Part shown: piece after piece, positions 1 through 64,000 of the stretch | Layout: every line of letters starts with the position of its first letter | Numbering within the stretch: position 1 is the first letter of the stretch | NCBI RefSeq assembly: GCF_007004725.1 | Contig: NZ_ML660162.1 | Span: 1-64,000 of the forward strand | Length of the DNA: 64,000 nucleotides | Reading direction: 5' to 3' | From: Aliikangiella coralliicola | GTDB taxonomy: Bacteria; Pseudomonadota; Gammaproteobacteria; Enterobacterales; Kangiellaceae | Program-made: the position numbers and the translations under genes | The notes under the pieces: generated by a model | What the model saw: the letters and a program-made list of their open reading frames with translations, nothing else | The model's database searches: none | Told to the model about the DNA's origin: nothing

Positions 1-172
1 AAATGTGAGCAAACTCACCACCACTATCTCACAAAAAGATTAACAAACTAAAAATTATTATCCGAAAAAAATTCACTTTATTGTTTTTTCTTAACTGTTT
101 TTTTAAAGCGCTTTCTATTCTCTTCATGAGATGATATTTTTATTCATCAAAATCAACTGGAAAAAAATATTG

Positions 173-1009
173 ATGAAAATAACGATTCTTGCCAACAGAG
201 ATCTCGCTAGCAATATTGCGCTCAACTACCTGGTTTCAGATTTAGCTGTTCATCGGTTAAGAATTTTTCTTTCTGATAATGTCGGAAGTGCTTCCACCGA
301 AACGCCACAAGCCCTGATTGATCTAAAATTTTTCGAACAACAACTTTTTAATGAGATTGTGTTTCCTTCGATCGACATGCAATCGTCGTACAATACACCA
401 GAACAATTTGTCCCTGCTCAGCTTTTAACATTTGATGGGTTAGCAGAATCAACAGGAAATCCAATTGAAACTCTAAATGATATAAACGAGCCAAGTGGAT
501 TGGAAAAATTGAAGGACACTGAACCCGATTTAATTTTATCCATCAGATTTGGGAAAATCCTCAAGGAACAAGCCATCTCAATTCCAAAATTTGGCGTGCT
601 GAACTTACACTCTGGATTACTACCCGAATACCAGGGCGTCATGGCGACGTTTTGGGCGATGTATAATGGCGAGAGAAATTACGGAACCACGCTTCATTAT
701 ATTGACAGTGCGGCTATAGACGCCGGACCAATAATCGAGCGTTCACCAATGGCGCTCAATCTCGAAGAAACCTATCTGGAGAATGTGTTAAAGCTATATC
801 GTTCCGGCTGTCGCTCAATGGTTAACGCTGTCGGCAAGGTCGCAAAGGGCAAAGCTCCGAAATCTAGCACTCAAACCGGGGTTCCGTCTTACTATACATT
901 CCCGGATGAAACACAGCTTAAAACCTTCACCAATGCCGGACTCAAGCTATTTGACTCACAACAAGCCATAGCGCTGGCTAAGTCTTATCAAATACAATTA
1001 TTAGGATAA
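173..1009 (+). CDS. Formyltransferase-family protein
   Basis: A 278-residue protein with the formyltransferase fold (relatives: methionyl-tRNA and sugar-nucleotide formyltransferases, which use 10-formyltetrahydrofolate). The catalytic triad is visible: Asn144 and His146 in NLHSGLLP, then Asp183 in the IDAGP segment, with spacing as in Fmt. The first third is variable, and the C-terminal tail lacks an obvious tRNA-binding OB domain, so the substrate is probably not initiator tRNA. An in-frame ATG at 131 would add 14 hydrophobic and basic residues. I prefer 173 because the Rossmann strand MKITILAN begins there. Neither start has a strong ribosome site. It stands alone, so its substrate cannot be inferred from neighbours. 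Confidence 0.75.
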   Translation: MKITILANRDLASNIALNYLVSDLAVHRLRIFLSDNVGSASTETPQALIDLKFFEQQLFNEIVFPSIDMQSSYNTPEQFVPAQLLTFDGLAESTGNPIETLNDINEPSGLEKLKDTEPDLILSIRFGKILKEQAISIPKFGVLNLHSGLLPEYQGVMATFWAMYNGERNYGTTLHYIDSAAIDAGPIIERSPMALNLEETYLENVLKLYRSGCRSMVNAVGKVAKGKAPKSSTQTGVPSYYTFPDETQLKTFTNAGLKLFDSQQAIALAKSYQIQLLG

Positions 1010-1219
1010 ACTCAATCAAAATAATATATTAAGATAACCAAGTCTCAATTAGCCTTTTTGATGATCATTGATATAATACTGGCCTGCTATACTATTTCGC
1101 AATCCGTAACGATTTTGCACTGAAATTACCGTTAAACGAATAAATCAGACAATCAGCATAGATGCCCGTTTTGCCAATCAAAACAGCTCAGCAAAAAATA
1201 ATCAGGAGTCTTTTAAACA

Positions 1220-2527
1220 ATGCTAAATGAAACTCACGATCCCAGCTTAATCAGTTGGGTTGAATCGGCCAACCAGGAAAATACTGACTTTCCAATACAA
1301 AACCTCCCATTCGCCATTTTTCGACGAGCCGGTTCAAATGAAAACTTTCGAGGCGGTGTTGCAATTGGCGATGAGGTTCTCGATTTATCAGCAGTAAAAG
1401 CTTCCGGTATTTTTTCTGGACTGGCTCAGGATGCTTTGCAAGCCTGCGATGCGAACGAACTGAATGCATTTATGGACATGGGCAAAGAAGCCTGGTCTGC
1501 ACTTCGGCTGTCCCTCTCAAGAGCTTTAAGAACTGGCTCAGAGTCTCAGGCAAAATTATCTACATGTTTAATCAATCAAGACGATGTGGAATACTCGTTG
1601 CCTTGCCACATCGGCGATTACACTGATTTTTATACTTCAATCTACCACGCGACCGCTGTTGGTAAGCTATTCCGTCCAGATAACCCTTTATTGCCGAACT
1701 ACAAATGGGTTCCGATCGGATACCACGGACGCTCATCCTCGATTGATGTATCGGGCCAAACTTTTAAACGTCCAAAGGGTCAGTTAAAAGCACCGGATGC
1801 AACAGAACCAGGTTTAGCGCCCTGTAAACGACTTGATTACGAAATGGAAGTTGGTATTTACATTGGTAAAGGTAACGAGCTCGGCGAAGCTATCTCATTA
1901 GATAATGCCGAAGACCACGTTTTTGGCATGTGCTTATTCAACGATTGGTCAGCCCGAGACATTCAGGCATGGGAATACCAGCCACTGGGCCCATTCCTGG
2001 CGAAAAACTTTGCTTCTACAGTTTCCCCCTGGATTGTTACCACCGAGGCCCTGGCACCATTTAGAACCAATTGGACTCGCGATGAAGCAGATCCTCAACC
2101 GCTTCCATACCTGGATTCGGCCCATAACAGGGATAAAGGCGGCTTCGATGTACAGTTAGAAGTTCAACTGGAAACGCCGAAGATGAAAGAAGCGGGCGAG
2201 CCTGCCAGTCATCTTTCACTGTCAAACTTCCGCCATTCTTACTGGACAGTCGCGCAAATGGTCGCGCACCACTCCGTCAATGGCTGTAATCTCCGCCCAG
2301 GTGATATGTTCGGTAGCGGCACTCAATCTGGACCAGAACACGAAGAAGCCGGCTCTTTGCTGGAATTGAGCCGTGGCGGAAAAGAGTCAATAACCCTGGA
2401 CAACGGTGAAACAAGAACTTTCCTGGAAGACGGTGATACGATAATTATGCGTGGTTGGTGTCAGAAAGAAGGCGCCAAGCGTATTGGCTTCGGTGAGGTT
2501 GCTTCCACAGTTATTCCGGCAGAATAA
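1220..2527 (+). CDS. fahA: Fumarylacetoacetase
   Basis: Fumarylacetoacetate hydrolase, the last step of tyrosine/homogentisate breakdown (fumarylacetoacetate to fumarate and acetoacetate), cytosolic. Its 435 residues are the full family length, with the N-terminal SH3-like domain followed by the FAH catalytic fold. Hallmarks are HIGDYTDFYTS (metal ligand and catalytic histidine region), YEMEVGIYIG (acidic metal ligands) and FNDWSARDIQAWEYQPLGP (metal-binding Asp). AGGAG at 1203-1207 supports the ATG. It is a single-gene unit closed by a strong terminator. The usual partners (homogentisate dioxygenase, maleylacetoacetate isomerase) are not in this window. Confidence 0.95.
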   Translation: MLNETHDPSLISWVESANQENTDFPIQNLPFAIFRRAGSNENFRGGVAIGDEVLDLSAVKASGIFSGLAQDALQACDANELNAFMDMGKEAWSALRLSLSRALRTGSESQAKLSTCLINQDDVEYSLPCHIGDYTDFYTSIYHATAVGKLFRPDNPLLPNYKWVPIGYHGRSSSIDVSGQTFKRPKGQLKAPDATEPGLAPCKRLDYEMEVGIYIGKGNELGEAISLDNAEDHVFGMCLFNDWSARDIQAWEYQPLGPFLAKNFASTVSPWIVTTEALAPFRTNWTRDEADPQPLPYLDSAHNRDKGGFDVQLEVQLETPKMKEAGEPASHLSLSNFRHSYWTVAQMVAHHSVNGCNLRPGDMFGSGTQSGPEHEEAGSLLELSRGGKESITLDNGETRTFLEDGDTIIMRGWCQKEGAKRIGFGEVASTVIPAE

Positions 2528-2542
2528 TTATTTCCCTCGGTG

Positions 2543-2567
2543 AGGAGCCCTCTGGGCTCCTGATTTT
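2543..2567 (+). terminator. Rho-independent terminator after fahA
   Basis: Perfect 8-bp stem AGGAGCCC/GGGCTCCT with a TCT loop, followed by GATTTT, 15 bases after the fahA stop codon. Confidence 0.8.
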
Positions 2568-2694
2568 CACAAGAATATCACTACTCCCAACGCTATATCT
2601 TGATTCGAAACATCAATTTACAACCATAGCTTGTGCCATTTCCCCTCACTTGGTAGGCTCAATTAACTAATAATTATAACCAAGACCACTTGCC

Positions 2695-4044
2695 ATGAAG
2701 ATGCCACAACCAATACGGCAACTTTTTGACCTGGAAAAACAGGAATTTCGCATTGTCTCATTATCTGCGATTTATTTTTTCCTGTTGCTTTGCGCTTACT
2801 ACGTATTAAGACCAATTAGAGAAACCATGGGAATTTCGCGCAGCGCTGATGATCTTCCGTATTTATTTCTCGGTACTATGGTAACAATGCTGTTATTGGC
2901 TCCCGTGATCGGCGGCCTTGTTTCTAAATATAAGCGAAGTGAATTTATTCCCATTGTTTACCGATTTATCATCATTTGCCTGTTATTATTTTTTACTTTG
3001 CTAAGTGTGGTTTCAGCAGAAAATCTGTTTTATGTGGGCGTTATTTTTTATGTCTGGTTAAGTGTTATGAACATGTTAATTATTTCACTTTTCTGGGGAT
3101 TTATGTCCGATGGAATTTCTTTTAAAAATAGTAAGCGGCTTTTTCCCAGCATTGCTATCGGCGGAACCATCGGTGCCATATTCGGCAGTACCATTGCTCA
3201 ACAATTTATCGACTTACTAGGGCAAACTTATCTTTTGCTAGTATCGGCGATACTTTTTGAGGTTGCGGCCAGAGTGATGAAAAAAATTGATCAGGAGTTT
3301 GATAGCTACCCGCAGACTCCCGCAAGGCTCGGCGAAAGTTTAACAAAATGGAAGATTGACAAAAATAGCGCTTCAAAATTATCTCAGTGGACATCTGGTA
3401 TTCGCTTTGCAATCTCGTCACCTTACATTCTAGGTATCGCAGGTTACATTTTCTGTTATGGAATTACTTCTACATTTTTATATTTTCAACAAGGACAACT
3501 AGTCGCCGCCGCCACTGAAAGCTCAACAGAAAGAACACAGATTTTTGCCAACATAGATATTTGGTCAAACGCTGCGACTTTAGCCTTACAGTTATTTATC
3601 TCTCGTCAGCTACTGATGAAATTTGGAATAGGATTTATTTTATTAGGATTGCCCCTGTTAACATTAAGTGGTTTTGTCGCCTTAAGCATTGCACCGACTC
3701 TCGCTGTACTAATTATTTTTCAAGCGACCAGGCGCTCATTAAACTATGGCTTATTCAAACCGGCGAGGGAAATTCTATTTACAATTTTACCGCAGGAACA
3801 AAAATATAAGGCCAAAAGCTTTGTTGATACTTTTGTCTATCGCGGTGGTGATGCTATCGGTGCAATCACTCAAAAAGGGCTGACAGCTATTCAACTCGGA
3901 ATTGGCAGCATTGCGCTTCTAGTTGTGCCAATCGCAGCCTTTTGGTCACTCCTGGCGATTTATCTGGGAAAACAGGCGAATCGAATTGCGGAACATGAAA
4001 GCCATTCAAATCAATTTACTGGCGAGGAAAAAGTAGATGAGTAA
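2695..4044 (+). CDS. NTP/NDP-exchange-type MFS transporter
   Basis: Integral membrane protein of 449 residues with about 12 hydrophobic segments. The AYYVLRPIRETMGI segment after the first helix is characteristic of bacterial relatives of the ATP/ADP translocase (Tlc) family, often annotated as MFS or NTP/NDP exchange transporters. In free-living bacteria the substrate is unknown, and nucleotide exchange should not be assumed. The charged motif RPAREILFTILP near the C-terminal half is also typical. It overlaps the next gene (epimerase) by 8 bases, so the two are probably co-translated. Confidence 0.7.
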   Translation: MKMPQPIRQLFDLEKQEFRIVSLSAIYFFLLLCAYYVLRPIRETMGISRSADDLPYLFLGTMVTMLLLAPVIGGLVSKYKRSEFIPIVYRFIIICLLLFFTLLSVVSAENLFYVGVIFYVWLSVMNMLIISLFWGFMSDGISFKNSKRLFPSIAIGGTIGAIFGSTIAQQFIDLLGQTYLLLVSAILFEVAARVMKKIDQEFDSYPQTPARLGESLTKWKIDKNSASKLSQWTSGIRFAISSPYILGIAGYIFCYGITSTFLYFQQGQLVAAATESSTERTQIFANIDIWSNAATLALQLFISRQLLMKFGIGFILLGLPLLTLSGFVALSIAPTLAVLIIFQATRRSLNYGLFKPAREILFTILPQEQKYKAKSFVDTFVYRGGDAIGAITQKGLTAIQLGIGSIALLVVPIAAFWSLLAIYLGKQANRIAEHESHSNQFTGEEKVDE

Positions 4045-5167
4045 TAGACGTGACTTTATTAAAAACGCGACCCTCTCAAGCATCGCTGCTGCGACATTAC
4101 CACTATCAACAGTGCTGAGCGCCAATGAGAAAAATCAAGCGCCACGCAAAAGTTTGAATATTCTGATAATGGGTGGAACCGGTTTTTTGGGACCGCACAC
4201 CGTTAGAGCTGCGTTATTAAGAGGTCACAAGGTCACCCTGTTTAATCGCGGCCGAACAAATCCAGGATTATTTAAACAATTGGAGACCATTATCGGCGAT
4301 AGAAATACCGATGATGTCAAAAAGCTCGCGAATCGAAAATGGGATGCGGTTATCGATACGTCTGCGTACTATCCTCGCTCAATCAATATGGCGATGGAGG
4401 TTTTGAAAAAAAATATTAAGCAATATTTATTCGTATCAACTATTTCCGTATATGCAAACTGGCCAAAGCCGGGTATGGACGAATCAACGCCGGTTGGAAC
4501 GATTGATGATCCCACCACAGAAAAAGTAACGGGTAGGACTTATGGTCCGCTAAAAGCGCTTTGTGAAAAAGCAGCGGAAAAACACATGCCCGGAAACGTC
4601 TCTGTGATTCGGCCAGGACTTATCGTTGGGCCAGGTGATAAAACCGATCGCTTTACCTATTGGCCAATCAGGATCAGAAAAGGTGGTGAAGTGCTCGCGC
4701 CAGGAGACGGCTCAGACTTTATTCAATATATCGACGTCAGAGATCTCGGAGAGTGGATGGTTCATTGTTTGGAACACCGAGTGACGGGCACTTATAATGC
4801 TCAAACCAACGGTGGTGATATCACTATCAGACAATTACTTGAAGCTTGCGTTAATACGCTCAATCCAGAAGCCAAACTTGTATGGGTTCCTACGCCTTTT
4901 CTGGAAAAGCACGAAGTTGCTCCCTGGCAAGAAATGCCTGTGTGGCTTCCCGCGAAAGATAATTACGCTGGTGCAGGCTCTATGAGTTCTGTAAAAGCAT
5001 ATGCTAATGGCTTAAAGCAGCGCCCAATCGAAACCGTGGTTAAAGATTGTTATAACTGGTTTATTACTCTGCCTTCAAGTCGGCAGACTCAGTTAAGAGC
5101 TGGACTCAGCGCAGAAAAGGAAGCAAAAGTGCTCAAAGCATGGAAGGCCGAAAAAATTTCTACTTAA
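4037..5167 (+). CDS. Tat-exported NAD-dependent epimerase/dehydratase
   Basis: A 376-residue extended short-chain dehydrogenase-like protein. The N-terminus SNRRDFIKNA, followed by an alanine-rich hydrophobic stretch, is a twin-arginine (Tat) signal, implying folding with cofactor in the cytoplasm and export. The mature part starts with the NAD-binding GGTGFLGPH loop (about residue 46), and SVIRPGLIVGPGD is typical of isoflavone-reductase/epimerase proteins. The canonical YxxxK appears as YGPLKALCEK. The substrate is unknown, perhaps a sugar or cell-envelope precursor. It overlaps the upstream transporter gene. Confidence 0.75.
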   Translation: MSNRRDFIKNATLSSIAAATLPLSTVLSANEKNQAPRKSLNILIMGGTGFLGPHTVRAALLRGHKVTLFNRGRTNPGLFKQLETIIGDRNTDDVKKLANRKWDAVIDTSAYYPRSINMAMEVLKKNIKQYLFVSTISVYANWPKPGMDESTPVGTIDDPTTEKVTGRTYGPLKALCEKAAEKHMPGNVSVIRPGLIVGPGDKTDRFTYWPIRIRKGGEVLAPGDGSDFIQYIDVRDLGEWMVHCLEHRVTGTYNAQTNGGDITIRQLLEACVNTLNPEAKLVWVPTPFLEKHEVAPWQEMPVWLPAKDNYAGAGSMSSVKAYANGLKQRPIETVVKDCYNWFITLPSSRQTQLRAGLSAEKEAKVLKAWKAEKIST

Positions 5168-5397
5168 CCTGAACTCGGGATAAGAACAGCCAGAAAACGT
5201 TTAGATTTTAAGACATTACTAACATATCGTTAAAGACAGGCAGTAAAAGGCGAGGCGGAAAATCGGCCAGTGCAAGTCTTTTAGCGGATATCAAGGCGAG
5301 TTTGAGTGGTAATAGCCAGCTATTAGTAGCAAATTCAACGCAGAGAGCCGCTAAAAGACTTGTGCTGGATGGTTGGTCTTATCCCGAGTTCAGGTTA
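5165..5397. mobile_element. MITE-like inverted-repeat element
   Basis: A 233-bp non-coding element bounded by exact 20-bp inverted repeats at 5165-5184 and 5378-5397. The left repeat begins on the stop codon of the epimerase gene. A second nested 15-bp exact inverted repeat (5273-5287 with 5348-5362, CAAGTCTTTTAGCGG) gives a long foldable structure. No transposase is encoded. Degenerate copies of the same end occur at 6439-6458, 9798-9821 and 27371-27390. Confidence 0.65.
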
Positions 5398-5626
5398 CTT
5401 AACAGGAAAAAAACTCGAATCAACGCAAATATTCTGCCACAACGGACATTTAATTGTAGGATAAGTCGTGGCCAAACCGTCAATGGCTTTGCTGCTAACG
5501 TAACAACACTGAGTAATCGCCGTCCAGGAAATACAAACGGTGAGATATAAGCTCATCAAGCAAGCAATAAAATCCGTTTACTAATTTTATGCAGATTTAA
5601 GAAACCGAAAGACAAAATATTCGAAA
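5398..5626. other. Intergenic stretch after the repeat element
   Basis: No convincing gene, terminator or repeat. Small open frames here lack ribosome sites and recognisable sequence. It must hold the promoter of the DUF3750 lipoprotein gene, but I see no clear -35/-10 pair. Confidence 0.5.
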
Positions 5627-6421
5627 ATGAAGTACCTAAAAAAATTACTTAAATTTATTAAAATCTATCTGGCACTCTCTTTGTTATCAACCCTGATGGT
5701 TAGCTGTGCCATTAACGACAAAAAAACCGTTGGGACCTTCGCGCCAAAAGGAAATGAATTCAACGACGCCGTCATTCAGGTGTACGCAGCTCGAACCTGG
5801 GGAGCCAAAAAATTTGTCTCAGTTCATACCTGGATTAGTGTCAAGCCAGAAGGCGCCGACGAATACACCTCCTATGAAATTATCGGATGGCGGCTGCGGC
5901 GCGGCGGCACAGCCCTGCGTCAAAGAAATAATCGCCCCGATAAAGATTGGTGGGGTCATCAACCGGAGTTACTGTTAGATATTCGTGGTGATAAAGCCGC
6001 CCGCTTAATTCCTGATGTGATCAAAGCTGTTGAAGACTATCCATATAAAGATAATTATCACGCCTGGCCAGGCCCCAACAGCAATACTTTTACCGCGTAT
6101 ATTGGTCGCCAGGTACCAGAACTAGGATTGGACTTACCTTCCACTGCCATCGGCAAAGATTATCGCGAAATTAAAGATGTTGTCGGCATGTCCGCAAGTG
6201 GCTCAGGGGTACAAGCTTCACTGTGGGGGTTATTAGGAATCACCCTCGGAACAGAAGAAGGACTGGAGCTTAATATTCTAGGTTTAAACTTTGAGTTTGA
6301 CTTGCTGGATTTAGCGATTGAACTACCTGGAATTGGCAGAATTGGCGCTTCAGATGTTGATGAATATGATGATAGTAAAAAAGAAAGTAGCCCCTCTTCA
6401 ACCGAGGACATCGCTAAATAA
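5627..6421 (+). CDS. DUF3750 lipoprotein
   Basis: A 264-residue DUF3750 protein of unknown function. The N-terminus is a lipoprotein signal with lipobox LMVSC (lipidated Cys27). Family hallmarks are AARTWGAKKFVSVHTWI, the tryptophan/glycine-rich core and WPGPNSNTF followed by GLDLPSTAIGKDY. The WPGPNSNTF segment with conserved His and Asn suggests a catalytic or binding site, but no activity is established. The tail is acidic and serine-rich and looks disordered. It is a monocistronic unit. Confidence 0.85.
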   Translation: MKYLKKLLKFIKIYLALSLLSTLMVSCAINDKKTVGTFAPKGNEFNDAVIQVYAARTWGAKKFVSVHTWISVKPEGADEYTSYEIIGWRLRRGGTALRQRNNRPDKDWWGHQPELLLDIRGDKAARLIPDVIKAVEDYPYKDNYHAWPGPNSNTFTAYIGRQVPELGLDLPSTAIGKDYREIKDVVGMSASGSGVQASLWGLLGITLGTEEGLELNILGLNFEFDLLDLAIELPGIGRIGASDVDEYDDSKKESSPSSTEDIAK

Positions 6422-6438
6422 TCGGAACTAAAAATCAG

Positions 6439-6458
6439 TAACCTTCGTTCGGGATAAA
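6439..6458. repeat. Degenerate copy of the 20-bp MITE end
   Basis: TAACCT....TCGGGATAA matches the terminal repeat at 5165-5184, with the centre changed, just after the DUF3750 stop codon. No partner repeat lies nearby. Confidence 0.4.
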
Positions 6459-6513
6459 ATCGGGAAACACCATTTTAGTTTGGCTTCGCGTTACCTTGGA
6501 TAACAAAAGCAAT

Positions 6514-6930
6514 CTATTTCTTCGCTTTCAAATGATAAGTTAACGCCATCTCAAAGCAACATAAAATAGCATCTACAGGCAATGGGCGTGATAAATTTAA
6601 AATCAAACCTCGATTACCTTCAAACTGAAAATCATCAGGAAATAGCGTTCTGATATTTTCGACCAATGTCGTTTTGCAATTCAAATAAATTCCAATTGAA
6701 TCTGGGTACTTTTTATTCCAGGCAATTCTGATCGTTGTGCCGCTTTTACTTTGTTGGGTCAGGTAAGATGGCTCCCTCCATTTAAGTGTCTCATGTAAAA
6801 CGCCTATCTTTTTATTATCTGCGGCGGCAGAATAAACTAATTCACGAAGCTCAAAAAATGCTTCTTTTGCTTCCGGTGGAAAGTTTTTTACTGCGGAACT
6901 AACTTCAGGATTAATTACTGGGAGTTCCAT
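6514..6930 (-). CDS. DUF1801 (YdhG-like) protein
   Basis: A 138-residue small cytosolic protein of the DUF1801 family (YdhG/YjhG-like fold). Recognised by the N-terminal helix with FPPEAKEAFFELRELV, LKWREPSY, and the later IRIAWNKKYPDSIGIYLNC strand pair. Biochemical function is unknown. It lies 41 bases downstream of the NTF2-like gene on the same strand and may share its transcript. Confidence 0.75.
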   Translation of the reverse strand: MELPVINPEVSSAVKNFPPEAKEAFFELRELVYSAAADNKKIGVLHETLKWREPSYLTQQSKSGTTIRIAWNKKYPDSIGIYLNCKTTLVENIRTLFPDDFQFEGNRGLILNLSRPLPVDAILCCFEMALTYHLKAKK

Positions 6931-6971
6931 AATTCCATATCTGCTCTATCTCGATTCATGACCATTTGATT

Positions 6972-7421
6972 TCACTTTCGAAAACTCGTTTCAATTTTTA
7001 AATTTTCGGTTTCATCAGTCCAGGCAACCGATGTAATCATCCACTTTTCGCCTACTTTGATTAACTGAATAGTTTTCTTTCCATAAATTTCAAACGTTTC
7101 GCCTTTCGTTTCTCCTGATTTTTTATAAACACAAAACCGCTGGGCAATATCACCGAAAATATCCGTTTTTGCAGAAACTTCTTCTTCGAAAAACTCAACT
7201 AACTCACCGCTAGTTAATAGTATTTCTCTAGGTTTAATAAAAGCGTCTATGTTAAATACCTCTGTATTTGAATCACAGTTTTTAATGATCAACGCCTCTG
7301 GAATCATCAACTTTCGAAGTTTATTTAAATCAGGAACCTGACCGGAACGATTGTCAAAGACGCTAAAAAAATCGGCAATTAGCGTATCAATGGCTTTATT
7401 TTCTAATTGAATATTTGTCAT
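6972..7421 (-). CDS. SnoaL/NTF2-like small protein
   Basis: A 149-residue protein with the pattern of the NTF2-like/DUF4440 cone fold: an N-terminal helix pair (LIADFFSVFD), a middle strand region, and a C-terminal KVGEKWMITSVAWTDE, the usual 'GxWKIxxxxW' ending. There is no signal peptide and no clear catalytic residue. It is a minus-strand neighbour of the GNAT and DUF1801 genes, so probably a small operon of unrelated cytosolic functions. Confidence 0.6.
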   Translation of the reverse strand: MTNIQLENKAIDTLIADFFSVFDNRSGQVPDLNKLRKLMIPEALIIKNCDSNTEVFNIDAFIKPREILLTSGELVEFFEEEVSAKTDIFGDIAQRFCVYKKSGETKGETFEIYGKKTIQLIKVGEKWMITSVAWTDETENLKIETSFRK

Positions 7422-7486
7422 TTTACTTCACCTGGTTTCTATTACTTTTCTAATATTCAGAAGATCAGGAGATTTCTTAATGAGTT

Positions 7487-8104
7487 TTAACTTTCACTCA
7501 AGGAAACTGGCTGACGCTGTAATAACCAATATTCAGCCTCGGTGTTTGGTTCAGTAAAATTGCCGACAACCTCATAGCCTAGTCTGAAATAAAATGCTTT
7601 GTTTCTTGAAGTAAATGTTTCCAGGTAAGTAGAAACACCTAACGCATCAGTTTTGTTCAACACACTTTCAATCAAACCCGGCCCCAGCCCCTGCCCTTGA
7701 AACTCCGGTAAAATACCGATGATTGAAAGATACCAGGCATTATCAGCGATGAGTTCCGCAGATTTGCTAGACATAAACTGGCATATATTTTGATAAACTT
7801 CAAAACTGCGACTTCCCATATGCTGAGTGATAAAGTTTTTCTTAAGTCGATGCTTAGTCGCCAATTCCTCGGGTTGAAGCGGTTTTCCCCAGATAGAGAC
7901 GCCATAATTTTGTTTTTCTGGAACGAAGCATTCTCCATATTTCTGAGCTTCAAGAATAGAAAAATCCATGTAGCCTAACATTGCAGACTTCCTTGCCGCT
8001 TTATCCCCAACCACTGACGCTTCCATTGTTTGATAAAACGCATCTTGTTTAAGCGCAAAATAAAGCGCGTTGGCGAGCTCGGGATACTCGAGATGATATT
8101 TCAT
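7487..8104 (-). CDS. GNAT-family N-acetyltransferase
   Basis: A 205-residue GCN5-related acetyltransferase. The acetyl-CoA pyrophosphate-binding motif A is clear in ILPEFQGQGLGPGLIE (Q-x-x-G-x-G), followed by the motif B region LETFTSRNKAFYFRLGYEVVG. The substrate is unknown; the family acetylates small amines, antibiotics or protein N-termini. It is first in a minus-strand group with the NTF2-like and DUF1801 genes. Confidence 0.8.
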   Translation of the reverse strand: MKYHLEYPELANALYFALKQDAFYQTMEASVVGDKAARKSAMLGYMDFSILEAQKYGECFVPEKQNYGVSIWGKPLQPEELATKHRLKKNFITQHMGSRSFEVYQNICQFMSSKSAELIADNAWYLSIIGILPEFQGQGLGPGLIESVLNKTDALGVSTYLETFTSRNKAFYFRLGYEVVGNFTEPNTEAEYWLLQRQPVSLSES

Positions 8105-8265
8105 TGCTTACCCTTTTTTATTTTATTCGATACCAATGATCTGCCGATCCTGGTTAACACGCTATCAGCGTTATTGAAAACTTTCTGGATAAATTCCAAG
8201 TTAATTCTGCCAACCAATAAAGCAGGTTGTATCACTAACCAAAGTTTTAGTATTTTTGAAAAAAT
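8105..8265. other. Intergenic DNA left of the MITE
   Basis: No gene supported. A 61-codon minus-strand frame runs from inside the MITE end to 8101, but it has no ribosome site or recognisable sequence. The promoter of the GNAT gene should lie here. Confidence 0.5.
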
Positions 8266-8533
8266 TAGGGCGTGTTTGCCTTTCATTGTTTGAGATTGTT
8301 GCGGCTAAAATTTTGTCAATCAAGGCGTGCGAAGCGTCGTTTAGTCATTCTAAATGAGCGACAAACAACGAAGAGTGACGAAATTTTAGCCACACCCCGA
8401 AGGGCCGAGCCATTTTTTCGCCCAGCCGCGTTAAAAGCTGATGCTGTAGAATGACTACATAACTCTTCTTTTGCCTTGCTGGACAAAAAAATGACTTCGG
8501 CAATCCCAAACAATGAAAGGCAAACACGCCCTA
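8266..8533. mobile_element. MITE-like element with 33-bp inverted repeats
   Basis: A 268-bp element. Terminal inverted repeats 8266-8298 and 8501-8533 match at 32 of 33 positions. Inner palindromic pairs follow: GGCTAAAATTTTGTC near 8303 with its imperfect complement near 8376-8390, and GTCATTCTA near 8344 with TAGAATGAC near 8448. There is no transposase, and the short open frames inside have no ribosome sites. The layout suggests a non-autonomous transposable element that could be multicopy in the genome. Confidence 0.7.
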
Positions 8534-8704
8534 GCCAACAATTTTATACTAACTCTTTTAGGTTGGCTTAATTTTACCCATAACTTCTTTTTATAGTGAG
8601 CCTGAAGCCAACTAAATTCAACTGAACTAACCGTCAACTTCAGAGAGATTTACATTTTCAAAGCAGCCATTTACTTTCAAAGCCACCATCTAGTTTTTGA
8701 GATA

Positions 8705-9646
8705 TCAGATATTTTCAAAATAGGTGAGCATTTTTTGGCGCATTTTCTGGTCGGGCAGCCGACCATGCATTGCCTGCATATTATCTTTCATGTGCCGCAC
8801 TTTAGATGTAGCAGGAATCGCACAAGTAACCGCCGGATGAGATAAAATAAACTTCAAAAAGAACTGACCCCAAGATTCGCAATCAAACTCTTTCGACCAC
8901 TCAGGCAAAGATTTTCCCTTAACAAACTTAAACAACCGACCTTTTTCATAAGGCATATTAACGATGACGGCAATCCCCTTATCCTGTGCTAACGGAAGCA
9001 ATCTTTTTTCCGCTTCTCGCACCTTAATATTATAATTCAACTGCACAAAATCGAGCTTTTCCGCTCTCATCACGTCTTCAAATTCTTGATATTGGCCTAA
9101 AAAAGACGTAGTGATCCCTGCATAACGCAACTTGCCTTCGTCTTTCATTTGATAAAGCGTTTTTAACTGAATCTCCCAATCTCTCAGGTTATGCACCTGC
9201 ATAAGATCCATCGCTGTAACTCGCATTCTACGCTCGGTTTCTCCAATGGCATCAATACCCGCCTGTTTACCATAAGTCCACACTTTGCTGGCGGCAAAAA
9301 AATCCGGTTTCGGCGCAATTTGCGAAACAAGTTCTCCTATAACAGACTCAGACCGCCCATACATGGGGGAAGAATCGATCAACTGACCGCCAGCTTCAAA
9401 AAACGCCTGTAAAACCTTCAATAAATTTTCTTTTTGTGGAGAGCTGTTTGAAATGTTAAATGTTTGATAAGAGCCCATCCCAACAGAAGGGATCATCTCG
9501 CCTGAGGTTGGTATTTTTCGCAATATCGGCTTTGATACAGGCTTTGCTCCACCGGATAATTCGCCAAGCGCCATAACTTCCCGAGGAATCGCGGATAATA
9601 AAGGGGCAGCGGCAAGCAGTTTTATCAGGTCTCGGCGGTTGGTCAT
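8705..9646 (-). CDS. Tat-exported aldo/keto reductase
   Basis: A 313-residue aldo/keto reductase-like protein with a twin-arginine signal (TNRRDLIKLLAAAP). AKR residues are seen as Asp and Tyr in IDSSPMYG, Lys in AASKVW and His in QVHN. The fold continues to the NADPH-binding C-terminal part (AIPATSKVRHMKDN). Family members with Tat signals act in the periplasm on unknown substrates. The downstream end is followed by a MITE, and the upstream neighbour on the same strand is the phytase-like lipoprotein. Confidence 0.8.
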   Translation of the reverse strand: MTNRRDLIKLLAAAPLLSAIPREVMALGELSGGAKPVSKPILRKIPTSGEMIPSVGMGSYQTFNISNSSPQKENLLKVLQAFFEAGGQLIDSSPMYGRSESVIGELVSQIAPKPDFFAASKVWTYGKQAGIDAIGETERRMRVTAMDLMQVHNLRDWEIQLKTLYQMKDEGKLRYAGITTSFLGQYQEFEDVMRAEKLDFVQLNYNIKVREAEKRLLPLAQDKGIAVIVNMPYEKGRLFKFVKGKSLPEWSKEFDCESWGQFFLKFILSHPAVTCAIPATSKVRHMKDNMQAMHGRLPDQKMRQKMLTYFENI

Positions 9647-9763
9647 TTCCGACTCTCAAATATAACGCAAAAACCACACTATAAACCTTTTAATAACTTT
9701 TAAGCAATTCCCGGGTGTGAAAATAGACTGTAAACAAACGTGTCAGCAGGCGGCAAATATGAC

Positions 9764-9791
9764 CAGATGGTCGATAAATATCGACCATCTG
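9764..9791 (-). terminator. Hairpin downstream of the phytase-like gene
   Basis: Perfect inverted repeat CAGATGGTCGATA/TATCGACCATCTG. It lies 33 bases past the stop of the large minus-strand lipoprotein gene and is followed on that strand by a short T-rich segment (GTCATATTT). A terminator is likely, though the T tract is weak. Confidence 0.5.
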
Positions 9792-9797
9792 ATTCAA

Positions 9798-9821
9798 CTT
9801 ACCCCAATCTCAGGTTACTTA
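9798..9821. repeat. Degenerate copy of the MITE right end
   Basis: 20 of 24 positions match the right terminal segment at 5378-5401 (CTTA.CCC.A..TCAGGTTA core). It abuts the stop codon of the phytase-like gene, as the 5165 copy abuts the epimerase stop. Confidence 0.4.
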
Positions 9822-9823
9822 GG

Positions 9824-12800
9824 CTAATTAACCTGATAAACGGCAACGGTTCCGCTGATTTCGTTACCGACAATTAATAATGGGTAACCAGTAGGGCTAT
9901 CCATTGCCTCAACAAAAGCCATTCCTTCAGGCGCCAGGTCACCGTTATCAATGTTGGTGAAATCTCGATTATTGACATAATCCACATATTGGACACCGTA
10001 TGGGTTGGTTATATCGTACATAGCGATCCCGCCCATTCTTTCAAAACCAATGAATGCGTATGTACGCTCTCCGACTCTGCCAACCGCAAGAGCTTCCGGC
10101 TCGGGGCCTTTTGCATCGGAACGGGTATCCGCTTCGTTTTCATCTTCATCATTATTGAAGTCAACGCCGTAAAGCCCAGCGGTCAATTTTTCAAAATCAG
10201 CGCCACTATCGAAAACCAGCTTGCCACTCTCGTCCCAGATTGAAAATGAGCGCCCACCAAATGCAAATAAAGACTCATATTCGCCGTCTTCTCCTTTGCC
10301 CAGATAGGGAACGACTTTTAATCGCCCAAGGGCATCATCAGTCTGTAAGTCGCTAGCATTTGGAAACGCAGTTGGATCCAGTGTTAAATCCTCAACACGC
10401 TCGTCCACATCTTGGAATCCATCTCCAGCATCACCTTCATTGGCCGTTAATAAATAGGTTTTCCCATTAAACTGATAACTAACAATCGTGTCTGGCTGAT
10501 ACATGCCGTACAAGTTGTCATAGCTGGTAATATTAACTTTGTTGTCTTTATCACTCGCATCCAATGCATTACGCGCCAGGCTATGGTCTTTGTATCCAAG
10601 CCCTTTAACACCGGTTATTGATTTGCTCTTCAGGTCAACCACCGCCAATGCATTCATCTCTTGCAAGGTCACATAAGCAGTCTGGGAGTCACTCGCTACC
10701 GCCACGTATTCCGGCTCTACCGCGTGGGCAAAATCAATTGCCTCCGGGTTTTGGTTTGTGCCGGGTAAATCGGTATTATTAAACTGCTCAAAAGTCAGCT
10801 TGGTCGCGGTCGCGCCCGGTGTCCCCTTGATGACTTCAATGATTGAAATAGAACCTTTTTGATCATCAGCCGGAATATCTCCAGCTTCCCCTTCATCTGC
10901 CACGACAATCATGCTGCCATCAGGAGTAAAAGCCAGACTGTCTGGTAATACGCCGACACGAACCAAAGCGTAATCGTTGACATCTAAAGCGCCATTGCTA
11001 TTTAGCGTGTAAAAAAGCACAACACCCGCTTCCTCAATATCGTTTTTATGAGCAACAGCAACTGCAAGTTTATTTTCATGAATAGCGATGCTGTTGATAT
11101 CCGAGATATCAACATTCTGCCCATTAATCGAAACCGTTGATGGTAAATCGTAGCTGATACCGTTTAAGTTTGTAGTCGTCAAAGGCGCAGTTAAAGGCTC
11201 ACCTGTTAACCCAGCTACACTAATCACTTCAATTCGGTTACCCAGATCGCCGTTAATGGTAAATACAGACTGAGAGGCCTGATGATACTGAACAATTTCG
11301 GCTGCACCTTCACCATCAGTGCTTGCTTGATAGCGACCGATCAAACTCAACTCAGGTTTCTGTTCTAGATAGCCTTGCTCATGAGTGAGCTGTTCGCCAA
11401 TGTTAAGCACGTTGATTTCAGTTTTCCCGCCCTCAATACCAAAATCATTATCGTTGATTAATAAAACATGATTGGCATCTAACCAGGCGATCCCTTCTAT
11501 TTTCTTCGGTAAATCTTCAGCCTCAAACAGACTATTGAACACCAATGATTTGTGAACCGAAGAAGCGTTAACAGCGTCTAGATTAAGTACATCCTCTAGT
11601 GACTTTTCTGCACCACTTTCCTTTGCCACCACGCCATTTTGACTGATTGGCGAATTAAGGATATTAACGCCGCTTGCCAGGTTAATCCGATAAAGCTTGG
11701 TGGTTTTACTAATTCGTTCTAAAACGATGAGGTCATCCTGGTTTATCGCCACCATTTCGGAAATTTTTACGTCCTTTTGAACCTTTCCATTATCTCCCTT
11801 TTCACCGTCTCCGAACGACTCTGCCGGATCTAATTGATAGACATATTCACCCATTGCGCTGCCGAGCTCACCACCAGAAAGTGCATACTTCATAATTCGA
11901 ACGTGACGAGATTGACGATAGTCAGGATTTTGTAATGGACTTTGCATGATGAAATAAAGGAAATTTTCATCCGGCGATATGGCAATAGATTCAATACCAC
12001 GATTGAGTTTACGTTTAAAATAAATGGCCGGTAATGCGCCTTCAACTTCATAGTTTGCGTCAGCCAGTTGAGACTCAACGCCCTGCGGCACAATACGCTT
12101 AAGAATTCGACCGTCTGCAGCAACATGTAATATTGAAACGCCATATTCTTCAGCGATCCAGAAACTTCCATCGCTCAACTTAACAATTGCTTCAGGATCC
12201 AATCCCTGGGGATCCAGTTCAAGTTTAGAACCATCATTGGCAAAAGCATTTTCTGTATTTGATTGACCATCTTCAAAAGTTAAAGGATTTGAAATACCAC
12301 TTATCTCATTACCGTCTTTGTCTTTTAGTGAGATCACTTTTAAGATCCGAGCTTGTCTTTGACCGGCTGTATTTTCAACCAATGCCCATTGATAAATACT
12401 CGGTGCAAACTCAGGAACAGGAAATATCTTTCCATCCACTTCATTACCTTCGTTAAGGCAAAATGCAGCCAAACCGAATACATCCTCTGTATCACCGCAC
12501 TTGATGTTAGGGCCACGATCGCTAATCGTGTAAAATACGTTCGCGGGATCACCGGGATGATGATAAGCACCCGATCCAAATCCGATCGACAAATCAACAT
12601 CATTTCCAGTTCGACCACCTTCAGAAAAACTCGCAGTGGCTAGCGTGCTCGATTTTTCATCAATATCAAAGGTAACTTTCTCGCCAACTAAATTAGCGAT
12701 ATGACTATTTATGGCAGGAGAACAAACAAATTCTGTCGCAGTAATTTCATTGTTATCTAACGCAGCATTACCATTGGTATCGATCCCCGAATCGATCTGA

Positions 12801-12979
12801 ATACCACCGTTAAAGCAATTATCATGTCCAGCTAAAAGTGCAGTCTGTTTCACCAGCGCATTGCTACCATCGACTCCATTAGCACCATCATCCCCATCAT
12901 CAATACAGGCAGTAAGCAAACACGCAACCGCCAGAGAAACAACTGTTTTTATTGGTTTCACTTTCTTCTCCGAATTCAT
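9824..12979 (-). CDS. Phytase-like / choice-of-anchor I lipoprotein
   Basis: A 1051-residue surface or periplasmic lipoprotein. Lipobox LLTAC gives lipidated Cys25, then a short collagen-like GDDGANGVDG linker and a DUF7151-type module (paired cysteines, DTNGNAALDNNE calcium-binding look). From about residue 100 to 540 it resembles the esterase-like activity of phytase family (DRGPN, LDPEAIV, GIESIAISPDE). The rest matches choice-of-anchor I beta-propeller proteins related to alkaline-phosphatase-associated domains (NPEAIDFAHAVEPEYVAV, DSLAFTPDGSMIVVADEGE, GPEPEALAVG). A role in organic-phosphate hydrolysis is possible but unproven. It is monocistronic. Confidence 0.75.
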   Translation of the reverse strand: MNSEKKVKPIKTVVSLAVACLLTACIDDGDDGANGVDGSNALVKQTALLAGHDNCFNGGIQIDSGIDTNGNAALDNNEITATEFVCSPAINSHIANLVGEKVTFDIDEKSSTLATASFSEGGRTGNDVDLSIGFGSGAYHHPGDPANVFYTISDRGPNIKCGDTEDVFGLAAFCLNEGNEVDGKIFPVPEFAPSIYQWALVENTAGQRQARILKVISLKDKDGNEISGISNPLTFEDGQSNTENAFANDGSKLELDPQGLDPEAIVKLSDGSFWIAEEYGVSILHVAADGRILKRIVPQGVESQLADANYEVEGALPAIYFKRKLNRGIESIAISPDENFLYFIMQSPLQNPDYRQSRHVRIMKYALSGGELGSAMGEYVYQLDPAESFGDGEKGDNGKVQKDVKISEMVAINQDDLIVLERISKTTKLYRINLASGVNILNSPISQNGVVAKESGAEKSLEDVLNLDAVNASSVHKSLVFNSLFEAEDLPKKIEGIAWLDANHVLLINDNDFGIEGGKTEINVLNIGEQLTHEQGYLEQKPELSLIGRYQASTDGEGAAEIVQYHQASQSVFTINGDLGNRIEVISVAGLTGEPLTAPLTTTNLNGISYDLPSTVSINGQNVDISDINSIAIHENKLAVAVAHKNDIEEAGVVLFYTLNSNGALDVNDYALVRVGVLPDSLAFTPDGSMIVVADEGEAGDIPADDQKGSISIIEVIKGTPGATATKLTFEQFNNTDLPGTNQNPEAIDFAHAVEPEYVAVASDSQTAYVTLQEMNALAVVDLKSKSITGVKGLGYKDHSLARNALDASDKDNKVNITSYDNLYGMYQPDTIVSYQFNGKTYLLTANEGDAGDGFQDVDERVEDLTLDPTAFPNASDLQTDDALGRLKVVPYLGKGEDGEYESLFAFGGRSFSIWDESGKLVFDSGADFEKLTAGLYGVDFNNDEDENEADTRSDAKGPEPEALAVGRVGERTYAFIGFERMGGIAMYDITNPYGVQYVDYVNNRDFTNIDNGDLAPEGMAFVEAMDSPTGYPLLIVGNEISGTVAVYQVN

Positions 12980-13759
12980 TACATTTTTTCGTTACATATC
13001 TCAAAAAACGGTGAAACCATAACCGCTGGATGTTGCTTAAGTATTTCAGAAATATTAACAATTAATGACAATAACTTAGCTAAATGAAAATAATGTCAAC
13101 AATTCGCATACCAATGAAATTGACACTTACCACTGGAAACCGGGCAACACAGATTAAAAGTTAACCATTTGCTCTTACACCAACTCCCTTTGAAAGAGTC
13201 GACTATATTATGTAAGTGCCTATGCAATAGAAATTAACGAAAGGTGTGATTCAAATATAAATTTCTTGAACATTTTTAACATCAATCAAATCATTAACGG
13301 CAAGGCAGGCATATATTTCATTCGTTTTTTTGCCAAACAAACTTAAACAAAAGAAGAATAGAAAAGTAAATTAAGATTGGCGTTCAAAGAAAAATAAACC
13401 TACAGAAATATTGCTTAAGCATTTCTAAATCTCGGTATTTTTTATTCAAAAACATTGAATATTTCTTTACTACAAAAAGTTCTTAAGTCAATTTATTGTT
13501 ATTAATTGTCGAGCAGCCGCAAAAAAAAACGGCTATCTATCAAATATAAAAAATAATTTTTTTCAGTTATAAAAAATTGATATTTTGAGTAAAAAACCTT
13601 CCGCGTAAAATAGAAAACAAAACACTGTTTAATTAAATAATTTTGCAATAAATCATTGCTAATCTTCCCGCTCAAAATTTGTAATAAAAGCTGTTGTTAT
13701 TGCAAGAAGTATCAGCTTTTAAAATATATTTTAGGGAACACCTAAATAGGAACTGTATT
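12980..13759. other. Very AT-rich intergenic region
   Basis: About 780 bases without a supported gene, with long A/T runs especially from 13420 to 13680. It separates the divergent lipoprotein and glycosyltransferase genes and must contain both promoters. A short AGCCG/CGGCT hairpin with a nine-A loop sits at 13514-13534. I see no repeat, tRNA or convincing small gene. Confidence 0.6.
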
Positions 13760-14659
13760 ATGAAAATAAGCGTTGTAATTCCTACTTATAATCGTAGCGA
13801 GCTACTTTCTTACACTTTACAATCCATCGTAAATCAAACGCTGGCTCAATCTGAGTTCGAAGTTATTGTGGTTGATGATGGAGGCACTGACAATTGCCGT
13901 GAAACTTGTGATGCTTTTGCAAAGAAAATAAACATTCGATATTACTGGCAACCTGACAATGGCTTTAGAGCAGGAAAAGCCAGAAATATTGGTGTGACTG
14001 CAGCGGAGGGTCAATATATTGTATTTATTGACTCTGGTGTTCTGCTAGCAGCAAAAACACTAGAGAACCACTTAAGGCAGCACGAACTTTCGCCATCACC
14101 GTTGGTTTGCATTGGTTATGTTTACGGATTTGAAATTCCTAACAACCAGGTTGATGAAATGTTAGCGATTATTTCTCCTGAAACTGTTGATCAATCAATC
14201 GCAGAGTTAAGTCAACGTGGCTTAAGTGATATTCGGCAAAAACAGTATGATGAATTTGGATTCAATATATCGTCATGGCCTGCTCCTTTTGATATTTTCT
14301 GGACTTGTCATGTTTCCGCAGAAAAAGAAGAACTAATGAAAGTAGGTCTCTTTGACGAATCTTTCAATACCTGGGGCGGCGAAGATGTTGATTTAGGCGT
14401 CAGATTATTTATGAATAACAATCGTTATATCGTCGATAAATCGATCTGTTCTCTCCACTGGCCACACAAGAAATACGTGGAAGATCACAACAAAGAATCT
14501 GAGACCGCAGCACAGAAAATTCACAAGAAATATAATTTGTGGCAAACGTCATTTTATGGGGTTGACTTGAACAATGAGAAATATTCCCTTAACAAAGTGA
14601 TTAATATCTTATCACAGTCAAACCAAACTCAAGGGCTTAATGCAAATGCCAGAATATAG
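13760..14659 (+). CDS. Family 2 glycosyltransferase
   Basis: A 299-residue GT-A fold glycosyltransferase. The N-terminus ISVVIPTYNRSELL and VVDDGGTDN form the nucleotide-sugar site. YIVFIDSG takes the DxD position, and WGGEDVDLGVRL matches the C-terminal galactosyltransferase-like acceptor segment with a catalytic ED pair. An upstream in-frame start at 13694 would add 22 residues. I chose 13760 because AGGAAC lies just before it and the fold begins there. It overlaps the acyltransferase gene by 20 bases and probably works with it and the MATE exporter on one secreted or surface product. Confidence 0.85.
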   Translation: MKISVVIPTYNRSELLSYTLQSIVNQTLAQSEFEVIVVDDGGTDNCRETCDAFAKKINIRYYWQPDNGFRAGKARNIGVTAAEGQYIVFIDSGVLLAAKTLENHLRQHELSPSPLVCIGYVYGFEIPNNQVDEMLAIISPETVDQSIAELSQRGLSDIRQKQYDEFGFNISSWPAPFDIFWTCHVSAEKEELMKVGLFDESFNTWGGEDVDLGVRLFMNNNRYIVDKSICSLHWPHKKYVEDHNKESETAAQKIHKKYNLWQTSFYGVDLNNEKYSLNKVINILSQSNQTQGLNANARI

Positions 14660-15269
14660 AAATATTTATCTGGATCTGGACAGTCCTTACGATCTTCGAT
14701 GTTTTAGTATTGACGAAAACAGCGTTCCTTGTGGCAAACCAGACATCACATTAACTCGGGTTTGCGACGCTGAAATTTCAAATGTCAGCATTGAGCGTTC
14801 AATGTTTGAAAAGGTCATTTCAATCGGTCGCTCTTGTTACCTTGAATCTGCCGACCGTCTCGCGTTTCACAATGGCCCAATCAAACTAACATCAGTTAAA
14901 GTTAATGACAGACCAGCAGGGAAAATAAAGATCGGTAATAATGTCGTACTTCAGGGAACTGCTATTATCGCTTATCAATCAGTTGAAATCGAAGATAATG
15001 TTACCTTCGGGCCACAAGTAACCATTATGGATAGTAGTGGTCATCCAGTCACCGGACGAGGAGAGCCCGACGAAGCTGAGCGGATCACGGCCAAACCCGT
15101 AATAATAAAAAGCGGCGCATGGATTGGAATGAATGTCATTATTCTTAAGGGCGTGACTATCGGAAAAAATGCGGTTGTCGGTGCGGGAAGTGTCGTAGTT
15201 TCCGACGTTCCAGATAATTGTATTGTGTCGGGTAACCCGTGCAAAATTGTGAAGTTCATTAACCAATAA
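14640..15269 (+). CDS. Hexapeptide-repeat acyltransferase
   Basis: A 209-residue left-handed beta-helix (LbH) O-acyl/acetyltransferase. From about residue 95 the hexapeptide rungs are visible (KIKIGNNVVLQGTAII, VEIEDNVTFGPQVTIMD, IIKSGAWIGMNVIILKGVTIG, AVVGAGSVVVSDVPDNCIVSGNP). The latter half is of the maltose/galactoside acetyltransferase type, with the likely catalytic His in DSSGHPV. The N-terminal 90 residues form a separate domain I do not recognise. It overlaps the upstream glycosyltransferase by 20 bases and probably decorates the sugar that enzyme transfers. Confidence 0.85.
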   Translation: MQMPEYRNIYLDLDSPYDLRCFSIDENSVPCGKPDITLTRVCDAEISNVSIERSMFEKVISIGRSCYLESADRLAFHNGPIKLTSVKVNDRPAGKIKIGNNVVLQGTAIIAYQSVEIEDNVTFGPQVTIMDSSGHPVTGRGEPDEAERITAKPVIIKSGAWIGMNVIILKGVTIGKNAVVGAGSVVVSDVPDNCIVSGNPCKIVKFINQ

Positions 15270-15331
15270 AATATTCAAGATTTTTCATTGACGGGTGGTT
15301 TTCCCTCCTCTTTCTGGCCGGCTCTTTACCA

Positions 15332-16639
15332 ATGAACACACAATTCAAAATCTTATTGGCAGCGTCAATTCCGATCGCCATTCAAACATTGTTATTCTCT
15401 TCCAAATCAATTATTGATGTTTTTCTTCTTAGCGATTTGGGAGCGGATAATGTATCGGCAATTGGCATCGCTAATCGAATTTGTACCATGATATGCATTT
15501 TTTTAGTCGGTGTTTCAACGGGAGGGCATTATGTCACCTCTCAGTGTACTCATGAAAAAAATAAATTGCATTCAAGTACAACTTTGTTACTGATCGTAAG
15601 TCTTGTTTTTTGTTTATTAATTTGTGCCGGCATATACTACGCTAATGCGTATTTGATCTATTTATCAACCACAAAACATGAAATCATCGAACTAACGCAG
15701 TCTTACCTTTTAGTCGTTAACTACATGTTTCTCTGCCTCGCTATCTGTAGTGTTATTTCTGGCTACCTGAGAATACTGGGCCATGTAAAATTCGTTTCAA
15801 GTGCGAGTGTCTTAGGCGTTCTGACTAATTTAATTATTAGCTATTATTTAATTACAGATTATGACTTGGGAATTATGGGAGCCGCTTATGGAACACTTTT
15901 CTCTGCCATACTTGAAACACTATTAATTGCGCTATTTCTGGTTTACCGAAAAACTGCTTTTTTTCGTTTGCAAGGCATTAATATTAAGCAGATTCGAATC
16001 ATTCTATATCAATCTCTGACTTCAAGTGCGGGTAGCATGTTATGGGCTGTTGGCGCGTTTATACTTCATTCGTTAATTAGCAGTACAAGTGAAAATTCTA
16101 TGTATATGATGGCAATAATATCACCAATAGAAAGTATCGCTTTGTGTTTTTGCCTTGGGTTGTCAATTGCAACAAGCATTGAAATTGGCAAAAGCATTGG
16201 TGCCAATGACCGTCGTTCAACTTATGAAATTGCTAAAGCATCATTTTTTCTTTCAACATTGGTCACGGTGAGCATCGTATCCGCACTATTAATATTCGAA
16301 AACTCAGTTTTTGAATTGTTTAGTGAACAAAATCTATCAAGAAAATTTTTTCACGATTTTTACCTCATCGCTATTTTCTCAATAATACTGAAAAGCTTTA
16401 ACATTGTCCTGATCAGCGGTGTAATAAGAAGTGGAGGCGATGCAAACTACTGTCTTAAACTGGACTTTTTAACGCAGTGGCTCATCGCCATTCCCGCAGC
16501 TTACCTACTCGGCAAGATGGGATATCCGGGAACTTCTTTACTCCTGGTAATTTTAGTTGAAGAGGTTATCAAAAGTCTGTTTGCCTACTATCGTTTTCTT
16601 TCGGATCGGTGGAGAACTAACCTCTCTCACATGTTTTGA
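15332..16639 (+). CDS. MATE-family transporter
   Basis: A 435-residue membrane protein with about 12 helices in two six-helix halves. It is recognised as MATE by the N-terminal IPIAIQTLLFSSKSIIDV, GYLRILGHVKFV between halves and the second-half GVIRSGGDANY. MATE proteins export drugs or lipid-linked and small secondary products using Na+ or H+. As third gene after a glycosyltransferase and acyltransferase it could export their product. No ribosome site is obvious at the ATG. Confidence 0.85.
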   Translation: MNTQFKILLAASIPIAIQTLLFSSKSIIDVFLLSDLGADNVSAIGIANRICTMICIFLVGVSTGGHYVTSQCTHEKNKLHSSTTLLLIVSLVFCLLICAGIYYANAYLIYLSTTKHEIIELTQSYLLVVNYMFLCLAICSVISGYLRILGHVKFVSSASVLGVLTNLIISYYLITDYDLGIMGAAYGTLFSAILETLLIALFLVYRKTAFFRLQGINIKQIRIILYQSLTSSAGSMLWAVGAFILHSLISSTSENSMYMMAIISPIESIALCFCLGLSIATSIEIGKSIGANDRRSTYEIAKASFFLSTLVTVSIVSALLIFENSVFELFSEQNLSRKFFHDFYLIAIFSIILKSFNIVLISGVIRSGGDANYCLKLDFLTQWLIAIPAAYLLGKMGYPGTSLLLVILVEEVIKSLFAYYRFLSDRWRTNLSHMF

Positions 16640-16806
16640 TAAACAGCTGTGTGTTTTTCAGTTGGAAATGAACAAACATGCAACATTCCTTAATTTCAAC
16701 GGTTAAATCACCTTTGCAATTATTCGCGTATTGAGCTTTACTTATTCTTACCTACTCAATTTGAGATATTCGACATTGAGGTCACCGTCAACTAACAAAG
16801 GAAACC

Positions 16807-16830
16807 ATGATTAGCCTAAACAACAGATAA
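16807..16830 (+). CDS. 7-codon leader ORF before the GGDEF-EAL gene
   Basis: ATG-ATT-AGC-CTA-AAC-AAC-AGA-TAA with a good ribosome site (AAAGGAAA ending four or five bases upstream). Its stop codon lies one base before the ATG of the 1385-residue regulator, which has no ribosome site of its own. It looks like a translation-coupling leader, an inference from spacing only. Confidence 0.4.
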   Translation: MISLNNR

Positions 16831-16831
16831 G

Positions 16832-19800
16832 ATGAAGTTTCACACCGCGACAATTCAGTGGATATGGTGTTTACTGCTCATCTTGATAATTAAACTGCCA
16901 CCATCATCTGCAGAAAGCGTGTTGTCCTTTCAACATTTCTCCAGAGACAAAGGTCTATTAGGCGATGCAATTTTTGAAGTCGCTCAAGATCAGCATGGGT
17001 TTATCTGGTTTGCCGGCAGTCGGGGTCTGACAAGGTACGATGGTAAAAATTTCGTCCATTTCTATCACGACCCCGATGACCTCAACAGCTTATCAGCGAA
17101 TACGATTTACAACATTGTTGCATCAAGAAAAAACTTTTGGGCAACAACCTCCGATGGCTATCTCAATCAACTACTTGATAACGGCAGCTTTAAACGCTTT
17201 CGTATTCAATGGGGTTCCGAAAATCAATTTTTAACACCGAACAAAGTACTTTATGACCAGAAGGATGGTATCTGGATAACCAGTGATCGCGGCTTGTATC
17301 TTTTTTCGCTTTCGCGCCAAAAATTTATCAAAAAATACTTGTTAGCGAAAAATCCAGCGATGTTTGCCGTTACTCTAGACCAAACAAAAAATATGATTTT
17401 GACCAGCGCGTCAGATGGCGAAATATATGGGTTATCACTTGATAATCTTGATGGCGAACTCGCTTTAATTGGGCAGACTCCAAATAAAAAGTCGGTGGTC
17501 CGAATTTTAATCAGGGAAGAAACCTGGCTGGTGGGGCGGCGAGATATTTTTCGATGGAACAGAGATGATGATACCTACTCTCAAATAAAAATTCCGGAGA
17601 CACTTGAACTTTCCGGTATCCGTGGTGCGGAGTGGGACGTTCAAAATAGACTATGGTTGACATCAGACGTTAATGGATTATTTAACTACGACACATCTTC
17701 CCAAAGGTTTAGGAAATATGCAACGGATCACAATGATCCTTATAGCCTTGGGTCAATGTCTTTGGGAAACCTGCTAATCGATAGTCAACAGCAACTCTGG
17801 ATTGCTTCTTATGATAACGGTGCGTTTAGAGCGAGCTTAAGTCGTTCAGGATTTGAGAGCTTATTAGCAACTAAAATCGATAAACCGGGGGCTTCTAGAG
17901 ACGACTACTGTGACGTCAGTGAAGTGGAAAACGGTGAGTTATTTTTATCTGCCTGCGCATCTGGATTTCGAAAATTATCGGCTGATCGGTCTCAGTTTTA
18001 TGACTTAACACCTTCTCTGACAAAAGCATTAGGCATTAAAAATACTCGTCAGGAAATGAACACACGAGCTCATAGTATCGAAAACGAAAATAGTATCTGG
18101 ATCGGCACTTATGACGGATTAATTCATTGGAATGGAACAAACAAAGCGAAGCTCTACAATCCCGACAATCACGGTCAAACTAATGCGCCTTCCTCTGTAC
18201 TATCACTTCATCGAGATCAAGAAAATCATTTGTGGATCGGTTCCTACTCAGGGTTGATGCGATACCTGCCGGAAACCGATGATTTTGAGCATTATTTAAA
18301 AGTAACTCCGTCGCGCAAAAGGGTTGGCGCCAAAATTATTTTAGTCATTAAAGATGCTTCATCGGATGAACTGTGGCTTGGTACACGCAGTCAGGGACTA
18401 TGGAAAGTCAATAAAAAAACCGGAGACTCCACCCAATATAACTACAGTCCTGAAAATCCTGAGAGTTTAAGTGGAATTGACGTCTTTGATATCGCCCAAG
18501 ATCAGCAAGGAAACTGGTGGGTTGCTACTGACACAGGCTTAAATAAACTGCTGCTTGATCATGAAAATAAAAAAATAAAATTTAAGCGTTTCACTCGAAA
18601 AAACGGACTCGCGGACGATTATATTTTGTCGATAGTGAGTGACGCTTCTGATCACTTATGGTTAGCGACTGCGAGCGGTGTAATCCGTTTTGACATAAGA
18701 ACAGAAACGAGCCAACTGTTTAACTACAGTCATGGGCTGCCTCGGGGAAGCTTTAATATTTCCACAGGGATTACCAGCCACGACGGTGATATTTATTTTG
18801 GAGGTTATAAAGGATTAGCAAAAATCAATCCAAACTTCACCAAAAGTTTTCTGAATAAAACCGAATCTCCCCTGGTTGTTACTGGTTATGGGATAGGTAA
18901 TCATTGGCGAGATGTAATCTCACCCGATAAGCTAACACAGCTGACCCTTGCACATGATGACGAACGCCTGACGGTCAACTTTGCCACTTTGAATTATGCG
19001 TCGCCTGAGTTTTACCAATATCAATACCGGCTTACCGGCTATAATCAGCAATGGCACTATGCAGACTCTAGTAACACCATTACTTACATGCACCTACCTG
19101 CAGGTAACTATCTGTTAGAAATAAAAAACAACCTTGATAACACCCTGGTAAAACCGTTGAAGCTGCCGGTATTAGTTCATCCCGCACCTTGGAACTCACC
19201 GCTGGCTTATCTGATTTACAGTCTTATATTGGCATTAATTATCGCAATATTCAGCTTTACTCAATGGCGAAAGTTTCAACAAAAAACCGCCTATATGAAA
19301 GCGATTAAGCTTAGTGAAGAAAGAATGAAGCTCGCTTTAAAAGGATCTGAAAATGTTCTTTGGGATTGGGATATTCCATCAGGTCAGGTGTATCGTGCGG
19401 GACTCTCATTTCTGGGCCTCACTCGAAAGCAACTTCCATCAAGAGAGGGAGCTTTCTTAAACTTGGTTCATCCTGAAGACAGAGAGCAACTCAATCTGGC
19501 CACTCAATCGATTCGCCAGGGAACCAGCGAACAGTATAGTTGTGAATTTCGAATTCAAACACCATCTAAAGAGTGGCTGTGGATTAGAGATAAGGGTGAA
19601 GTTGCTAAGCGAGACGCAAAAACAGGCGAAGCATTAAGAGTCACAGGCACATTACAAAATATCACCGAAAGAAAAATTGCTGAAGAGGAGCTGCGACATC
19701 TCGCCAATTTTGACACTTTAACCGAATTGCCGAATCGCCATCACTTCGGTCTAAAACTGGCAAACTTAATTCAACAGTCAAATGACACCCAGTCATTATT

Positions 19801-20989
19801 GGCTTTGCTCTTTATCGACTTAGATAGATTCAAAAATATTAACGACTCTCTGGGACACCAATTCGGTGATGACGTCTTAATCGCAGTCGCTTCGAAAATG
19901 AAAGAGTTTTTACCAAAGCAAGCTTTTCTGTCGAGATTGGGCGGAGATGAATTTACTATCATTTTAACGGGCATCAACCATGAGCATGAAGCCATTAAGA
20001 CGGCTCGCGCGCTACTTGACCATTTTAATCGTACGATACGTGTCAATAACACAGATGTTATCATCAGTCTTTCAATAGGCATCAGTTTTTCTCCTAGCGA
20101 TAGTAACAACAGTTTTACGTTACTCCGCTATGCTGACACTGCAATGTACAACGCCAAAATCAGTGGCAGAAATGCGGTTTCAATATTTAAACCTGAAATG
20201 GCGTCGCAAATAACCAAGCGAGTCAAACTAGAAAGTTGCTTGCACAAGGCTTTACGTAACCAGGAATTTTACCTCGTTTATCAACCAAAACTTTCGATGA
20301 AGACTGGTCAAAGTGATAGCTGCGAAGTCCTGCTCCGTTGGAAAAATAAAGAACTCGGCCTGGTTTCTCCAGCGGAGTTTATCCCAATACTTGAAGATAC
20401 CGGACTTATTGAGTCCGTTGGTGACTGGATACTCGAAACGGCATGCCGGCAGTTATCAGTCTGGCATAAAATTCTAAATCCTGAACTATCCATCGCGATT
20501 AACATCTCAGTTCGACAGCTCACTCGGCAACCGCTGGCTGAACGACTATCAGAACTCCTTCAAAGATATCAACTATCTGCCAGCCGAATTGAACTGGAAA
20601 TCACCGAAAGCGTTGTCATGGAAAATGCGTCAGAAATGGTAACACTATTAACTGAACTTAAAGAGCTTGGAATTCTTTTATCGATTGATGATTTCGGGAC
20701 CGGGTATTCATCATTTGCTTACTTGGGACAACTCCCTATCGACAAGTTAAAAATCGACAAAATTTTTGTCGACAAAATTGTCAATAATAAACGTGCGTCT
20801 ACATTATGCCAGGCTATCGTTTCCATGGCTCATGAACTTGGACTTACAGTCGTGGCTGAAGGCGTTGAACATTCTCACCAACTCAACTTTTTAACTGAAT
20901 CGAGCTGCGATGAAATCCAAGGGTTTTACTTCAGCAAACCACTTGAAACGGTTAAGTTCCAAGAATTTTTGATGCAACAAGATCGTTAA
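16832..20989 (+). CDS. Propeller-PAS-GGDEF-EAL c-di-GMP regulator
   Basis: A 1385-residue membrane sensor. Order: signal peptide (1-27); two-component-regulator beta-propeller repeats (about 35-700, many WxGxxxGL... blades); Y_Y_Y immunoglobulin-like domain (about 725-785); one transmembrane helix (about 790-812); PAS with PAC; GGDEF domain with intact GGDEF at 1037-1041; EAL domain (about 1137-1380). The EAL signature reads EVL (1165-1167), but NISVRQL, ELEITESV, IDDFGTGYSS and VAEGVE are kept. No RxxD inhibitory site precedes GGDEF. It probably makes and/or degrades c-di-GMP in response to a periplasmic ligand. Confidence 0.9.
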   Translation: MKFHTATIQWIWCLLLILIIKLPPSSAESVLSFQHFSRDKGLLGDAIFEVAQDQHGFIWFAGSRGLTRYDGKNFVHFYHDPDDLNSLSANTIYNIVASRKNFWATTSDGYLNQLLDNGSFKRFRIQWGSENQFLTPNKVLYDQKDGIWITSDRGLYLFSLSRQKFIKKYLLAKNPAMFAVTLDQTKNMILTSASDGEIYGLSLDNLDGELALIGQTPNKKSVVRILIREETWLVGRRDIFRWNRDDDTYSQIKIPETLELSGIRGAEWDVQNRLWLTSDVNGLFNYDTSSQRFRKYATDHNDPYSLGSMSLGNLLIDSQQQLWIASYDNGAFRASLSRSGFESLLATKIDKPGASRDDYCDVSEVENGELFLSACASGFRKLSADRSQFYDLTPSLTKALGIKNTRQEMNTRAHSIENENSIWIGTYDGLIHWNGTNKAKLYNPDNHGQTNAPSSVLSLHRDQENHLWIGSYSGLMRYLPETDDFEHYLKVTPSRKRVGAKIILVIKDASSDELWLGTRSQGLWKVNKKTGDSTQYNYSPENPESLSGIDVFDIAQDQQGNWWVATDTGLNKLLLDHENKKIKFKRFTRKNGLADDYILSIVSDASDHLWLATASGVIRFDIRTETSQLFNYSHGLPRGSFNISTGITSHDGDIYFGGYKGLAKINPNFTKSFLNKTESPLVVTGYGIGNHWRDVISPDKLTQLTLAHDDERLTVNFATLNYASPEFYQYQYRLTGYNQQWHYADSSNTITYMHLPAGNYLLEIKNNLDNTLVKPLKLPVLVHPAPWNSPLAYLIYSLILALIIAIFSFTQWRKFQQKTAYMKAIKLSEERMKLALKGSENVLWDWDIPSGQVYRAGLSFLGLTRKQLPSREGAFLNLVHPEDREQLNLATQSIRQGTSEQYSCEFRIQTPSKEWLWIRDKGEVAKRDAKTGEALRVTGTLQNITERKIAEEELRHLANFDTLTELPNRHHFGLKLANLIQQSNDTQSLLALLFIDLDRFKNINDSLGHQFGDDVLIAVASKMKEFLPKQAFLSRLGGDEFTIILTGINHEHEAIKTARALLDHFNRTIRVNNTDVIISLSIGISFSPSDSNNSFTLLRYADTAMYNAKISGRNAVSIFKPEMASQITKRVKLESCLHKALRNQEFYLVYQPKLSMKTGQSDSCEVLLRWKNKELGLVSPAEFIPILEDTGLIESVGDWILETACRQLSVWHKILNPELSIAINISVRQLTRQPLAERLSELLQRYQLSASRIELEITESVVMENASEMVTLLTELKELGILLSIDDFGTGYSSFAYLGQLPIDKLKIDKIFVDKIVNNKRASTLCQAIVSMAHELGLTVVAEGVEHSHQLNFLTESSCDEIQGFYFSKPLETVKFQEFLMQQDR

Positions 20990-21136
20990 TAGTACGACGA
21001 AAATTGAACAATCGAATACCTTCAACCGCCTGGATATCTCATTTCGAAATTTATTTACCCTGCCAAAGGTTTGAATGATTTTTATTGAGATAGTCTACAC
21101 TGTATAAATGACAACCAACCTGAATGGACTTTCAAA

Positions 21137-22117
21137 ATGGCTAAAAAAATCAGCTTCGCTTCTTTTAACTTATATAACCTCCAGGAAGCCGGAAAAAAAG
21201 TTCGTTCCAAGGTAGTTCCAAATGCGCTTTACGACAAAAAGATAGCCTGGACCAGAAAAATGCTGATCGACCTTGACGCTGATGTCATTGCTTTTCAGGA
21301 ACTCTGGTCGAGAAAATGTCTAGATAAAGTATTTAGAGTTGAAGCGCTATCCGGTTACCAGCTCGTTTATATTACTCAAAGCTTTACCAATCCCTGGTAT
21401 GGGATTGCAGTGGCTGTCGCAGTGCGAACCCCCTGGAAAGTAAAATACAAAAAACTCTATAAGAAGTTTCCTTTCAAAAAGATCGTCAAACTCGACGAAA
21501 ATGATGATGAGGACGATGAGTTCAATTTATCAATCGATCAGTTTTCCAGAACGGTGATTAATCTAACGTTAGAAAACCCTACATCAAACAAAATCCCCGA
21601 TATCGATGTGTTTGCGGCTCACTTAAAATCAAAACTGCCTGCCTCAGCCAAAAATGTTACATCAAAACACCGCAATACTATCGGCAGTGCAATCTCTACT
21701 ATTCGAAGAACAGCGGAAGCCGCTGCACTAAGGTGGATATTAACAAATCGCATGAAGTACACTAACAAACCGACGGTATTACTCGGTGATCTGAATGACG
21801 ATCCAAGAAGCAATACGCTCGCATTGATTACCGAACAGCCTTCTCTGACACCGAGTTCAACCGGAAGAGATACCGCACTTTACAGCGCTTTAAAACTCCA
21901 ACAACTCCGCTCATTCAGAGATGTTTTTTACACTCATGAATTTAATCGACTCAAAGATACCCTTGATCATATCCTGGTTTCTGAAGAGTTTTTTGAAAGC
22001 TCAAATAAGAGCGTCTGGCGACACCTTGAAACCCGGATCTGGAATGACTTTCTTGAAGACGACTCACCCCACACTAGCGATCATGGCATTATCAAAGCGA
22101 TCTTCCAGCTCTCCTGA
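21137..22117 (+). CDS. Endonuclease/exonuclease/phosphatase-family protein
   Basis: A 326-residue EEP-superfamily (DNase I-like) hydrolase. Seen: ASFNLYNLQE (Asn of motif I), DVIAFQELWS (metal-binding Glu), VFAAHLKSK, LLGDLNDDP (Asp/Asn pair) and the final TSDHGIIKA (catalytic Asp-His). There is no signal peptide, so it is probably cytosolic; substrates in the family range from nucleic acids to phosphodiesters and lipids. An acidic insertion (DENDDEDDE) sits mid-protein. Confidence 0.85.
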   Translation: MAKKISFASFNLYNLQEAGKKVRSKVVPNALYDKKIAWTRKMLIDLDADVIAFQELWSRKCLDKVFRVEALSGYQLVYITQSFTNPWYGIAVAVAVRTPWKVKYKKLYKKFPFKKIVKLDENDDEDDEFNLSIDQFSRTVINLTLENPTSNKIPDIDVFAAHLKSKLPASAKNVTSKHRNTIGSAISTIRRTAEAAALRWILTNRMKYTNKPTVLLGDLNDDPRSNTLALITEQPSLTPSSTGRDTALYSALKLQQLRSFRDVFYTHEFNRLKDTLDHILVSEEFFESSNKSVWRHLETRIWNDFLEDDSPHTSDHGIIKAIFQLS

Positions 22118-22313
22118 TTATTGGAGCCTGTTGTTCTTTTTCGCTAACCGATGCGACTTGTAATGATACGATACGACTTGCAATGGTACAGAGTAGCCTG
22201 AATAATCTTTGACTGGAGTCGGACTATTAATACTATTCCATATATCTCAAAATAACCTACAATATAAAGACTCATCAGGAACATCAGAAGCAAAGGTTAG
22301 AAACAAAGTAATC

Positions 22314-23174
22314 ATGTCACAAGTATTGCAACAATTACTCGACTTACTCAGCCTGGAAGCAATTGAGCAACATCTTTATCGCGGTAACAGTCAAGATATT
22401 GCCCTTGGGCATGTGTTTGGCGGCCAGGTTATCGGTCAGGCACTTTCTGCTGCGAAGCGAACGGTTGATGCCGATCGTTCTGTACATTCATTCCATAGTT
22501 ATTTTTTGCGACCTGGCGATGCAACCAAACCAATCGTTTATGATGTCGAAAATATCCGTGATGGTGGCAGTATTTCAACTCGCCGAGTCAAGGCCATCCA
22601 AAATGGAAAGCGAATATTTTTTCTCACTGCCTCCTTTCATCAATCAGATGGTGGCTTCGATCATCAAGCTACCATGCCCGAAGTCACAGGCCCCGATAAT
22701 TTAATCTCAGAATTAGAGATTGCGCGAAAATACGCAGACAGACTGCCTGAAAAAATTCGTAACCTTGTGACTTGCGAAAAGCCGATAGAAATCCGCCCTG
22801 TCGAGTTCTTTAACCCATTAAACCCTGAGAAATCTGAACCCAAAAGACACGTCTGGATGAAGGCTAATGGTCCCTTGCCCAATGATCTTAGAGTTCATAA
22901 ATATTTACTCGCCTATGCGTCGGATTTCGCTTTCTTACCCGTTGCAGGTCAGCCTCATAGCGTTTCCTTTATGCTGCCTCAATTTCAAATGGCGACAATT
23001 GATCATAGTATGTGGTTTCATCGAGATTTTCGCTTTGACGATTGGTTATTGCATGTTATTGAAAGCCCGTCCGCGAGCAATGACAGGGGATTTGTCAGGG
23101 GACAATTTTTTGATAGAAAAGGCCGGCTGGTCGCAAGTACCGCGCAAGAAGGTGTGATGAGAGCTCGCCAGTAA
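22314..23174 (+). CDS. tesB: Acyl-CoA thioesterase II
   Basis: TesB double-hotdog thioesterase, hydrolysing medium- and long-chain acyl-CoA to fatty acid and CoA in the cytosol. From the ATG at 22314 ([12 protein letters not shown]) it is 286 residues, the normal TesB length; a longer frame from 22209 would add a non-conserved 35-residue extension. Conserved blocks are [40 protein letters not shown] and [11 protein letters not shown], the last carrying the catalytic glutamine. Confidence 0.92.
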
Positions 23175-23226
23175 GTATTTCAAATCGCTGTATTGGCTGG
23201 CTCTTCTTATGCGCAGCTGAGGTTAT

Positions 23227-23982
23227 TTACTTTGCAAATACGCGCTGTAACAACTCAGTCACTCTGGCGGCTGGATCCTGCCGAATTTTGCCTTCCTCTT
23301 GCGCCACCAGTTTGAACAGCCCATCAAGTGAACTTTGCAAAATATAATTTTCAATATTGAGGTCAGGTTTCGTGGTTAGCGGTAAAGCATCGTAGGCATT
23401 CAGCAAACTCTTATAATCTTGATAAAATCCCACTTTGTTCATTGAACTGCTAATTATTGGTTTAAATTTAGTACTTAAACGCGCCTCAGTAGTGCGGCGG
23501 AAATACTGAGTTGCTGCATCGTTCGGACCACGCAAAATATTCCAGGCATCAGTTAGCGTCATTTGAGCAATACTTTCTAAGAACACCTGTTTGGCTTCTT
23601 TCGATGCTGACTCTGCAGAGCGATTCATTTGCAACTCGAATTTATCAACGTAACGTCCCAGTCCAAACTTTCTTAAAGTTGAAGCCGTTTTATCGAGTTC
23701 TTTCGGTACTGCAATTCGAATCAGTGGATTATTACTAAAGCCGCCTATCTGACTTGTTTTGCTTACACTATTGTTAGTGCCGACTTCTAGCGCTTGCTTG
23801 AGCCCCGCCACAACGGTTTTTTCATCAAGGGGAGTTTGGTATTGCTGCAGGGTATCGGCAACTTGCTGCAAATCAACATTTTTGCAGCCGGTAAGCCCGA
23901 AAGCTATTGGTAATACGAATAATGTACTAAGACAAAATGACTTCTTTACCAGACGCAGGATGAACAAAAAATATCTGACCAT
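23227..23982 (-). CDS. DUF4197 lipoprotein
   Basis: A 251-residue lipoprotein of the DUF4197 family. An N-terminal hydrophobic signal ends in lipobox LTGC, followed by an all-helical mature domain with family signatures LKQALEVGTNNSV, IRIAVPKEL, LESIAQMTLTDAWNIL and AATQYFRRTT. Function is unknown and it is usually monocistronic. It converges with tesB, leaving 52 bases between the stop codons. Confidence 0.85.
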   Translation of the reverse strand: MVRYFLFILRLVKKSFCLSTLFVLPIAFGLTGCKNVDLQQVADTLQQYQTPLDEKTVVAGLKQALEVGTNNSVSKTSQIGGFSNNPLIRIAVPKELDKTASTLRKFGLGRYVDKFELQMNRSAESASKEAKQVFLESIAQMTLTDAWNILRGPNDAATQYFRRTTEARLSTKFKPIISSSMNKVGFYQDYKSLLNAYDALPLTTKPDLNIENYILQSSLDGLFKLVAQEEGKIRQDPAARVTELLQRVFAK

Positions 23983-24153
23983 AACAAGTTACCTGATCCT
24001 ATGTTTAGACCTTATGTTTAAAAAACAACCACGCTAATGTTGTTAAATATCTGTAAAAACGACAAAGAAAAAATAGATTAATAGCCAATATCAAATTTGC
24101 GCAAAACCGAAATCCGACATTTTCGAACTAGTAAGCTTTTGTCATTGACTCGT

Positions 24154-24393
24154 TTAGCGATTAGCCTGCAACAAACTGACTAACTGTTGCACGTGCTCAG
24201 CGGTTTCCACTCCCCTGTCAGTGAGATAACCACCATCACTCTGAGAAATGATACCTTTATCATATAACCTTTGGGCAGCGCTGATAGCATTAGGACTTGC
24301 GGTGTGGTGGATCTTAATCCCCGCCTGGGTAGTATTAAGATTAAATAGATTAAGAATTTCTAACTCAGCTAACAAATCAGGTGTTAACGCCAT
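24154..24393 (-). CDS. TIGR02647-family small protein
   Basis: A 79-residue protein closely resembling the TIGR02647 family of gammaproteobacteria (LLAELEILNLFNL, TQAGIKIHHTASP, AAQRLYDKGII, DGGYLTDRG). The predicted fold is a small winged-helix-like helical domain, often labelled DNA-binding, but no target is known. It is divergent from the Fur-controlled small-protein gene and shares its 192-base upstream region. Confidence 0.85.
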   Translation of the reverse strand: MALTPDLLAELEILNLFNLNTTQAGIKIHHTASPNAISAAQRLYDKGIISQSDGGYLTDRGVETAEHVQQLVSLLQANR

Positions 24394-24500
24394 GGACAGT
24401 TCCTCAACTCAAAAAATCTGACTTAAAAATAGCATCTTTTGACACCTGGGGCATAGCGCAACTAGATAATTTACCAATAATTTCTTATTTACCTCCATTT

Positions 24501-24519
24501 GATAACAATTATCATTTGC
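24501..24519 (+). promoter_or_regulatory. Fur box overlapping a sigma-70 promoter
   Basis: GATAACAATTATCATTTGC fits the Fur consensus at 14 of 19 positions. On the other strand the core TGATAAT-T-GTTATCA deviates from the 7-1-7 Fur palindrome at one base. A promoter with -35 TTGCAT (24516-24521), a 17-bp spacer and -10 TAGAAT (24539-24544) overlaps it, as expected for iron repression of the 76-residue gene that follows. Confidence 0.7.
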
Positions 24520-24585
24520 ATTAAAGAAAAAACACCGCTAGAATCTTTCCATAGTTTAACGATATAGAAAACAGAGGATGTCACT

Positions 24586-24816
24586 ATGGGTTATCAAATA
24601 GAAGCTTATCTAGATAATGGAAAGCCTTCTTTAAAAATTTATGACCTTGAGCAAAACGCCCTGTGTTTGTCATGGACTTATAGTGGAAAATCCAGTGAAA
24701 AGCGCTCGAAACAGGAAGTGCACCAATTGTTCAGAGAATTATTATTGCTCACTTGCAAGCAGGATATACATAACGTCAGAGTTTTTAATCTCTCTCCTCG
24801 TCAACTAGATAGTTAG
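24586..24816 (+). CDS. Small protein under Fur-type control
   Basis: A 76-residue soluble protein of no family I recognise, with two cysteines and a helical C-terminal half (SKQEVHQLFRELLLLTC). GAGGA at 24574-24578 gives a well-placed ribosome site. The promoter overlaps a Fur box, so expression should rise under iron limitation. It is followed by a hairpin-rich 3' region and a strong terminator. A role in iron metabolism is inferred from regulation only. Confidence 0.7.
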   Translation: MGYQIEAYLDNGKPSLKIYDLEQNALCLSWTYSGKSSEKRSKQEVHQLFRELLLLTCKQDIHNVRVFNLSPRQLDS

Positions 24817-24826
24817 TCGAGTTACT

Positions 24827-24926
24827 CAACTACTATCGTTATCGATAAGTCGATTAGTTGCCTTTGGCGTTATGTGTGTGATCATAACCAACGTTGACCC
24901 CATCCTAGAATGGTTATGATGTTGTC
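24827..24926 (+). ncRNA. Structured 3' UTR or possible small RNA
   Basis: Between the stop of the Fur-controlled gene and its terminator are two further stem-loops: an imperfect pair 24827-24838 with 24851-24860, and an exact 10-bp pair ATCATAACCA (24881-24890) with TGGTTATGAT (24911-24920). With the terminator this makes three hairpins in about 120 bases. That fits a stable mRNA 3' end or a 3'-UTR-derived sRNA. I recognise no known sRNA family. Confidence 0.35.
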
Positions 24927-24951
24927 GCCCGGCTCCCCAGCCGGGCTTTTT
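24927..24951 (+). terminator. Rho-independent terminator
   Basis: GCCCGGCT / AGCCGGGC perfect 8-bp stem, CCCC loop, followed by TTTTTAT. It ends the Fur-controlled transcript. Confidence 0.85.
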
Positions 24952-25005
24952 ATATTCTAGCTTGAGCTTGATTATCCGGTTTAGAAAAAATGAAGTTTTA
25001 ATGAA

Positions 25006-25605
25006 TTAATTTAACTCACACAAGCGCGAAACCAATTTTCGAAGAATCGATTTCTTTGCAGATTGTGACAGCGGGTTAACCCAGTCGAATCCCATCGATT
25101 CCCAGTCTGGATCACCACAATCAAATCCAAGTGCTTCCAGAAATAAATAAGTCGTCACAAAATAATGATGCCGGTAAGGTAATAACACACCACCATTTTC
25201 CAATTGGTGCTTTTTGGCTTCATCATAATTATTAAACCAGTGATTGGTAAATCCACAAAAGGCAGGGTTGCCAAAAAACGTCGTAAAATCAATCGTATTT
25301 TCAAGTTCAACTTGTTGTTTCAGATCAGTCCAACACTCGAACCCATTTTCCAAAGCGATAATATGTAGCGCATGTTTTCTCTTAATCTTTTCGGGTTTGT
25401 TTAGCAAATGCTGGTGATCGACCTGGTAAAGCCGATTTCGGAGTTGATCATCCAATACAAGGTCAGCTTCTTGAATTATCTTTAAAAGTTTTTTCGCCCG
25501 GGCTTTAAAAAAATTGATATTTTTGCCTGAGGTAAAAACATGAGAGGGAAGTGTTTCAGGTTGAGTTTTCGTATCTATTGTCTTCGGTGTATTTACCGTC
25601 TTCAT
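25006..25605 (-). CDS. Hypothetical protein with ankyrin-associated N-motif
   Basis: A 199-residue soluble protein I cannot name. An N-terminal helical segment (FKARAKKLLKIIQEADLVL, then HALHIIALENGFECWTDLK) resembles the motif found N-terminal to some bacterial ankyrin and VOC-type proteins, which contains 'A...A.E.GF.SW..LK'. The C-terminal half, rich in aromatic and His residues (GVLLPYRHHYFVTTYLFLEALG), has no relative I know. The ATG at 25605 is preferred over one 12 bases upstream because GGAGAG sits just before it. Confidence 0.6.
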   Translation of the reverse strand: MKTVNTPKTIDTKTQPETLPSHVFTSGKNINFFKARAKKLLKIIQEADLVLDDQLRNRLYQVDHQHLLNKPEKIKRKHALHIIALENGFECWTDLKQQVELENTIDFTTFFGNPAFCGFTNHWFNNYDEAKKHQLENGGVLLPYRHHYFVTTYLFLEALGFDCGDPDWESMGFDWVNPLSQSAKKSILRKLVSRLCELN

Positions 25606-26008
25606 TAGTCTCTCCATATATTTTTGCTTTCCTTACTAAGCAAACTTAGAGTTAATGAACAAACAGATAAATTGTCGATAAGTTAATCTTATGCGGAGAT
25701 GAGCATGACTCTTTTGTAAGGCAGGCATTCTCGATACCTGAGAAATAGCATATCGAATTCTCTGAGTTTTATCAAACTTGATTTTCCAACTCATTTATCA
25801 AATTTCAAACTGCTCAGTTTCTTTGTGAATTGTTCAGCGTCGATTCTGCTTTCCCGCTCGCAACAACGAACTCAAACAGTCTCCTGACACTATGTTGTCA
25901 GTAGCTATGTTATATGATTTTCCTACGCCCCTGAGAAGTAATATTCAATAAACCTGATGTCAGGCCAATTTAGCCTGTCAATCCATTAAACTTTTAAGAG
26001 GAATTAAA
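25606..26008. other. Divergent intergenic region
   Basis: About 400 bases between divergent genes. No gene, repeat or terminator is evident. It should contain two promoters, but I cannot place them confidently. Confidence 0.5.
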
Positions 26009-26380
26009 ATGAAGCATCTTGTAACCTGGTCAGAAATTTCAGTAAGTGATATTGAGCGCGCGAAGAATTTTTATGGTGAGGTATTCGGCATCGGTTTTAA
26101 GCACGAAACGATGGGCGACCATGAATATGCAATGTTTGAGTCTGAGCCAGACACAGTGACTGGCGCTTTAGTTGCGGGAGACGGCTACAACCCAACCGCC
26201 GACGGAACCATTGTATACCTGAATGGAGGTGATGACTTGAGCGAACCGCTATCCAGAATTACCCGGCTTGGCAGTCAGGTTGTTGTACCTAAAACAGCCA
26301 TTAACGACGGTGAACAAGGTTATTTTGCGCAATTTATTGATAGCGAAGGAAACCGCGTAGGACTCTACTCAGAAAAGTAA
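26009..26380 (+). CDS. VOC-family (glyoxalase-like) protein
   Basis: A 123-residue vicinal-oxygen-chelate fold protein. It opens with TWSEISVSDIERAKNFYGEVFG and ends with YFAQFIDSEGNRVGLYS, the two paired beta-alpha-beta-beta-beta modules. A metal-binding His/Glu set is not certain, so it may bind rather than convert a small ligand. AGAGGAATTAAA gives a strong ribosome site. A terminator follows, so it is its own unit. Confidence 0.85.
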   Translation: MKHLVTWSEISVSDIERAKNFYGEVFGIGFKHETMGDHEYAMFESEPDTVTGALVAGDGYNPTADGTIVYLNGGDDLSEPLSRITRLGSQVVVPKTAINDGEQGYFAQFIDSEGNRVGLYSEK

Positions 26381-26408
26381 CGCTGGGATATTTCCGTACT
26401 GAAAATTG

Positions 26409-26445
26409 TCGCTTCTGCGAACATATTTTTGCAGAAGCGATTTTT
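26409..26445 (+). terminator. Rho-independent terminator after VOC gene
   Basis: TCGCTTCTGC / GCAGAAGCGA exact 10-bp stem followed by five T residues (26441-26445). Confidence 0.85.
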
Positions 26446-26472
26446 ACCATTTGAACACGTTTAGGTAAACCT

Positions 26473-26838
26473 ATGTCATCACCCATCTTGCCGTCGTCTG
26501 TATTACCGCCGCCCATACTAGAAGTCGTCATATACCAGATAAAACCAGCGCATCTGAAAAATTATCAGCAACATGGCTTACCAAAATTTAAAAAATTGGT
26601 AAAATCGATGGATGGTTTTCATTCTTATCAAACATTAGCAAGCTGTAACCAACAAGGTCTATTGATAGATCTTGTACGATGGAAAAGTCTCGAACATGCA
26701 GTTATTGCTGCAGAAAGTGTCCAGAAAATTCAAAATTCTCCAGACTACGCCAACTATCTTGATGCTTTTGAAAAAGTTAACATATTTCACCATTTTCAAT
26801 CTCTTAAAGGCACTAGTCAGAGTTTGGCGGATACATAA
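26473..26838 (+). CDS. Small ABM-like protein
   Basis: A 121-residue protein whose core (LEVVIYQIKPAHLKNYQ, GFHSYQTLAS, LIDLVRWKSLEHAVIAAESV) resembles the dimeric alpha/beta-barrel fold of antibiotic-biosynthesis-monooxygenase-type proteins. The first 15 residues are proline-rich and may not be translated. No function can be inferred. The next gene (GFA family) starts 54 bases downstream on the same strand. Confidence 0.6.
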   Translation: MSSPILPSSVLPPPILEVVIYQIKPAHLKNYQQHGLPKFKKLVKSMDGFHSYQTLASCNQQGLLIDLVRWKSLEHAVIAAESVQKIQNSPDYANYLDAFEKVNIFHHFQSLKGTSQSLADT

Positions 26839-26892
26839 AGAGAGAATAAAAAACCAGAATCCTGAATGAATAAACACAGATAGGAGAAATAA

Positions 26893-27318
26893 ATGTCACA
26901 AAATAAAAGCCGCAAAGGAAGCTGTTTGTGCGGAGCGGTCACCGTCAATGCTCATTCGTCCGATCATAAATTAGGCGCCTGCCACTGTAGTATGTGCCGT
27001 AACTGGGGCGGCGGACCACTGCAAGCACTAGATTGTGGTAGCGAAGTTTCCTTTGAGGGAGAGTCAAACATTAAGAGATTCAGCTCATCCGAGTGGGCTG
27101 AACGTGGCTTTTGCTCACAATGTGGTACCCATCTTTTCTATCGACTCAAGCAGAATAATCAACATATTATGCCCGTCGGAATTTTTAGTGAAGTGGACGA
27201 TGTGGTTTTTGATCACCAGATTTTTATCGATAAAAAACCGAGCTACTATGAATTTTCTAATGACACTAAAAATATGACTGAGGAAGAAGTTTTTGCACAA
27301 TATGCGCCGCCGGAATAA
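26893..27318 (+). CDS. GFA-family zinc protein
   Basis: A 141-residue member of the glutathione-dependent formaldehyde-activating (GFA/CENP-V) family. Zinc ligands are visible: Cys pair in GSCLCGAV, ACHCSMCR, and CSQCGTHLFYR. Most family members have no demonstrated formaldehyde-glutathione activity, so the reaction is open. A purine-rich segment (GATAGGAGAAATAA) precedes the ATG. Confidence 0.85.
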   Translation: MSQNKSRKGSCLCGAVTVNAHSSDHKLGACHCSMCRNWGGGPLQALDCGSEVSFEGESNIKRFSSSEWAERGFCSQCGTHLFYRLKQNNQHIMPVGIFSEVDDVVFDHQIFIDKKPSYYEFSNDTKNMTEEEVFAQYAPPE

Positions 27319-27362
27319 CTTTTTCTATACTTGGTGATAACCGCACATCTAAAAGCATTCAG

Positions 27363-27434
27363 ACGCTAATTAACCCGAATTCGGGATAACTAGTCACTCA
27401 GAAACTTGACTTGTGAGTGACTTGTAATTAGCGT
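27363..27434. repeat. Nested inverted repeat with MITE-end-like core
   Basis: Outer exact pair ACGCTAATTA (27363-27372) and TAATTAGCGT (27425-27434) encloses an inner pair GTCACTCA (27393-27400) and TGAGTGAC (27414-27421). The left part, 27371-27390, matches the 5165 MITE end at 17 of 20 positions and is itself palindromic (CCCGAATTCGGG). It could be a degraded element or a bidirectional terminator remnant. Confidence 0.5.
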
Positions 27435-27476
27435 TAGACTTTCTACGTTGGACGATTAGAAAGTAAAGGAACAGAA

Positions 27477-28091
27477 ATGAAAATAAGACGTCTGAAAGCT
27501 TGTACTATTTATTTGTTAGTTATTTTTCTCGCGTCTTGTGGTTCTGATAAATTAGAACCGCTTAATTCTAATGACACTATTTTAGCGTTTGGCGATAGCC
27601 TGACCTTTGGCGTTGGCGCTGAAAAAAACCAATCTTACCCGAATGCTCTGGAATTACTAACAGGACTCTCCGTTATTAATGCCGGTATATCCGGCGAGAC
27701 AACCAGCGAGGGCGTCAAACGTTTTCAGGCAGAACTCAATAAACATTCACCCAAACTCGTTGTGTTGCTCGAAGGCGGCAATGATATTTTACGAAACCAC
27801 AATAAAACGATTACCAAAAAAAATCTTGCCAGTATGATTGAGATGGCCAGTGTATATGGCGCAAAAGTGGTTCTGATCGGCGTTCCAGAAAAAAAGCTTT
27901 TTTCCAACAGCGCGCCCTTTTATGCTGAATTAGCTGACCAATATAATTTAGCCTTTGATGATGACATTCTGGCAGACTTATTACGCAGTTCGGAATACAA
28001 GTCTGATCCAATTCACCTCAACTCAGCAGGATACCAAAAATTGGCAGAAGGAATTTATCAGTTACTTCGCGATAATGGCGCCCTTCAATAG
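27477..28091 (+). CDS. SGNH-hydrolase lipoprotein (TesA-like)
   Basis: A 204-residue SGNH/GDSL esterase, close to arylesterase/lysophospholipase TesA. Block I AFGDSLTFG (catalytic Ser), block II Gly in VINAGISGETT, block III LLEGGND (Asn) and block V DPIHLNSAGY (Asp-His). Unlike E. coli TesA, the signal ends in lipobox LASC, so it is probably membrane-anchored in the periplasm. AAAGGAAC gives a clear ribosome site. Confidence 0.88.
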   Translation: MKIRRLKACTIYLLVIFLASCGSDKLEPLNSNDTILAFGDSLTFGVGAEKNQSYPNALELLTGLSVINAGISGETTSEGVKRFQAELNKHSPKLVVLLEGGNDILRNHNKTITKKNLASMIEMASVYGAKVVLIGVPEKKLFSNSAPFYAELADQYNLAFDDDILADLLRSSEYKSDPIHLNSAGYQKLAEGIYQLLRDNGALQ

Positions 28092-28121
28092 TTAATCAAT
28101 CAGCAGTTAATTAATCAGTAG

Positions 28122-29003
28122 TTAATCAAGCCGCTTTAATAGATTAGCCGGTGAGTACTGGTCAGTTAATATTTCGCTTTCCGTATTCCAGTCAACAGTG
28201 TCACTAATTAACCCCCAGACCTTTTTGAGGTCTACCTGGTAACGCGACACTTTGCTTTGTAATTCTTTTGGCGCATCAGGGAAAGACTCAAAGCTACTAC
28301 AGTTGCAGGCAAAAATGACTCGATTGCCTTTAGTTGGCGCTTGAAAAATATGGAGCTTTCCAAATACCTTTTGATAGGTTACCGACTCAAAATCATACAG
28401 CCGACTATTACTAAATGTGTTAGCCGTTAAAACACCATTATCACTTAGCAGCCCTTTTACTTCCGCCAAAAATTCCTTCGTCATTAAATGTTCTGGAATA
28501 TAATCACCGTTAAAAGCATCTAACATAATCCAGTCAAATTTCTCTTTTTTCAGCAAAGCTCGCTTAACGAAAACCCTGCCATCTTTGACGACGGTTTTAA
28601 CCTTTTCATTTTCTTCATAGCCAAAATGCTTTTTTGCCAGATTGACAACCACAGGGTCAATTTCAACAGAAACAATTTCTGCCTGGGGAGACAACTGATG
28701 CAATACTTTAGACAAAACTCCGCCGCCGAGACCAATAATTAGAATACGCTTTGGTTGCGGATTGATCGCATAACCGGCCATCACACCATGGGCATACTCA
28801 AAAACGAGTCTTTCAGGATCGCGTAAATCGATACAGGCTTGATTGGTAATTTTTTTTCGGCGAGTTTCAAAACGCATGCAGCGAAGTTTATCTTCTTCGG
28901 TAATAACAACATTGCGATAGATTGAGCGTTCTTTATCGATTTCCCTTGCTGTTCCAGAAACCGATAACAAACTCAAAAAAATGCCGATTAATAGTCTACT
29001 CAT
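28122..29003 (-). CDS. Spermidine-synthase-like methyltransferase domain protein
   Basis: A 293-residue protein with the aminopropyltransferase/SAM-binding Rossmann fold (RILIIGLGGGVLSKVL, VEIDPVVV, WIMLDAFNGDYIPEHL). The N-terminus MSRLLIGIFLSLLSVSGTA looks like a signal or anchor peptide, odd for an enzyme whose donor is cytosolic. The start overlaps the stop of the upstream membrane gene by four bases (ATGA). Together the two correspond to the 'fused MFS/spermidine synthase' family, here split. The substrate is unknown. Confidence 0.8.
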   Translation of the reverse strand: MSRLLIGIFLSLLSVSGTAREIDKERSIYRNVVITEEDKLRCMRFETRRKKITNQACIDLRDPERLVFEYAHGVMAGYAINPQPKRILIIGLGGGVLSKVLHQLSPQAEIVSVEIDPVVVNLAKKHFGYEENEKVKTVVKDGRVFVKRALLKKEKFDWIMLDAFNGDYIPEHLMTKEFLAEVKGLLSDNGVLTANTFSNSRLYDFESVTYQKVFGKLHIFQAPTKGNRVIFACNCSSFESFPDAPKELQSKVSRYQVDLKKVWGLISDTVDWNTESEILTDQYSPANLLKRLD

Positions 29004-29614
29004 GAATCACTCACTGTTTGTTCACCGTCAATTTTTGCTACCAACAGGGCAATACAGCCCGCCGCAAAAAGAATACCAAAAGTTAGCCAGAGAATCTGAT
29101 TAACTTCTAACCAGAGCACCAGGTAAAAGGAAGTCATAATGGTACCAATGGCACTGCCGAGGGTAGATACAAAATAGAGGAATCCCGCAGTTTGTCCCGA
29201 GGAGTCGGCCGATACCGTTAAAATTCTGACTGAATAGGGTGCAATCATTCCCATAATAATACTCGGTACCAAAAATACCAGCGCCGAAGCTGCCAAAGAA
29301 CCATAACGAGGATCTTCAATTCGCTCAAAAACAAACTCAAAAATAGATTCCGAAAAGAAAATTGTCGGCAATAGAGTCAGTGCTGCGACAAGAAAAATTC
29401 CGGCATATCGATTAATACTGGGGCTATATAAAGAGAAACGCCCGCCTCCCAGGTAACCAATGGACAAAGCCAACATAAAGACAGTAATAATACTCCCCCA
29501 GACGTAAACACTACTGCCGAAAAAGGGGGCCAACATTCTTCCACCCAGCAATTCAAAACACATAATTGAAAACCCCGCACAAAAGGCGAGTAGTAAGATC
29601 GCGGCTTTTTTCAT
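29000..29614 (-). CDS. Membrane half of spermidine-synthase-like pair
   Basis: A 204-residue protein with about six transmembrane helices. ELLGGRMLAPFFGSSVYVWGSII and MGMIAPYSVRI are hallmarks of the membrane part of fused MFS/spermidine-synthase-like proteins. It is translationally coupled to the catalytic-domain gene that follows. Transport or scaffold role unknown. Confidence 0.8.
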   Translation of the reverse strand: MKKAAILLLAFCAGFSIMCFELLGGRMLAPFFGSSVYVWGSIITVFMLALSIGYLGGGRFSLYSPSINRYAGIFLVAALTLLPTIFFSESIFEFVFERIEDPRYGSLAASALVFLVPSIIMGMIAPYSVRILTVSADSSGQTAGFLYFVSTLGSAIGTIMTSFYLVLWLEVNQILWLTFGILFAAGCIALLVAKIDGEQTVSDS

Positions 29615-29878
29615 TTTATTTTTATCTTCTTCTCTAAAAGCTATTTTTTAAGTGGGCTAATAGTTAACGCTAGCTTGCGTATAAGATACAGCGGTTATCC
29701 CAAGGGAGCAATAGAAACAAGCTTGAATATCTGGGTTATTCGGATCCATCATCAATCGCCGAAACGACTTTGCGTCAGGAGGCTCCTGATAACTCAAGAG
29801 ATTTACCACTTTTCAAAACAGCTTAACCCGCTGTAGAATTCAAGCAAGCCAATTTTAATCGTCAGGGATATTAGCGCA

Positions 29879-30604
29879 ATGCGCCGAGCTGATCGCCTTT
29901 TCCAGATAACTCAGATACTACGTAACAAGCGTTTGGTGACCGCTAAGCAGCTATCTGAAAGACTAGAGGTGTCCGAAAGGACTATTTATCGCGACATTCA
30001 GGATCTGAGTTTATCTGGTGTACCTATCGAGAGTGAAGCCGGCGTGGGCTATATGCTACGTCATTCATTAGATATACCACCAATAATGTTTGATGCTGAC
30101 GAACTGGAAGCAATTTTACTTGGTGTAAAAATGATTAAAGCCTGGTCAGGTAATGAACTAGGCCAATCTGCTGAATCTGCGTTGGACAAAATTGAAGCAG
30201 TGCTACCCCAGGAATTAAAAACCCACTTGAGTTCAAGTAAACTTTTTGTTCCCAATTTCAGTATTCCTAATCGACACAAAAATAACTTTGAAGCACTACG
30301 CCAGGCGATCAACAAGAAAAATATTGTCAAAGTCGATTATCAAAAGCTTAACGGCGAATTCTCTACCAGGGATCTTTGTCCGCTGGGTATGTATTATTGG
30401 GGGAAAATTTGGACATTGGTTGCCTGGTGTCAGCTCAGAGATTCATTTCGAGCATTTCGAGTTGATCGAATTATGACGATAAACACTACCGGAGAAAAGT
30501 TTAGGGACGCTGACGGCAAATCGTTAGATGACTACATCGAGATTCAAAAAGCGCTTTATAAACAGCAAAAAGAGTGGGATGAAAATCAAAATTATGGACA
30601 ATGA
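29879..30604 (+). CDS. YafY-type HTH/WYL transcriptional regulator
   Basis: A 241-residue regulator. N-terminal winged helix (RADRLFQITQILRNKRLVTAKQLSERLEVSERTIYRDI, HTH_11 type), then the ligand-sensing WYL domain with the variant core YYWGKIWTLVAWC and an RAFRVDRI arginine cluster. WYL regulators usually sense small or nucleic-acid ligands. Its 3' end overlaps the SDR gene, a likely target or partner. Confidence 0.9.
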   Translation: MRRADRLFQITQILRNKRLVTAKQLSERLEVSERTIYRDIQDLSLSGVPIESEAGVGYMLRHSLDIPPIMFDADELEAILLGVKMIKAWSGNELGQSAESALDKIEAVLPQELKTHLSSSKLFVPNFSIPNRHKNNFEALRQAINKKNIVKVDYQKLNGEFSTRDLCPLGMYYWGKIWTLVAWCQLRDSFRAFRVDRIMTINTTGEKFRDADGKSLDDYIEIQKALYKQQKEWDENQNYGQ

Positions 30605-31322
30605 AAAAGCCAAAATCATCATTGTCGGCGCAACTTCCGGTATTGGATTGGCGCTAGCAAAAAAATTTGTAAAAGACGGCCACAAAGTAGGAGTTGCAGG
30701 TAGACGGCTTGAAAAACTGAAAGCGTTTCAACAGAAATTTTTGGGCAAAGCTTTTATTAAACAAATGGATATTACGCTTACGGGCCAGGCAATTATTCAG
30801 TTAGACCACTTGATTAACCAGATGGAAGGCGTTGATATCATTGTTATCAGCGCTGGAATCGGTTTTGTTAATCCTGAACTGGACTGGCAAAAAGAACAAC
30901 AAACAATCGATACCAATGTTCGTGGCTTTAGCGCTGTCGCAAGTGCATCGCTCAATTATTTTATTAAGCAGGGACACGGTCAACTGGTTAGTATTTCTTC
31001 TATTAACGCTCTGAGAGGAAGCGATGTTGCGCCGGCTTACGCCGCATCTAAAGCCTTTGTTTCAAACTATATGCAAGGTTTACGCAAAAAAGTTTTTAAA
31101 CTCGGTTTGCCGATTAGCGTTACTGATATCCAGCCCGGCTTTGTCGCTACAAAAATGGCAAAAGGAGACGGACTATTCTGGGTCTCGTCATCAAAAAAAG
31201 CCGCCAGCCAAATCAAAAATGCCATTCTGAAGAAACGTAAACATGTATACATTACCAAGCGCTGGCGATTGGTTGCCTGGCTACTCAAAATACTCCCCGA
31301 CTGGTTGTATCATCGAATTTAA
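30579..31322 (+). CDS. Short-chain dehydrogenase/reductase
   Basis: A 247-residue classical SDR. NAD(P)-binding GATSGIGLALAKKF, the NAG-type motif as ISAGIG, and the catalytic Ser-Tyr-Lys in LVSISSINA...YAASKAFVSNYM. The arginine pair after the second strand (AGRRLEK) suggests NADPH. The substrate is unknown. Starts at 30579 and 30594 are both possible, neither with a strong ribosome site; both overlap the WYL regulator gene, so translation is probably coupled. Confidence 0.85.
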   Translation: MKIKIMDNEKAKIIIVGATSGIGLALAKKFVKDGHKVGVAGRRLEKLKAFQQKFLGKAFIKQMDITLTGQAIIQLDHLINQMEGVDIIVISAGIGFVNPELDWQKEQQTIDTNVRGFSAVASASLNYFIKQGHGQLVSISSINALRGSDVAPAYAASKAFVSNYMQGLRKKVFKLGLPISVTDIQPGFVATKMAKGDGLFWVSSSKKAASQIKNAILKKRKHVYITKRWRLVAWLLKILPDWLYHRI

Positions 31323-31390
31323 CACCGAGCAATATACTCGAGATTAGAATCCTTGAGTGACTCTACTAAAGATCAATTCACAGGTTTGAA

Positions 31391-32251
31391 TCAACTCTCC
31401 GTTTGCCTGGCTTTAAATAAATAGCGCAACCCATAATACCAGGCTAGCATTTCCACCGTTGCATGCCTTTCATCAACAAAATACTTTGAGTCGACTTGTA
31501 AGTTAGTTGATGAGCTTTTCTTTAACTGCGTGATAAACTGATTTCCCCAAGCTCGATTGGTTATTCCAATTTCACCCAGATGGTCATTGTTTGCCAATGC
31601 GAAAAAAACTTTGATTTTGTTAGGTGGAAACTGACTCAATTTTTTATGGGCAAGTTTATTCAGGTAGTTGTTATCCCAGATAAAGGTTGCATCTGCAATG
31701 AGGTAATGTGAAAACAAATCAGGATTAGTCAGCATGACATGGGCCGCAAAAAGCCCACCAAAAGAATGGCCTACTAAAACTTTTGTTCCATTGGTTCGAT
31801 ATTTGGAACGAATTGAAGGCACTAGTTCTTTTTCGATAAAAGCAGCAAATTTGTCAGCACCACCGCTCGCCTCAAACTTATCAAGAACATTGCCTTTAAA
31901 AATTAAGTCAGTTTTGGTTGGTGTTAAGTCACGAGTTCGATCAGTGTTCGGAATTGCGACGATTATAAACTCCGGAATTTGCCTGTCCAGGTTTTCTGAA
32001 CCGAGCGACTCTACTAACCCGCTAATTCCTTTCATTCGGGTTTCATCGCCATCGAAAACATACATAACAGGGTATTTTTTATCTTTATTTTGCTGATAAC
32101 CGGGTGGTAGATAAATAGAGTACCTTCGATTTTCATTCATCGTCTGCGAATGAATTTCAAACCATTTTCCAGTAACTATACTTTCAAGTGCTGATAAATT
32201 GGTGGAAATAACCACTGCAGCAACAATTAATACCAGTTTAATAATTTTCAT
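31391..32251 (-). CDS. Secreted esterase (esterase D / IroE-like)
   Basis: A 286-residue alpha/beta hydrolase with a cleavable signal peptide (ending near LSALES). Nucleophile elbow GHSFGG, catalytic His in DERHATVEM, and an Asp candidate in ALANNDHLGE. It belongs to the PF00756 group that includes feruloyl/acetylxylan and siderophore esterases (IroE-like). No iron-related neighbour supports a siderophore role, so the substrate stays open. It is monocistronic. Confidence 0.85.
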   Translation of the reverse strand: MKIIKLVLIVAAVVISTNLSALESIVTGKWFEIHSQTMNENRRYSIYLPPGYQQNKDKKYPVMYVFDGDETRMKGISGLVESLGSENLDRQIPEFIIVAIPNTDRTRDLTPTKTDLIFKGNVLDKFEASGGADKFAAFIEKELVPSIRSKYRTNGTKVLVGHSFGGLFAAHVMLTNPDLFSHYLIADATFIWDNNYLNKLAHKKLSQFPPNKIKVFFALANNDHLGEIGITNRAWGNQFITQLKKSSSTNLQVDSKYFVDERHATVEMLAWYYGLRYLFKARQTES

Positions 32252-32365
32252 ATTTTATGTGTTAATCTCCTACTAACAACCCACAGGTTCGACCGCATTG
32301 AACCAATGATTCAAGCGGCCAAACAATACAACAATCGACTTATTACTATTTAAGATTTACTATTT

Positions 32366-32902
32366 TCATGCTTTGTTTTTGGCCTCTGAAAATTTCTGTT
32401 GAGCTTCCACAAATTGATCATAGGCTTTTGTTAAATACATCTTTACTTCATCCACATAACCGTCTGTTGATGCAGACCACACTCTGTTCACATAACGCTC
32501 TCCAGCCGCAAATGCAGACATAATATCAGCGTAGGTTTGCAGGCCGAATAAGTGCCTCATTGACTCCCTGACATTGGCAAAGTGATCAAGATCTTCACGA
32601 AAACGGCGGTCGATTTCAAAACGCGCCTCGTAGGTTGGCAACTCTTCTCGTTGCTGATTGAGTTGTTGTAAATTTGCTACTATTTTTTGCAAGCTATCAT
32701 CCATTAACTTGAGATCATCTTCCAGTTTATGATCAGCCTGAGCGGCTTTTTTATTTTCGCTTTTTAGCATTGCTAGTCCGATGAAACCAACGATAAGTGC
32801 CGGAACAAAATAAACCCAGTTTATTTTTGTCGGATCTAATGCAGTTAAAAATGAGCCACTCAGAAAGCTCACCATTATCAGGATATATCCAATCTTTTTC
32901 AT
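32366..32902 (-). CDS. Small membrane protein paired with OPT transporter
   Basis: A 178-residue protein with two N-terminal transmembrane helices (KKIGYILIMVSFLSGSFL and NWVYFVPALIVGFIGLAML) and a long helical, probably coiled-coil, cytoplasmic part (DDLKLMDDSLQKIVANLQQLNQ). I do not recognise a named family. AGGAG eight bases before 32902 fixes the start; a longer frame into the transporter gene is a shadow. It starts 10 bases after the OPT stop, so the two form an operon and may form one complex. Confidence 0.7.
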   Translation of the reverse strand: MKKIGYILIMVSFLSGSFLTALDPTKINWVYFVPALIVGFIGLAMLKSENKKAAQADHKLEDDLKLMDDSLQKIVANLQQLNQQREELPTYEARFEIDRRFREDLDHFANVRESMRHLFGLQTYADIMSAFAAGERYVNRVWSASTDGYVDEVKMYLTKAYDQFVEAQQKFSEAKNKA

Positions 32903-32912
32903 TTTGATTCTC

Positions 32913-34658
32913 CTATAAGCCTTCGACAATTTTAACAACAGCGAAACCAACACCAACCAATGCTTCACCAACGATAAATCCGGCAGCAATTGGAATACCA
33001 GAATTATGTGCAAATGATTCCGGCATTTTCCAGTCACTGGTCACTCGCAATATAGTTCCGATTGCGTAAGCAATGACAATACTAAACGGTAAGTAAAAAC
33101 CCAGGCCAACGGTGATCCCTAAGCCGCCAGAGGTTGCGCTTAATAGTGCACCTAATCCGGCACCGGCAATATATTTTTCAATAGGGACATTTCCACCCAA
33201 AATACCTTCGACCATACTGGCTAGCGCTTGTCCCTGTGGCGCTGGTAGCTCATCGCTCCCCAACCCATAAGCTTCGTGTAACACGAAAATCAAAACCATG
33301 ATTAATATAGGCCCGAGCCAGGCACCTAGAAATTGTCCCATTTGCTGCTGTTTTGGCGTTGCCCCCACCAGGTAACCGGTTTTCAGATCGAGCATTAAGT
33401 CGGTCGCTTGCGACATGGCAACACAGCACGCAGCACCGACCATGACCGCGGCAATAATGGCATCAGCTCGTCCGAGACCGCTCGCGATAAAGATCAGAAT
33501 AGTCACAGCAATTAGTGTCATACCACTAAGCGGAGACCAGTTGGTTCGCCCGATACACTCCGATAAAATCACCCCGGCAATCCAAATCCAGAGAGTGCCG
33601 ACAACAGCCATGGTCAAGCCTCTCATCCAACCCATCTGTTCGGTCGACTGGATCGCCATTCCGATCAGTAAAATCACCGCGCCGATAACCGCGCCGTAGA
33701 GCAGTTTAATCGGCATCTCATCACGTGACAGCGAAGCGCCTGATTTTGCTGCGCTCTGCATAGAGCGAATGGCACTGATAATTAAAGGTAACGCCATGAT
33801 AATGCCGGTCACCGCACCACCAATCAGCATTCCGATTCCGGTGGGTCTAAACAGGCTGACCCTGAGAACATTCGGGTCTGTCACTATTGAGCCATCGGGG
33901 TTAGTCGGCAACAAATCAGTCGCCGCAAGCATTGGTGCTAGAAACCAGTAGCAGACAAACCCACCAATAATGAAAGCCACCCCGCCTTTTCCGGCGATAT
34001 ATCCAACCCCTACCGTTAGCAAGGAAAGATAAATAATACCGTTGGTGTACTCAGGCATGCTCAGGGCTGCGCCAAAGTTATAGTTGTCATCAGATAGATA
34101 AGCTTTAACCACAAAATGAATTAGCCCACTCACCAATGCCGCGCCAATTAACAATTGTGCTTTGCGGATCCCCGCTCCCGGCGACTTTAATATGGTAGCC
34201 ACAGCAACACCGCCAGGATAAGTTAATCGTTCATAATCAATCATTTGCTTACGCAACGGAATGATAAATGCGATGCCAAGAAAAGCACCGGCAACACAAC
34301 CAAATACCATCAAATAGGGATCAAACTCAGGCTGTCCCAGAATAAACAATGCCGGCACCGAGAACATCATTCCGCTAGATGCGCCGTTAACCGCGCTGGC
34401 AACAGTTTGAGTAACGTTGTTTTCTATGATCGAATTACGTCGCATGATGCCGCGTAAAATACCGAAACCTAATATGGCCGCCAGCTCAGAACCTTCAATT
34501 GAGAAACCTAGCTTAAGCGAAGCGTAACCAATGCTTAACGCCAAAATGGAACCTAACAGATAACCGACAAAAACCGCCGGATAGGAAAGTTCAGGATAGG
34601 GACCGTAGCGCAAAACTCCGGCCGAAGTGCTGTTTGAAGCGGTGCTAGAACTGGACAA
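32913..34658 (-). CDS. OPT-family oligopeptide transporter
   Basis: A 581-residue polytopic membrane protein of the OPT family (proton-coupled peptide or metal-chelate uptake). Signatures include SIEGSELAAILGFGILRGIMRRNSI, FIIPLRKQMIDYERLTYPGG and DLMLDLKTGYLVGATPKQQQMGQ near the C-terminal half. It is first in a two-gene operon with the small coiled-coil membrane protein. The substrate is unknown; prokaryotic OPTs often carry peptides or Fe-chelates. Confidence 0.92.
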   Translation of the reverse strand: MSSSSTASNSTSAGVLRYGPYPELSYPAVFVGYLLGSILALSIGYASLKLGFSIEGSELAAILGFGILRGIMRRNSIIENNVTQTVASAVNGASSGMMFSVPALFILGQPEFDPYLMVFGCVAGAFLGIAFIIPLRKQMIDYERLTYPGGVAVATILKSPGAGIRKAQLLIGAALVSGLIHFVVKAYLSDDNYNFGAALSMPEYTNGIIYLSLLTVGVGYIAGKGGVAFIIGGFVCYWFLAPMLAATDLLPTNPDGSIVTDPNVLRVSLFRPTGIGMLIGGAVTGIIMALPLIISAIRSMQSAAKSGASLSRDEMPIKLLYGAVIGAVILLIGMAIQSTEQMGWMRGLTMAVVGTLWIWIAGVILSECIGRTNWSPLSGMTLIAVTILIFIASGLGRADAIIAAVMVGAACCVAMSQATDLMLDLKTGYLVGATPKQQQMGQFLGAWLGPILIMVLIFVLHEAYGLGSDELPAPQGQALASMVEGILGGNVPIEKYIAGAGLGALLSATSGGLGITVGLGFYLPFSIVIAYAIGTILRVTSDWKMPESFAHNSGIPIAAGFIVGEALVGVGFAVVKIVEGL

Positions 34659-34915
34659 ATGATACCTCCATTGTTGTTATTTTATTAAGTCGCTAATTTT
34701 ATAAGTCGCTTTTTTTAAAATCTAAACGGTCATTCTTTGGAATTGAGCCATGATGTTTATTGGCCTGAAACGACTTTTATTTTTTATTCAATTTTGGTTT
34801 AGTCCACAAAGCTTACCAAAAATTCCCGAGATAAAGGTGAAGAAAGGGTAAAAAGGCAATATTCCCCGAAGATCCGCTGACTTAAAAATAACTTCCCTGT
34901 TCATCACTTCCCCAT

Positions 34916-35659
34916 TTATTGATTGACCTTTCCTGGTAAACTCAAATCCCCAGAGGCAACGTCAATCACGTTCACTACGCACAATAAGGGCGCATGGACA
35001 CTTTGGTTAACTCTCAACCCCGCGGTTACTCCGTCAAAGGTCGTCTTTGTTACAACTCCGATATCGTCAAAAGGCACACGAACTTCAACCGTCTCAGAAT
35101 TAAAGGTCGGATCCCATCCGGGGCTATCCAGTAAAATAGGCAACCCTGGCCAGGTTTTAGGTAATCGAGGTTTGGTATTTTTCGGAATATCAACGACACC
35201 CAGCGCGCCTTTGCCACACCGCTCGTCCGGCTTTAACACGACCCAATGACTATGCCAAACATCGCCATCGTTTTGAGTACTGCCATCACCATTTTCATCA
35301 TAAAGCGGCGTATCATCAAAATCAGGGTGAGACGTCACTGCCAATGCCAAAATCCCCGCTTTTCTCTCAAAACCAACCTCATAACTATCAATCGAAGTCG
35401 GCCACACATAAGAAAATACCTGACTGCCGGCTAATTTCCCAGTTGGGGTTGGTTTGCTTTCTCCTGCTTTACCTGAAACCGACATATGAAAAACTGCCAC
35501 ATTACCATCAGTCGTGATTTTAGTGTGGATGATGTCAAACGGCGCAATCCTCGCGTTACCTTTTGACGCCTGTATACCACCGGTGTGGCCCGAGTGAGCA
35601 TAAACAGGCCACGAAGAATTTGCTATTAGCAATAGTATGAAAGTTAGAAACCTGAACAT
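34916..35659 (-). CDS. Secreted protein of unknown function, MarR operon
   Basis: A 247-residue protein with a signal peptide ending at VYA, and a mature N-terminus AHSGHTGG reminiscent of metal-binding tips. The body is beta-rich, with an acidic calcium-loop-like DENGDGSTQNDGD and two cysteines. I recognise no family. It overlaps the thioredoxin-like gene stop (GTGA), and AAGGG eight bases ahead supports the ATG at 35659 rather than the GTG at 35668. It belongs to the operon controlled by the divergent MarR gene. Confidence 0.65.
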   Translation of the reverse strand: MFRFLTFILLLIANSSWPVYAHSGHTGGIQASKGNARIAPFDIIHTKITTDGNVAVFHMSVSGKAGESKPTPTGKLAGSQVFSYVWPTSIDSYEVGFERKAGILALAVTSHPDFDDTPLYDENGDGSTQNDGDVWHSHWVVLKPDERCGKGALGVVDIPKNTKPRLPKTWPGLPILLDSPGWDPTFNSETVEVRVPFDDIGVVTKTTFDGVTAGLRVNQSVHAPLLCVVNVIDVASGDLSLPGKVNQ

Positions 35660-35664
35660 TATCG

Positions 35665-35901
35665 TCACCCTTTCACTTCATCGATCGAAGCACCGTAGTT
35701 GATATGAAAAATTTCTCCATCCAGCTGTAGCGCTGGAACAGATTTAATACCGGCCTGCTCAGCAACTGCAATGCGGCTTTTATCAAGCCCCAAATGCACG
35801 ACTTCTATTTCAAACCGTTGGGTGTCAATGGCTTCAAGCACTTGTTGTTCAGCATTGACGCAAACAGGACATCCTGCATGGTAAAAAATTGCTTTTTTCA
35901 T
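35665..35901 (-). CDS. Small thioredoxin/glutaredoxin-like protein
   Basis: A 78-residue thioredoxin-fold protein with active-site motif CPVC (HAGCPVC) and cis-proline segment IKSVPALQLDG. It lacks a signal peptide, so it works in the cytosol, perhaps as a reductant or thiol sensor partner. The ATG at 35901 has a good ribosome site (GAGGAACGAAAA). It is translationally coupled to the secreted-protein gene downstream and divergent from the MarR regulator. Confidence 0.8.
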   Translation of the reverse strand: MKKAIFYHAGCPVCVNAEQQVLEAIDTQRFEIEVVHLGLDKSRIAVAEQAGIKSVPALQLDGEIFHINYGASIDEVKG

Positions 35902-35927
35902 TTTTCGTTCCTCATTATTAATAAATA

Positions 35928-35942
35928 GTATCGACTCGATAC
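35928..35942. promoter_or_regulatory. Operator 1 (7-1-7 palindrome)
   Basis: GTATCGACTCGATAC is a perfect palindrome around one central base, upstream of the thioredoxin-like gene. On the minus strand it runs straight into TACTAT, the likely -10 of that gene. Same sequence plan as operator 2, centre to centre 56 bp. Confidence 0.7.
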
Positions 35943-35972
35943 AATATGAAATATTACTCCCACAATCGCTGC

Positions 35973-36001
35973 TTGTCAAACAAGTGTCGAGGCGATACTA
36001 T
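35973..36001 (+). promoter_or_regulatory. MarR gene promoter with embedded operator 2
   Basis: -35 TTGTCA (35973-35978), 17-bp spacer, -10 TACTAT (35996-36001). Operator 2, GTGTCGAGGCGATAC (35984-35998), lies between them and into the -10, differing from operator 1 at three positions. The expected transcription start falls at or within a base or two of the ATG at 36008, so the mRNA may be leaderless. Confidence 0.65.
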
Positions 36002-36007
36002 ATAACG

Positions 36008-36577
36008 ATGAATTCGAATCCGATTTATAATTATGTTGAACGACTGAGCGAACTGCTCAGGGTAGACTCGCGCCAGGCCGGTGCCCTCCACGGACTTCAA
36101 CCAGTGCAACTTGAGGCGCTGCACTATCTGTCAATTTGTAATCGTTACTCAGATACACCTATGGCAGTGACAGAATATCTCGGTCAAACGAAAGGGACGG
36201 TTTCCCAAACCCTGAAAGTGCTTGAACGAAAATCGCTTTTAACGAAGCAGCCTGACGAAAATGATAAGCGGCTCTCTCACTTGAAGATCACAGCCAAGGG
36301 CAAGCAGCTGCTTCAACAACTTGTTCCAACGCCAATGTTTAATAAAGCTTGTGAGTCTCTGGATAAAAAAGATCAGGCAAAGATCGTAAGTGCTCTTAAT
36401 CAGTTACTAGCAACATTACTTAAAACGAACGGTATGAAATCTTTTGGCGTATGCCATTCTTGTCGATTTAACAGCAGAAAAGAGAATGGAGACTACTTTT
36501 GCGATTTGTTAAAACAGCCCTTGTCTGTTGACGAGACAGAATTGATTTGCAGAGAGCATGAAGGTGAAATAGCGTAA
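36008..36577 (+). CDS. MarR-family regulator with Cys4 C-terminal tail
   Basis: A 189-residue winged-helix regulator. The MarR core spans about residues 20-140 (VTEYLGQTKGTVSQTLKVLERKSLL recognition region, KRLSHLKITAKGK wing). A C-terminal extension carries Cys149, Cys152, Cys165 and Cys181 (CHSC...YFC...LIC), able to hold zinc or an Fe-S cluster or act as a thiol switch. It probably represses itself and the divergent thioredoxin-like operon through the two operators. There is no ribosome site before the ATG. A GTG at 35984 lies inside the operator and is unlikely to be used. Confidence 0.85.
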   Translation: MNSNPIYNYVERLSELLRVDSRQAGALHGLQPVQLEALHYLSICNRYSDTPMAVTEYLGQTKGTVSQTLKVLERKSLLTKQPDENDKRLSHLKITAKGKQLLQQLVPTPMFNKACESLDKKDQAKIVSALNQLLATLLKTNGMKSFGVCHSCRFNSRKENGDYFCDLLKQPLSVDETELICREHEGEIA

Positions 36578-36649
36578 TACCTGAAAACCTACATCGAAGT
36601 TCTGGTCATCGAAATTCAATTAGATGGCCAGTGGTTGTTGTTCAACAAT

Positions 36650-37387
36650 TTATTGGCTGCCGGAAATTCGCTCGATGATATCTTGGGCAAAGCGTTCACT
36701 GAAACCGCATAAAAAACCGACCACCAGATAAAATTTATCCGAATTTTCCGATGAACCAATATCAATAGTCACGATTCCCTGTTCAAGAATCAGGTAAACC
36801 ACTATTGCAAAAAACATCGCCACCACAGGCTTTCCCGCCGCTGATATCATCACCCCAGTCGCGGCCATTTCTTGTTTAAGCGTTTCCATTTTGAGTACTC
36901 GGGTAACCACACTGGCGATACTCCCCATACCGGCAAATAAGCAAATCATCACGACGAGTTTTACGGAAAAATAAGGCGCTAAAAACTCTTCAAATTGAAA
37001 CAGAATAACCATCACTAAAATTGATATAAGCACTCCTATGCTCATACCAATCAAATAATTAACTCGATTAAAAACTGCCACATAATGTTCGAGTAAATCC
37101 CTTGCTTGTGAGCATAAGTTCCTTCCTTTATCTTCTGCGTTACCCTGTATGCCAATCGATATAGCATTGACAAGCAACATCACAACCGCCTCCCACTCAG
37201 CAGTCCGCGCACCGAGTTGTCGATGAGCTCGCTTGTCGAGATCACCGATCTCATAGGCGAGATCAATTTGCGACTGGCTGGCATTGCCAGGCAGGTTAAA
37301 AGTTAACAGACAGTGATCACCCAGGTAGTTAATTCTCGTCTTAAGGGTATCAATATCATTTCGTTTTCTAGAAAAGTAATGAGGCAT
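36650..37387 (-). CDS. Hypothetical membrane protein
   Basis: A 245-residue protein with a soluble N-terminal half and about four transmembrane segments in the second half (LIGMSIGVLISILVMVILF; VKLVVMICLFAGMGSIASVV; GKPVVAMFFAIVVYLIL; FYLVVGFLCGF). The end GFLCGFSERFAQDIIERI recurs in a family of uncharacterised bacterial membrane proteins. No function can be assigned. It is downstream of pntB but behind a terminator. Confidence 0.7.
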   Translation of the reverse strand: MPHYFSRKRNDIDTLKTRINYLGDHCLLTFNLPGNASQSQIDLAYEIGDLDKRAHRQLGARTAEWEAVVMLLVNAISIGIQGNAEDKGRNLCSQARDLLEHYVAVFNRVNYLIGMSIGVLISILVMVILFQFEEFLAPYFSVKLVVMICLFAGMGSIASVVTRVLKMETLKQEMAATGVMISAAGKPVVAMFFAIVVYLILEQGIVTIDIGSSENSDKFYLVVGFLCGFSERFAQDIIERISGSQ

Positions 37388-37429
37388 TTTTTATTTATCT
37401 GACCAGCGGCTCGAAAATTAAAAATAAGA

Positions 37430-37476
37430 AAATTAAAAATAAAGAGCAACAAAGCAGGTAAAAATACCTGCTTTGT
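37430..37476 (-). terminator. Terminator of the pntAB operon
   Basis: Exact 12-bp stem ACAAAGCAGGTA/TACCTGCTTTGT (37449-37460 and 37465-37476) with a 4-base loop, followed on the minus strand by a T-rich run. An outer exact 9-bp pair (37442-37450 with 37492-37500) extends the structure. Confidence 0.8.
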
Positions 37477-37533
37477 TCGGGTAGACAAACTGTTGCTCTT
37501 TGGTAAACCACCCAATTGAAGCGGTCGACACCA

Positions 37534-38907
37534 TCAAATCGCCTTGGCAATATTCTCCACACTATCTCTGGCATCGCCAAACAGCATATGGGTATTTTCC
37601 TTAAAAAATAAAGGATTCTGAACGCCCGCATAACCAGGGTTCATCGACCGCTTAAACGCAATAACTTGCTTAGCATTCCACACTTCCAGAACAGGCATTC
37701 CGGCAATTGGACTATTTGGATCTTCTGCCGCCGAAGGATTAACCGTGTCGTTGGCACCGATCACTAACACCACATCAGTGTCTGAAAAATCTTCGTTGAT
37801 TTCATCCATTTCTAATACAATGTCATAAGGCACTCTGGCCTCAGCTAATAACACATTCATATGGCCAGGTAGTCGCCCTGCAACCGGATGAATACCAAAG
37901 CGAACATTGACGCCTTTGTCACGTAGCATTTTGGTAATTTCGTATACCGGATTTTGTGCTTGAGCCACCGCCATGCCATATCCAGGTGTGATGATGACAG
38001 ACTTGGCATTACGAAGCATATCCGCAACATCTTCAGCGTTGGTTTCAACATATTCACCATAATCTTGATCGGCGGTAACCGTCACATCAGTACCAAAACC
38101 ACCGGCAATGACGCTGATAAAAGATCGATTCATCGCTCGACACATAATATAGCTAAGGATTGCGCCCGAAGACCCGACTAGTGCGCCAGTGACAATTAAA
38201 AGGTCGTTGCCCAACAAAAAACCCGCTGCCGCTGCTGCCCAGCCGGAATAGGAATTCAGCATCGAAACCACTACCGGCATATCAGCGCCGCCAATTGACG
38301 CAACCAGGTGCCAGCCAAAAACCAGGGCTATCACGGTCATCACCATCAGTGAAATCATATGGCCCTGTTGTTGAACAAAATAAATCATCAAAACAAAACT
38401 AACGATACCCGCCATCAGGTTCATTTTGTGTCTGTGTGGCAACATCAAAGACTTGCTACTAAAAATACCGCGCAACTTACCGAAAGCGACAACTGATCCG
38501 GTAAAGGTAACGGCGCCGATAAATACGCCAAGGAATACTTCAACCAGGTGGATATTGAGCATCACGCCGGTCACTTCTGCATGTTCCAGAAAGCTGTTAT
38601 ATCCAACTGCGACTGCAGCCAATCCAACAAAGCTGTGCAACATTGCAACCAGCTCTGGCATTTGTGTCATCTCAACTTTTAACGCTAGCCTGGCACCAAT
38701 CGCGCCGCCGACAACCATTGCGATAAGAATATATTCTATGTTGGTAACCGATGGGCTCAAAATAGTCGCCACCAGAGCGATTACCATTCCGATAATGCCA
38801 TACCAATTACCGTGCTCCGCAGATTCTTGTTTGCTTAATCCGGCGAGACTGAAAATAAACAGGATGGCTGCGACAAAGTATGCACCATTAAGTATTGCTT
38901 CATTCAT
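37534..38907 (-). CDS. pntB: NAD(P) transhydrogenase subunit beta
   Basis: Beta subunit of the proton-translocating NAD(P)H transhydrogenase, inner membrane. 457 residues as in E. coli. N-terminal helices ([14 protein letters not shown]) form the proton channel, and the C-terminal domain III binds NADP(H) ([46 protein letters not shown]). ATG at 38907 with AAGGAGG eight bases ahead is preferred over GTG at 38910. It follows pntA directly. Confidence 0.95.
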
Positions 38908-38910
38908 CAC

Positions 38911-40455
38911 TTAGTCCTCCTTCCTGAACATTTTTAACATCCGTTTGGTCACCACGAACCCACCGACAACATTAATAAAGGCAATTAAAACGGCGAATAC
39001 CGATATCCACATGACCAAGGTATTAGCGCTTGATATCTGAAGCAATGCGCCTACGACGATGATGCCGCTAATTGCATTAGTCACACTCATTAGCGGTGTA
39101 TGTAGTGAATGAGAAACATTCCAGACGACGTAGTAACCGATAATACAGGCAAGAATAAATATGGTGAAATGTTGCATAAAATCTGCCGGAGCAACCATTG
39201 AAAGCCAGCCATAAAAAAGACCGCCAATTAGCAACATCAGATTTTTACCCATGCCAGATGATTTCTTCTCCGGCGCTTTCACAATTTCCGGCTGCTTTAT
39301 CGCTGGTTTCGCAGCTGGCGCTGCGCTAACTTTCACCGGCGGTGGCGGCCAGGTAACTTCACCTGATTTAGTCACAGTCACATTGCGAATAATTTCGTCA
39401 TCAAAATTAAGTTCAATTTGCCCATCTTTTTGAGGGCACAATAGTTTGATCAAATTAAGAATATTATTGGCATATAATTGACTTGCCTGAGTCGGCAATC
39501 TCGACGGCATATCGCTGTAACCAATAATCGTCACGCCATCAACGTCAACCGCTTTGTCAACTTGAGTTAACTCACAGTTTCCTCCGCCTAACGCGGCCAG
39601 ATCAACAATGACACTGCCTCGTTTCATTGAACGGACCATTTCTTCGGTTATCAATTTTGGCGCAGGCTTACCTGGAATCATTGCTGTAGTAATAATGATA
39701 TCAACTTCTTTCGCCTGCTCCGCGAAGAGTGCCATTTCAGCTTTGATAAATGCTTCGCTCATTACCTTGGCATAACCGTCTCCACTGCCCGCTTCCTCGT
39801 CTTCTTCGAAGTCCAACTCTAAAAACTCAGCGCCCATACTTTCAATTTGCTCTTTAACTTCAGGTCGCGTATCAAATGCTCGAACAATCGCGCCCAGACT
39901 GCCAGCGGTTCCCAAAGCCGCCAACCCCGCGACTCCGGCACCAATAATCATGACCTTCGCGGGCGGCACTTTACCCGCAGCGGTTATTTGCCCGGTAAAA
40001 AAGCTACCGAATTCATGAGAAGCTTCAACGACCGCTCGATAGCCCGCGATATTTGCCATCGAACTCAGTGCATCCATTGACTGTGCACGAGAAATTCTGG
40101 GCACCGAATCCATTGCCAAAACATTAATCTGTTTATCAGCCAGTTGTTTCATCAAGGCTTCGTTTTGCGCAGGCCAGAAAAAACCGATAACTGTTGCACC
40201 GGGTTTAATTTTGTCCAGCTCAGATTCGTCAGGTGGATTTACTTTTAATAAAATATCCGACTGCCACACTTCATCAGCCGGTTGTATTTTTGCACCAGCT
40301 TCTTCATACATTGCGTCAGAAAAACTGGCAGCCGTTCCTGCATTGGATTCGACAACAATGGAAAAATTTAATTTAATTAGCTGGGTAATACTGGAAGGCG
40401 AAGCCGCCACGCGAAATTCATTGGATACTGATTCTTTAACAATACCTATTTGCAT
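38911..40455 (-). CDS. pntA: NAD(P) transhydrogenase subunit alpha
   Basis: Alpha subunit of transhydrogenase, 514 residues, full E. coli-type length: NAD(H)-binding domain I ([35 protein letters not shown]), a Pro/Ala/Lys-rich linker (about 375-400) and C-terminal transmembrane helices belonging to domain II. It is first gene of the minus-strand pntAB operon. The stop codon is immediately followed by the pntB start region, whose ribosome site lies in the last pntA codons. Confidence 0.95.
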
Positions 40456-40834
40456 ATTTTTAACCCTACATTTTGCCCTGCTTTGTAACGGTTTTGATTC
40501 ACCGCTATTCAGTGACCAGGTAATGACCTAAAAACTGCAAAACCTATGATAGGTCCAGAAAATATCGATAATTTTAATGTTAGTATTAAGAAAGTTTTAG
40601 CCGTGTTTTCAATTTTTTATAACTTCATCTCAATTGCGAAAAATATTCCAATAATTGAGGCTGCAATATACTTCTGTAAAGTAGCCTGCTTGCACTCAGC
40701 GAGAAAAGCGTTACGTATTCAATGTACGACTAAAAGTTTGAAAAATCAAATATAGAAGTGGAGTAACTGACTGTTCCTATCGACTAATTAGTTATTAACA
40801 ATAGCTCGATGATTTGACGACTGATGTTTTCAAG
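40456..40834. other. Intergenic region upstream of pntA
   Basis: About 380 bases without a supported gene. It contains a 6-1-6 palindrome ACCTAT-G-ATAGGT at 40542-40554, 87 bases ahead of pntA, and an AGGT/ACCT half-match at about 40518-40529. These could be an operator for the transhydrogenase operon. No regulator is assigned. Confidence 0.4.
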
Positions 40835-41731
40835 TTATTTCGCCCAGAAAAACTCAATGTCTTTGTGTAAACATTCAAATTCAACCGGGGTTCTCCCCAT
40901 AACCTCACCATCAGGAATGAGCATGCCTGGATTTTCTTCAATCACTTTTACTTTTTTTACTTGAAGATATTCGATCTCAGGGTATTTAATATGCGACCCA
41001 TCATAAATACTCGTAAACAAGCGTAATAATTTTAATCGTGAAACATTATTTAACAACACCACATCTAACAAGCCATCGTCAAGTTCGGCTTTAGGTGCCA
41101 TCAGGAAGGTGGTTCCGGTATAACGCGAGTTAGCAACTTCTACAAAAACACCGTCTCGCTCAATGGTTTTACCGTCAATTTCTAACACCATTTTTTGTGC
41201 TTTAAGGTTAATCAGCTTTTGCAGCGTAGCAACAGTATACGCGGCATTTCCCATCCATTTTAATGGAATAGCCGCTTGCGCAACATCGGTAACAAATCCC
41301 ATGCCTACAATATTTAAAAAGTGATGGGTTTGATTTTGAGAAACAAAACGACCAACATCGAGTGGTCTGGAATGGTTTGAAGCAATAATATCGATAGCTT
41401 TACGCCAATCTGATTTTTGCAACTGGAGCTCTTTCATAAAAGCATTTCCAGTACCATTTGGAATGAGACCAATCGGCGGCTTTTTCTCACTATTGCATTG
41501 GTAATAGCCGTTAACCACTTCAAACAAAGTGCCATCGCCACCGGAAGCGATAAGACCGTCATAACGACTTAGATCGGACTCAGCAACCAACTCAACCGCA
41601 TGTGCCGGCCGATCGGTGAGTAGCAGTTCCGCATCTAATCCTTTTTCATTCAGATATTGTCTAACTTGTGGAAGCAATATTTTAGCGCGACCATTACCAG
41701 CCTGCGGGTTGTAGATAACTAATAACTTCAT
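40835..41731 (-). CDS. Diacylglycerol/lipid kinase family protein
   Basis: A 298-residue DAGK-catalytic-domain kinase (YegS/DgkB/BmrU-like). Signatures: KLLVIYNPQAGNGRA, the nucleotide loop SGGDGTLFEVVNG, PIGLIPNGTGNAFMKEL, and the C-terminal DDGLLDVVLLNN. These cytosolic enzymes phosphorylate diacylglycerol, phosphatidylglycerol or related lipids; the exact lipid cannot be read from sequence. It is divergent from the arsenic-related operon. Confidence 0.88.
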   Translation of the reverse strand: MKLLVIYNPQAGNGRAKILLPQVRQYLNEKGLDAELLLTDRPAHAVELVAESDLSRYDGLIASGGDGTLFEVVNGYYQCNSEKKPPIGLIPNGTGNAFMKELQLQKSDWRKAIDIIASNHSRPLDVGRFVSQNQTHHFLNIVGMGFVTDVAQAAIPLKWMGNAAYTVATLQKLINLKAQKMVLEIDGKTIERDGVFVEVANSRYTGTTFLMAPKAELDDGLLDVVLLNNVSRLKLLRLFTSIYDGSHIKYPEIEYLQVKKVKVIEENPGMLIPDGEVMGRTPVEFECLHKDIEFFWAK

Positions 41732-42239
41732 CGATGACTTCTACGACTTACAACTTGAAAATAGTGCACCACTCTAATCAGTTGAGAGCATGCTGTCAAA
41801 AAAACAAATTACTCGCTAAATGCCTTACTCTATTTAATCGATAAGAAAATTTTAATTGCTCTCATTGATGTTAATCATGAACTCAATCGACATCTCTCGC
41901 CACTAAATAAGCTCCTGCTTGAACTTCAATTACTTCAACAGGGGATTTTCTGATACCGAATTTTGCCTCACAGGAATGCAAGTTGATCATTTTCAGCAAT
42001 AAAAATAGACCATCTCTACTGGTTAATCAGACAGTTCTTGACACAACAACCCAACAATCAGCTCAATCATGATGCTTTTGTGGCTCACATCAGCCTAAAT
42101 ATCACGAAATCATAACATCTTAATCACGCTTTTAAATGGCTATTGAAGTTCTTTTCTCACTAAATTAGCCTGAAAAAAGACCTAAAAATGTCGACAGGTT
42201 GCTCTGTCGGCAAAACAAAAATTAGTTGGAGCAATGATT
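41732..42239. other. Region upstream of the arsenic-related operon
   Basis: About 500 AT-rich bases between divergent genes. A good -35 (TTGACA, 42038-42043) lacks a matching -10. CGACAG/CTGTCG (42192-42197 and 42204-42209) forms a small hairpin just upstream of the first gene's ribosome site. No ArsR-type operator is recognisable by eye. No gene seen. Confidence 0.5.
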
Positions 42240-43121
42240 ATGACCATTTGGGCTCAGTCTTACTTGAATAAAATAGCCACTTTTAAAAAAGACAAGACAT
42301 TGGCAAAACCAGGCAGCTTGTTAATTTCCGCTGGAATATTATTGTTTAGCAGCACGGCCTGGTCCGGAGCCTGGGTTCCTGAGGTTGGATCGGGCTACAG
42401 CAAATTTGCATTTTCAGATTACAAAGCTGATGACTTCTTTGGCGATAACGCCACATCAGTGGACTTTTCAGGTCAAAACTATTCCTACTATGGAGAATAT
42501 GGCTTTACCAAAGACTTCGCGATTTACGGTACTTTGTTATATCAAGATTTAGAACAAATTAACAACGCTGGTGTAGCGAGCGAGTCAAGTGGTTTCGGTG
42601 ATACAGAAATTGGCATTAGATACCAGTGGCAAGCACAGCCATTTGTTGTTTCCACCTCTTTTTTAGTAAAACTTCCTTTTCTGTATGACGAAAATGATGC
42701 ATTGCCCAGAGGAAATGGTCAGGAAGACTATGAGCTAAGAATACTGTTTGGCCGCAGCTTAAATGAATATGGTTATCTCGGATTTGAAGCAGGATACAGA
42801 TTAAGAACCGGTGCCCCTTCCGACGAATACCGTTATTTATTCGAGTATGGATTTTCAGTCAGTGATAATTTCTATTTACGCACAAAAGTTGACACGACCA
42901 TAAGCGCTAATAACGCAGATACAGTGAGCAATAATTCAAATCTTTCCATCACACCAGAGTTTGATTTAACTAAATTGGAACTCACAGCAGGCTGGACTCT
43001 CGGTGATGCCAAATCAAGCAAAGAAAAATGGGGCGTTGAAATTACCTATCGTCAAGATCTTGATGGTGAAAACACGCTGGAAGGTGATGGTTTTGAAATT
43101 GGATTAACTAGAGTTTTTTAA
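42240..43121 (+). CDS. Outer-membrane beta-barrel (transporter/porin-like)
   Basis: A 293-residue protein with an extended signal peptide (after KPGSLLISAGILLFSSTAWS) and alternating amphipathic strands ending in ...GLTRVF, a terminal aromatic as in outer-membrane barrels. The pattern (YGEYGFTKDFAIYGTLLY, GDTEIGIRYQW) fits small transporter-type barrels of the 'MetA-pathway of phenol degradation' sort. ATG at 42240, eight bases after GGAG, is preferred over ATG 42234. As first gene of the arsenic-related operon it could pass a substrate or product across the outer membrane. Confidence 0.7.
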   Translation: MTIWAQSYLNKIATFKKDKTLAKPGSLLISAGILLFSSTAWSGAWVPEVGSGYSKFAFSDYKADDFFGDNATSVDFSGQNYSYYGEYGFTKDFAIYGTLLYQDLEQINNAGVASESSGFGDTEIGIRYQWQAQPFVVSTSFLVKLPFLYDENDALPRGNGQEDYELRILFGRSLNEYGYLGFEAGYRLRTGAPSDEYRYLFEYGFSVSDNFYLRTKVDTTISANNADTVSNNSNLSITPEFDLTKLELTAGWTLGDAKSSKEKWGVEITYRQDLDGENTLEGDGFEIGLTRVF

Positions 43122-43138
43122 TCAGAGAGTAAGATAAC

Positions 43139-44659
43139 ATGATGACGCTAAGTTATGTTCTCCTGTCACTTCACTTTCTGATGCTGGCGATTTTGTGTTT
43201 GTTCGGTATTCATCGCTTGTCGATGGTAGTTCGCTGGATCTTTTATCGAAAGATGACCGCAATTAAACCCAAGGCCTTTTCCACTTTACCCAGGGTGACG
43301 GTTCAAATTCCGCTTTACAACGAAAGATTAGTCGCACAACGAATTGTCGACGCAGTTGCCCAAATTGATTACCCACATGACAAACTGCAGATTCAAATTG
43401 TTGATGACTCTACAGATGAAACCTCGCAATTGGTTGCTACTGCAGTAGAAAAATACGCTAAACAAGGACTCGATATTAACCACGTACATCGTGTGAATCG
43501 AAAGGGATTTAAAGCCGGCGCGTTAAAAGATGCGATGAAGTCAGCGACCGGCGACTTTATCGCTATCTTTGATGCTGACTTCATTCCCTCTCCTTCGATT
43601 ATTAAAGACACCATCGACCATTTCAACAACGAAAAGCTCGCAATGATTCAATTTAGATGGGAGCATCTCAATCGCCATGATAGTCGGCTAACAGAAACTC
43701 AGGCAATGATGCTGGATTCCCATTTCTCACTGGAACAGCAGGTCCGCTATGCCAGTGACGTTTTATTTAACTTCAATGGGACAGCTGGAATCTGGCGAAC
43801 AAAAGCAATTATTGATGCTGGTCATTGGAGTGCCGATACTTTAACCGAAGATCTGGATCTCAGCTATCGTGCTCAACTCAAAGGTTGGGAGTTAGTTTAT
43901 CTGAATGATGTCGTTTGTCCCGGCGAATTGCCAGCCGATATGAACGCCTTTAAAAGCCAGCAGCATCGATGGGCTAAAGGTGGAATTCAGGTGATGAAAA
44001 AAATGTTATTAAAGGTTTGGCGCTCCCCTCTCAGCTTACGTCACAAACTTGAGTCGACCTTTCATTTATCAAATAACCTGGCTTACTTTGTGATGCTGGT
44101 TGATACAATATTTCTTCTTATTCCAAGTTTGATCATTCGAGAGCAATACCAGCTGGAACAGGTTTTATGGATTGACTTGCCCTTATTATTTCTCTCCTCC
44201 GGCGGTCACCTGGTTTATTTCTTTTTTGGTCAAATCGCATTAGGGCATTCTAAGTGGCGCGCTATTAAGAATATGCCGAGAGTTCTATTACTCGGAATTC
44301 AACTCGCATTCAATAACGCGAAAGCGGCATTAGAAGCGCTAAGAGGTCAGCAAAGCGAATTCGTAAGAACACCTAAAAGCGGTGCCAATGAAGTTCAAAG
44401 CGTTGAACAAAATATAAGTCAAGATCTTTCTTTTACCGCTTCAGTCAACGCTAAGTTGAGCCAAGGTCTCTATAAAGCAGTTTCCCCGCGAGGAGGTGGT
44501 ATTGAAGGCTTACTGGGTGTGATTTATTCCTTTGTATTCTTTTGGGGAATCAAGCATGAACTCTGGTTTATGCTGCCCTTTTTGCTGTTACTAATTGTCG
44601 GCTTTTTTAGTACTGCGATCAGCACATTAAAAACTCAGCATAAATTGAGCAGAGGGTAA
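43139..44659 (+). CDS. Processive family 2 glycosyltransferase, membrane-bound
   Basis: A 506-residue cellulose-synthase-like GT2. One N-terminal helix, then VQIPLYNE, VDDSTDETSQL, DADFIP (DxD), TEDLDLSYRAQLKGW (catalytic base) and QQHRW (QxxRW), the set seen in BcsA/NodC-type enzymes. Several C-terminal transmembrane helices follow. It lacks a PilZ domain. Ends one base before the next gene. It may polymerise or transfer sugar onto a lipid or the arsenical product of the pathway, but this is inference from position. Confidence 0.85.
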   Translation: MMTLSYVLLSLHFLMLAILCLFGIHRLSMVVRWIFYRKMTAIKPKAFSTLPRVTVQIPLYNERLVAQRIVDAVAQIDYPHDKLQIQIVDDSTDETSQLVATAVEKYAKQGLDINHVHRVNRKGFKAGALKDAMKSATGDFIAIFDADFIPSPSIIKDTIDHFNNEKLAMIQFRWEHLNRHDSRLTETQAMMLDSHFSLEQQVRYASDVLFNFNGTAGIWRTKAIIDAGHWSADTLTEDLDLSYRAQLKGWELVYLNDVVCPGELPADMNAFKSQQHRWAKGGIQVMKKMLLKVWRSPLSLRHKLESTFHLSNNLAYFVMLVDTIFLLIPSLIIREQYQLEQVLWIDLPLLFLSSGGHLVYFFFGQIALGHSKWRAIKNMPRVLLLGIQLAFNNAKAALEALRGQQSEFVRTPKSGANEVQSVEQNISQDLSFTASVNAKLSQGLYKAVSPRGGGIEGLLGVIYSFVFFWGIKHELWFMLPFLLLLIVGFFSTAISTLKTQHKLSRG

Positions 44660-44660
44660 C

Positions 44661-46079
44661 ATGGGTTCTTTTTCTACAGAAAGTAAACGCAAAGTACTCC
44701 ACAGATTTAGTTTAGCCATGATAATTCTGGTCGCGCTCTTAAGCTACTTTATTAGCGATGCTCACTTGCACCAGACCTGGATGGGTGCAGAGAACTTAGG
44801 TTGGTTAACCGTTTGTCAGTTTATTTTGATGACGTTTTTTATGTTAGTGGCCTGGAGAAGCGCGCCAAACGCAAAGCGCTTGAAAGACGTTTACTTATTA
44901 TTGATCGTTGCAATTATCGCTCGGCTATTGCTAATTCCAGTTGAACCTTATACCTCAACAGATACAGATCGTTATCTTTTCGACGGTAAGATCGCACTTT
45001 CAGGTTTTGACCCTTATCGAGTAAACCACAACGAGCCAGCTTTAAGCGAATTAAAAAAACAGTGGGCTCCACCGGAAGAACACGCCAAGTATCCAACCTT
45101 ATATCCACCGCTTTCCCTTGGGTTATTCACTTTGGTCGCAGCATCTGGAGCAGACCATGCCCCCCACCTATGGAAATTGGTAACGACATTCGCCGGAATT
45201 TCTACGCTGCTAATTTTAGCGATACTACTTAAAAATCTCGGGCGGCTGCGACACTTATCATTGGTCGCATTTTCTCCTCTATTAATATTGGAAAGCGGAA
45301 TCGGCGTTCACATCGACAGCATTTCGACGCTCCTCGTATCATTGGCGCTTTATAGCTTTTCCAAAAATAAAATCGCAACTTCGGGCTTTTTTATTGGACT
45401 CGGAACATTGACCAAAATATTGCCGCTTATGCTATTGCTTCCCCTGGTATTTGGTTTAAAAAAAATAGCTGATTCTTTTCGGTTGTCGATCGCCACTGTA
45501 CTCACTATTTTTGCAGGCTACATGATAACTATTACCTTCGGGTTAATCCCCGTCGGAAGTATCGGTACGCTCTTTGAAAAATGGCGATTTGGCTCTCCCC
45601 TGTTTAATTTGTTCGAAAATATTGCCGAAGGAAAAGAACTACTTTTGATTACTTTTTTTGCCCTTTCTGCAGGTTGTAGCTTTATTTTTTACCGTACACT
45701 AAAACTGGAAAAAAGAATCGATGTACTTAGCCCCTTACTGCCCTGGAGTCTGGCAGTTGTCTTACTAGTTAGTCCTGTCGTATTCCCTTGGTACTTGATG
45801 GTTTTAGTTCCTTTTGCTGCACTATCACCTCGCCCCTTTATGTTAGCCTGGGTTAGTGTGTTACCACTGACATACGAAGTACTTGGTGGCTTTGTGAGTG
45901 CAGGTAGTTGGTCACCTGCCAACTGGCCATTAGTCTTAATTTCAATCACTTTACTCATCTCCATTTATTTTGAAAGCCGCCGAAAGCTAGATTGGCAAGC
46001 GATTAATAAAATGCTCTTCAGAAGCCAAGCCTCCATAAACAGACGCTCTGGAAATGCAATGACGAGAGAAAAATATTGA
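44661..46079 (+). CDS. GT-C-like membrane glycosyltransferase
   Basis: A 472-residue polytopic membrane protein with about 11-12 helices and an acidic periplasmic-loop motif after the second or third helix (EPYTSTDTDRYLFDGKIALSG, then YPTLYPPLS), typical of GT87/DUF2029-type mannosyltransferases that use polyprenyl-phosphate sugars. The start lies one base after the previous stop, and TGATG overlap joins it to the next gene. A role in glycosylating a lipid-linked or exported product is inferred. Confidence 0.7.
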   Translation: MGSFSTESKRKVLHRFSLAMIILVALLSYFISDAHLHQTWMGAENLGWLTVCQFILMTFFMLVAWRSAPNAKRLKDVYLLLIVAIIARLLLIPVEPYTSTDTDRYLFDGKIALSGFDPYRVNHNEPALSELKKQWAPPEEHAKYPTLYPPLSLGLFTLVAASGADHAPHLWKLVTTFAGISTLLILAILLKNLGRLRHLSLVAFSPLLILESGIGVHIDSISTLLVSLALYSFSKNKIATSGFFIGLGTLTKILPLMLLLPLVFGLKKIADSFRLSIATVLTIFAGYMITITFGLIPVGSIGTLFEKWRFGSPLFNLFENIAEGKELLLITFFALSAGCSFIFYRTLKLEKRIDVLSPLLPWSLAVVLLVSPVVFPWYLMVLVPFAALSPRPFMLAWVSVLPLTYEVLGGFVSAGSWSPANWPLVLISITLLISIYFESRRKLDWQAINKMLFRSQASINRRSGNAMTREKY

Positions 46080-48421
46080 TGTTAAGTCTGATACGCAAAT
46101 ACTCAAACTGGCTTCACGGTCAATGGCCGTCAGGTAGTGTCGAAAAGCTTCCGTTAGTGAACAATGATGGAACAACCAATATACCAGGTGTTTACATCAC
46201 TGGTGATTTAACTGGAATACCACTGTTAAAGTTTTCCGCAGATTCAGGAACTCGAGCTGTCGAACACCTGACTGCCGATGACAAATTTATTAATCGTAAA
46301 CAACAACCATCGGTTTACGACTTAATTATTATTGGAGCGGGTGTCAGCGGTTACGCAGCAGCAATAGAAGCCAGTAAAAGAAAACTCAACTTTCTTTTAC
46401 TGGAAGCATCTGATGCTTTCTCAACTATCAAAAACTTTCCCGAGAAAAAACCGATATTTACTTATCCTATAGAGATGAAACCCAGAGGGGAATTACAGTT
46501 CGGGGACAAGGACAACACCAAAGAAAAACTACTGAACAACCTGAAACAAACTGTAGAAAAGCTAGACATAAAGCTGACCAGTGAAAATGTCACCCATGTA
46601 AAACCTCGCGGCAAAATTATTAACGTTTACACTAGCTCGGATAAAGCAATTCCAGCCCATAAAGTCATCATCGCAATTGGCCGTTCAGGCAACTATCGCC
46701 GACTTGCTGTAACAGGTGAAGATAAAGAGAAAGTTGTTAATCGACTACACGACCCGAAAAAGTACGCTGACAAGAAAACACTCATTGTGGGCGGTGGAGA
46801 TAGTGCTCTTGAAGGTGCTATCGCTATCGCCAACACACAAAACGAAAACAGCTATCAACCAACGACTCCGCAATTAACACTCGTTCATCGTAATGAGGAT
46901 TTTAACCGAGCTAAAGAAGAAAATGTCAATTCGTTACTCGCACTCGAGGCAGAAGGTAGAATTAAGATTCTGCGTTCTTCTACCATCGAAAAAATAGATG
47001 ATGAAAGTGTTTCAGTCAAAACAGAAAGCGGTGAAGTATCGACATTACAAAACGATGCAGTGCTCACATTGATAGGGAGAGAAGCGCCTCTCGCATTTTT
47101 CAGAAAAAGCGGGATTGATATTAAAGGTGAATCCAAGCTTTCAGGCTGGTTGTTTTTCATTTTATTTTTTATTTTCACGATTGGCTTATATGACTGGAAA
47201 AATTACGGTTTTCTCAATAGTTTATGGGGATTAACCCAGTTTCCTGATCAAATGCCTGCCCTTATCGCCGGATTAGGCGACTGGTGGCAGTCTCAAATTA
47301 ATGATCGTTCAACTTTAGTTGGCACTATCGCAATTTCAATGAAAAGCCGCTCCTTTTACTACACGCTATTATATACAAGCTGCATCGGAATATTTGGTTG
47401 GCAACGTATTAAGCGCAGAAAAACAAAATATGTCACGGTGCAAACCTATTGCCTTTTCTTCATTCAGTTTATTCCGTTATTTTTATTACCCGAAGTCATT
47501 TTACCCTGGTTAGGATATTCGGGATTTTTTGACACAGGCATCGCGAAAGATGTTGCGAACAACCTGTTTCCCAGTTACATCTCTGCGGAAGCACTAGCAT
47601 CACAACAATGGCCTGAATGGGGACATCCCCGAGCATATTGGCACGCCTATGGGTTTATTCTTGCCTGGCCGCTCAATGTCTACAATGTTTTTACCCCGAA
47701 TCCAATGACTGGATGGTTAATCATTAGCTTTATACAGACTTTCATTCTGTTGCCACTAATGATCTACAAGTATGGAAAAGGTGTTTACTGTGGCTGGATA
47801 TGTTCATGTGGCGCCTTAGCCGAAACTATGGGCGACAAACAGCGTCACAAAATGCCCCACGGTCCCTTCTGGAATAAACTCAACTTAATTGGCCAGGTTC
47901 TATTGTTAGTCGCGGTTTTATTATTGTTAGTCAGAGTGTATGGCTGGTTTTTCCCGGAAAGCTGGGCACACCACTCATTTGACTTTCTACTAAAAGGTGA
48001 AAATAGCGATTATAAACTGGTTAACCCATTAAGCTGGAAATGGACCGTCGATGTGCTACTCGGTGGAATCCTCGGGGTCGGTTTGTATTTCAAATATTCA
48101 GGACGAGTGTGGTGTCGCTTTGCCTGTCCTTTAGCAGCGCTAATGAATATCTATGCTCGCTTTAGCCGATTTAGAATTTTCGCAAATAAAGATAAATGTA
48201 TTAGCTGTAATGTGTGCACCAGCGTATGTCATCAGGGCATCGATATTATGAGTTTCGCGAACAAAGGTTTGCCAATGGCCGATCCTCAGTGCGTTCGTTG
48301 CTCAGCTTGTATAGAAAGTTGCCCCACCAACGTACTAGAGTTTGGCGAAATTAATAAAGCAAACGGAACCCCCTTAAAGCTGAGTCGATTAAAGGCAATT
48401 TCAATCAAAGTCGTTGAGTAA
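46079..48421 (+). CDS. FAD oxidoreductase fused to NapH-type Fe-S membrane protein
   Basis: A 780-residue fusion. Residues 34-62 (NIPGVYITGDLTGIPLLKF) look like the C-terminal FAD segment of thioredoxin-reductase-type enzymes but stand at the N-terminus. They are followed by GAGVSG (86-91) FAD-binding and VGGGDSALEG NAD(P)-binding loops. The second half has about five helices, CGWICSCGA and CRFACPLAAL as in NapH/CcoG, and two 4Fe-4S motifs (CISCNVCTSVC and CVRCSACIESC). It probably moves NAD(P)H electrons to or from the membrane. ATG overlaps the previous stop. It is likely the redox partner of the cluster. Confidence 0.8.
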   Translation: MLSLIRKYSNWLHGQWPSGSVEKLPLVNNDGTTNIPGVYITGDLTGIPLLKFSADSGTRAVEHLTADDKFINRKQQPSVYDLIIIGAGVSGYAAAIEASKRKLNFLLLEASDAFSTIKNFPEKKPIFTYPIEMKPRGELQFGDKDNTKEKLLNNLKQTVEKLDIKLTSENVTHVKPRGKIINVYTSSDKAIPAHKVIIAIGRSGNYRRLAVTGEDKEKVVNRLHDPKKYADKKTLIVGGGDSALEGAIAIANTQNENSYQPTTPQLTLVHRNEDFNRAKEENVNSLLALEAEGRIKILRSSTIEKIDDESVSVKTESGEVSTLQNDAVLTLIGREAPLAFFRKSGIDIKGESKLSGWLFFILFFIFTIGLYDWKNYGFLNSLWGLTQFPDQMPALIAGLGDWWQSQINDRSTLVGTIAISMKSRSFYYTLLYTSCIGIFGWQRIKRRKTKYVTVQTYCLFFIQFIPLFLLPEVILPWLGYSGFFDTGIAKDVANNLFPSYISAEALASQQWPEWGHPRAYWHAYGFILAWPLNVYNVFTPNPMTGWLIISFIQTFILLPLMIYKYGKGVYCGWICSCGALAETMGDKQRHKMPHGPFWNKLNLIGQVLLLVAVLLLLVRVYGWFFPESWAHHSFDFLLKGENSDYKLVNPLSWKWTVDVLLGGILGVGLYFKYSGRVWCRFACPLAALMNIYARFSRFRIFANKDKCISCNVCTSVCHQGIDIMSFANKGLPMADPQCVRCSACIESCPTNVLEFGEINKANGTPLKLSRLKAISIKVVE

Positions 48422-48464
48422 GAAATGCATGACGAAACGAAGTTAAAAGAGAGAACTTAATTAT

Positions 48465-49211
48465 ATGTATCGAGGACGAAGAGTTTCAGCAGTAATACCT
48501 GCACTTAACGAACAATTGGCCATTGGAAAAGTGGTCCAGCAATTGAATTCTTTGAAGAATGCTAACGGATTAAAAATTATTGATGATGTAATTGTTTGCG
48601 ACAACGGCTCAAACGATAACACGGCGCAAGTAGCCGAACAAAGTGGCGCAAGAGTTATCCAACAAGCAACGCCCGGTTATGGTATTGCCTGTCTTACCGC
48701 TTTAAGCATTGTCAAACCTTGCGAGATAATTTTGTTTGTTGATGGTGATGACTCCTGCTTCATAGAACAAACAACTTCGTTGCTGGCAGGCATTGTTAAC
48801 GGCGATAACCTGGCTATTGGTTCACGAGTTAAGGGGAATGTAGAAAAAGGTGCATTAACTTCAATTCAAAAGTTTGGCAACGCTCTTGCGGCATTTCTCA
48901 TTCGCCGACTCTGGCATTACGACATTACTGATCTGGGACCTTTTCGCGCGATTAAAACTTCGACATTAAAAAAACTCGATATGCAAGATCAAACTTTCGG
49001 GTGGACGGTGGAAATGCAAATAAAAGCCATTCAATTAGGCTTTAAGATAAGCGAATATCCGGTGGATTCAAAAGTTAGAATCGGCCAATCAAAAATAAGT
49101 GGAACAATAAAGGGTTCTATCAAAGCAGGCTTTAGTATTTTAACAATGATAGCTAAATTGCGTTTGATGCAACGGAAAACCCTTGCAAAATTTGCACTGG
49201 AAGATTCCTAA
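48465..49211 (+). CDS. Family 2 glycosyltransferase (DPM/DPG-synthase-like)
   Basis: A 248-residue GT2 without clear transmembrane helices. VSAVIPALNEQLAIGKVV, VCDNGSNDNTAQVA and ILFVDGDD (DxD) form the nucleotide-sugar site; ITDLGPFRAIKTSTL and GWTVEMQIKA form the acceptor region. It resembles dolichyl/polyprenyl-phosphate mannose or glucose synthases, which would supply lipid-linked sugar to the GT-C enzyme upstream. It ends one base before the DUF2064 gene. Confidence 0.85.
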   Translation: MYRGRRVSAVIPALNEQLAIGKVVQQLNSLKNANGLKIIDDVIVCDNGSNDNTAQVAEQSGARVIQQATPGYGIACLTALSIVKPCEIILFVDGDDSCFIEQTTSLLAGIVNGDNLAIGSRVKGNVEKGALTSIQKFGNALAAFLIRRLWHYDITDLGPFRAIKTSTLKKLDMQDQTFGWTVEMQIKAIQLGFKISEYPVDSKVRIGQSKISGTIKGSIKAGFSILTMIAKLRLMQRKTLAKFALEDS

Positions 49212-49212
49212 C

Positions 49213-49923
49213 ATGAAATCTCAAGACTACGTGCTCATTATCTTCTGCAAATGGCCTCGATTGAATCAAGGAAAGCAGCGATTGGCAAAAACGATTGGCG
49301 CGTCCAACGCATTTCGACTGGCTTCACTATTGGTTGATTGTGCATTGGAGGACGCCAAAGATTGGGACGGTGAGGTTGTGCTCGCCATTTCAGATGCCTC
49401 CGATTTTGAACAAGCCAGTCAAGCAATTCAAAAACAAATTTCTGATAATCAAAAAATATCGATACAGGTTCAGTCTAAGGGAAATCTGGGGCAACGAATT
49501 AATCACATTGATCAAAATTTGAGAGAAAGAGGCAAAAACAACCTTCTATTTATCGGCACAGACGCCCCCGTTCTCAACCCACTTTATTATCAACAAGCAA
49601 AAGAAGCTATCACTTCATCAGATATTGTTATCAGTGACGCGAGTGATGGTGGAGTGATTATTATGGGTAATAGAAAAGCCTGGCCAGACTTAACATTTTT
49701 GCCCTGGAGTACAGAAAAATTATCAAAAAAGCTCTCCAGAATTTGCGCAAAACAGAGGTTGAGCGTGACCCGAATTAAGCCAGGTTTTGATATTGACGTT
49801 GAAAAGGATCTGGAAAAGCTCTTCGTCGCGATAGATTCTGACTCACGCCGTTCAAGAATAGCTTTACGTCAGTGGCTCGTTAACTATTTAGAAACTAATC
49901 AGGAATTAATCAATGCTGGATAA
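49213..49923 (+). CDS. DUF2064 / TIGR04282 glycosyltransferase-like protein
   Basis: A 236-residue GT-A-fold protein of the DUF2064 group. Hallmarks are VLIIFCKWPRLNQGKQRLAKTIG (nucleotidyl/glycosyl donor loop), QVQSKGNLGQRINHI, LLFIGTDAPVL and SDASDGGVIIMG. The family (TIGR04282) is named arsenosugar biosynthesis glycosyltransferase from its genome context with arsenic radical SAM genes; biochemical proof is limited. ATG 49213 lies one base after the previous stop; the frame's earlier ATG would overlap that gene. It overlaps the ArsM-like gene by 11 bases. Confidence 0.85.
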   Translation: MKSQDYVLIIFCKWPRLNQGKQRLAKTIGASNAFRLASLLVDCALEDAKDWDGEVVLAISDASDFEQASQAIQKQISDNQKISIQVQSKGNLGQRINHIDQNLRERGKNNLLFIGTDAPVLNPLYYQQAKEAITSSDIVISDASDGGVIIMGNRKAWPDLTFLPWSTEKLSKKLSRICAKQRLSVTRIKPGFDIDVEKDLEKLFVAIDSDSRRSRIALRQWLVNYLETNQELINAG

Positions 49924-50986
49924 TGTAAAAAACTACTATGGAAAAGTCTTAGAAAAGTCTCAAGACCTCCAAACTAATGCCTGTTGTACAGATGAGTCAA
50001 TTCCACCATTTGTGAAAACAGCTCTCTCTAAAATACATAACGAAGTGATGACTCGATACTACGGTTGCGGACTGGTAGTCCCAGAAGAATTATCCAACTG
50101 TCATATTCTCGATTTGGGCAGCGGTTCTGGTAGAGATTGTTACGCGCTAGCACAGATGGTCGGTGAGCAAGGAAGTGTAACCGGGGTCGATATGACCGAT
50201 GAGCAATTATCAGTTGCGAACAAATACCAGGAATACCATCGCGATAAATTTGGCTACCAACGGTCTAATGTGCATTTTAAAAAAGGTTATATTGAGCGAT
50301 TAGACGAACTCGACCTGGCCGACGAAAGTTTCGACATCATAGTGTCAAACTGCGTTATCAATCTATCGACAGATAAAGCAGCCGTTCTGAAGCAGGCATA
50401 TCGATTATTAAAGCCTGGTGGCGAGCTTTATTTTTCAGATGTTTATGCTGATAGGAGAATCCCCAAACATCTTGTAAGCGATCCTGTTCTTTATGGTGAG
50501 TGTCTCAGCGGCGCACTCTACTGGAACGATTTTATTAGATTATCAAAATCAAGTGGTTTTCTGGATCCTCGACTGGTAAATAGTCGGAAAATTTCCATCG
50601 GCAATCCACAAATCATCGAGCGAGTTGCTGGAATCAATTTTTACTCTGCAACCTACCGACTATTTAAGTTACCCAAACTAGAAAGTCATTGTGAAGATTA
50701 TGGCCAGGCAGTAATTTATCAAGGCGGGATAGAGCACCATCAAGAACAGTTCGCGCTGGATGAACATCACCATTTTATTAAAGGAAAAGCGACGAGCGTT
50801 TGCGGAAACACCTGGAGAATGTTGCATCAGAGCCGCTTTGCTCGATACTTCAGCTTTATTGGAAACTTCGACACTCACTTCGGGATCTATCAAGATTGCG
50901 GCACCCAAATTCCTTTTTCATCAAACCATACCAGTTTTAACAATGAGAAAATTGAAGTTTCTGAACAAAATGGCGGGTGTTGTTGA
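49913..50986 (+). CDS. arsM: ArsM-like arsenite S-adenosylmethionine methyltransferase
   Basis: A 357-residue SAM methyltransferase. SAM motif I is ILDLGSGSGRD (65-75). Cysteines at 24/25, 52, 147 and 197 reproduce the spacing of the four conserved arsenic-binding cysteines of algal ArsM (28 residues between the first two, 50 between the last two). C147 sits in SNCVINLS and C197 in YGECLSG, and the protein ends in GGCC. ArsM converts As(III) stepwise to methyl and dimethyl arsenicals. AGGA precedes the ATG, and the 3' end overlaps the radical SAM start (TGATG). Confidence 0.88.
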   Translation: MLDNVKNYYGKVLEKSQDLQTNACCTDESIPPFVKTALSKIHNEVMTRYYGCGLVVPEELSNCHILDLGSGSGRDCYALAQMVGEQGSVTGVDMTDEQLSVANKYQEYHRDKFGYQRSNVHFKKGYIERLDELDLADESFDIIVSNCVINLSTDKAAVLKQAYRLLKPGGELYFSDVYADRRIPKHLVSDPVLYGECLSGALYWNDFIRLSKSSGFLDPRLVNSRKISIGNPQIIERVAGINFYSATYRLFKLPKLESHCEDYGQAVIYQGGIEHHQEQFALDEHHHFIKGKATSVCGNTWRMLHQSRFARYFSFIGNFDTHFGIYQDCGTQIPFSSNHTSFNNEKIEVSEQNGGCC

Positions 50987-51900
50987 TGATAAGCTTAAGA
51001 AGCAAAAACTGGCAAATAACATCAACTGGAGAGCCCAGAGGATATATTCAACCTCACGCGCTAAATGAAGTTTGGTTTCATACTGGAACACGCTGTAATC
51101 TTGCCTGCGATTTTTGTCTGGAGGGAGCCAGTCCTTCAGATAAGCGACTTCAAGCACCTCGGTTTGAAGAAGTTAAACCTTTCATTGATGAAGCCCTTGA
51201 GCTTGGCGCAAAACAATTTTCCTTTACCGGTGGAGAACCTTTTCTGATAAAAGATTTCATCAAGATTGTTGAATACGCTTCTCGCTTTAACCCCTGTCTG
51301 ATTTTAACAAATGGAACGGATTCACCTTTAAAACGATTGGATGCACTCCTTGATATTAGCGATGAGCATTTTCCGATTTCATTTCGAGTCAGCATTGATT
51401 ATCCAGACTCAAAACGACACAACATGGGACGTGGCGAAGGAACCTTCGAGCAAGCAATTACTGGGCTAAAGCGGCTTTATGATAAGGGCTTTTCGGTATC
51501 GGTCGCCCGTCATCAGGATGCAAACGAGAATTCAGAGGAAGTTAACAGGCAGTTTAAGCAACTTTTCAGCCTTATCGGTTTGCCTGATTCGCTAAATATT
51601 GTCGCTTTTCCTGACTTTCTTCGACCCGGCTCTATTCCCGAAGTTCCTCATATAACCACCGACTGTATGACCCGGTACCAATCGAAAGAGCAAAGAGAAA
51701 ATTACATGTGCGCCACATCAAAAATGATCGTTAAAAAAAATGGGCGTATGCAAGTTTATGCCTGCACCCTGGTCGATGACGATGAGGAATATTGTCTAGG
51801 GCATTCACTTAAGCAAAGCCTGCAAAATAGAATCAGTCTCAAACATCATCGTTGCTACAGTTGCTTTGCTTATGGAGCAAGTTGCAGTGAAAAATGTTAG
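50986..51900 (+). CDS. Radical SAM protein with Cys-rich C-terminus
   Basis: A 304-residue radical SAM enzyme. The [4Fe-4S] motif Cx3Cx2C is at Cys37, Cys41 and Cys44 (TRCNLACDFC), and FTGGEP is the SAM-binding GGE motif. The C-terminal part has many cysteines (YMCATSK, YACTL, EYCLG, CYSC, CSEKC), like a SPASM or auxiliary-cluster domain. It sits where ArsS, which joins 5'-deoxyadenosyl to dimethylarsenic, would be expected, but it does not show the ArsS C-terminal domain pattern I know. ATG overlaps the ArsM stop, so it is tightly coupled. Confidence 0.85.
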   Translation: MISLRSKNWQITSTGEPRGYIQPHALNEVWFHTGTRCNLACDFCLEGASPSDKRLQAPRFEEVKPFIDEALELGAKQFSFTGGEPFLIKDFIKIVEYASRFNPCLILTNGTDSPLKRLDALLDISDEHFPISFRVSIDYPDSKRHNMGRGEGTFEQAITGLKRLYDKGFSVSVARHQDANENSEEVNRQFKQLFSLIGLPDSLNIVAFPDFLRPGSIPEVPHITTDCMTRYQSKEQRENYMCATSKMIVKKNGRMQVYACTLVDDDEEYCLGHSLKQSLQNRISLKHHRCYSCFAYGASCSEKC

Positions 51901-51953
51901 GTCAGATTATCAGTAAATAAAATCTTATTAAACAATATGACTGGAGTAATCGA

Positions 51954-52376
51954 ATGAAAAATATTCTCTTCCTGTGCACAGGCAATTCATGTCGCAGTCA
52001 AATGGCGGAAGGTTTCTGCCGTAGTTTGCAATCAGATAAATTCAACGGGTATTCCGCAGGAATTAAAGCTCACGGTTTAAACCCGTATGCCATCAAAGTC
52101 ATGCGTGAAAGCGGAATCGATATTACTCAGCAAAGTTCGAAGACATTGGAAGAAATAGAAGATATAGAGTTTGATTACATTGTCACGGTCTGCGACAACG
52201 CTGAGCGTAGCTGCCCTGACTTTCCTCAATCAAATATTATTCATCGGCGGTTCGATGATCCACCGGCGCTGGCGAAATATGCCAAAGACGAATCAGAAGT
52301 TCTTGTCCACTTTCGCCAAGTGAGAGATGAAATTAAAAATTGGGTCAATCAACTTCCACATGAACTAAGGCTTTAA
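51954..52376 (+). CDS. arsC: Thioredoxin-coupled arsenate reductase
   Basis: A 140-residue arsenate reductase of the low-molecular-weight phosphatase type (Staphylococcus/Bacillus ArsC family). P-loop Cys8-TGNSC-Arg14; redox cysteines Cys80 and Cys87 (VTVCDNAERSC) with the same spacing as Cys10/82/89 in pI258 ArsC; RRFDDPPA follows. It reduces arsenate to arsenite, feeding ArsM. GGAG lies upstream of the ATG. It sits 53 bases after the radical SAM gene and 16 before the phosphorylase gene. Confidence 0.92.
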   Translation: MKNILFLCTGNSCRSQMAEGFCRSLQSDKFNGYSAGIKAHGLNPYAIKVMRESGIDITQQSSKTLEEIEDIEFDYIVTVCDNAERSCPDFPQSNIIHRRFDDPPALAKYAKDESEVLVHFRQVRDEIKNWVNQLPHELRL

Positions 52377-52392
52377 TCAAGAGGAGAATTAA

Positions 52393-53241
52393 ATGTTAGC
52401 AATAATTGGCGGCACCGGTCTTTATAAAATTGATGAACTAGATATCAAAGATAGCATCGAAGTCTCAACCCCATTCGGCATGCCTTCAGCAAATGCCGTT
52501 AAAGGCAACTACAAAGGCAGAGACGTACTTTTTTTACCTCGCCACGGTAATGCACATCAATTACTACCATCGGAAATTAACTATAAAGCCAATATTTGGG
52601 CATTAAAAAGTCTGGGTGCGACCCAAATAATTGGCGTGTCCGCTGTCGGCAGTTTGCGAGAGGAAATTCGACCAGGCGACTTGAGTATTCCCTCTCAATA
52701 TTTTGACTTCGTAAAAGGCAACAGGGAAAAGAGTTTTTTTGGCAATGGACTAGTCGCACACGTCTCAACAGCCAATCCAATTTGCCATTCGATGGCCGAT
52801 GATATCGTCAAAGCCGCAAATACTATCGATATTCCAATACATCAAGGGCAATCTTATGCAGGTGTAGATGGTCCCAGGTTGGGCACAAGAGTAGAAAGTC
52901 AGTTTTTACGTGAATCATGTCAATGTGACCTAGTAGGAATGACAAATGTTCCCGAGGTTTTCCTCGCTCGAGAAGCACAAATAAGTTACTGCACTATCAC
53001 TATCGCGACCGACTACGATTGTTGGAAAGATGACCCAGCAGATCACGTCACTGTCGAAAAAGTTATCCAACGCTTTGGCGAAAGTCTTGCCAAGGCACAA
53101 AAGGTTCTGATGGCATATTTACTAACCAATACAACCGATTGTGTTGACGGATGCCGTTCGAGCTTAGCGAGTGCAATATTGTCTCCAAGAGATTTATTGA
53201 ATGAAGAGCAAAGTCGACTGCTGGAGCTACTCGAAAAGTAG
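52393..53241 (+). CDS. mtnP: S-methyl-5'-thioadenosine phosphorylase
   Basis: A 282-residue MTAP/PNP-family phosphorylase. IIGGTGLY, PRHGNAH (phosphate site), GVSAVGSLR, VGMTNVPEVFLAREA (ribose contact) and ATDYDCW (the two Asp that select adenine). It cleaves MTA, and also 5'-deoxyadenosine, to adenine and a 5-deoxyribose-1-phosphate derivative. In this operon it may salvage 5'-deoxyadenosine from the radical SAM step or remove adenine from an adenosyl-arsenical. GAGGAG precedes the ATG. Confidence 0.92.
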   Translation: MLAIIGGTGLYKIDELDIKDSIEVSTPFGMPSANAVKGNYKGRDVLFLPRHGNAHQLLPSEINYKANIWALKSLGATQIIGVSAVGSLREEIRPGDLSIPSQYFDFVKGNREKSFFGNGLVAHVSTANPICHSMADDIVKAANTIDIPIHQGQSYAGVDGPRLGTRVESQFLRESCQCDLVGMTNVPEVFLAREAQISYCTITIATDYDCWKDDPADHVTVEKVIQRFGESLAKAQKVLMAYLLTNTTDCVDGCRSSLASAILSPRDLLNEEQSRLLELLEK

Positions 53242-53326
53242 CCTTCTTCACTCATACATTAAACCGGCTACAATCTCAAGATGACACATGGTATGCTTAT
53301 GAAAAATTAATTCATCGGTAATTTTC

Positions 53327-54061
53327 ATGGCGCAAACCAGTTTATTTCTCCAGGCGGTGAAAACCTGCCTAAAAAATAAAAGTTTAACTTACGCTGACGT
53401 TGCCAGGCATTTAAAACTTAGCGAAGCCAGTGTTAAACGTATTTTTTCTGAAGAAAATATTTCGTTGCAACGACTCGATCAAATTTGCCAGCTTATGAGC
53501 ATGGAGCTTTGCGACCTTGCTAAAATAGCCGAACAAAAGCAGCACGAAATACAGGAACTCACCGAAGAACAAGAAGCGGAGTTTGTGAAACAGCCTAAGC
53601 TACTTTTTGTCGCCTACATGTTATTAAACGATATGGATTTTGAATCAATAAAGACTCACTACAACATTGACGAGCATGAAGGCATTCAGCTTTTAGCTCA
53701 CCTCGATAGAATTAAGTTCATCGACCTACTACCGGGCAACCGGGTCAAACTACTAACTTCGCGCAACTTTCGCTGGCGAAAAAATGGCGCGATAGAAAAG
53801 CTTTTCAACGAACATATTCGAAAAGAATTTTTTCAATCTCGATTTTCAAAGTCCGATGAATGTATGAAGTTTGGATCGGCAATGGTGTCAAGGTCAACGA
53901 TACTTCTCATGCATCAGAAAATTGAAAAGCTGGTGGGCGAATTCAATGAACTAGCGATTCAAGACGCATCACTACCTTATGAAGAACGGCGTGGTTGCAG
54001 CATAGTCGGCGCTATTCGGCCTTGGGAATTTAGTTTATTTGCTCAATATCGGAAAAAATAA
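53327..54061 (+). CDS. XRE-type HTH regulator
   Basis: A 244-residue protein with an N-terminal XRE/Cro-type helix-turn-helix (LTYADVARHLKLSEASVKRIFSEENISLQRL). A helical segment follows (EQKQHEIQELTEEQEAEF), then a larger C-terminal domain I do not recognise, with a single CSIVGAIRPWEF end motif. It could regulate the preceding arsenic-related operon, but it is 85 bases beyond it, may be independent, and has no ArsR-like arsenic-binding cysteine cluster. No ribosome site is obvious. Confidence 0.8.
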   Translation: MAQTSLFLQAVKTCLKNKSLTYADVARHLKLSEASVKRIFSEENISLQRLDQICQLMSMELCDLAKIAEQKQHEIQELTEEQEAEFVKQPKLLFVAYMLLNDMDFESIKTHYNIDEHEGIQLLAHLDRIKFIDLLPGNRVKLLTSRNFRWRKNGAIEKLFNEHIRKEFFQSRFSKSDECMKFGSAMVSRSTILLMHQKIEKLVGEFNELAIQDASLPYEERRGCSIVGAIRPWEFSLFAQYRKK

Positions 54062-54134
54062 CACCGTCAGATTGGCTGGCCCAAATTATAAATTAGATTT
54101 AATAAGCGGATTCTTTAGCCCTAACTCAGAATAT

Positions 54135-54923
54135 TTAGATGGTCGACGAGGCCAATTTTTGCTGCAATGCAACTCGCAAACCTCGCACGACAATCGAATG
54201 AATTTCTGGTTCAACTTCTAACAAACAATGCTCAACTGACTGGGCTAAACTTAATTCTCGAATCGCATCAAAGCAGCTTCTTCGGTAAGCTTCCTCGTTA
54301 AACATGCCACCGGCAAATACGATTCTTCCAGGATTAAAGCAATTAACAACCCAGGAAACAGCCATCCCTAAATCTTGCCCGGCAGAAGCTAAAGTCAGTG
54401 CAGAATTCTCTTTGAGAGCGGTGCCGCTAGCCGTTTGAGCTAAGCGTAAATAACGCCCTTCACACAGTACTTTACAACTTCCGAGTTCTCCGCTAAAACC
54501 GTTTTCTCCGCGAAATACTTTACCATTAATGGCAATTCCCATCCCGATACCGGTACCGGACATAATAAGAATTTCTACCTGGTTTTTATTTTTGATAATG
54601 CCATAGGTTCCTGCCTCTACATCATTCAGGACAACTTCTAACTTACCTTTCGATGACAGTCGCTTCAGGTTAAAGCCATTAAACTGAGGTACAACATTAC
54701 TGACGTAACATCGATTGCCTTGCAGCAGGCCTGGAAATGCGACAGCGATTGAGTGATCCGTAAGATTAAATTCGGTTTCGAGATCTGCAATGATTTGAAT
54801 CAGTTGTTCTGGTTTAAAATCAATCCCTGTTTGATAAACTCGGTCATAAATTTCATCATTGACGTTATTTTCTATACACACTCGAATGAGTAATTTGGTG
54901 CCGCCAAGATCGATAGTAATCAC
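54135..54923 (-). CDS. ROK-family sugar kinase-like protein
   Basis: A 262-residue ROK protein: ITIDLGGTKLLIRV (phosphate loop 1), SIAVAFPGLLQGN, ILIMSGTGIGMGIAINGKV, then NGFSGELGSCKVLCEG. The usual zinc motif CxCGxxGCxE of ROK kinases is not kept. The start is the GTG at 54923: AAGGAGG ends five bases before it, whereas an ATG at 54947 has no site. It probably phosphorylates a hexose or amino sugar. It converges with the XRE gene. Confidence 0.85.
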   Translation of the reverse strand: MITIDLGGTKLLIRVCIENNVNDEIYDRVYQTGIDFKPEQLIQIIADLETEFNLTDHSIAVAFPGLLQGNRCYVSNVVPQFNGFNLKRLSSKGKLEVVLNDVEAGTYGIIKNKNQVEILIMSGTGIGMGIAINGKVFRGENGFSGELGSCKVLCEGRYLRLAQTASGTALKENSALTLASAGQDLGMAVSWVVNCFNPGRIVFAGGMFNEEAYRRSCFDAIRELSLAQSVEHCLLEVEPEIHSIVVRGLRVALQQKLASSTI

Positions 54924-55110
54924 CACCGCCTCCTTAAGTTTAAACAATTCGAACAGTATTTCTTATTATCTGACAATTGCCATGTTCTTAATCAGGAATA
55001 TAAATTAGTCAATCGCCAACGCTCAGGCTTTGTTGACCTGAAAGTTAACGCAAATAAAAAGTTCCTTGTAAAAGTAGTCCTTGCACGCCATTTATTCAAT
55101 TAATTTTTAC

Positions 55111-57861
55111 TTAGCGATGCTCCCAGTATAGCTTCGCTAAACTCTCGGCATCCACAGGTTCACTGATATGATAACCTTGAATATAATCACAACCTTGCGC
55201 CGCTAGCTCCCGCAGCGTATTTTCATCTTCAACGCCTTCAGCAATCACTTTCATTCCTAAGCTGTGCGCCAGATCGATGGTTGACTGTGCAATAATTCGA
55301 TCTTCTTTATCTTCTAACATTTGAGAGATAAAGGAACGGTCAATTTTCAGAACATCCAGCGGTAATTTTTTAATATAAGATAGAGAAGAATAACCAGTAC
55401 CGTAATCGTCTAATGAGCAGTGAATACCACGTAAGTTAAATTCATTGAGCTGTTGCATCGCTTGATCCAGATTGCTCATTAACGCTGTTTCCGTTACCTC
55501 AAATTCTATTTCAGACGCTTCGATTTCAAATTCCTGCATTAAGGAATCGACCTGGCCGATAAAATCTTCGTCAGTCAAATTTCGAGTCGATAAATTGATA
55601 GCAACATTGATCAAGATCCCTTCTCGTTTCCATTGCTGCATTTGCGCCATCGCAGTTTTCATTACCCAATAGGTCAGAGGCCGAATGAGCTGGGTAAGTT
55701 CCACTAACGGAATAAATTTAGCCGGAGGAAGCAGGCCATATTGTTTATGTTGCCAACGAACCAGCGCTTCACAGCCGATAATCTTGCCTGTCTTAAGTTC
55801 GTATTTAGGTTGATAGTGGAGAACCAGTTCATCATTTCGAATGGCTTCTGCCATTTCTGACATGATAACAAAGCGTTGATTAGTATCAGCATCAAGTGAA
55901 GGCGTGTACTCGCAAATAGACCTGCCTTCGTTTTTTGCGTGATACATTGCTAGCTCGGCGCATCGTAGCATCTCACTAAAACTATATTGTTCGCCTCGAG
56001 TTATCATCACGCCAATGCTGGAACTTATCTCCAGGTTTAATCCGTCCACAACAAACGCACGAGCAATCGAAATTTTTATTAATTCTGCAATTGCTGAGAT
56101 AGAGTCCAGATCGCTTTTATTACACACTAACACACAAAATTCATCGCCTCCCAGGCGATAAACTCGCGTATCGGTATCATTAATTGCATCGCTAATGCGA
56201 GGGCCGACAAGTTTTAACAGCTTGTCACCGATTTGGTGATCAAGCGTATCGTTTATCTCTTTGAAGCGATCCAGATCAACAAGAATAAGCCCCAATAATT
56301 TTTCATTTCTGCTGAGTGCTTTCAGTGCGACACGGCTATCTTGATTGAGCGCGTTTCGATTAGGTAATCCCGTTAGGTTATCATGGGTAGCCAGGCTTTC
56401 CATTAATTCATATTGGCGGGCATTAGCAAGCGCTAACGAAATACTTGATCCGATTGTTCGGTAAAACTCTAATTCATCTGAAGGGAACTTAGAGTCATAT
56501 TTAAAACCAATGGTAACTGCACCTAGTGCTTCATTTTGATAAATTAGCGGAATAACAATACCGCCTTTCACTTTTTCAAATTTCACCATTTCTTTAATAA
56601 GCGGATCGATTCTCTTATCTTCTTCTATCATCGGAAAAACTTCCAGTTTTCGCGATAACATAGCAATGCCGGTCGGCGATCCCATCTGCCCAAATGGAAA
56701 AATACTTCTTGCCTCAATCACCGGTTGGCTAACACCGCTGCTCGCAGAAATCTGCATGTTTTCGCCCGATGAACTAACAGTAGTAAAAATAAGCAAGGTG
56801 TCTTCGTGAATGCTCTGCAACAACGAAACGACTTCTTCGGCAATATGCTTAACGCTGTGGCTGGCGTGAAGCCTTTCAACCAAGGTATTTATCACACTTA
56901 ATTGAGAATTTTTTCTCGCCAGGCGACCTTGAGAGCGAAGCAAACTATGTTCAACATTTTGTTGCTCGGTCATGTCCAGTGCGACCCCGACAATCACCGG
57001 TTCATTTTCATAGATCGCCGTTTGAGTGGTTGCAAGCAAAGGAACAACTTCGCCGCTTTTGGTGATGCCGTTAAGATAAATGCTACCTTTGCCGACATCT
57101 AAAACATTCTTCATTTCCAGCTCAACTCGTTTGCGGTCTGTTTCATGAACCGCATCGATCACATTTTTGGTAAACATTTCTTCGTGACTGTAGCCAAATT
57201 TGGATCGGAAATATTGATTCCAACGGAGAAATTCTCCTTTTTGGCTAAGCATAAACATCAATGCAGGAACAGAATCTAATTGTGCCTGGTTAACCAGAAC
57301 TTCATCTTGCAGATTTTTGGTAATGAGTTGCCTTTCCAACTCTGACGAAACACGATAAGAGAAAATCTGTAAAATATTGGTCAGCAATGAAGTGCTGTGA
57401 AGTGGTTCGTGAGTCAATATGGCCAAGACGCCAACAGTGGCATTGTTCGAATCAATCAGAGTGACACCAAGAAATCCCTCGGCATTGAAATCCTGTATAA
57501 GCTTATCATTTGGATAGCGCTCTTGTGCCTTCTCCGGCACACATAAAAGCCCTTGCTCTAAAAGAGGCTGACAAGGAGAACCTTCTAACTCGTAAAGAGA
57601 ACCGGTATGACTCTCCCCTTTTGCGGATACTGCCAGAAATTGAAGATGAGTAGTGTCTTGCTCTTGACCCAGCAGTTCATTTTCTCTACGACCAATAAAA
57701 GCAAAATCAACGCCCAAATGCTCGCACATAGCTTGCACCAAGCCATCGAGGAAATCATCCCCAAGTCTACCCTTGGTTGCGTACAGCATTTTTTTGAGAA
57801 TGGTCTCAAATTGAACTGATTCGAATTTATTATCCGCTGGTGTTGATTCTGATTTCTGCAT
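55111..57861 (-). CDS. GAF-PAS-GAF-GGDEF-EAL c-di-GMP regulator
   Basis: A soluble 916-residue protein: GAF (about 25-165), PAS (185-300), second GAF (325-480), GGDEF with intact GGDEF (YRLGGDEFCVLV) and EAL with intact GCEALVRW, NLSTRNL, LDDYGTGYSSLSY, KIDRSFI and AEGVED. Both synthesis and breakdown of c-di-GMP are possible. The start is uncertain: ATG 57861 has no good ribosome site, and an in-frame TTG at 58011 would add 50 odd residues. Confidence 0.88.
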   Translation of the reverse strand: MQKSESTPADNKFESVQFETILKKMLYATKGRLGDDFLDGLVQAMCEHLGVDFAFIGRRENELLGQEQDTTHLQFLAVSAKGESHTGSLYELEGSPCQPLLEQGLLCVPEKAQERYPNDKLIQDFNAEGFLGVTLIDSNNATVGVLAILTHEPLHSTSLLTNILQIFSYRVSSELERQLITKNLQDEVLVNQAQLDSVPALMFMLSQKGEFLRWNQYFRSKFGYSHEEMFTKNVIDAVHETDRKRVELEMKNVLDVGKGSIYLNGITKSGEVVPLLATTQTAIYENEPVIVGVALDMTEQQNVEHSLLRSQGRLARKNSQLSVINTLVERLHASHSVKHIAEEVVSLLQSIHEDTLLIFTTVSSSGENMQISASSGVSQPVIEARSIFPFGQMGSPTGIAMLSRKLEVFPMIEEDKRIDPLIKEMVKFEKVKGGIVIPLIYQNEALGAVTIGFKYDSKFPSDELEFYRTIGSSISLALANARQYELMESLATHDNLTGLPNRNALNQDSRVALKALSRNEKLLGLILVDLDRFKEINDTLDHQIGDKLLKLVGPRISDAINDTDTRVYRLGGDEFCVLVCNKSDLDSISAIAELIKISIARAFVVDGLNLEISSSIGVMITRGEQYSFSEMLRCAELAMYHAKNEGRSICEYTPSLDADTNQRFVIMSEMAEAIRNDELVLHYQPKYELKTGKIIGCEALVRWQHKQYGLLPPAKFIPLVELTQLIRPLTYWVMKTAMAQMQQWKREGILINVAINLSTRNLTDEDFIGQVDSLMQEFEIEASEIEFEVTETALMSNLDQAMQQLNEFNLRGIHCSLDDYGTGYSSLSYIKKLPLDVLKIDRSFISQMLEDKEDRIIAQSTIDLAHSLGMKVIAEGVEDENTLRELAAQGCDYIQGYHISEPVDAESLAKLYWEHR

Positions 57862-57956
57862 GCAACCGACAACGCATTGGCAATTTAATAGCAAGATGTT
57901 CAGGATCTGCGAGTCTTCAGGCGAGTGGTTACACACCAAAGATTCGCATACCCCAC

Positions 57957-58034
57957 TTAAATATAGACCAATAACGGCATAAGTGCTCCGAACCCCTGAC
58001 CAGTTAGCCAAATTAACGCTATTTGATCAATCAT
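57957..58034 (-). CDS. Possible 25-codon upstream ORF
   Basis: ATG at 58034 preceded by AGGAG (three-base spacing), encoding 25 mostly hydrophobic residues (MIDQIALIWL...LLVYI) and ending 96 bases before the proposed GGDEF-EAL start, in another frame. It may be a leader peptide or coincidence. Confidence 0.25.
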   Translation of the reverse strand: MIDQIALIWLTGQGFGALMPLLVYI

Positions 58035-58131
58035 CAACTCCTGTTAAAAAATCACCAATAATCGGGAACACTTGAATTAGCAGCTGTGACAAATCAAACT
58101 GCCAACTCCCCTGATCTTGTTGTGGACTATA

Positions 58132-59460
58132 TCAGCGCGTTAACGGAAATTCAATAACTGCACAGCAACCTGTAACGTCTGTGCGGTTAGTGAGGCTTAA
58201 CTGACCTCTGTGGGCTTCAACGATTTGACGGCACAACACAAGACCAATACCCGATCCCTGTTTTTTGGTTGTATAGAAAGGAACGAACAGGTTATCAAGA
58301 TTGCTTATACCTGCACCCTGATCACAAATTGAGAGTTTAAAAAATGAATTTTCAACATTCCAGTTGATGCTGATAACACCATCAGAATTCAACGGTGTCA
58401 TGGCCTCTACTGCATTTTTGATCAGGTTGATAAACACTTGTTCAAATTGAAGTGGATCGATCATTAACTGAACATCATCAATGGATTCGATATGAATATT
58501 TTGCTCGCCAAAAAGTGATGCTACTTTTTCGATCAATTTTAACACCGAGGTTTGTTGAATATCCGGCTCTGGTAATTTCGCCAACTGTTTATAGGAATGC
58601 ACGAATTGACTCAAACCATTGGCGCGCTGTGAGATTATCTTCAACCCGTCAGTTAAATCAGGTTGGGTTAGTTCACTACAACCTTCGCGGCTAATTAATC
58701 GCCCGAGTGTCTGGCTAATGGACGCGATCGGTGTTAGCGAGTTGTTTATTTCGTGGCTGATGACCCTCACCAGACTTTGCCAGGCCTTTCTTTCCTCTTT
58801 CCGCAATAATGTCCTGACATCAGTAATGAAAAGTAACTTGTGTTGTTTACCGGACTCTCGAAACTCCTCCACATGGACATTAAACTTGCCTCGTTGTGGA
58901 CCGAAAGAGAGCGTTACTACTTGATTATGCCCGCTAGAAAATTGTTGCACCCATTCTAGCTGTTGCATAATTTCTGGATGAGTTTCTTCACCATCTAACC
59001 GGAATAACTTTTTCGCTGCAGGATTGATCAGCCCTGGAATATTTTGCTCGTTGAGAGCTAAAATGGCGACATCGATATGTTCAACAATAGTACGAACTAA
59101 CAACTGACTTTCCGTCGCCTCTAAACGCTGTTGACTCAGTCGCTCTGCCAAGCCATTAATCGAGTAAACCAGTTCATCCAGAGCCCCGTGGTTCTCACCA
59201 GCTCTGGCTCTCAGGGTATAATCGCCCTGGATCATTGCGTCGAGCAAATTACTTAAACTGCGAAATTGATAAGCTGATTTTTGATGGATTTGTGCATTGG
59301 TATAAGCAACGACAAAACCGCCAATCGGCGCTACTAACAGGATCAGATAAATCGATATTTCGGCATAAATCATCACCCACAGCAAAAGTAACAACAGAGG
59401 AACAGAAGCGCAAAGGGACAGGCGGGTTAGTTGATATTCGAAAGATTTTCTTTTTTGCAT
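58132..59460 (-). CDS. Membrane histidine kinase (NtrY/AtoS-like)
   Basis: A 442-residue sensor kinase: two N-terminal transmembrane helices (LCASVPLLLLLLWVMIYA, IYLILLVAPIGGFVVAY), a HAMP-like linker, a PAS domain, the HisKA box VISHEINNSLTPIASISQTL with the phospho-accepting His, N box (LINLIKNAVEAM), and G boxes (DQGAGI, KQGSGIGLVLC). It is encoded 142 bases downstream of the sigma-54 response regulator, its likely partner. The cluster order with an FtsX-type ABC exporter suggests it senses envelope stress or a peptide. Confidence 0.9.
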   Translation of the reverse strand: MQKRKSFEYQLTRLSLCASVPLLLLLLWVMIYAEISIYLILLVAPIGGFVVAYTNAQIHQKSAYQFRSLSNLLDAMIQGDYTLRARAGENHGALDELVYSINGLAERLSQQRLEATESQLLVRTIVEHIDVAILALNEQNIPGLINPAAKKLFRLDGEETHPEIMQQLEWVQQFSSGHNQVVTLSFGPQRGKFNVHVEEFRESGKQHKLLFITDVRTLLRKEERKAWQSLVRVISHEINNSLTPIASISQTLGRLISREGCSELTQPDLTDGLKIISQRANGLSQFVHSYKQLAKLPEPDIQQTSVLKLIEKVASLFGEQNIHIESIDDVQLMIDPLQFEQVFINLIKNAVEAMTPLNSDGVISINWNVENSFFKLSICDQGAGISNLDNLFVPFYTTKKQGSGIGLVLCRQIVEAHRGQLSLTNRTDVTGCCAVIEFPLTR

Positions 59461-59602
59461 AAAACCAGAGGCCTATGAGCAGGAAATAAGAATATGCGAA
59501 CGCTTAACTGGCAATCATCAATAGTTTTATAATTTTAGTCAATAAACGAAAACCACGAATTTGTTGTTAACCATTCACTTTGGCCGGCGTTGGCCCACTT
59601 TG

Positions 59603-61024
59603 TTATTTATTAATTGATTGACACTCTTCTTCTTTGAGTTTTTCCAAACGTCGGTAAAATGCACTCCGACTCAATCCTAAAGAATCAGCAGCACTTAAAG
59701 CGTTTCCATCAAAGTAAGCTAGCCGCTGTTGCACGACTTCCAACTCAATGGAAGCCAGGGTTCTCAGTTCGGATGAATTAGATTCTAACGTGCCGGACTC
59801 AAATGAGTTGTGTTTCTCAGTGTGAGTTTGTTGTACAGCAATCCCCAACTCACTAACCCCAATGGAATCACCTTGACACAAAATCTGTGCTCTTTCCATC
59901 ACATGCCCTAATTCTCTAACATTGCCTGGCCATGAGTATGACTGAAGAACTTTTGCGGCCTCATTGCTAATAATTAATACCGGCTGTGCGTATTTGTCGG
60001 CAACTTGTCGCAAAAAATCATTCGCTAATGGAAGAATATCTTCGATTCTTTCCCTCAGCGGCGGTATCTCAATTTCAATGGTGTTTATTCGATAAAGTAG
60101 ATCTTTTCGAAACTCGCCATTATTAACCATCTCGTCAAGTGTCGCATTAGTCGCAGTCACTAATCGAATGTTGACTGTTTGAGTTTTACTGGAGCCCACT
60201 TTTTCAAATTGACTCTCTTCTAACACTCGCAATAATTTTCCCTGCTGCGAATAAGGGGTATTGGCAATTTCATCGAGGAATAATGTTCCCCGGTCAGCCA
60301 ATTCGAAACGGCCGATGCGAGTCGACTTAGCATCAGTGAAAGCGCCTTTAAGATGACCAAACATTTCACTCTCGAACAAAGATTCGGTTACCGCTCCCAT
60401 ATTAACCGAAACCAATGATTCGCTTTTACGCATTGATTGACTATGAATGTACCGAGCAAATAAACTTTTGCCTGTTCCATTTTCTCCAGTCAACAAAACA
60501 CTCACGTCGCTTTTCGCAACCTGGTTAACTAGTGTCATCACATCACGCATGCGCTTCGACTCAGCGATAACTTCACCTGATTTTTCAACTTGCTCACGTA
60601 ACAACAGGTTTTGCTGGGTTAATTTCTGCGAGCGTTTCTGACTGTTAACCAGCTTAATCTGGTTACTGATAATGGCCAATAACCGATCATTTTCCCACGG
60701 CTTTTGAACAAAATCATTGGCGCCCATTTGCATTGTGCTTACCGCAACTTCAATTGTTCCCCACCCCGTCATCACAACAATTGGAATCAATTCATCAAGT
60801 TTACGAATTGCCTCAATCATTTTAATGCCTTCGTCGCCAGAAGTAGTATCTCGCGAATAATTTAAATCCATTAAGATAAGATCAAAATCCTGACGATTAA
60901 TCGCCGCCAGCGCCGAGGTTGGCGTTTCAGCGCTAACCACGGAAAAACCTTCCGCTTTTAATAGCATTTCTAACGCGGAAAGCACGCCGGAATCATCATC
61001 GACAATTAAAATATTTTGAGACAT
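59603..61024 (-). CDS. Sigma-54-dependent response regulator
   Basis: A 473-residue NtrC-type regulator: REC domain with phospho-acceptor Asp53 (LILMDLNYS), AAA+ domain (Walker A GENGTGKS, Walker B-type GTLFLDEI) and a Fis-type HTH (SAADSLGLSRSAFYRRLEKL). The sigma-54 contact loop reads GAFTDA rather than GAFTGA. ATG 61024 has AGGAACC nine bases ahead; a longer frame adds 20 non-conserved residues. It sits between the FtsX permease gene and the kinase gene, and is likely to activate the ABC operon. Confidence 0.9.
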   Translation of the reverse strand: MSQNILIVDDDSGVLSALEMLLKAEGFSVVSAETPTSALAAINRQDFDLILMDLNYSRDTTSGDEGIKMIEAIRKLDELIPIVVMTGWGTIEVAVSTMQMGANDFVQKPWENDRLLAIISNQIKLVNSQKRSQKLTQQNLLLREQVEKSGEVIAESKRMRDVMTLVNQVAKSDVSVLLTGENGTGKSLFARYIHSQSMRKSESLVSVNMGAVTESLFESEMFGHLKGAFTDAKSTRIGRFELADRGTLFLDEIANTPYSQQGKLLRVLEESQFEKVGSSKTQTVNIRLVTATNATLDEMVNNGEFRKDLLYRINTIEIEIPPLRERIEDILPLANDFLRQVADKYAQPVLIISNEAAKVLQSYSWPGNVRELGHVMERAQILCQGDSIGVSELGIAVQQTHTEKHNSFESGTLESNSSELRTLASIELEVVQQRLAYFDGNALSAADSLGLSRSAFYRRLEKLKEEECQSINK

Positions 61025-61154
61025 TAAATAAGGTTCCTGATAAGTCAGGCGGCCACGCGATTGATGCGGCTGCCTGTGTATCATTTTAGAGAGCGAATTT
61101 ACCGTTTACAATACTAACTGCAGCATAATTGAAAACAATACTAAAAGTATCAGA

Positions 61155-63593
61155 TCATTCGTATCTTAGTGCATCACTTGGTTCTAAAGCCAGAGTTCTT
61201 CTGGTTGGTAAGTAGGTTGAGATAATCACAACACTACCGATAATTGCGATCATGACAGCCGCAATTGCAACCACAGAACTGTTACCGGTTGCCAGCAGTC
61301 GAGAAAGGGCAAAGCCTAACGATCCGCCAGCTAGCAAGCCTGGGATCCCGCCCCACAACAGCTGCTTGATGCCGCTATTTAGAAAATCCATTATCACTCG
61401 CTTTTCATCTGCGCCGAGTGCTCGCTTAACGCCAATCTCCTGCGTTCTTTGAACAACAGTATTAGACATAACACCATAAATTCCACTAGACGCCAATACC
61501 ACCGCCACGATTGCAAAAATCAAAAATATTTTACTCGCAAAGCCAATCCCAGCAGTATTTCTATCAATTATTTCCTGGTATGTCTTGATTAAAAACGCAG
61601 GTACATCTGGGTCGATTGATTCTAACGTGTTACGCAATGTTCCTGTGGTCACGGCCGGTGCAGCTTTCATCTCCATCGCGACGGTAAGACCTCTTCGTGA
61701 CGACTGCATAAGCGGTCGGAAAATACTCGGCGTACCCGCATTTGGAGAAAATGACTGACCTTGAATGGTATGTTCAACCACCCCAACAATAGTTAACCAG
61801 CGAGGTTTGTCGCCGTCAATTTCGGCAATTCGAACTCTTTTTCCAAGCGGAGATTCTTCGCCGAAATGCTTCTTCACAAAACTTTCCGTTACGATAACCG
61901 TGCGCTTTTCTGAGCCTTCATCAAGGTTTTCAAAATAACGCCCGCTTCTTAACTCAACGCCAAGTTTCGCTAGCGTCCCAGGCATTATCGCGATGTAGTT
62001 AGCCCGTGGATAGCTCGACTCGTCGGCATATTCTTTTCCCTCGATAGCAACAGTCGGACTCCAGGTGTAATCGCCAGGAAGCGAGCTAGTGATTGCAACA
62101 TTACCGACACCAACATTATTTTCAAGACGCGATTGTAATGACTTAACAAATTGAACACGCTTTTCATGAGTATTATAAGTTGCCTGTGGTAACCTGATTT
62201 CAGCCGCCAAAATATTATCCACTTTGGCGCCATAGTCGGCATTAGCCGCAATGTAGGTTCCAACCACCATCACCGACGCTGCAATCAAAACCGTCATTGT
62301 CAGAAAAACTTCGCTAATAACTAACAGTCGATTAAGTCGACCTGCTTTTTTCCCCGCAGCGCCACGCGTACCATCGCGCAATACAGCGTTAAAGTCGGTG
62401 CCCGTATTCTTCCATGCGGGAAATACGCCGGTCATTAAAATAGTGCTTACAACAAATGCGAAAAAGATCTTCAAGGTGAAACTATCGACGCCAAATTTCC
62501 ACCAGAAAAATGGTTTGTCGCCGGTAAAAGTGTTGGTAATCGATTCGGTCACTTCAAGTCCCCAGGCAGCCACCAATAATCCGATAACTCCACCAACCGT
62601 ACAAATAATAGTACTTTCCCATAGCATCTGGCCGATTAATCGCGCTCTTGGCGCTCCAAGGGCAACTCTTATCGCAGTTTCCTTATTTCTTTCTACGGCC
62701 CTTGAAAGTAATAAATTGCTCACATTAATCGACGCCAGTAACAAGAGTAAAATAGTCACAACATACATTGAGAAAAGGAATACGCTACCGCCATTCCCCA
62801 TGGTAGACATTGGAAAAGTCGTCGCAAATGCACCGATACCATTATTGGTCTTAGGAAATTTTTCCTCAATCCGTTTCATTACTACGTCAATTTCACGATT
62901 AACCTGATCAAGATCGATACCATCGCCCAGATGCGCCAATACAGAACAACTTTCACCGTCACCGCGCGCTACTTTTGTTGGGTCTTCCTGTAAAGGCACC
63001 CACAGTTCTGAGTTTCTTGGAAAGAAATATCCCTCTGGCATTACACCAATAATACGCGCACTTTTACCATTAACTCGAACAATTTGATCAAGCACTTCTG
63101 GATCACCACCATACATATTTTTCCAGATGTCATAACCGATAATGACGACATTTTCTGCACCGGTATGGTTTTCAGCCTGAGTAAATTCTCGACCTAAAAT
63201 AGGTTTGGTGCGTGTCATGTGAAACACATTCGGTTCAATTTTAGTCGCGTTATATCGTCTCGCACCGTCGTGCCCGGAAACATTGATGCTAGTTTCGGCA
63301 TATGCCGCAATTTCGCTAAATGATTTTACGTTATTTTTAATTTCATAATAATCGTGCGGATCCAGGTTGCCGCCGTTAAGTAAAAGACCATTTCTGACCT
63401 GATCAATGACAACTAAAGATTCGCTATCTTCGAAAGGCAACGGCTTGTACGCCATCGTGTTAAGAAATGAGAAAAGATAAACACTTAAGCCAATTCCCAC
63501 AGCCATGACCAAAGTAGTCAAAGCTGTAAATCCAGGTCTTTTCGAAAGTAGCCTTAACGCATATTTTAAATCTTGAATAGTCATCATAATCAA
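61155..63593 (-). CDS. FtsX-type ABC permease (MacB-like, duplicated)
   Basis: An 812-residue permease made of two MacB periplasmic-core plus FtsX modules. It has an N-terminal helix with ALTTLVMAVGIGLSV, a periplasmic domain (GREFTQAEN), three helices around VVTILLLLLASINVSNLLLSR, a second periplasmic domain and the final FtsX block GIYGVMSNTVVQRTQEIGVKRALGA. Such proteins drive export or mechanotransmission with a LolD/MacB ATPase, whose gene ends six bases upstream. It is the second gene of the operon shared with that ATPase. Confidence 0.9.
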   Translation of the reverse strand: MIMMTIQDLKYALRLLSKRPGFTALTTLVMAVGIGLSVYLFSFLNTMAYKPLPFEDSESLVVIDQVRNGLLLNGGNLDPHDYYEIKNNVKSFSEIAAYAETSINVSGHDGARRYNATKIEPNVFHMTRTKPILGREFTQAENHTGAENVVIIGYDIWKNMYGGDPEVLDQIVRVNGKSARIIGVMPEGYFFPRNSELWVPLQEDPTKVARGDGESCSVLAHLGDGIDLDQVNREIDVVMKRIEEKFPKTNNGIGAFATTFPMSTMGNGGSVFLFSMYVVTILLLLLASINVSNLLLSRAVERNKETAIRVALGAPRARLIGQMLWESTIICTVGGVIGLLVAAWGLEVTESITNTFTGDKPFFWWKFGVDSFTLKIFFAFVVSTILMTGVFPAWKNTGTDFNAVLRDGTRGAAGKKAGRLNRLLVISEVFLTMTVLIAASVMVVGTYIAANADYGAKVDNILAAEIRLPQATYNTHEKRVQFVKSLQSRLENNVGVGNVAITSSLPGDYTWSPTVAIEGKEYADESSYPRANYIAIMPGTLAKLGVELRSGRYFENLDEGSEKRTVIVTESFVKKHFGEESPLGKRVRIAEIDGDKPRWLTIVGVVEHTIQGQSFSPNAGTPSIFRPLMQSSRRGLTVAMEMKAAPAVTTGTLRNTLESIDPDVPAFLIKTYQEIIDRNTAGIGFASKIFLIFAIVAVVLASSGIYGVMSNTVVQRTQEIGVKRALGADEKRVIMDFLNSGIKQLLWGGIPGLLAGGSLGFALSRLLATGNSSVVAIAAVMIAIIGSVVIISTYLPTRRTLALEPSDALRYE

Positions 63594-63599
63594 TTAATC

Positions 63600-64000
63600 C
63601 TAAGCTGCGACGATCTGGGAGGACGAAGGTTTATCAGAAACAATTTGGCCATCCAGAATATCAATATTTCGATCAGCTCTTTGCGCCGATCTCGGATCAT
63701 GAGTCACCATGCAGATAGTTGCTCCTTCAGCATGTAACTGCTCTAACAACTGCATCACTGCTTCGGCATTTTTAGAATCCAGATTTCCGGTTGGTTCGTC
63801 AGCTAGAATAATCGAAGGATCACCGGCAATGGCGCGGGCAACAGCAACACGCTGTTGTTGTCCACCGGAAAGTTGTGATGGAAAATGTTTGAGACGATGC
63901 GCCATATCAACCCTTTCCAATGCTTTCCTGACCATTTTTTGGCGTTGACTTTTATTCAAGTCCTCTCGATAGGTCAATGGCAGTTCCACGTTTTCTTCGA
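63600..64000 (-). CDS. ABC transporter ATPase, partial at window edge
   Basis: C-terminal part (about 133 codons) of a MacB/LolD-type ATPase, continuing past the window's right edge. Visible: ENVELPL, signature [17 protein letters not shown], Walker [14 protein letters not shown]-loop MVTHDP. Walker A lies outside. A GTG at 63989 is internal to the conserved ENVELPL segment, so it is not the start. It pairs with the FtsX permease immediately downstream. Confidence 0.93.

Follow-up and report, generated by a model that had tools for sequence, protein, structure and literature searches.

A conserved gene cluster of Aliikangiella coralliicola joins arsenosugar-type and membrane glycosylation genes and may deliver an arsenoriboside to the cell envelope

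Introduction

What might a bacterium make with genes for arsenic methylation and radical SAM chemistry that are joined to those for membrane glycosyltransferases? This question is raised by an operon in a 64,000-nt window (the whole stretch of DNA analyzed) of Aliikangiella coralliicola, for which the initial annotation had suggested that arsenic is built into a lipid-linked or exported glycoconjugate. In arsenosugar synthesis, a radical SAM enzyme adenosylates arsenic (PMC12159101, excerpt), and the bacterial arsenosugar enzymes named in the excerpts of PMC12159101 and PMC8552651 are ArsM and ArsS only. A paper describing the present gene set was not among the matches listed when titles and abstract starts of open-licence PMC articles were searched for arsenosugar genes, TIGR04282/TIGR04283, arsenolipid glycosyltransferases, polyprenyl with arsenosugar, and MTAP with ArsM or radical SAM.

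Results and Discussion

Operon layout and family assignments

All ten plus-strand genes of the initial annotation are present between 42234 and 53241 (Table 1), and they are indeed mostly overlapping or closely spaced, with gaps from stop to next start ranging from -29 to +53 bases (from barrel to MTAP: 17, 1, -4, 43, -29, -11, -10, 53 and 16). At 42240, the previously given start, there is an in-frame ATG, which lies six bases past the ORF start. Likewise, the earlier family assignments agree in kind with Pfam and NCBIfam profile searches, with five proteins (TIGR04282-like, ArsC, MTAP, ArsM and radical SAM) not reaching the curated cut-offs that NCBIfam sets for the families naming them. The same profiles gave no arsenic efflux or sensor family among the ten genes. 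Promoter- and terminator-like patterns were no commoner in the operon than in shuffled sequence, no shift in G+C was found at the operon, and examination of plasmid neighbours of relatives was uninformative.

Table 1. Genes of the A. coralliicola operon, with positions in the 64,000-nt window.
Predicted product	Position	Strand	Basis
Outer-membrane beta-barrel-like protein, 295 aa	42234..43121	+	No Pfam/NCBIfam match; N-terminal signal-like stretch, terminal F
Processive GT2, cellulose-synthase-like, C-terminal hydrophobic segments	43139..44659	+	PF13641, CelA TIGR03030
GT-C glycosyltransferase, predicted polyprenyl-phosphate-sugar user	44661..46079	+	Predicted structure and Foldseek
FAD/NAD(P)H oxidoreductase fused to NapH-like 4Fe-4S membrane domain, 781 aa	46076..48421	+	Pyr_redox_3, NapH TIGR02163
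AglJ-like GT2 (PPGT2), predicted polyprenyl-phosphate glycosyltransferase	48465..49211	+	AglJ TIGR04182 best match
TIGR04282/CofC-like nucleotidyltransferase-fold protein	49183..49923, or from ATG 49213	+	TIGR04282, solved relative 3cgx
ArsM, arsenite S-adenosylmethionine methyltransferase	49913..50986	+	Solved relatives, conserved Cys
ArsS-like radical SAM protein, C-terminal auxiliary-cluster-type cysteines	50977..51900	+	Profiles, alignment, model
ArsC, thioredoxin-type arsenate reductase (LMW-PTP fold)	51954..52376	+	TIGR02691; Cys 8, 13, 22, 80, 87
MTAP-like 5'-modified-adenosine phosphorylase	52393..53241	+	TIGR01694, solved MTAPs

Closest solved relatives of ArsM are five arsenite/arsenic methyltransferases (E 4e-106 for 5evj to 5e-88), while its scores stay under the curated cut-offs of NF008823 (174 of 263 bits) and AsSugarArsM NF038099 (106.6 of 400 bits). 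Cys 24/25, 52, 147 and 197 are invariant in four aligned sequences, and we presume catalytic-type roles for these four cysteines. ArsC reaches 142 of the 174 bits of TIGR02691, and MTAP is just under the TIGR01694 cut-off (268.2 of 274.85 bits). The latter matches solved MTAPs from E 3e-62, with 12 of the 13 best matches named MTAP and the best one, 4glf, named RsfP; the only other PNP_UDP_1 gene of the genome is MTAN-like. The full-length model match of the TIGR04282-like protein (124.2 bits) is slightly under the cut-off of 134, and its CofC score is 32.7 bits.

Among the membrane proteins, the barrel protein has no Pfam or NCBIfam match at E 0.001, and a homologue in genome G143 shows a weak OMP_b-brl match (PF13505, 23.7 bits against a cut-off of 28.7); we presume that a signal-like N-terminus together with a terminal F marks a barrel. 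The cellulose-synthase-like GT2 matches PF13641 (93 bits), CelA (127 bits against a cut-off of 699) and solved cellulose synthases (E 4e-23), and the FAD/NapH fusion matches Pyr_redox_3 (108 bits) and NapH (54 bits). For the GT-C protein, a structure was predicted at pLDDT 76.5 and pTM 0.80, with PimE, GPI transamidase chain U (PIG-U), GPI mannosyltransferase I with Dol-P-Man, and ArnT as best Foldseek folds; these matches are weak by E (0.012-0.29, none at E 0.001), at TM 0.40-0.49 and a probability of 0.99-1.00. By these weak matches the model resembles PimE and ArnT, its nearest folds lying among users of polyprenyl-phosphate sugars.

Conservation of the gene order

This order of genes is shared by 10 of the best 80 of at least 543 confirmed scan loci and by one of four mapped sample genomes, spanning genera at about 36-67% protein identity, so that a chance neighbourhood was rejected and comparison of the loci supports the ten-gene set as a conserved unit. 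Some of the eleven recurring loci are without ArsC or the FAD/NapH fusion. All eleven hold a DUF547 gene which is absent from the A. coralliicola window, giving twelve PPGT2-bearing loci when the latter is included. The fusion, part of the set as initially annotated and present in the window, lies inside the operon in only six of these twelve (in L027, a gene of 28% identity lying elsewhere is unrelated and was not counted) and was rejected as an essential part. Some genomes are present twice under different identifiers (L151/L032, L152/L026, L153/L024, L156/L043), and locus L145, used unaltered, has one stop inside its match.

A second search, based on GT-C, found the enzyme in eight of 394 genomes of the order, in seven of them within the operon (three of these seven being genomes already in the scan list); in the eighth, module and arsenic genes lie on separate contigs. 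Hence, homologues are mostly together rather than apart, contrary to the refuting condition set in the initial annotation, although the module does stand apart in two genomes: G143 has barrel, GT2 and GT-C without adjacent arsenic genes, and in G416 the contig holding the module has no arsenic genes. In addition, distant GT-C/PPGT2 pairs occur in L170, L171, L173 and L174 with no arsenic gene in the 9.5-17 kb mapped there. These separate occurrences, as well as the sporadic distribution of the radical SAM gene (one of 37 sampled genomes of the bacterial family, one of seven of the genus), would fit an ordinary soluble arsenosugar, with barrel, GT2, GT-C and AglJ-like GT2 making an unrelated surface glycan and merely sharing the transcript, for example on one horizontally moved island. 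Against this speaks co-occurrence at genome level. A close ArsM is found in all nine genomes with GT-C at 40% identity or more (counting the window; in the remaining eight, identity is 61-66%), compared with a base rate of 10 of 138 genomes of the order at E 1e-60; five GT-C genomes are among those ten (hypergeometric 6.5e-7, ignoring relatedness and assuming that the 138 lie within the 394). Similarly, a distant GT-C was found in seven genomes, six with ArsS and one (G139) with the present radical SAM family, i.e., 7/7 versus 140/274 (p 0.008; for ArsS alone, only p 0.05). Together with the absence of TIGR04283 from all twelve PPGT2-bearing loci, which would leave a soluble arsenosugar without its usual glycosyltransferase locally, this makes separate products unlikely, albeit deserving serious consideration.

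A radical SAM family resembling ArsS

A radical SAM protein is present as initially annotated, but it belongs to a separate family, which looks like an alternative to ArsS standing in for it. Its score against ArsS TIGR04167 is 51.1 bits at a curated cut-off of 300, and none of the listed NCBIfam models attains its own cut-off. Plain ArsS identity was therefore rejected, as was Rv1681-family identity (107 of 380 bits). Nevertheless, there is a profile match between the family and ArsS at E 2e-12, and C40/44/47 plus C245/263/293/296/303 align in all 81 family and all 21 ArsS sequences, with two further cysteines found in ArsS only and C230 (and C107, 93%) in the radical SAM family only. The predicted structure (pLDDT 87.9) has SkfB, BlsE, SuiB and MoaA as nearest folds. 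In a 274-genome sample, ArsS is strongly linked to TIGR04282, which is found in 130 of 134 ArsS genomes, and the six genomes with the radical SAM family are all among the 17 TIGR04282 genomes without ArsS. The tree position of the family is unsure because of long branches.

Counts over loci refer to 81 of 85 gene maps, four (L047, L051, L067, L092) having no radical SAM member after clustering; the distant relatives L021 and L016 were omitted. Over these loci, TIGR04282 accompanies the radical SAM gene in 58 and TIGR04283 in 47, and MTAP is in the same gene block in 33, while no MTAP was found in 15 mapped ArsS neighbourhoods. This distribution of MTAP would suit a reaction yielding methylthioadenosine, i.e., an ArsL-like transfer of a 3-amino-3-carboxypropyl group to arsenic with recycling by MTAP and an amino-acid-type organoarsenical as product. 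According to the excerpt of PMC8552651, ArsM also partners ArsL in the arsinothricin cluster arsQML, where it adjoins a radical SAM gene as in the operon. However, that excerpt gives ArsQ as a permease and only three conserved cysteines for ArsL, compared here by description, versus the five C-terminal ones of ArsS type in the present family, and the operon combines a glycosylation set with no Pfam or NCBIfam permease match in its ten genes. Moreover, the frequent partners are those of ArsS, since TIGR04282 tracks ArsS and TIGR04283-like genes are found in 11 of the 15 ArsS neighbourhoods (most of them picked for nearby TIGR04282), so that we regard ArsL-like chemistry as very improbable and retain 5'-deoxyadenosylation.

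A non-arsenic substrate of the radical SAM/TIGR04282/TIGR04283 core, with ArsM and ArsC joining in some lineages only, has also been considered. From 49 loci without adjacent ArsM, 19 were picked and 18 searched (L053 was left out), and 16 of these genomes showed no convincing ArsM at any position; therefore, the radical SAM core is not tied to ArsM. Similarly, 34 of the 134 ArsS genomes gave no NF008823 match at E 1e-20, a count in which some may have been missed as at most eight candidates were scored per genome. On the other hand, ArsM accompanies the membrane module in 12/12 loci besides the nine genomes mentioned, in-frame TIGR04282-ArsM ORFs exist in two isolates, and marine bacteria without ArsM could import dimethylarsinate, leaving a non-arsenic core improbable.

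Apparent exchange of the partner glycosyltransferase

PPGT2 matches AglJ best (117 bits, under the cut-off of 325, with residues 7-235 of its 248 covered), followed by a dolichyl-P-hexose transferase profile (82 bits) and TIGR04283 (38 bits). Over the 81 loci, TIGR04283 alone occurs in 48, PPGT2 alone in 12, both in none and neither in 21, the TIGR04283 label being based on scans of a single typical member of family F2 (177.7 of 182 bits) and of the L055 fusion. Consequently, the initial view that the additional genes fall outside the arsenosugar pathway seems not to hold for PPGT2, which from this pattern appears to take the place of the usual partner GT2 and so to be more than an extra. A MAG contig of the Kiritimatiellae that carries radical SAM, ArsM and MTAP genes has a GT-C domain joined to a TIGR04283 domain, as well as a fusion of TIGR04282 with TIGR04283.

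Proposed route and comparison with known systems

In the proposed pathway, arsenate would be reduced by ArsC, ArsM would produce dimethylarsenite, and the ArsS-like enzyme would put the 5'-deoxyadenosyl group of SAM on arsenic; this arsenosugar-type core is probable. MTAP might then swap adenine for phosphate, giving 5-dimethylarsinoyl-ribose-1-phosphate, which the TIGR04282/CofC-like protein could convert to a nucleotide sugar. In place of TIGR04283, the AglJ-like GT2 would transfer arsenoribose to polyprenyl phosphate, and GT-C would pass it to an acceptor outside the inner membrane, perhaps a glycan that the cellulose-synthase-like GT2 synthesizes and the barrel lets through. Sequence shows the gene families, their conserved order and co-occurrence, the TIGR04283 exchange and the gene fusions, and from it we infer every reaction in A. 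coralliicola, above all those from MTAP onward. For the whole chain, i.e., an arsenoriboside made and delivered to the envelope, we see about an even chance. The lipid-linked or exported glycoconjugate of the initial annotation is the most economical reading of conserved order, co-occurrence and GT-C fold, while its joint product is still one we infer, because in G143 and G416 no arsenic genes adjoin barrel, GT2 and GT-C. Counting against the whole chain are also the distant GT-C/PPGT2 pairs that stand alone, the radical SAM core not being tied to ArsM, the DUF547 gene missing from the window, the lack of arsenic efflux and sensor families among the ten genes, the weak Foldseek E values of GT-C and the unsure tree position of the radical SAM family. 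More tentative, and somewhat short of an even chance, is the full proposal that the arsenic sugar is loaded on polyprenyl phosphate and placed by GT-C on a glycan or lipid of the surface, so that arsenic would be a deliberate building block of the envelope, and that a second adenosyl-arsenic radical SAM lineage has replaced ArsS.

ArnC-ArnT, DPM1/Dol-P-Man with PIG-M, and PimE are polyprenyl-phosphate-sugar/GT-C systems and, like them, the operon pairs a DPM1/AglJ-like GT2 with a predicted GT-C enzyme, which has PimE, GPI mannosyltransferase and ArnT among its nearest folds; unlike in these systems, its sugar would be an arsenic-bearing ribose. With ArsM/ArsS sets of the Synechocystis type, accompanied by TIGR04282/TIGR04283, the operon shares ArsM, a TIGR04282-type protein and a radical SAM CX3CX2C motif with the same C-terminal cysteines. 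In contrast to these sets, its radical SAM protein is far under the ArsS cut-off and never found with ArsS in the sample, MTAP, ArsC, GT-C, processive GT2 and barrel are present, and an AglJ-like GT2 takes the place of TIGR04283.

Hence, the operon proposes a complete ordered route past ArsM/ArsS by phosphorolysis, nucleotide activation and transfer. It also sets apart a radical SAM family seemingly replacing ArsS, and suggests TIGR04283 and AglJ-like GT2 as interchangeable last steps, one leading to a lipid carrier. If true, genes for bacterial lipid-linked arsenic would be at hand, and also a handle on why marine isoprenoid arsenoribosides exist; should experiments confirm it, arsenic would have a new destination in membrane lipid or at the cell surface. 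The algal compound AsSugPhytol, in which an isoprenoid alcohol carries an arsenoriboside, is a precedent for arsenoribose on an isoprenoid; in the excerpts of PMC10456119 and PMC11009773 it is a phytol glycoside given without genes, whereas the carrier proposed for the operon is bacterial polyprenyl phosphate.

Operon Organization and Conservation

The initial annotation had proposed an operon of ten plus-strand genes, and this is borne out by gaps of only -29 to +53 bases and by conservation elsewhere; the operon is real, conserved and organized. It lies on contig C3 of the 7.04-Mb, 22-contig genome, preceded by a minus-strand gene and followed after 85 bases by an HTH_26 gene. Using Pfam and NCBIfam profiles, the ten proteins were assigned, in gene order, as a barrel-like protein without family assignment, a cellulose-synthase-like GT2, a membrane protein with weak similarity to PIG-U (GT-C), a pyridine-nucleotide oxidoreductase joined to a NapH-like ferredoxin domain (FAD/NapH), an AglJ-like GT2 (PPGT2), a TIGR04282-like protein, ArsM, a radical SAM protein, a thioredoxin-type ArsC and MTAP, with several falling below the curated cut-offs, some narrowly and some by far. 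The FAD/NapH fusion opens with a stretch, GVYITGD..., which we take to resemble the C-terminal motif of thioredoxin-reductase-like proteins; it precedes the GxGxxG motif, as though the protein were circularly permuted.

Positions of the operon and of related features in the window and in mapped loci (L handles) of relatives
Locus	Feature	Position	Strand	Host
Window	Upstream neighbor of operon	40835-41731	-	Aliikangiella coralliicola
Window	Ten-gene operon	42234-53241	+	A. coralliicola
Window	Opening stretch of FAD/NapH fusion	46076-46300	+	A. coralliicola
Window	PPGT2	48465-49211	+	A. coralliicola
Window	Radical SAM gene	50977-51900	+	A. coralliicola
L031	TIGR04282-ArsM single in-frame ORF	8172-10004		Parashewanella curva C51
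L041	TIGR04282-ArsM single in-frame ORF	8226-10007		Colwellia psychrerythraea GAB14E
L055	GT-C/TIGR04283 fusion	1265-3259		Kiritimatiellae MAG
L055	TIGR04282/TIGR04283 fusion	15256-16590		Kiritimatiellae MAG
L015	Radical SAM relative, unannotated, in two reading frames	14830-15892		Marinobacter adhaerens HP15 plasmid pHP-187

Five aligned radical SAM sequences, used to scan genome contigs, yielded at least 543 confirmed relatives, the best 80 of which were taken with flanks of up to 10 kb and combined with five sample-genome loci. Among these 85 loci, TIGR04282 was present at 65, ArsM and MTAP at 36 each, ArsC at 19, GT-C and GT2 at 12 each, and PPGT2 and the barrel at 11 each. Clustering of neighboring ORFs from 84 of the loci plus the window revealed two extra partners, namely TIGR04283 (family F2, identified by one typical member at 177.7/182 bits) and a DUF547 protein (94 bits). 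The latter sits between PPGT2 and the TIGR04282 part in long operons; by this clustering the window operon, unlike the other long ones, has no DUF547 gene. The long operon occurs at eleven loci beyond the window, ten from the best 80 of at least 543 relatives and one in the sampled genome G139, in Colwellia, Shewanella, Parashewanella, Pseudocolwellia, Paraglaciecola and gammaproteobacterial bins; Pseudocolwellia agarivorans QM50 and Colwellia psychrerythraea GAB14E are among the isolates that carry it. Counting the window, ArsM and MTAP are found in 12/12 of these operons, ArsC in 10/12 and FAD/NapH in 6/12. Its distribution is sporadic, since only 1 of 37 sampled genomes of the window's family carries the radical SAM gene. 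Among the open-licence papers listed, a description of the operon was not found.

As the long-operon loci had been found through the radical SAM gene, the GT-C protein was used as a separate query, matching in 8 of 394 genomes of the same order at E 1e-30. The same gene order, which the initial annotation had suggested seeking elsewhere, was recovered in seven of these (window, G139, G364, G468, G456, G383 and G480), G468, G456 and G383 being already among the radical SAM scan loci. It did not hold in the eighth, G416, where barrel-GT2-GT-C-FAD/NapH-PPGT2 and TIGR04282-ArsM-radical SAM-ArsC-MTAP lie on separate contigs, nor in G143, where barrel-GT2-GT-C stand on their own and ArsS, TIGR04282, TIGR04283 and ArsM are encoded elsewhere. 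The latter genome emerged from a class-wide sample of 274, in which close GT-C genes were found in G000, G139 and G143. Hence, the membrane module is separable from the arsenic genes, which counts against a joint product. A close ArsM is present in all nine genomes with a close GT-C, window included, against a base rate of 10/138 genomes in the order at E 1e-60. The hypergeometric probability of five GT-C genomes among the ten with close ArsM is 6.5e-7, a value that takes the 138 to be part of the 394 and ignores that three belong to one genus.

A Radical SAM Family Related to ArsS

Across the 274 genomes of the class, ArsS (TIGR04167) passes its cut-off in 134, TIGR04282 matches in 150 (E 0.001), and NF008823-type ArsM in 127 (E 1e-20). 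Six genomes carry the window's radical SAM family (E 1e-20), one of them a distant member at 35% identity. TIGR04282 accompanies ArsS in 130 of its 134 genomes and occurs without it in seventeen, three further ones carrying ArsS fragments. All six radical SAM genomes fall among these seventeen (Fisher 2e-8); none encodes ArsS (p 0.015 taken alone) and four have an ArsM match. According to papers that cite them, ArsS was the subject of Xue et al. (2019) and of Cheng et al. (2021). The family aligns with ArsS along its full length (profile E 2e-12), and the core triad plus five C-terminal cysteines are common to 81/81 family and 21/21 ArsS sequences. C230 is universal in the family and absent from ArsS, which has two cysteines of its own; C107 is found in 93% of the family sequences. 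The predicted structure (pLDDT 87.9) best matches SkfB, BlsE, SuiB and MoaA, which we take to be enzymes with SPASM- or twitch-type C-termini. A tree gave no safe placement; we read the family as a putative sister of, or stand-in for, ArsS.

ArsM is missing beside the radical SAM gene at 49 of the loci (best 80 of at least 543 relatives plus sample loci). Nineteen were chosen and 18 genomes searched: two hold a convincing ArsM elsewhere, and the other 16, from Neptuniibacter, Motiliproteus, Amphritea, Marinobacterium and an Alteromonadaceae bin, gave just weak generic methyltransferase matches, which counts against the arsenosugar route proposed below. Because 34/134 ArsS genomes likewise lack an ArsM match at E 1e-20 (at most eight candidates scored per genome), this absence may characterize the arsenosugar-gene group as a whole. 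Clusters of TIGR04282, the radical SAM family and TIGR04283 occur in Motiliproteus, Neptuniibacter, Amphritea and Marinobacterium (L035, L036, L037, L040, L056, L062, L064 and similar loci). Near the broken radical SAM relative on pHP-187, ArsM was not found. On plasmid p546-1 of Roseomonas haemaphysalidis (L016), a distant relative and another radical SAM gene share their neighborhood with TIGR04282, VTT and FAD proteins, two DUF547 genes and an ABC transporter of the phosphonate type, possibly a further cluster type.

Proposed Arsenosugar Pathway

The genes probably form an arsenosugar-type core built with an alternative ArsS. The nearest solved relatives of ArsM are arsenite methyltransferases. 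MTAP enzymes act on 5'-modified adenosines, and the genome has just one other gene of this Pfam family, an MTAN-like one that scores under its cut-offs, so the operon phosphorylase would suit dimethylarsinoyl-adenosine as its substrate. The TIGR04282 protein would activate a sugar-1-phosphate, a role suited by its solved relative 3cgx, of nucleotidyltransferase type, and by weak similarity to CofC (32.7 bits). Arsenic adenosylation in arsenosugar synthesis is performed by a radical SAM enzyme, according to a passage of a review (PMC12159101). In two relatives, TIGR04282 and ArsM share a single ORF. Because in the window these genes overlap in separate reading frames, an indel in sequencing may have produced such a fusion, although it would be needed twice.

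Membrane Module and Glycosyltransferases

TIGR04283 and PPGT2 never share a locus: within loci from the best 80 of at least 543 relatives plus sample genomes, TIGR04283 alone was counted at 48, PPGT2 alone at 12 and neither at 21. PPGT2 matches AglJ along most of its length. The GT-C model (pLDDT 76.5, pTM 0.80) comes nearest, at modest scores, to PimE, GPI transamidase chain U, GPI mannosyltransferase I with Dol-P-Man, and ArnT. In the Kiritimatiellae MAG, the GT-C/TIGR04283 fusion, whose GT-C domain shares 25% identity with that of the window and whose TIGR04283 domain scores 179.7/182 bits, adjoins a GT2 resembling that of the window, and the contig also carries radical SAM, ArsM and MTAP genes. 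Through the fusions of this one MAG, GT-C is linked with the arsenosugar glycosyltransferase in a second phylum. Algae are known to contain an arsenoriboside of isoprenoid type, AsSugPhytol, according to PMC10456119 and PMC11009773. The best single explanation is that arsenoribose would pass via polyprenyl phosphate to the cell envelope, the whole chain having roughly an even chance of being correct.

Alternatively, the membrane enzymes may serve more generally. More distant GT-C genes in G235, G179, G229 and G143 adjoin PPGT2 homologs (43-55% identity), in G235 together with a DUF547 gene, and arsenic genes of the window's families were not found in the mapped stretches around them; these pairs are possibly a general polyprenyl-sugar module. 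On the side of envelope delivery of arsenoribose, all seven genomes with a distant GT-C carry either ArsS (G143, G179, G229, G233, G235, G257) or the window's radical SAM family (G139), versus 140/274 overall (p 0.008); for ArsS alone p is 0.05, and the association is weak. In the mapped loci L170, L171, L173 and L174, which hold such distant pairs from ArsS genomes, a small ORF of 104-152 aa stands beside GT-C or PPGT2 every time, and the DUF547 gene once.
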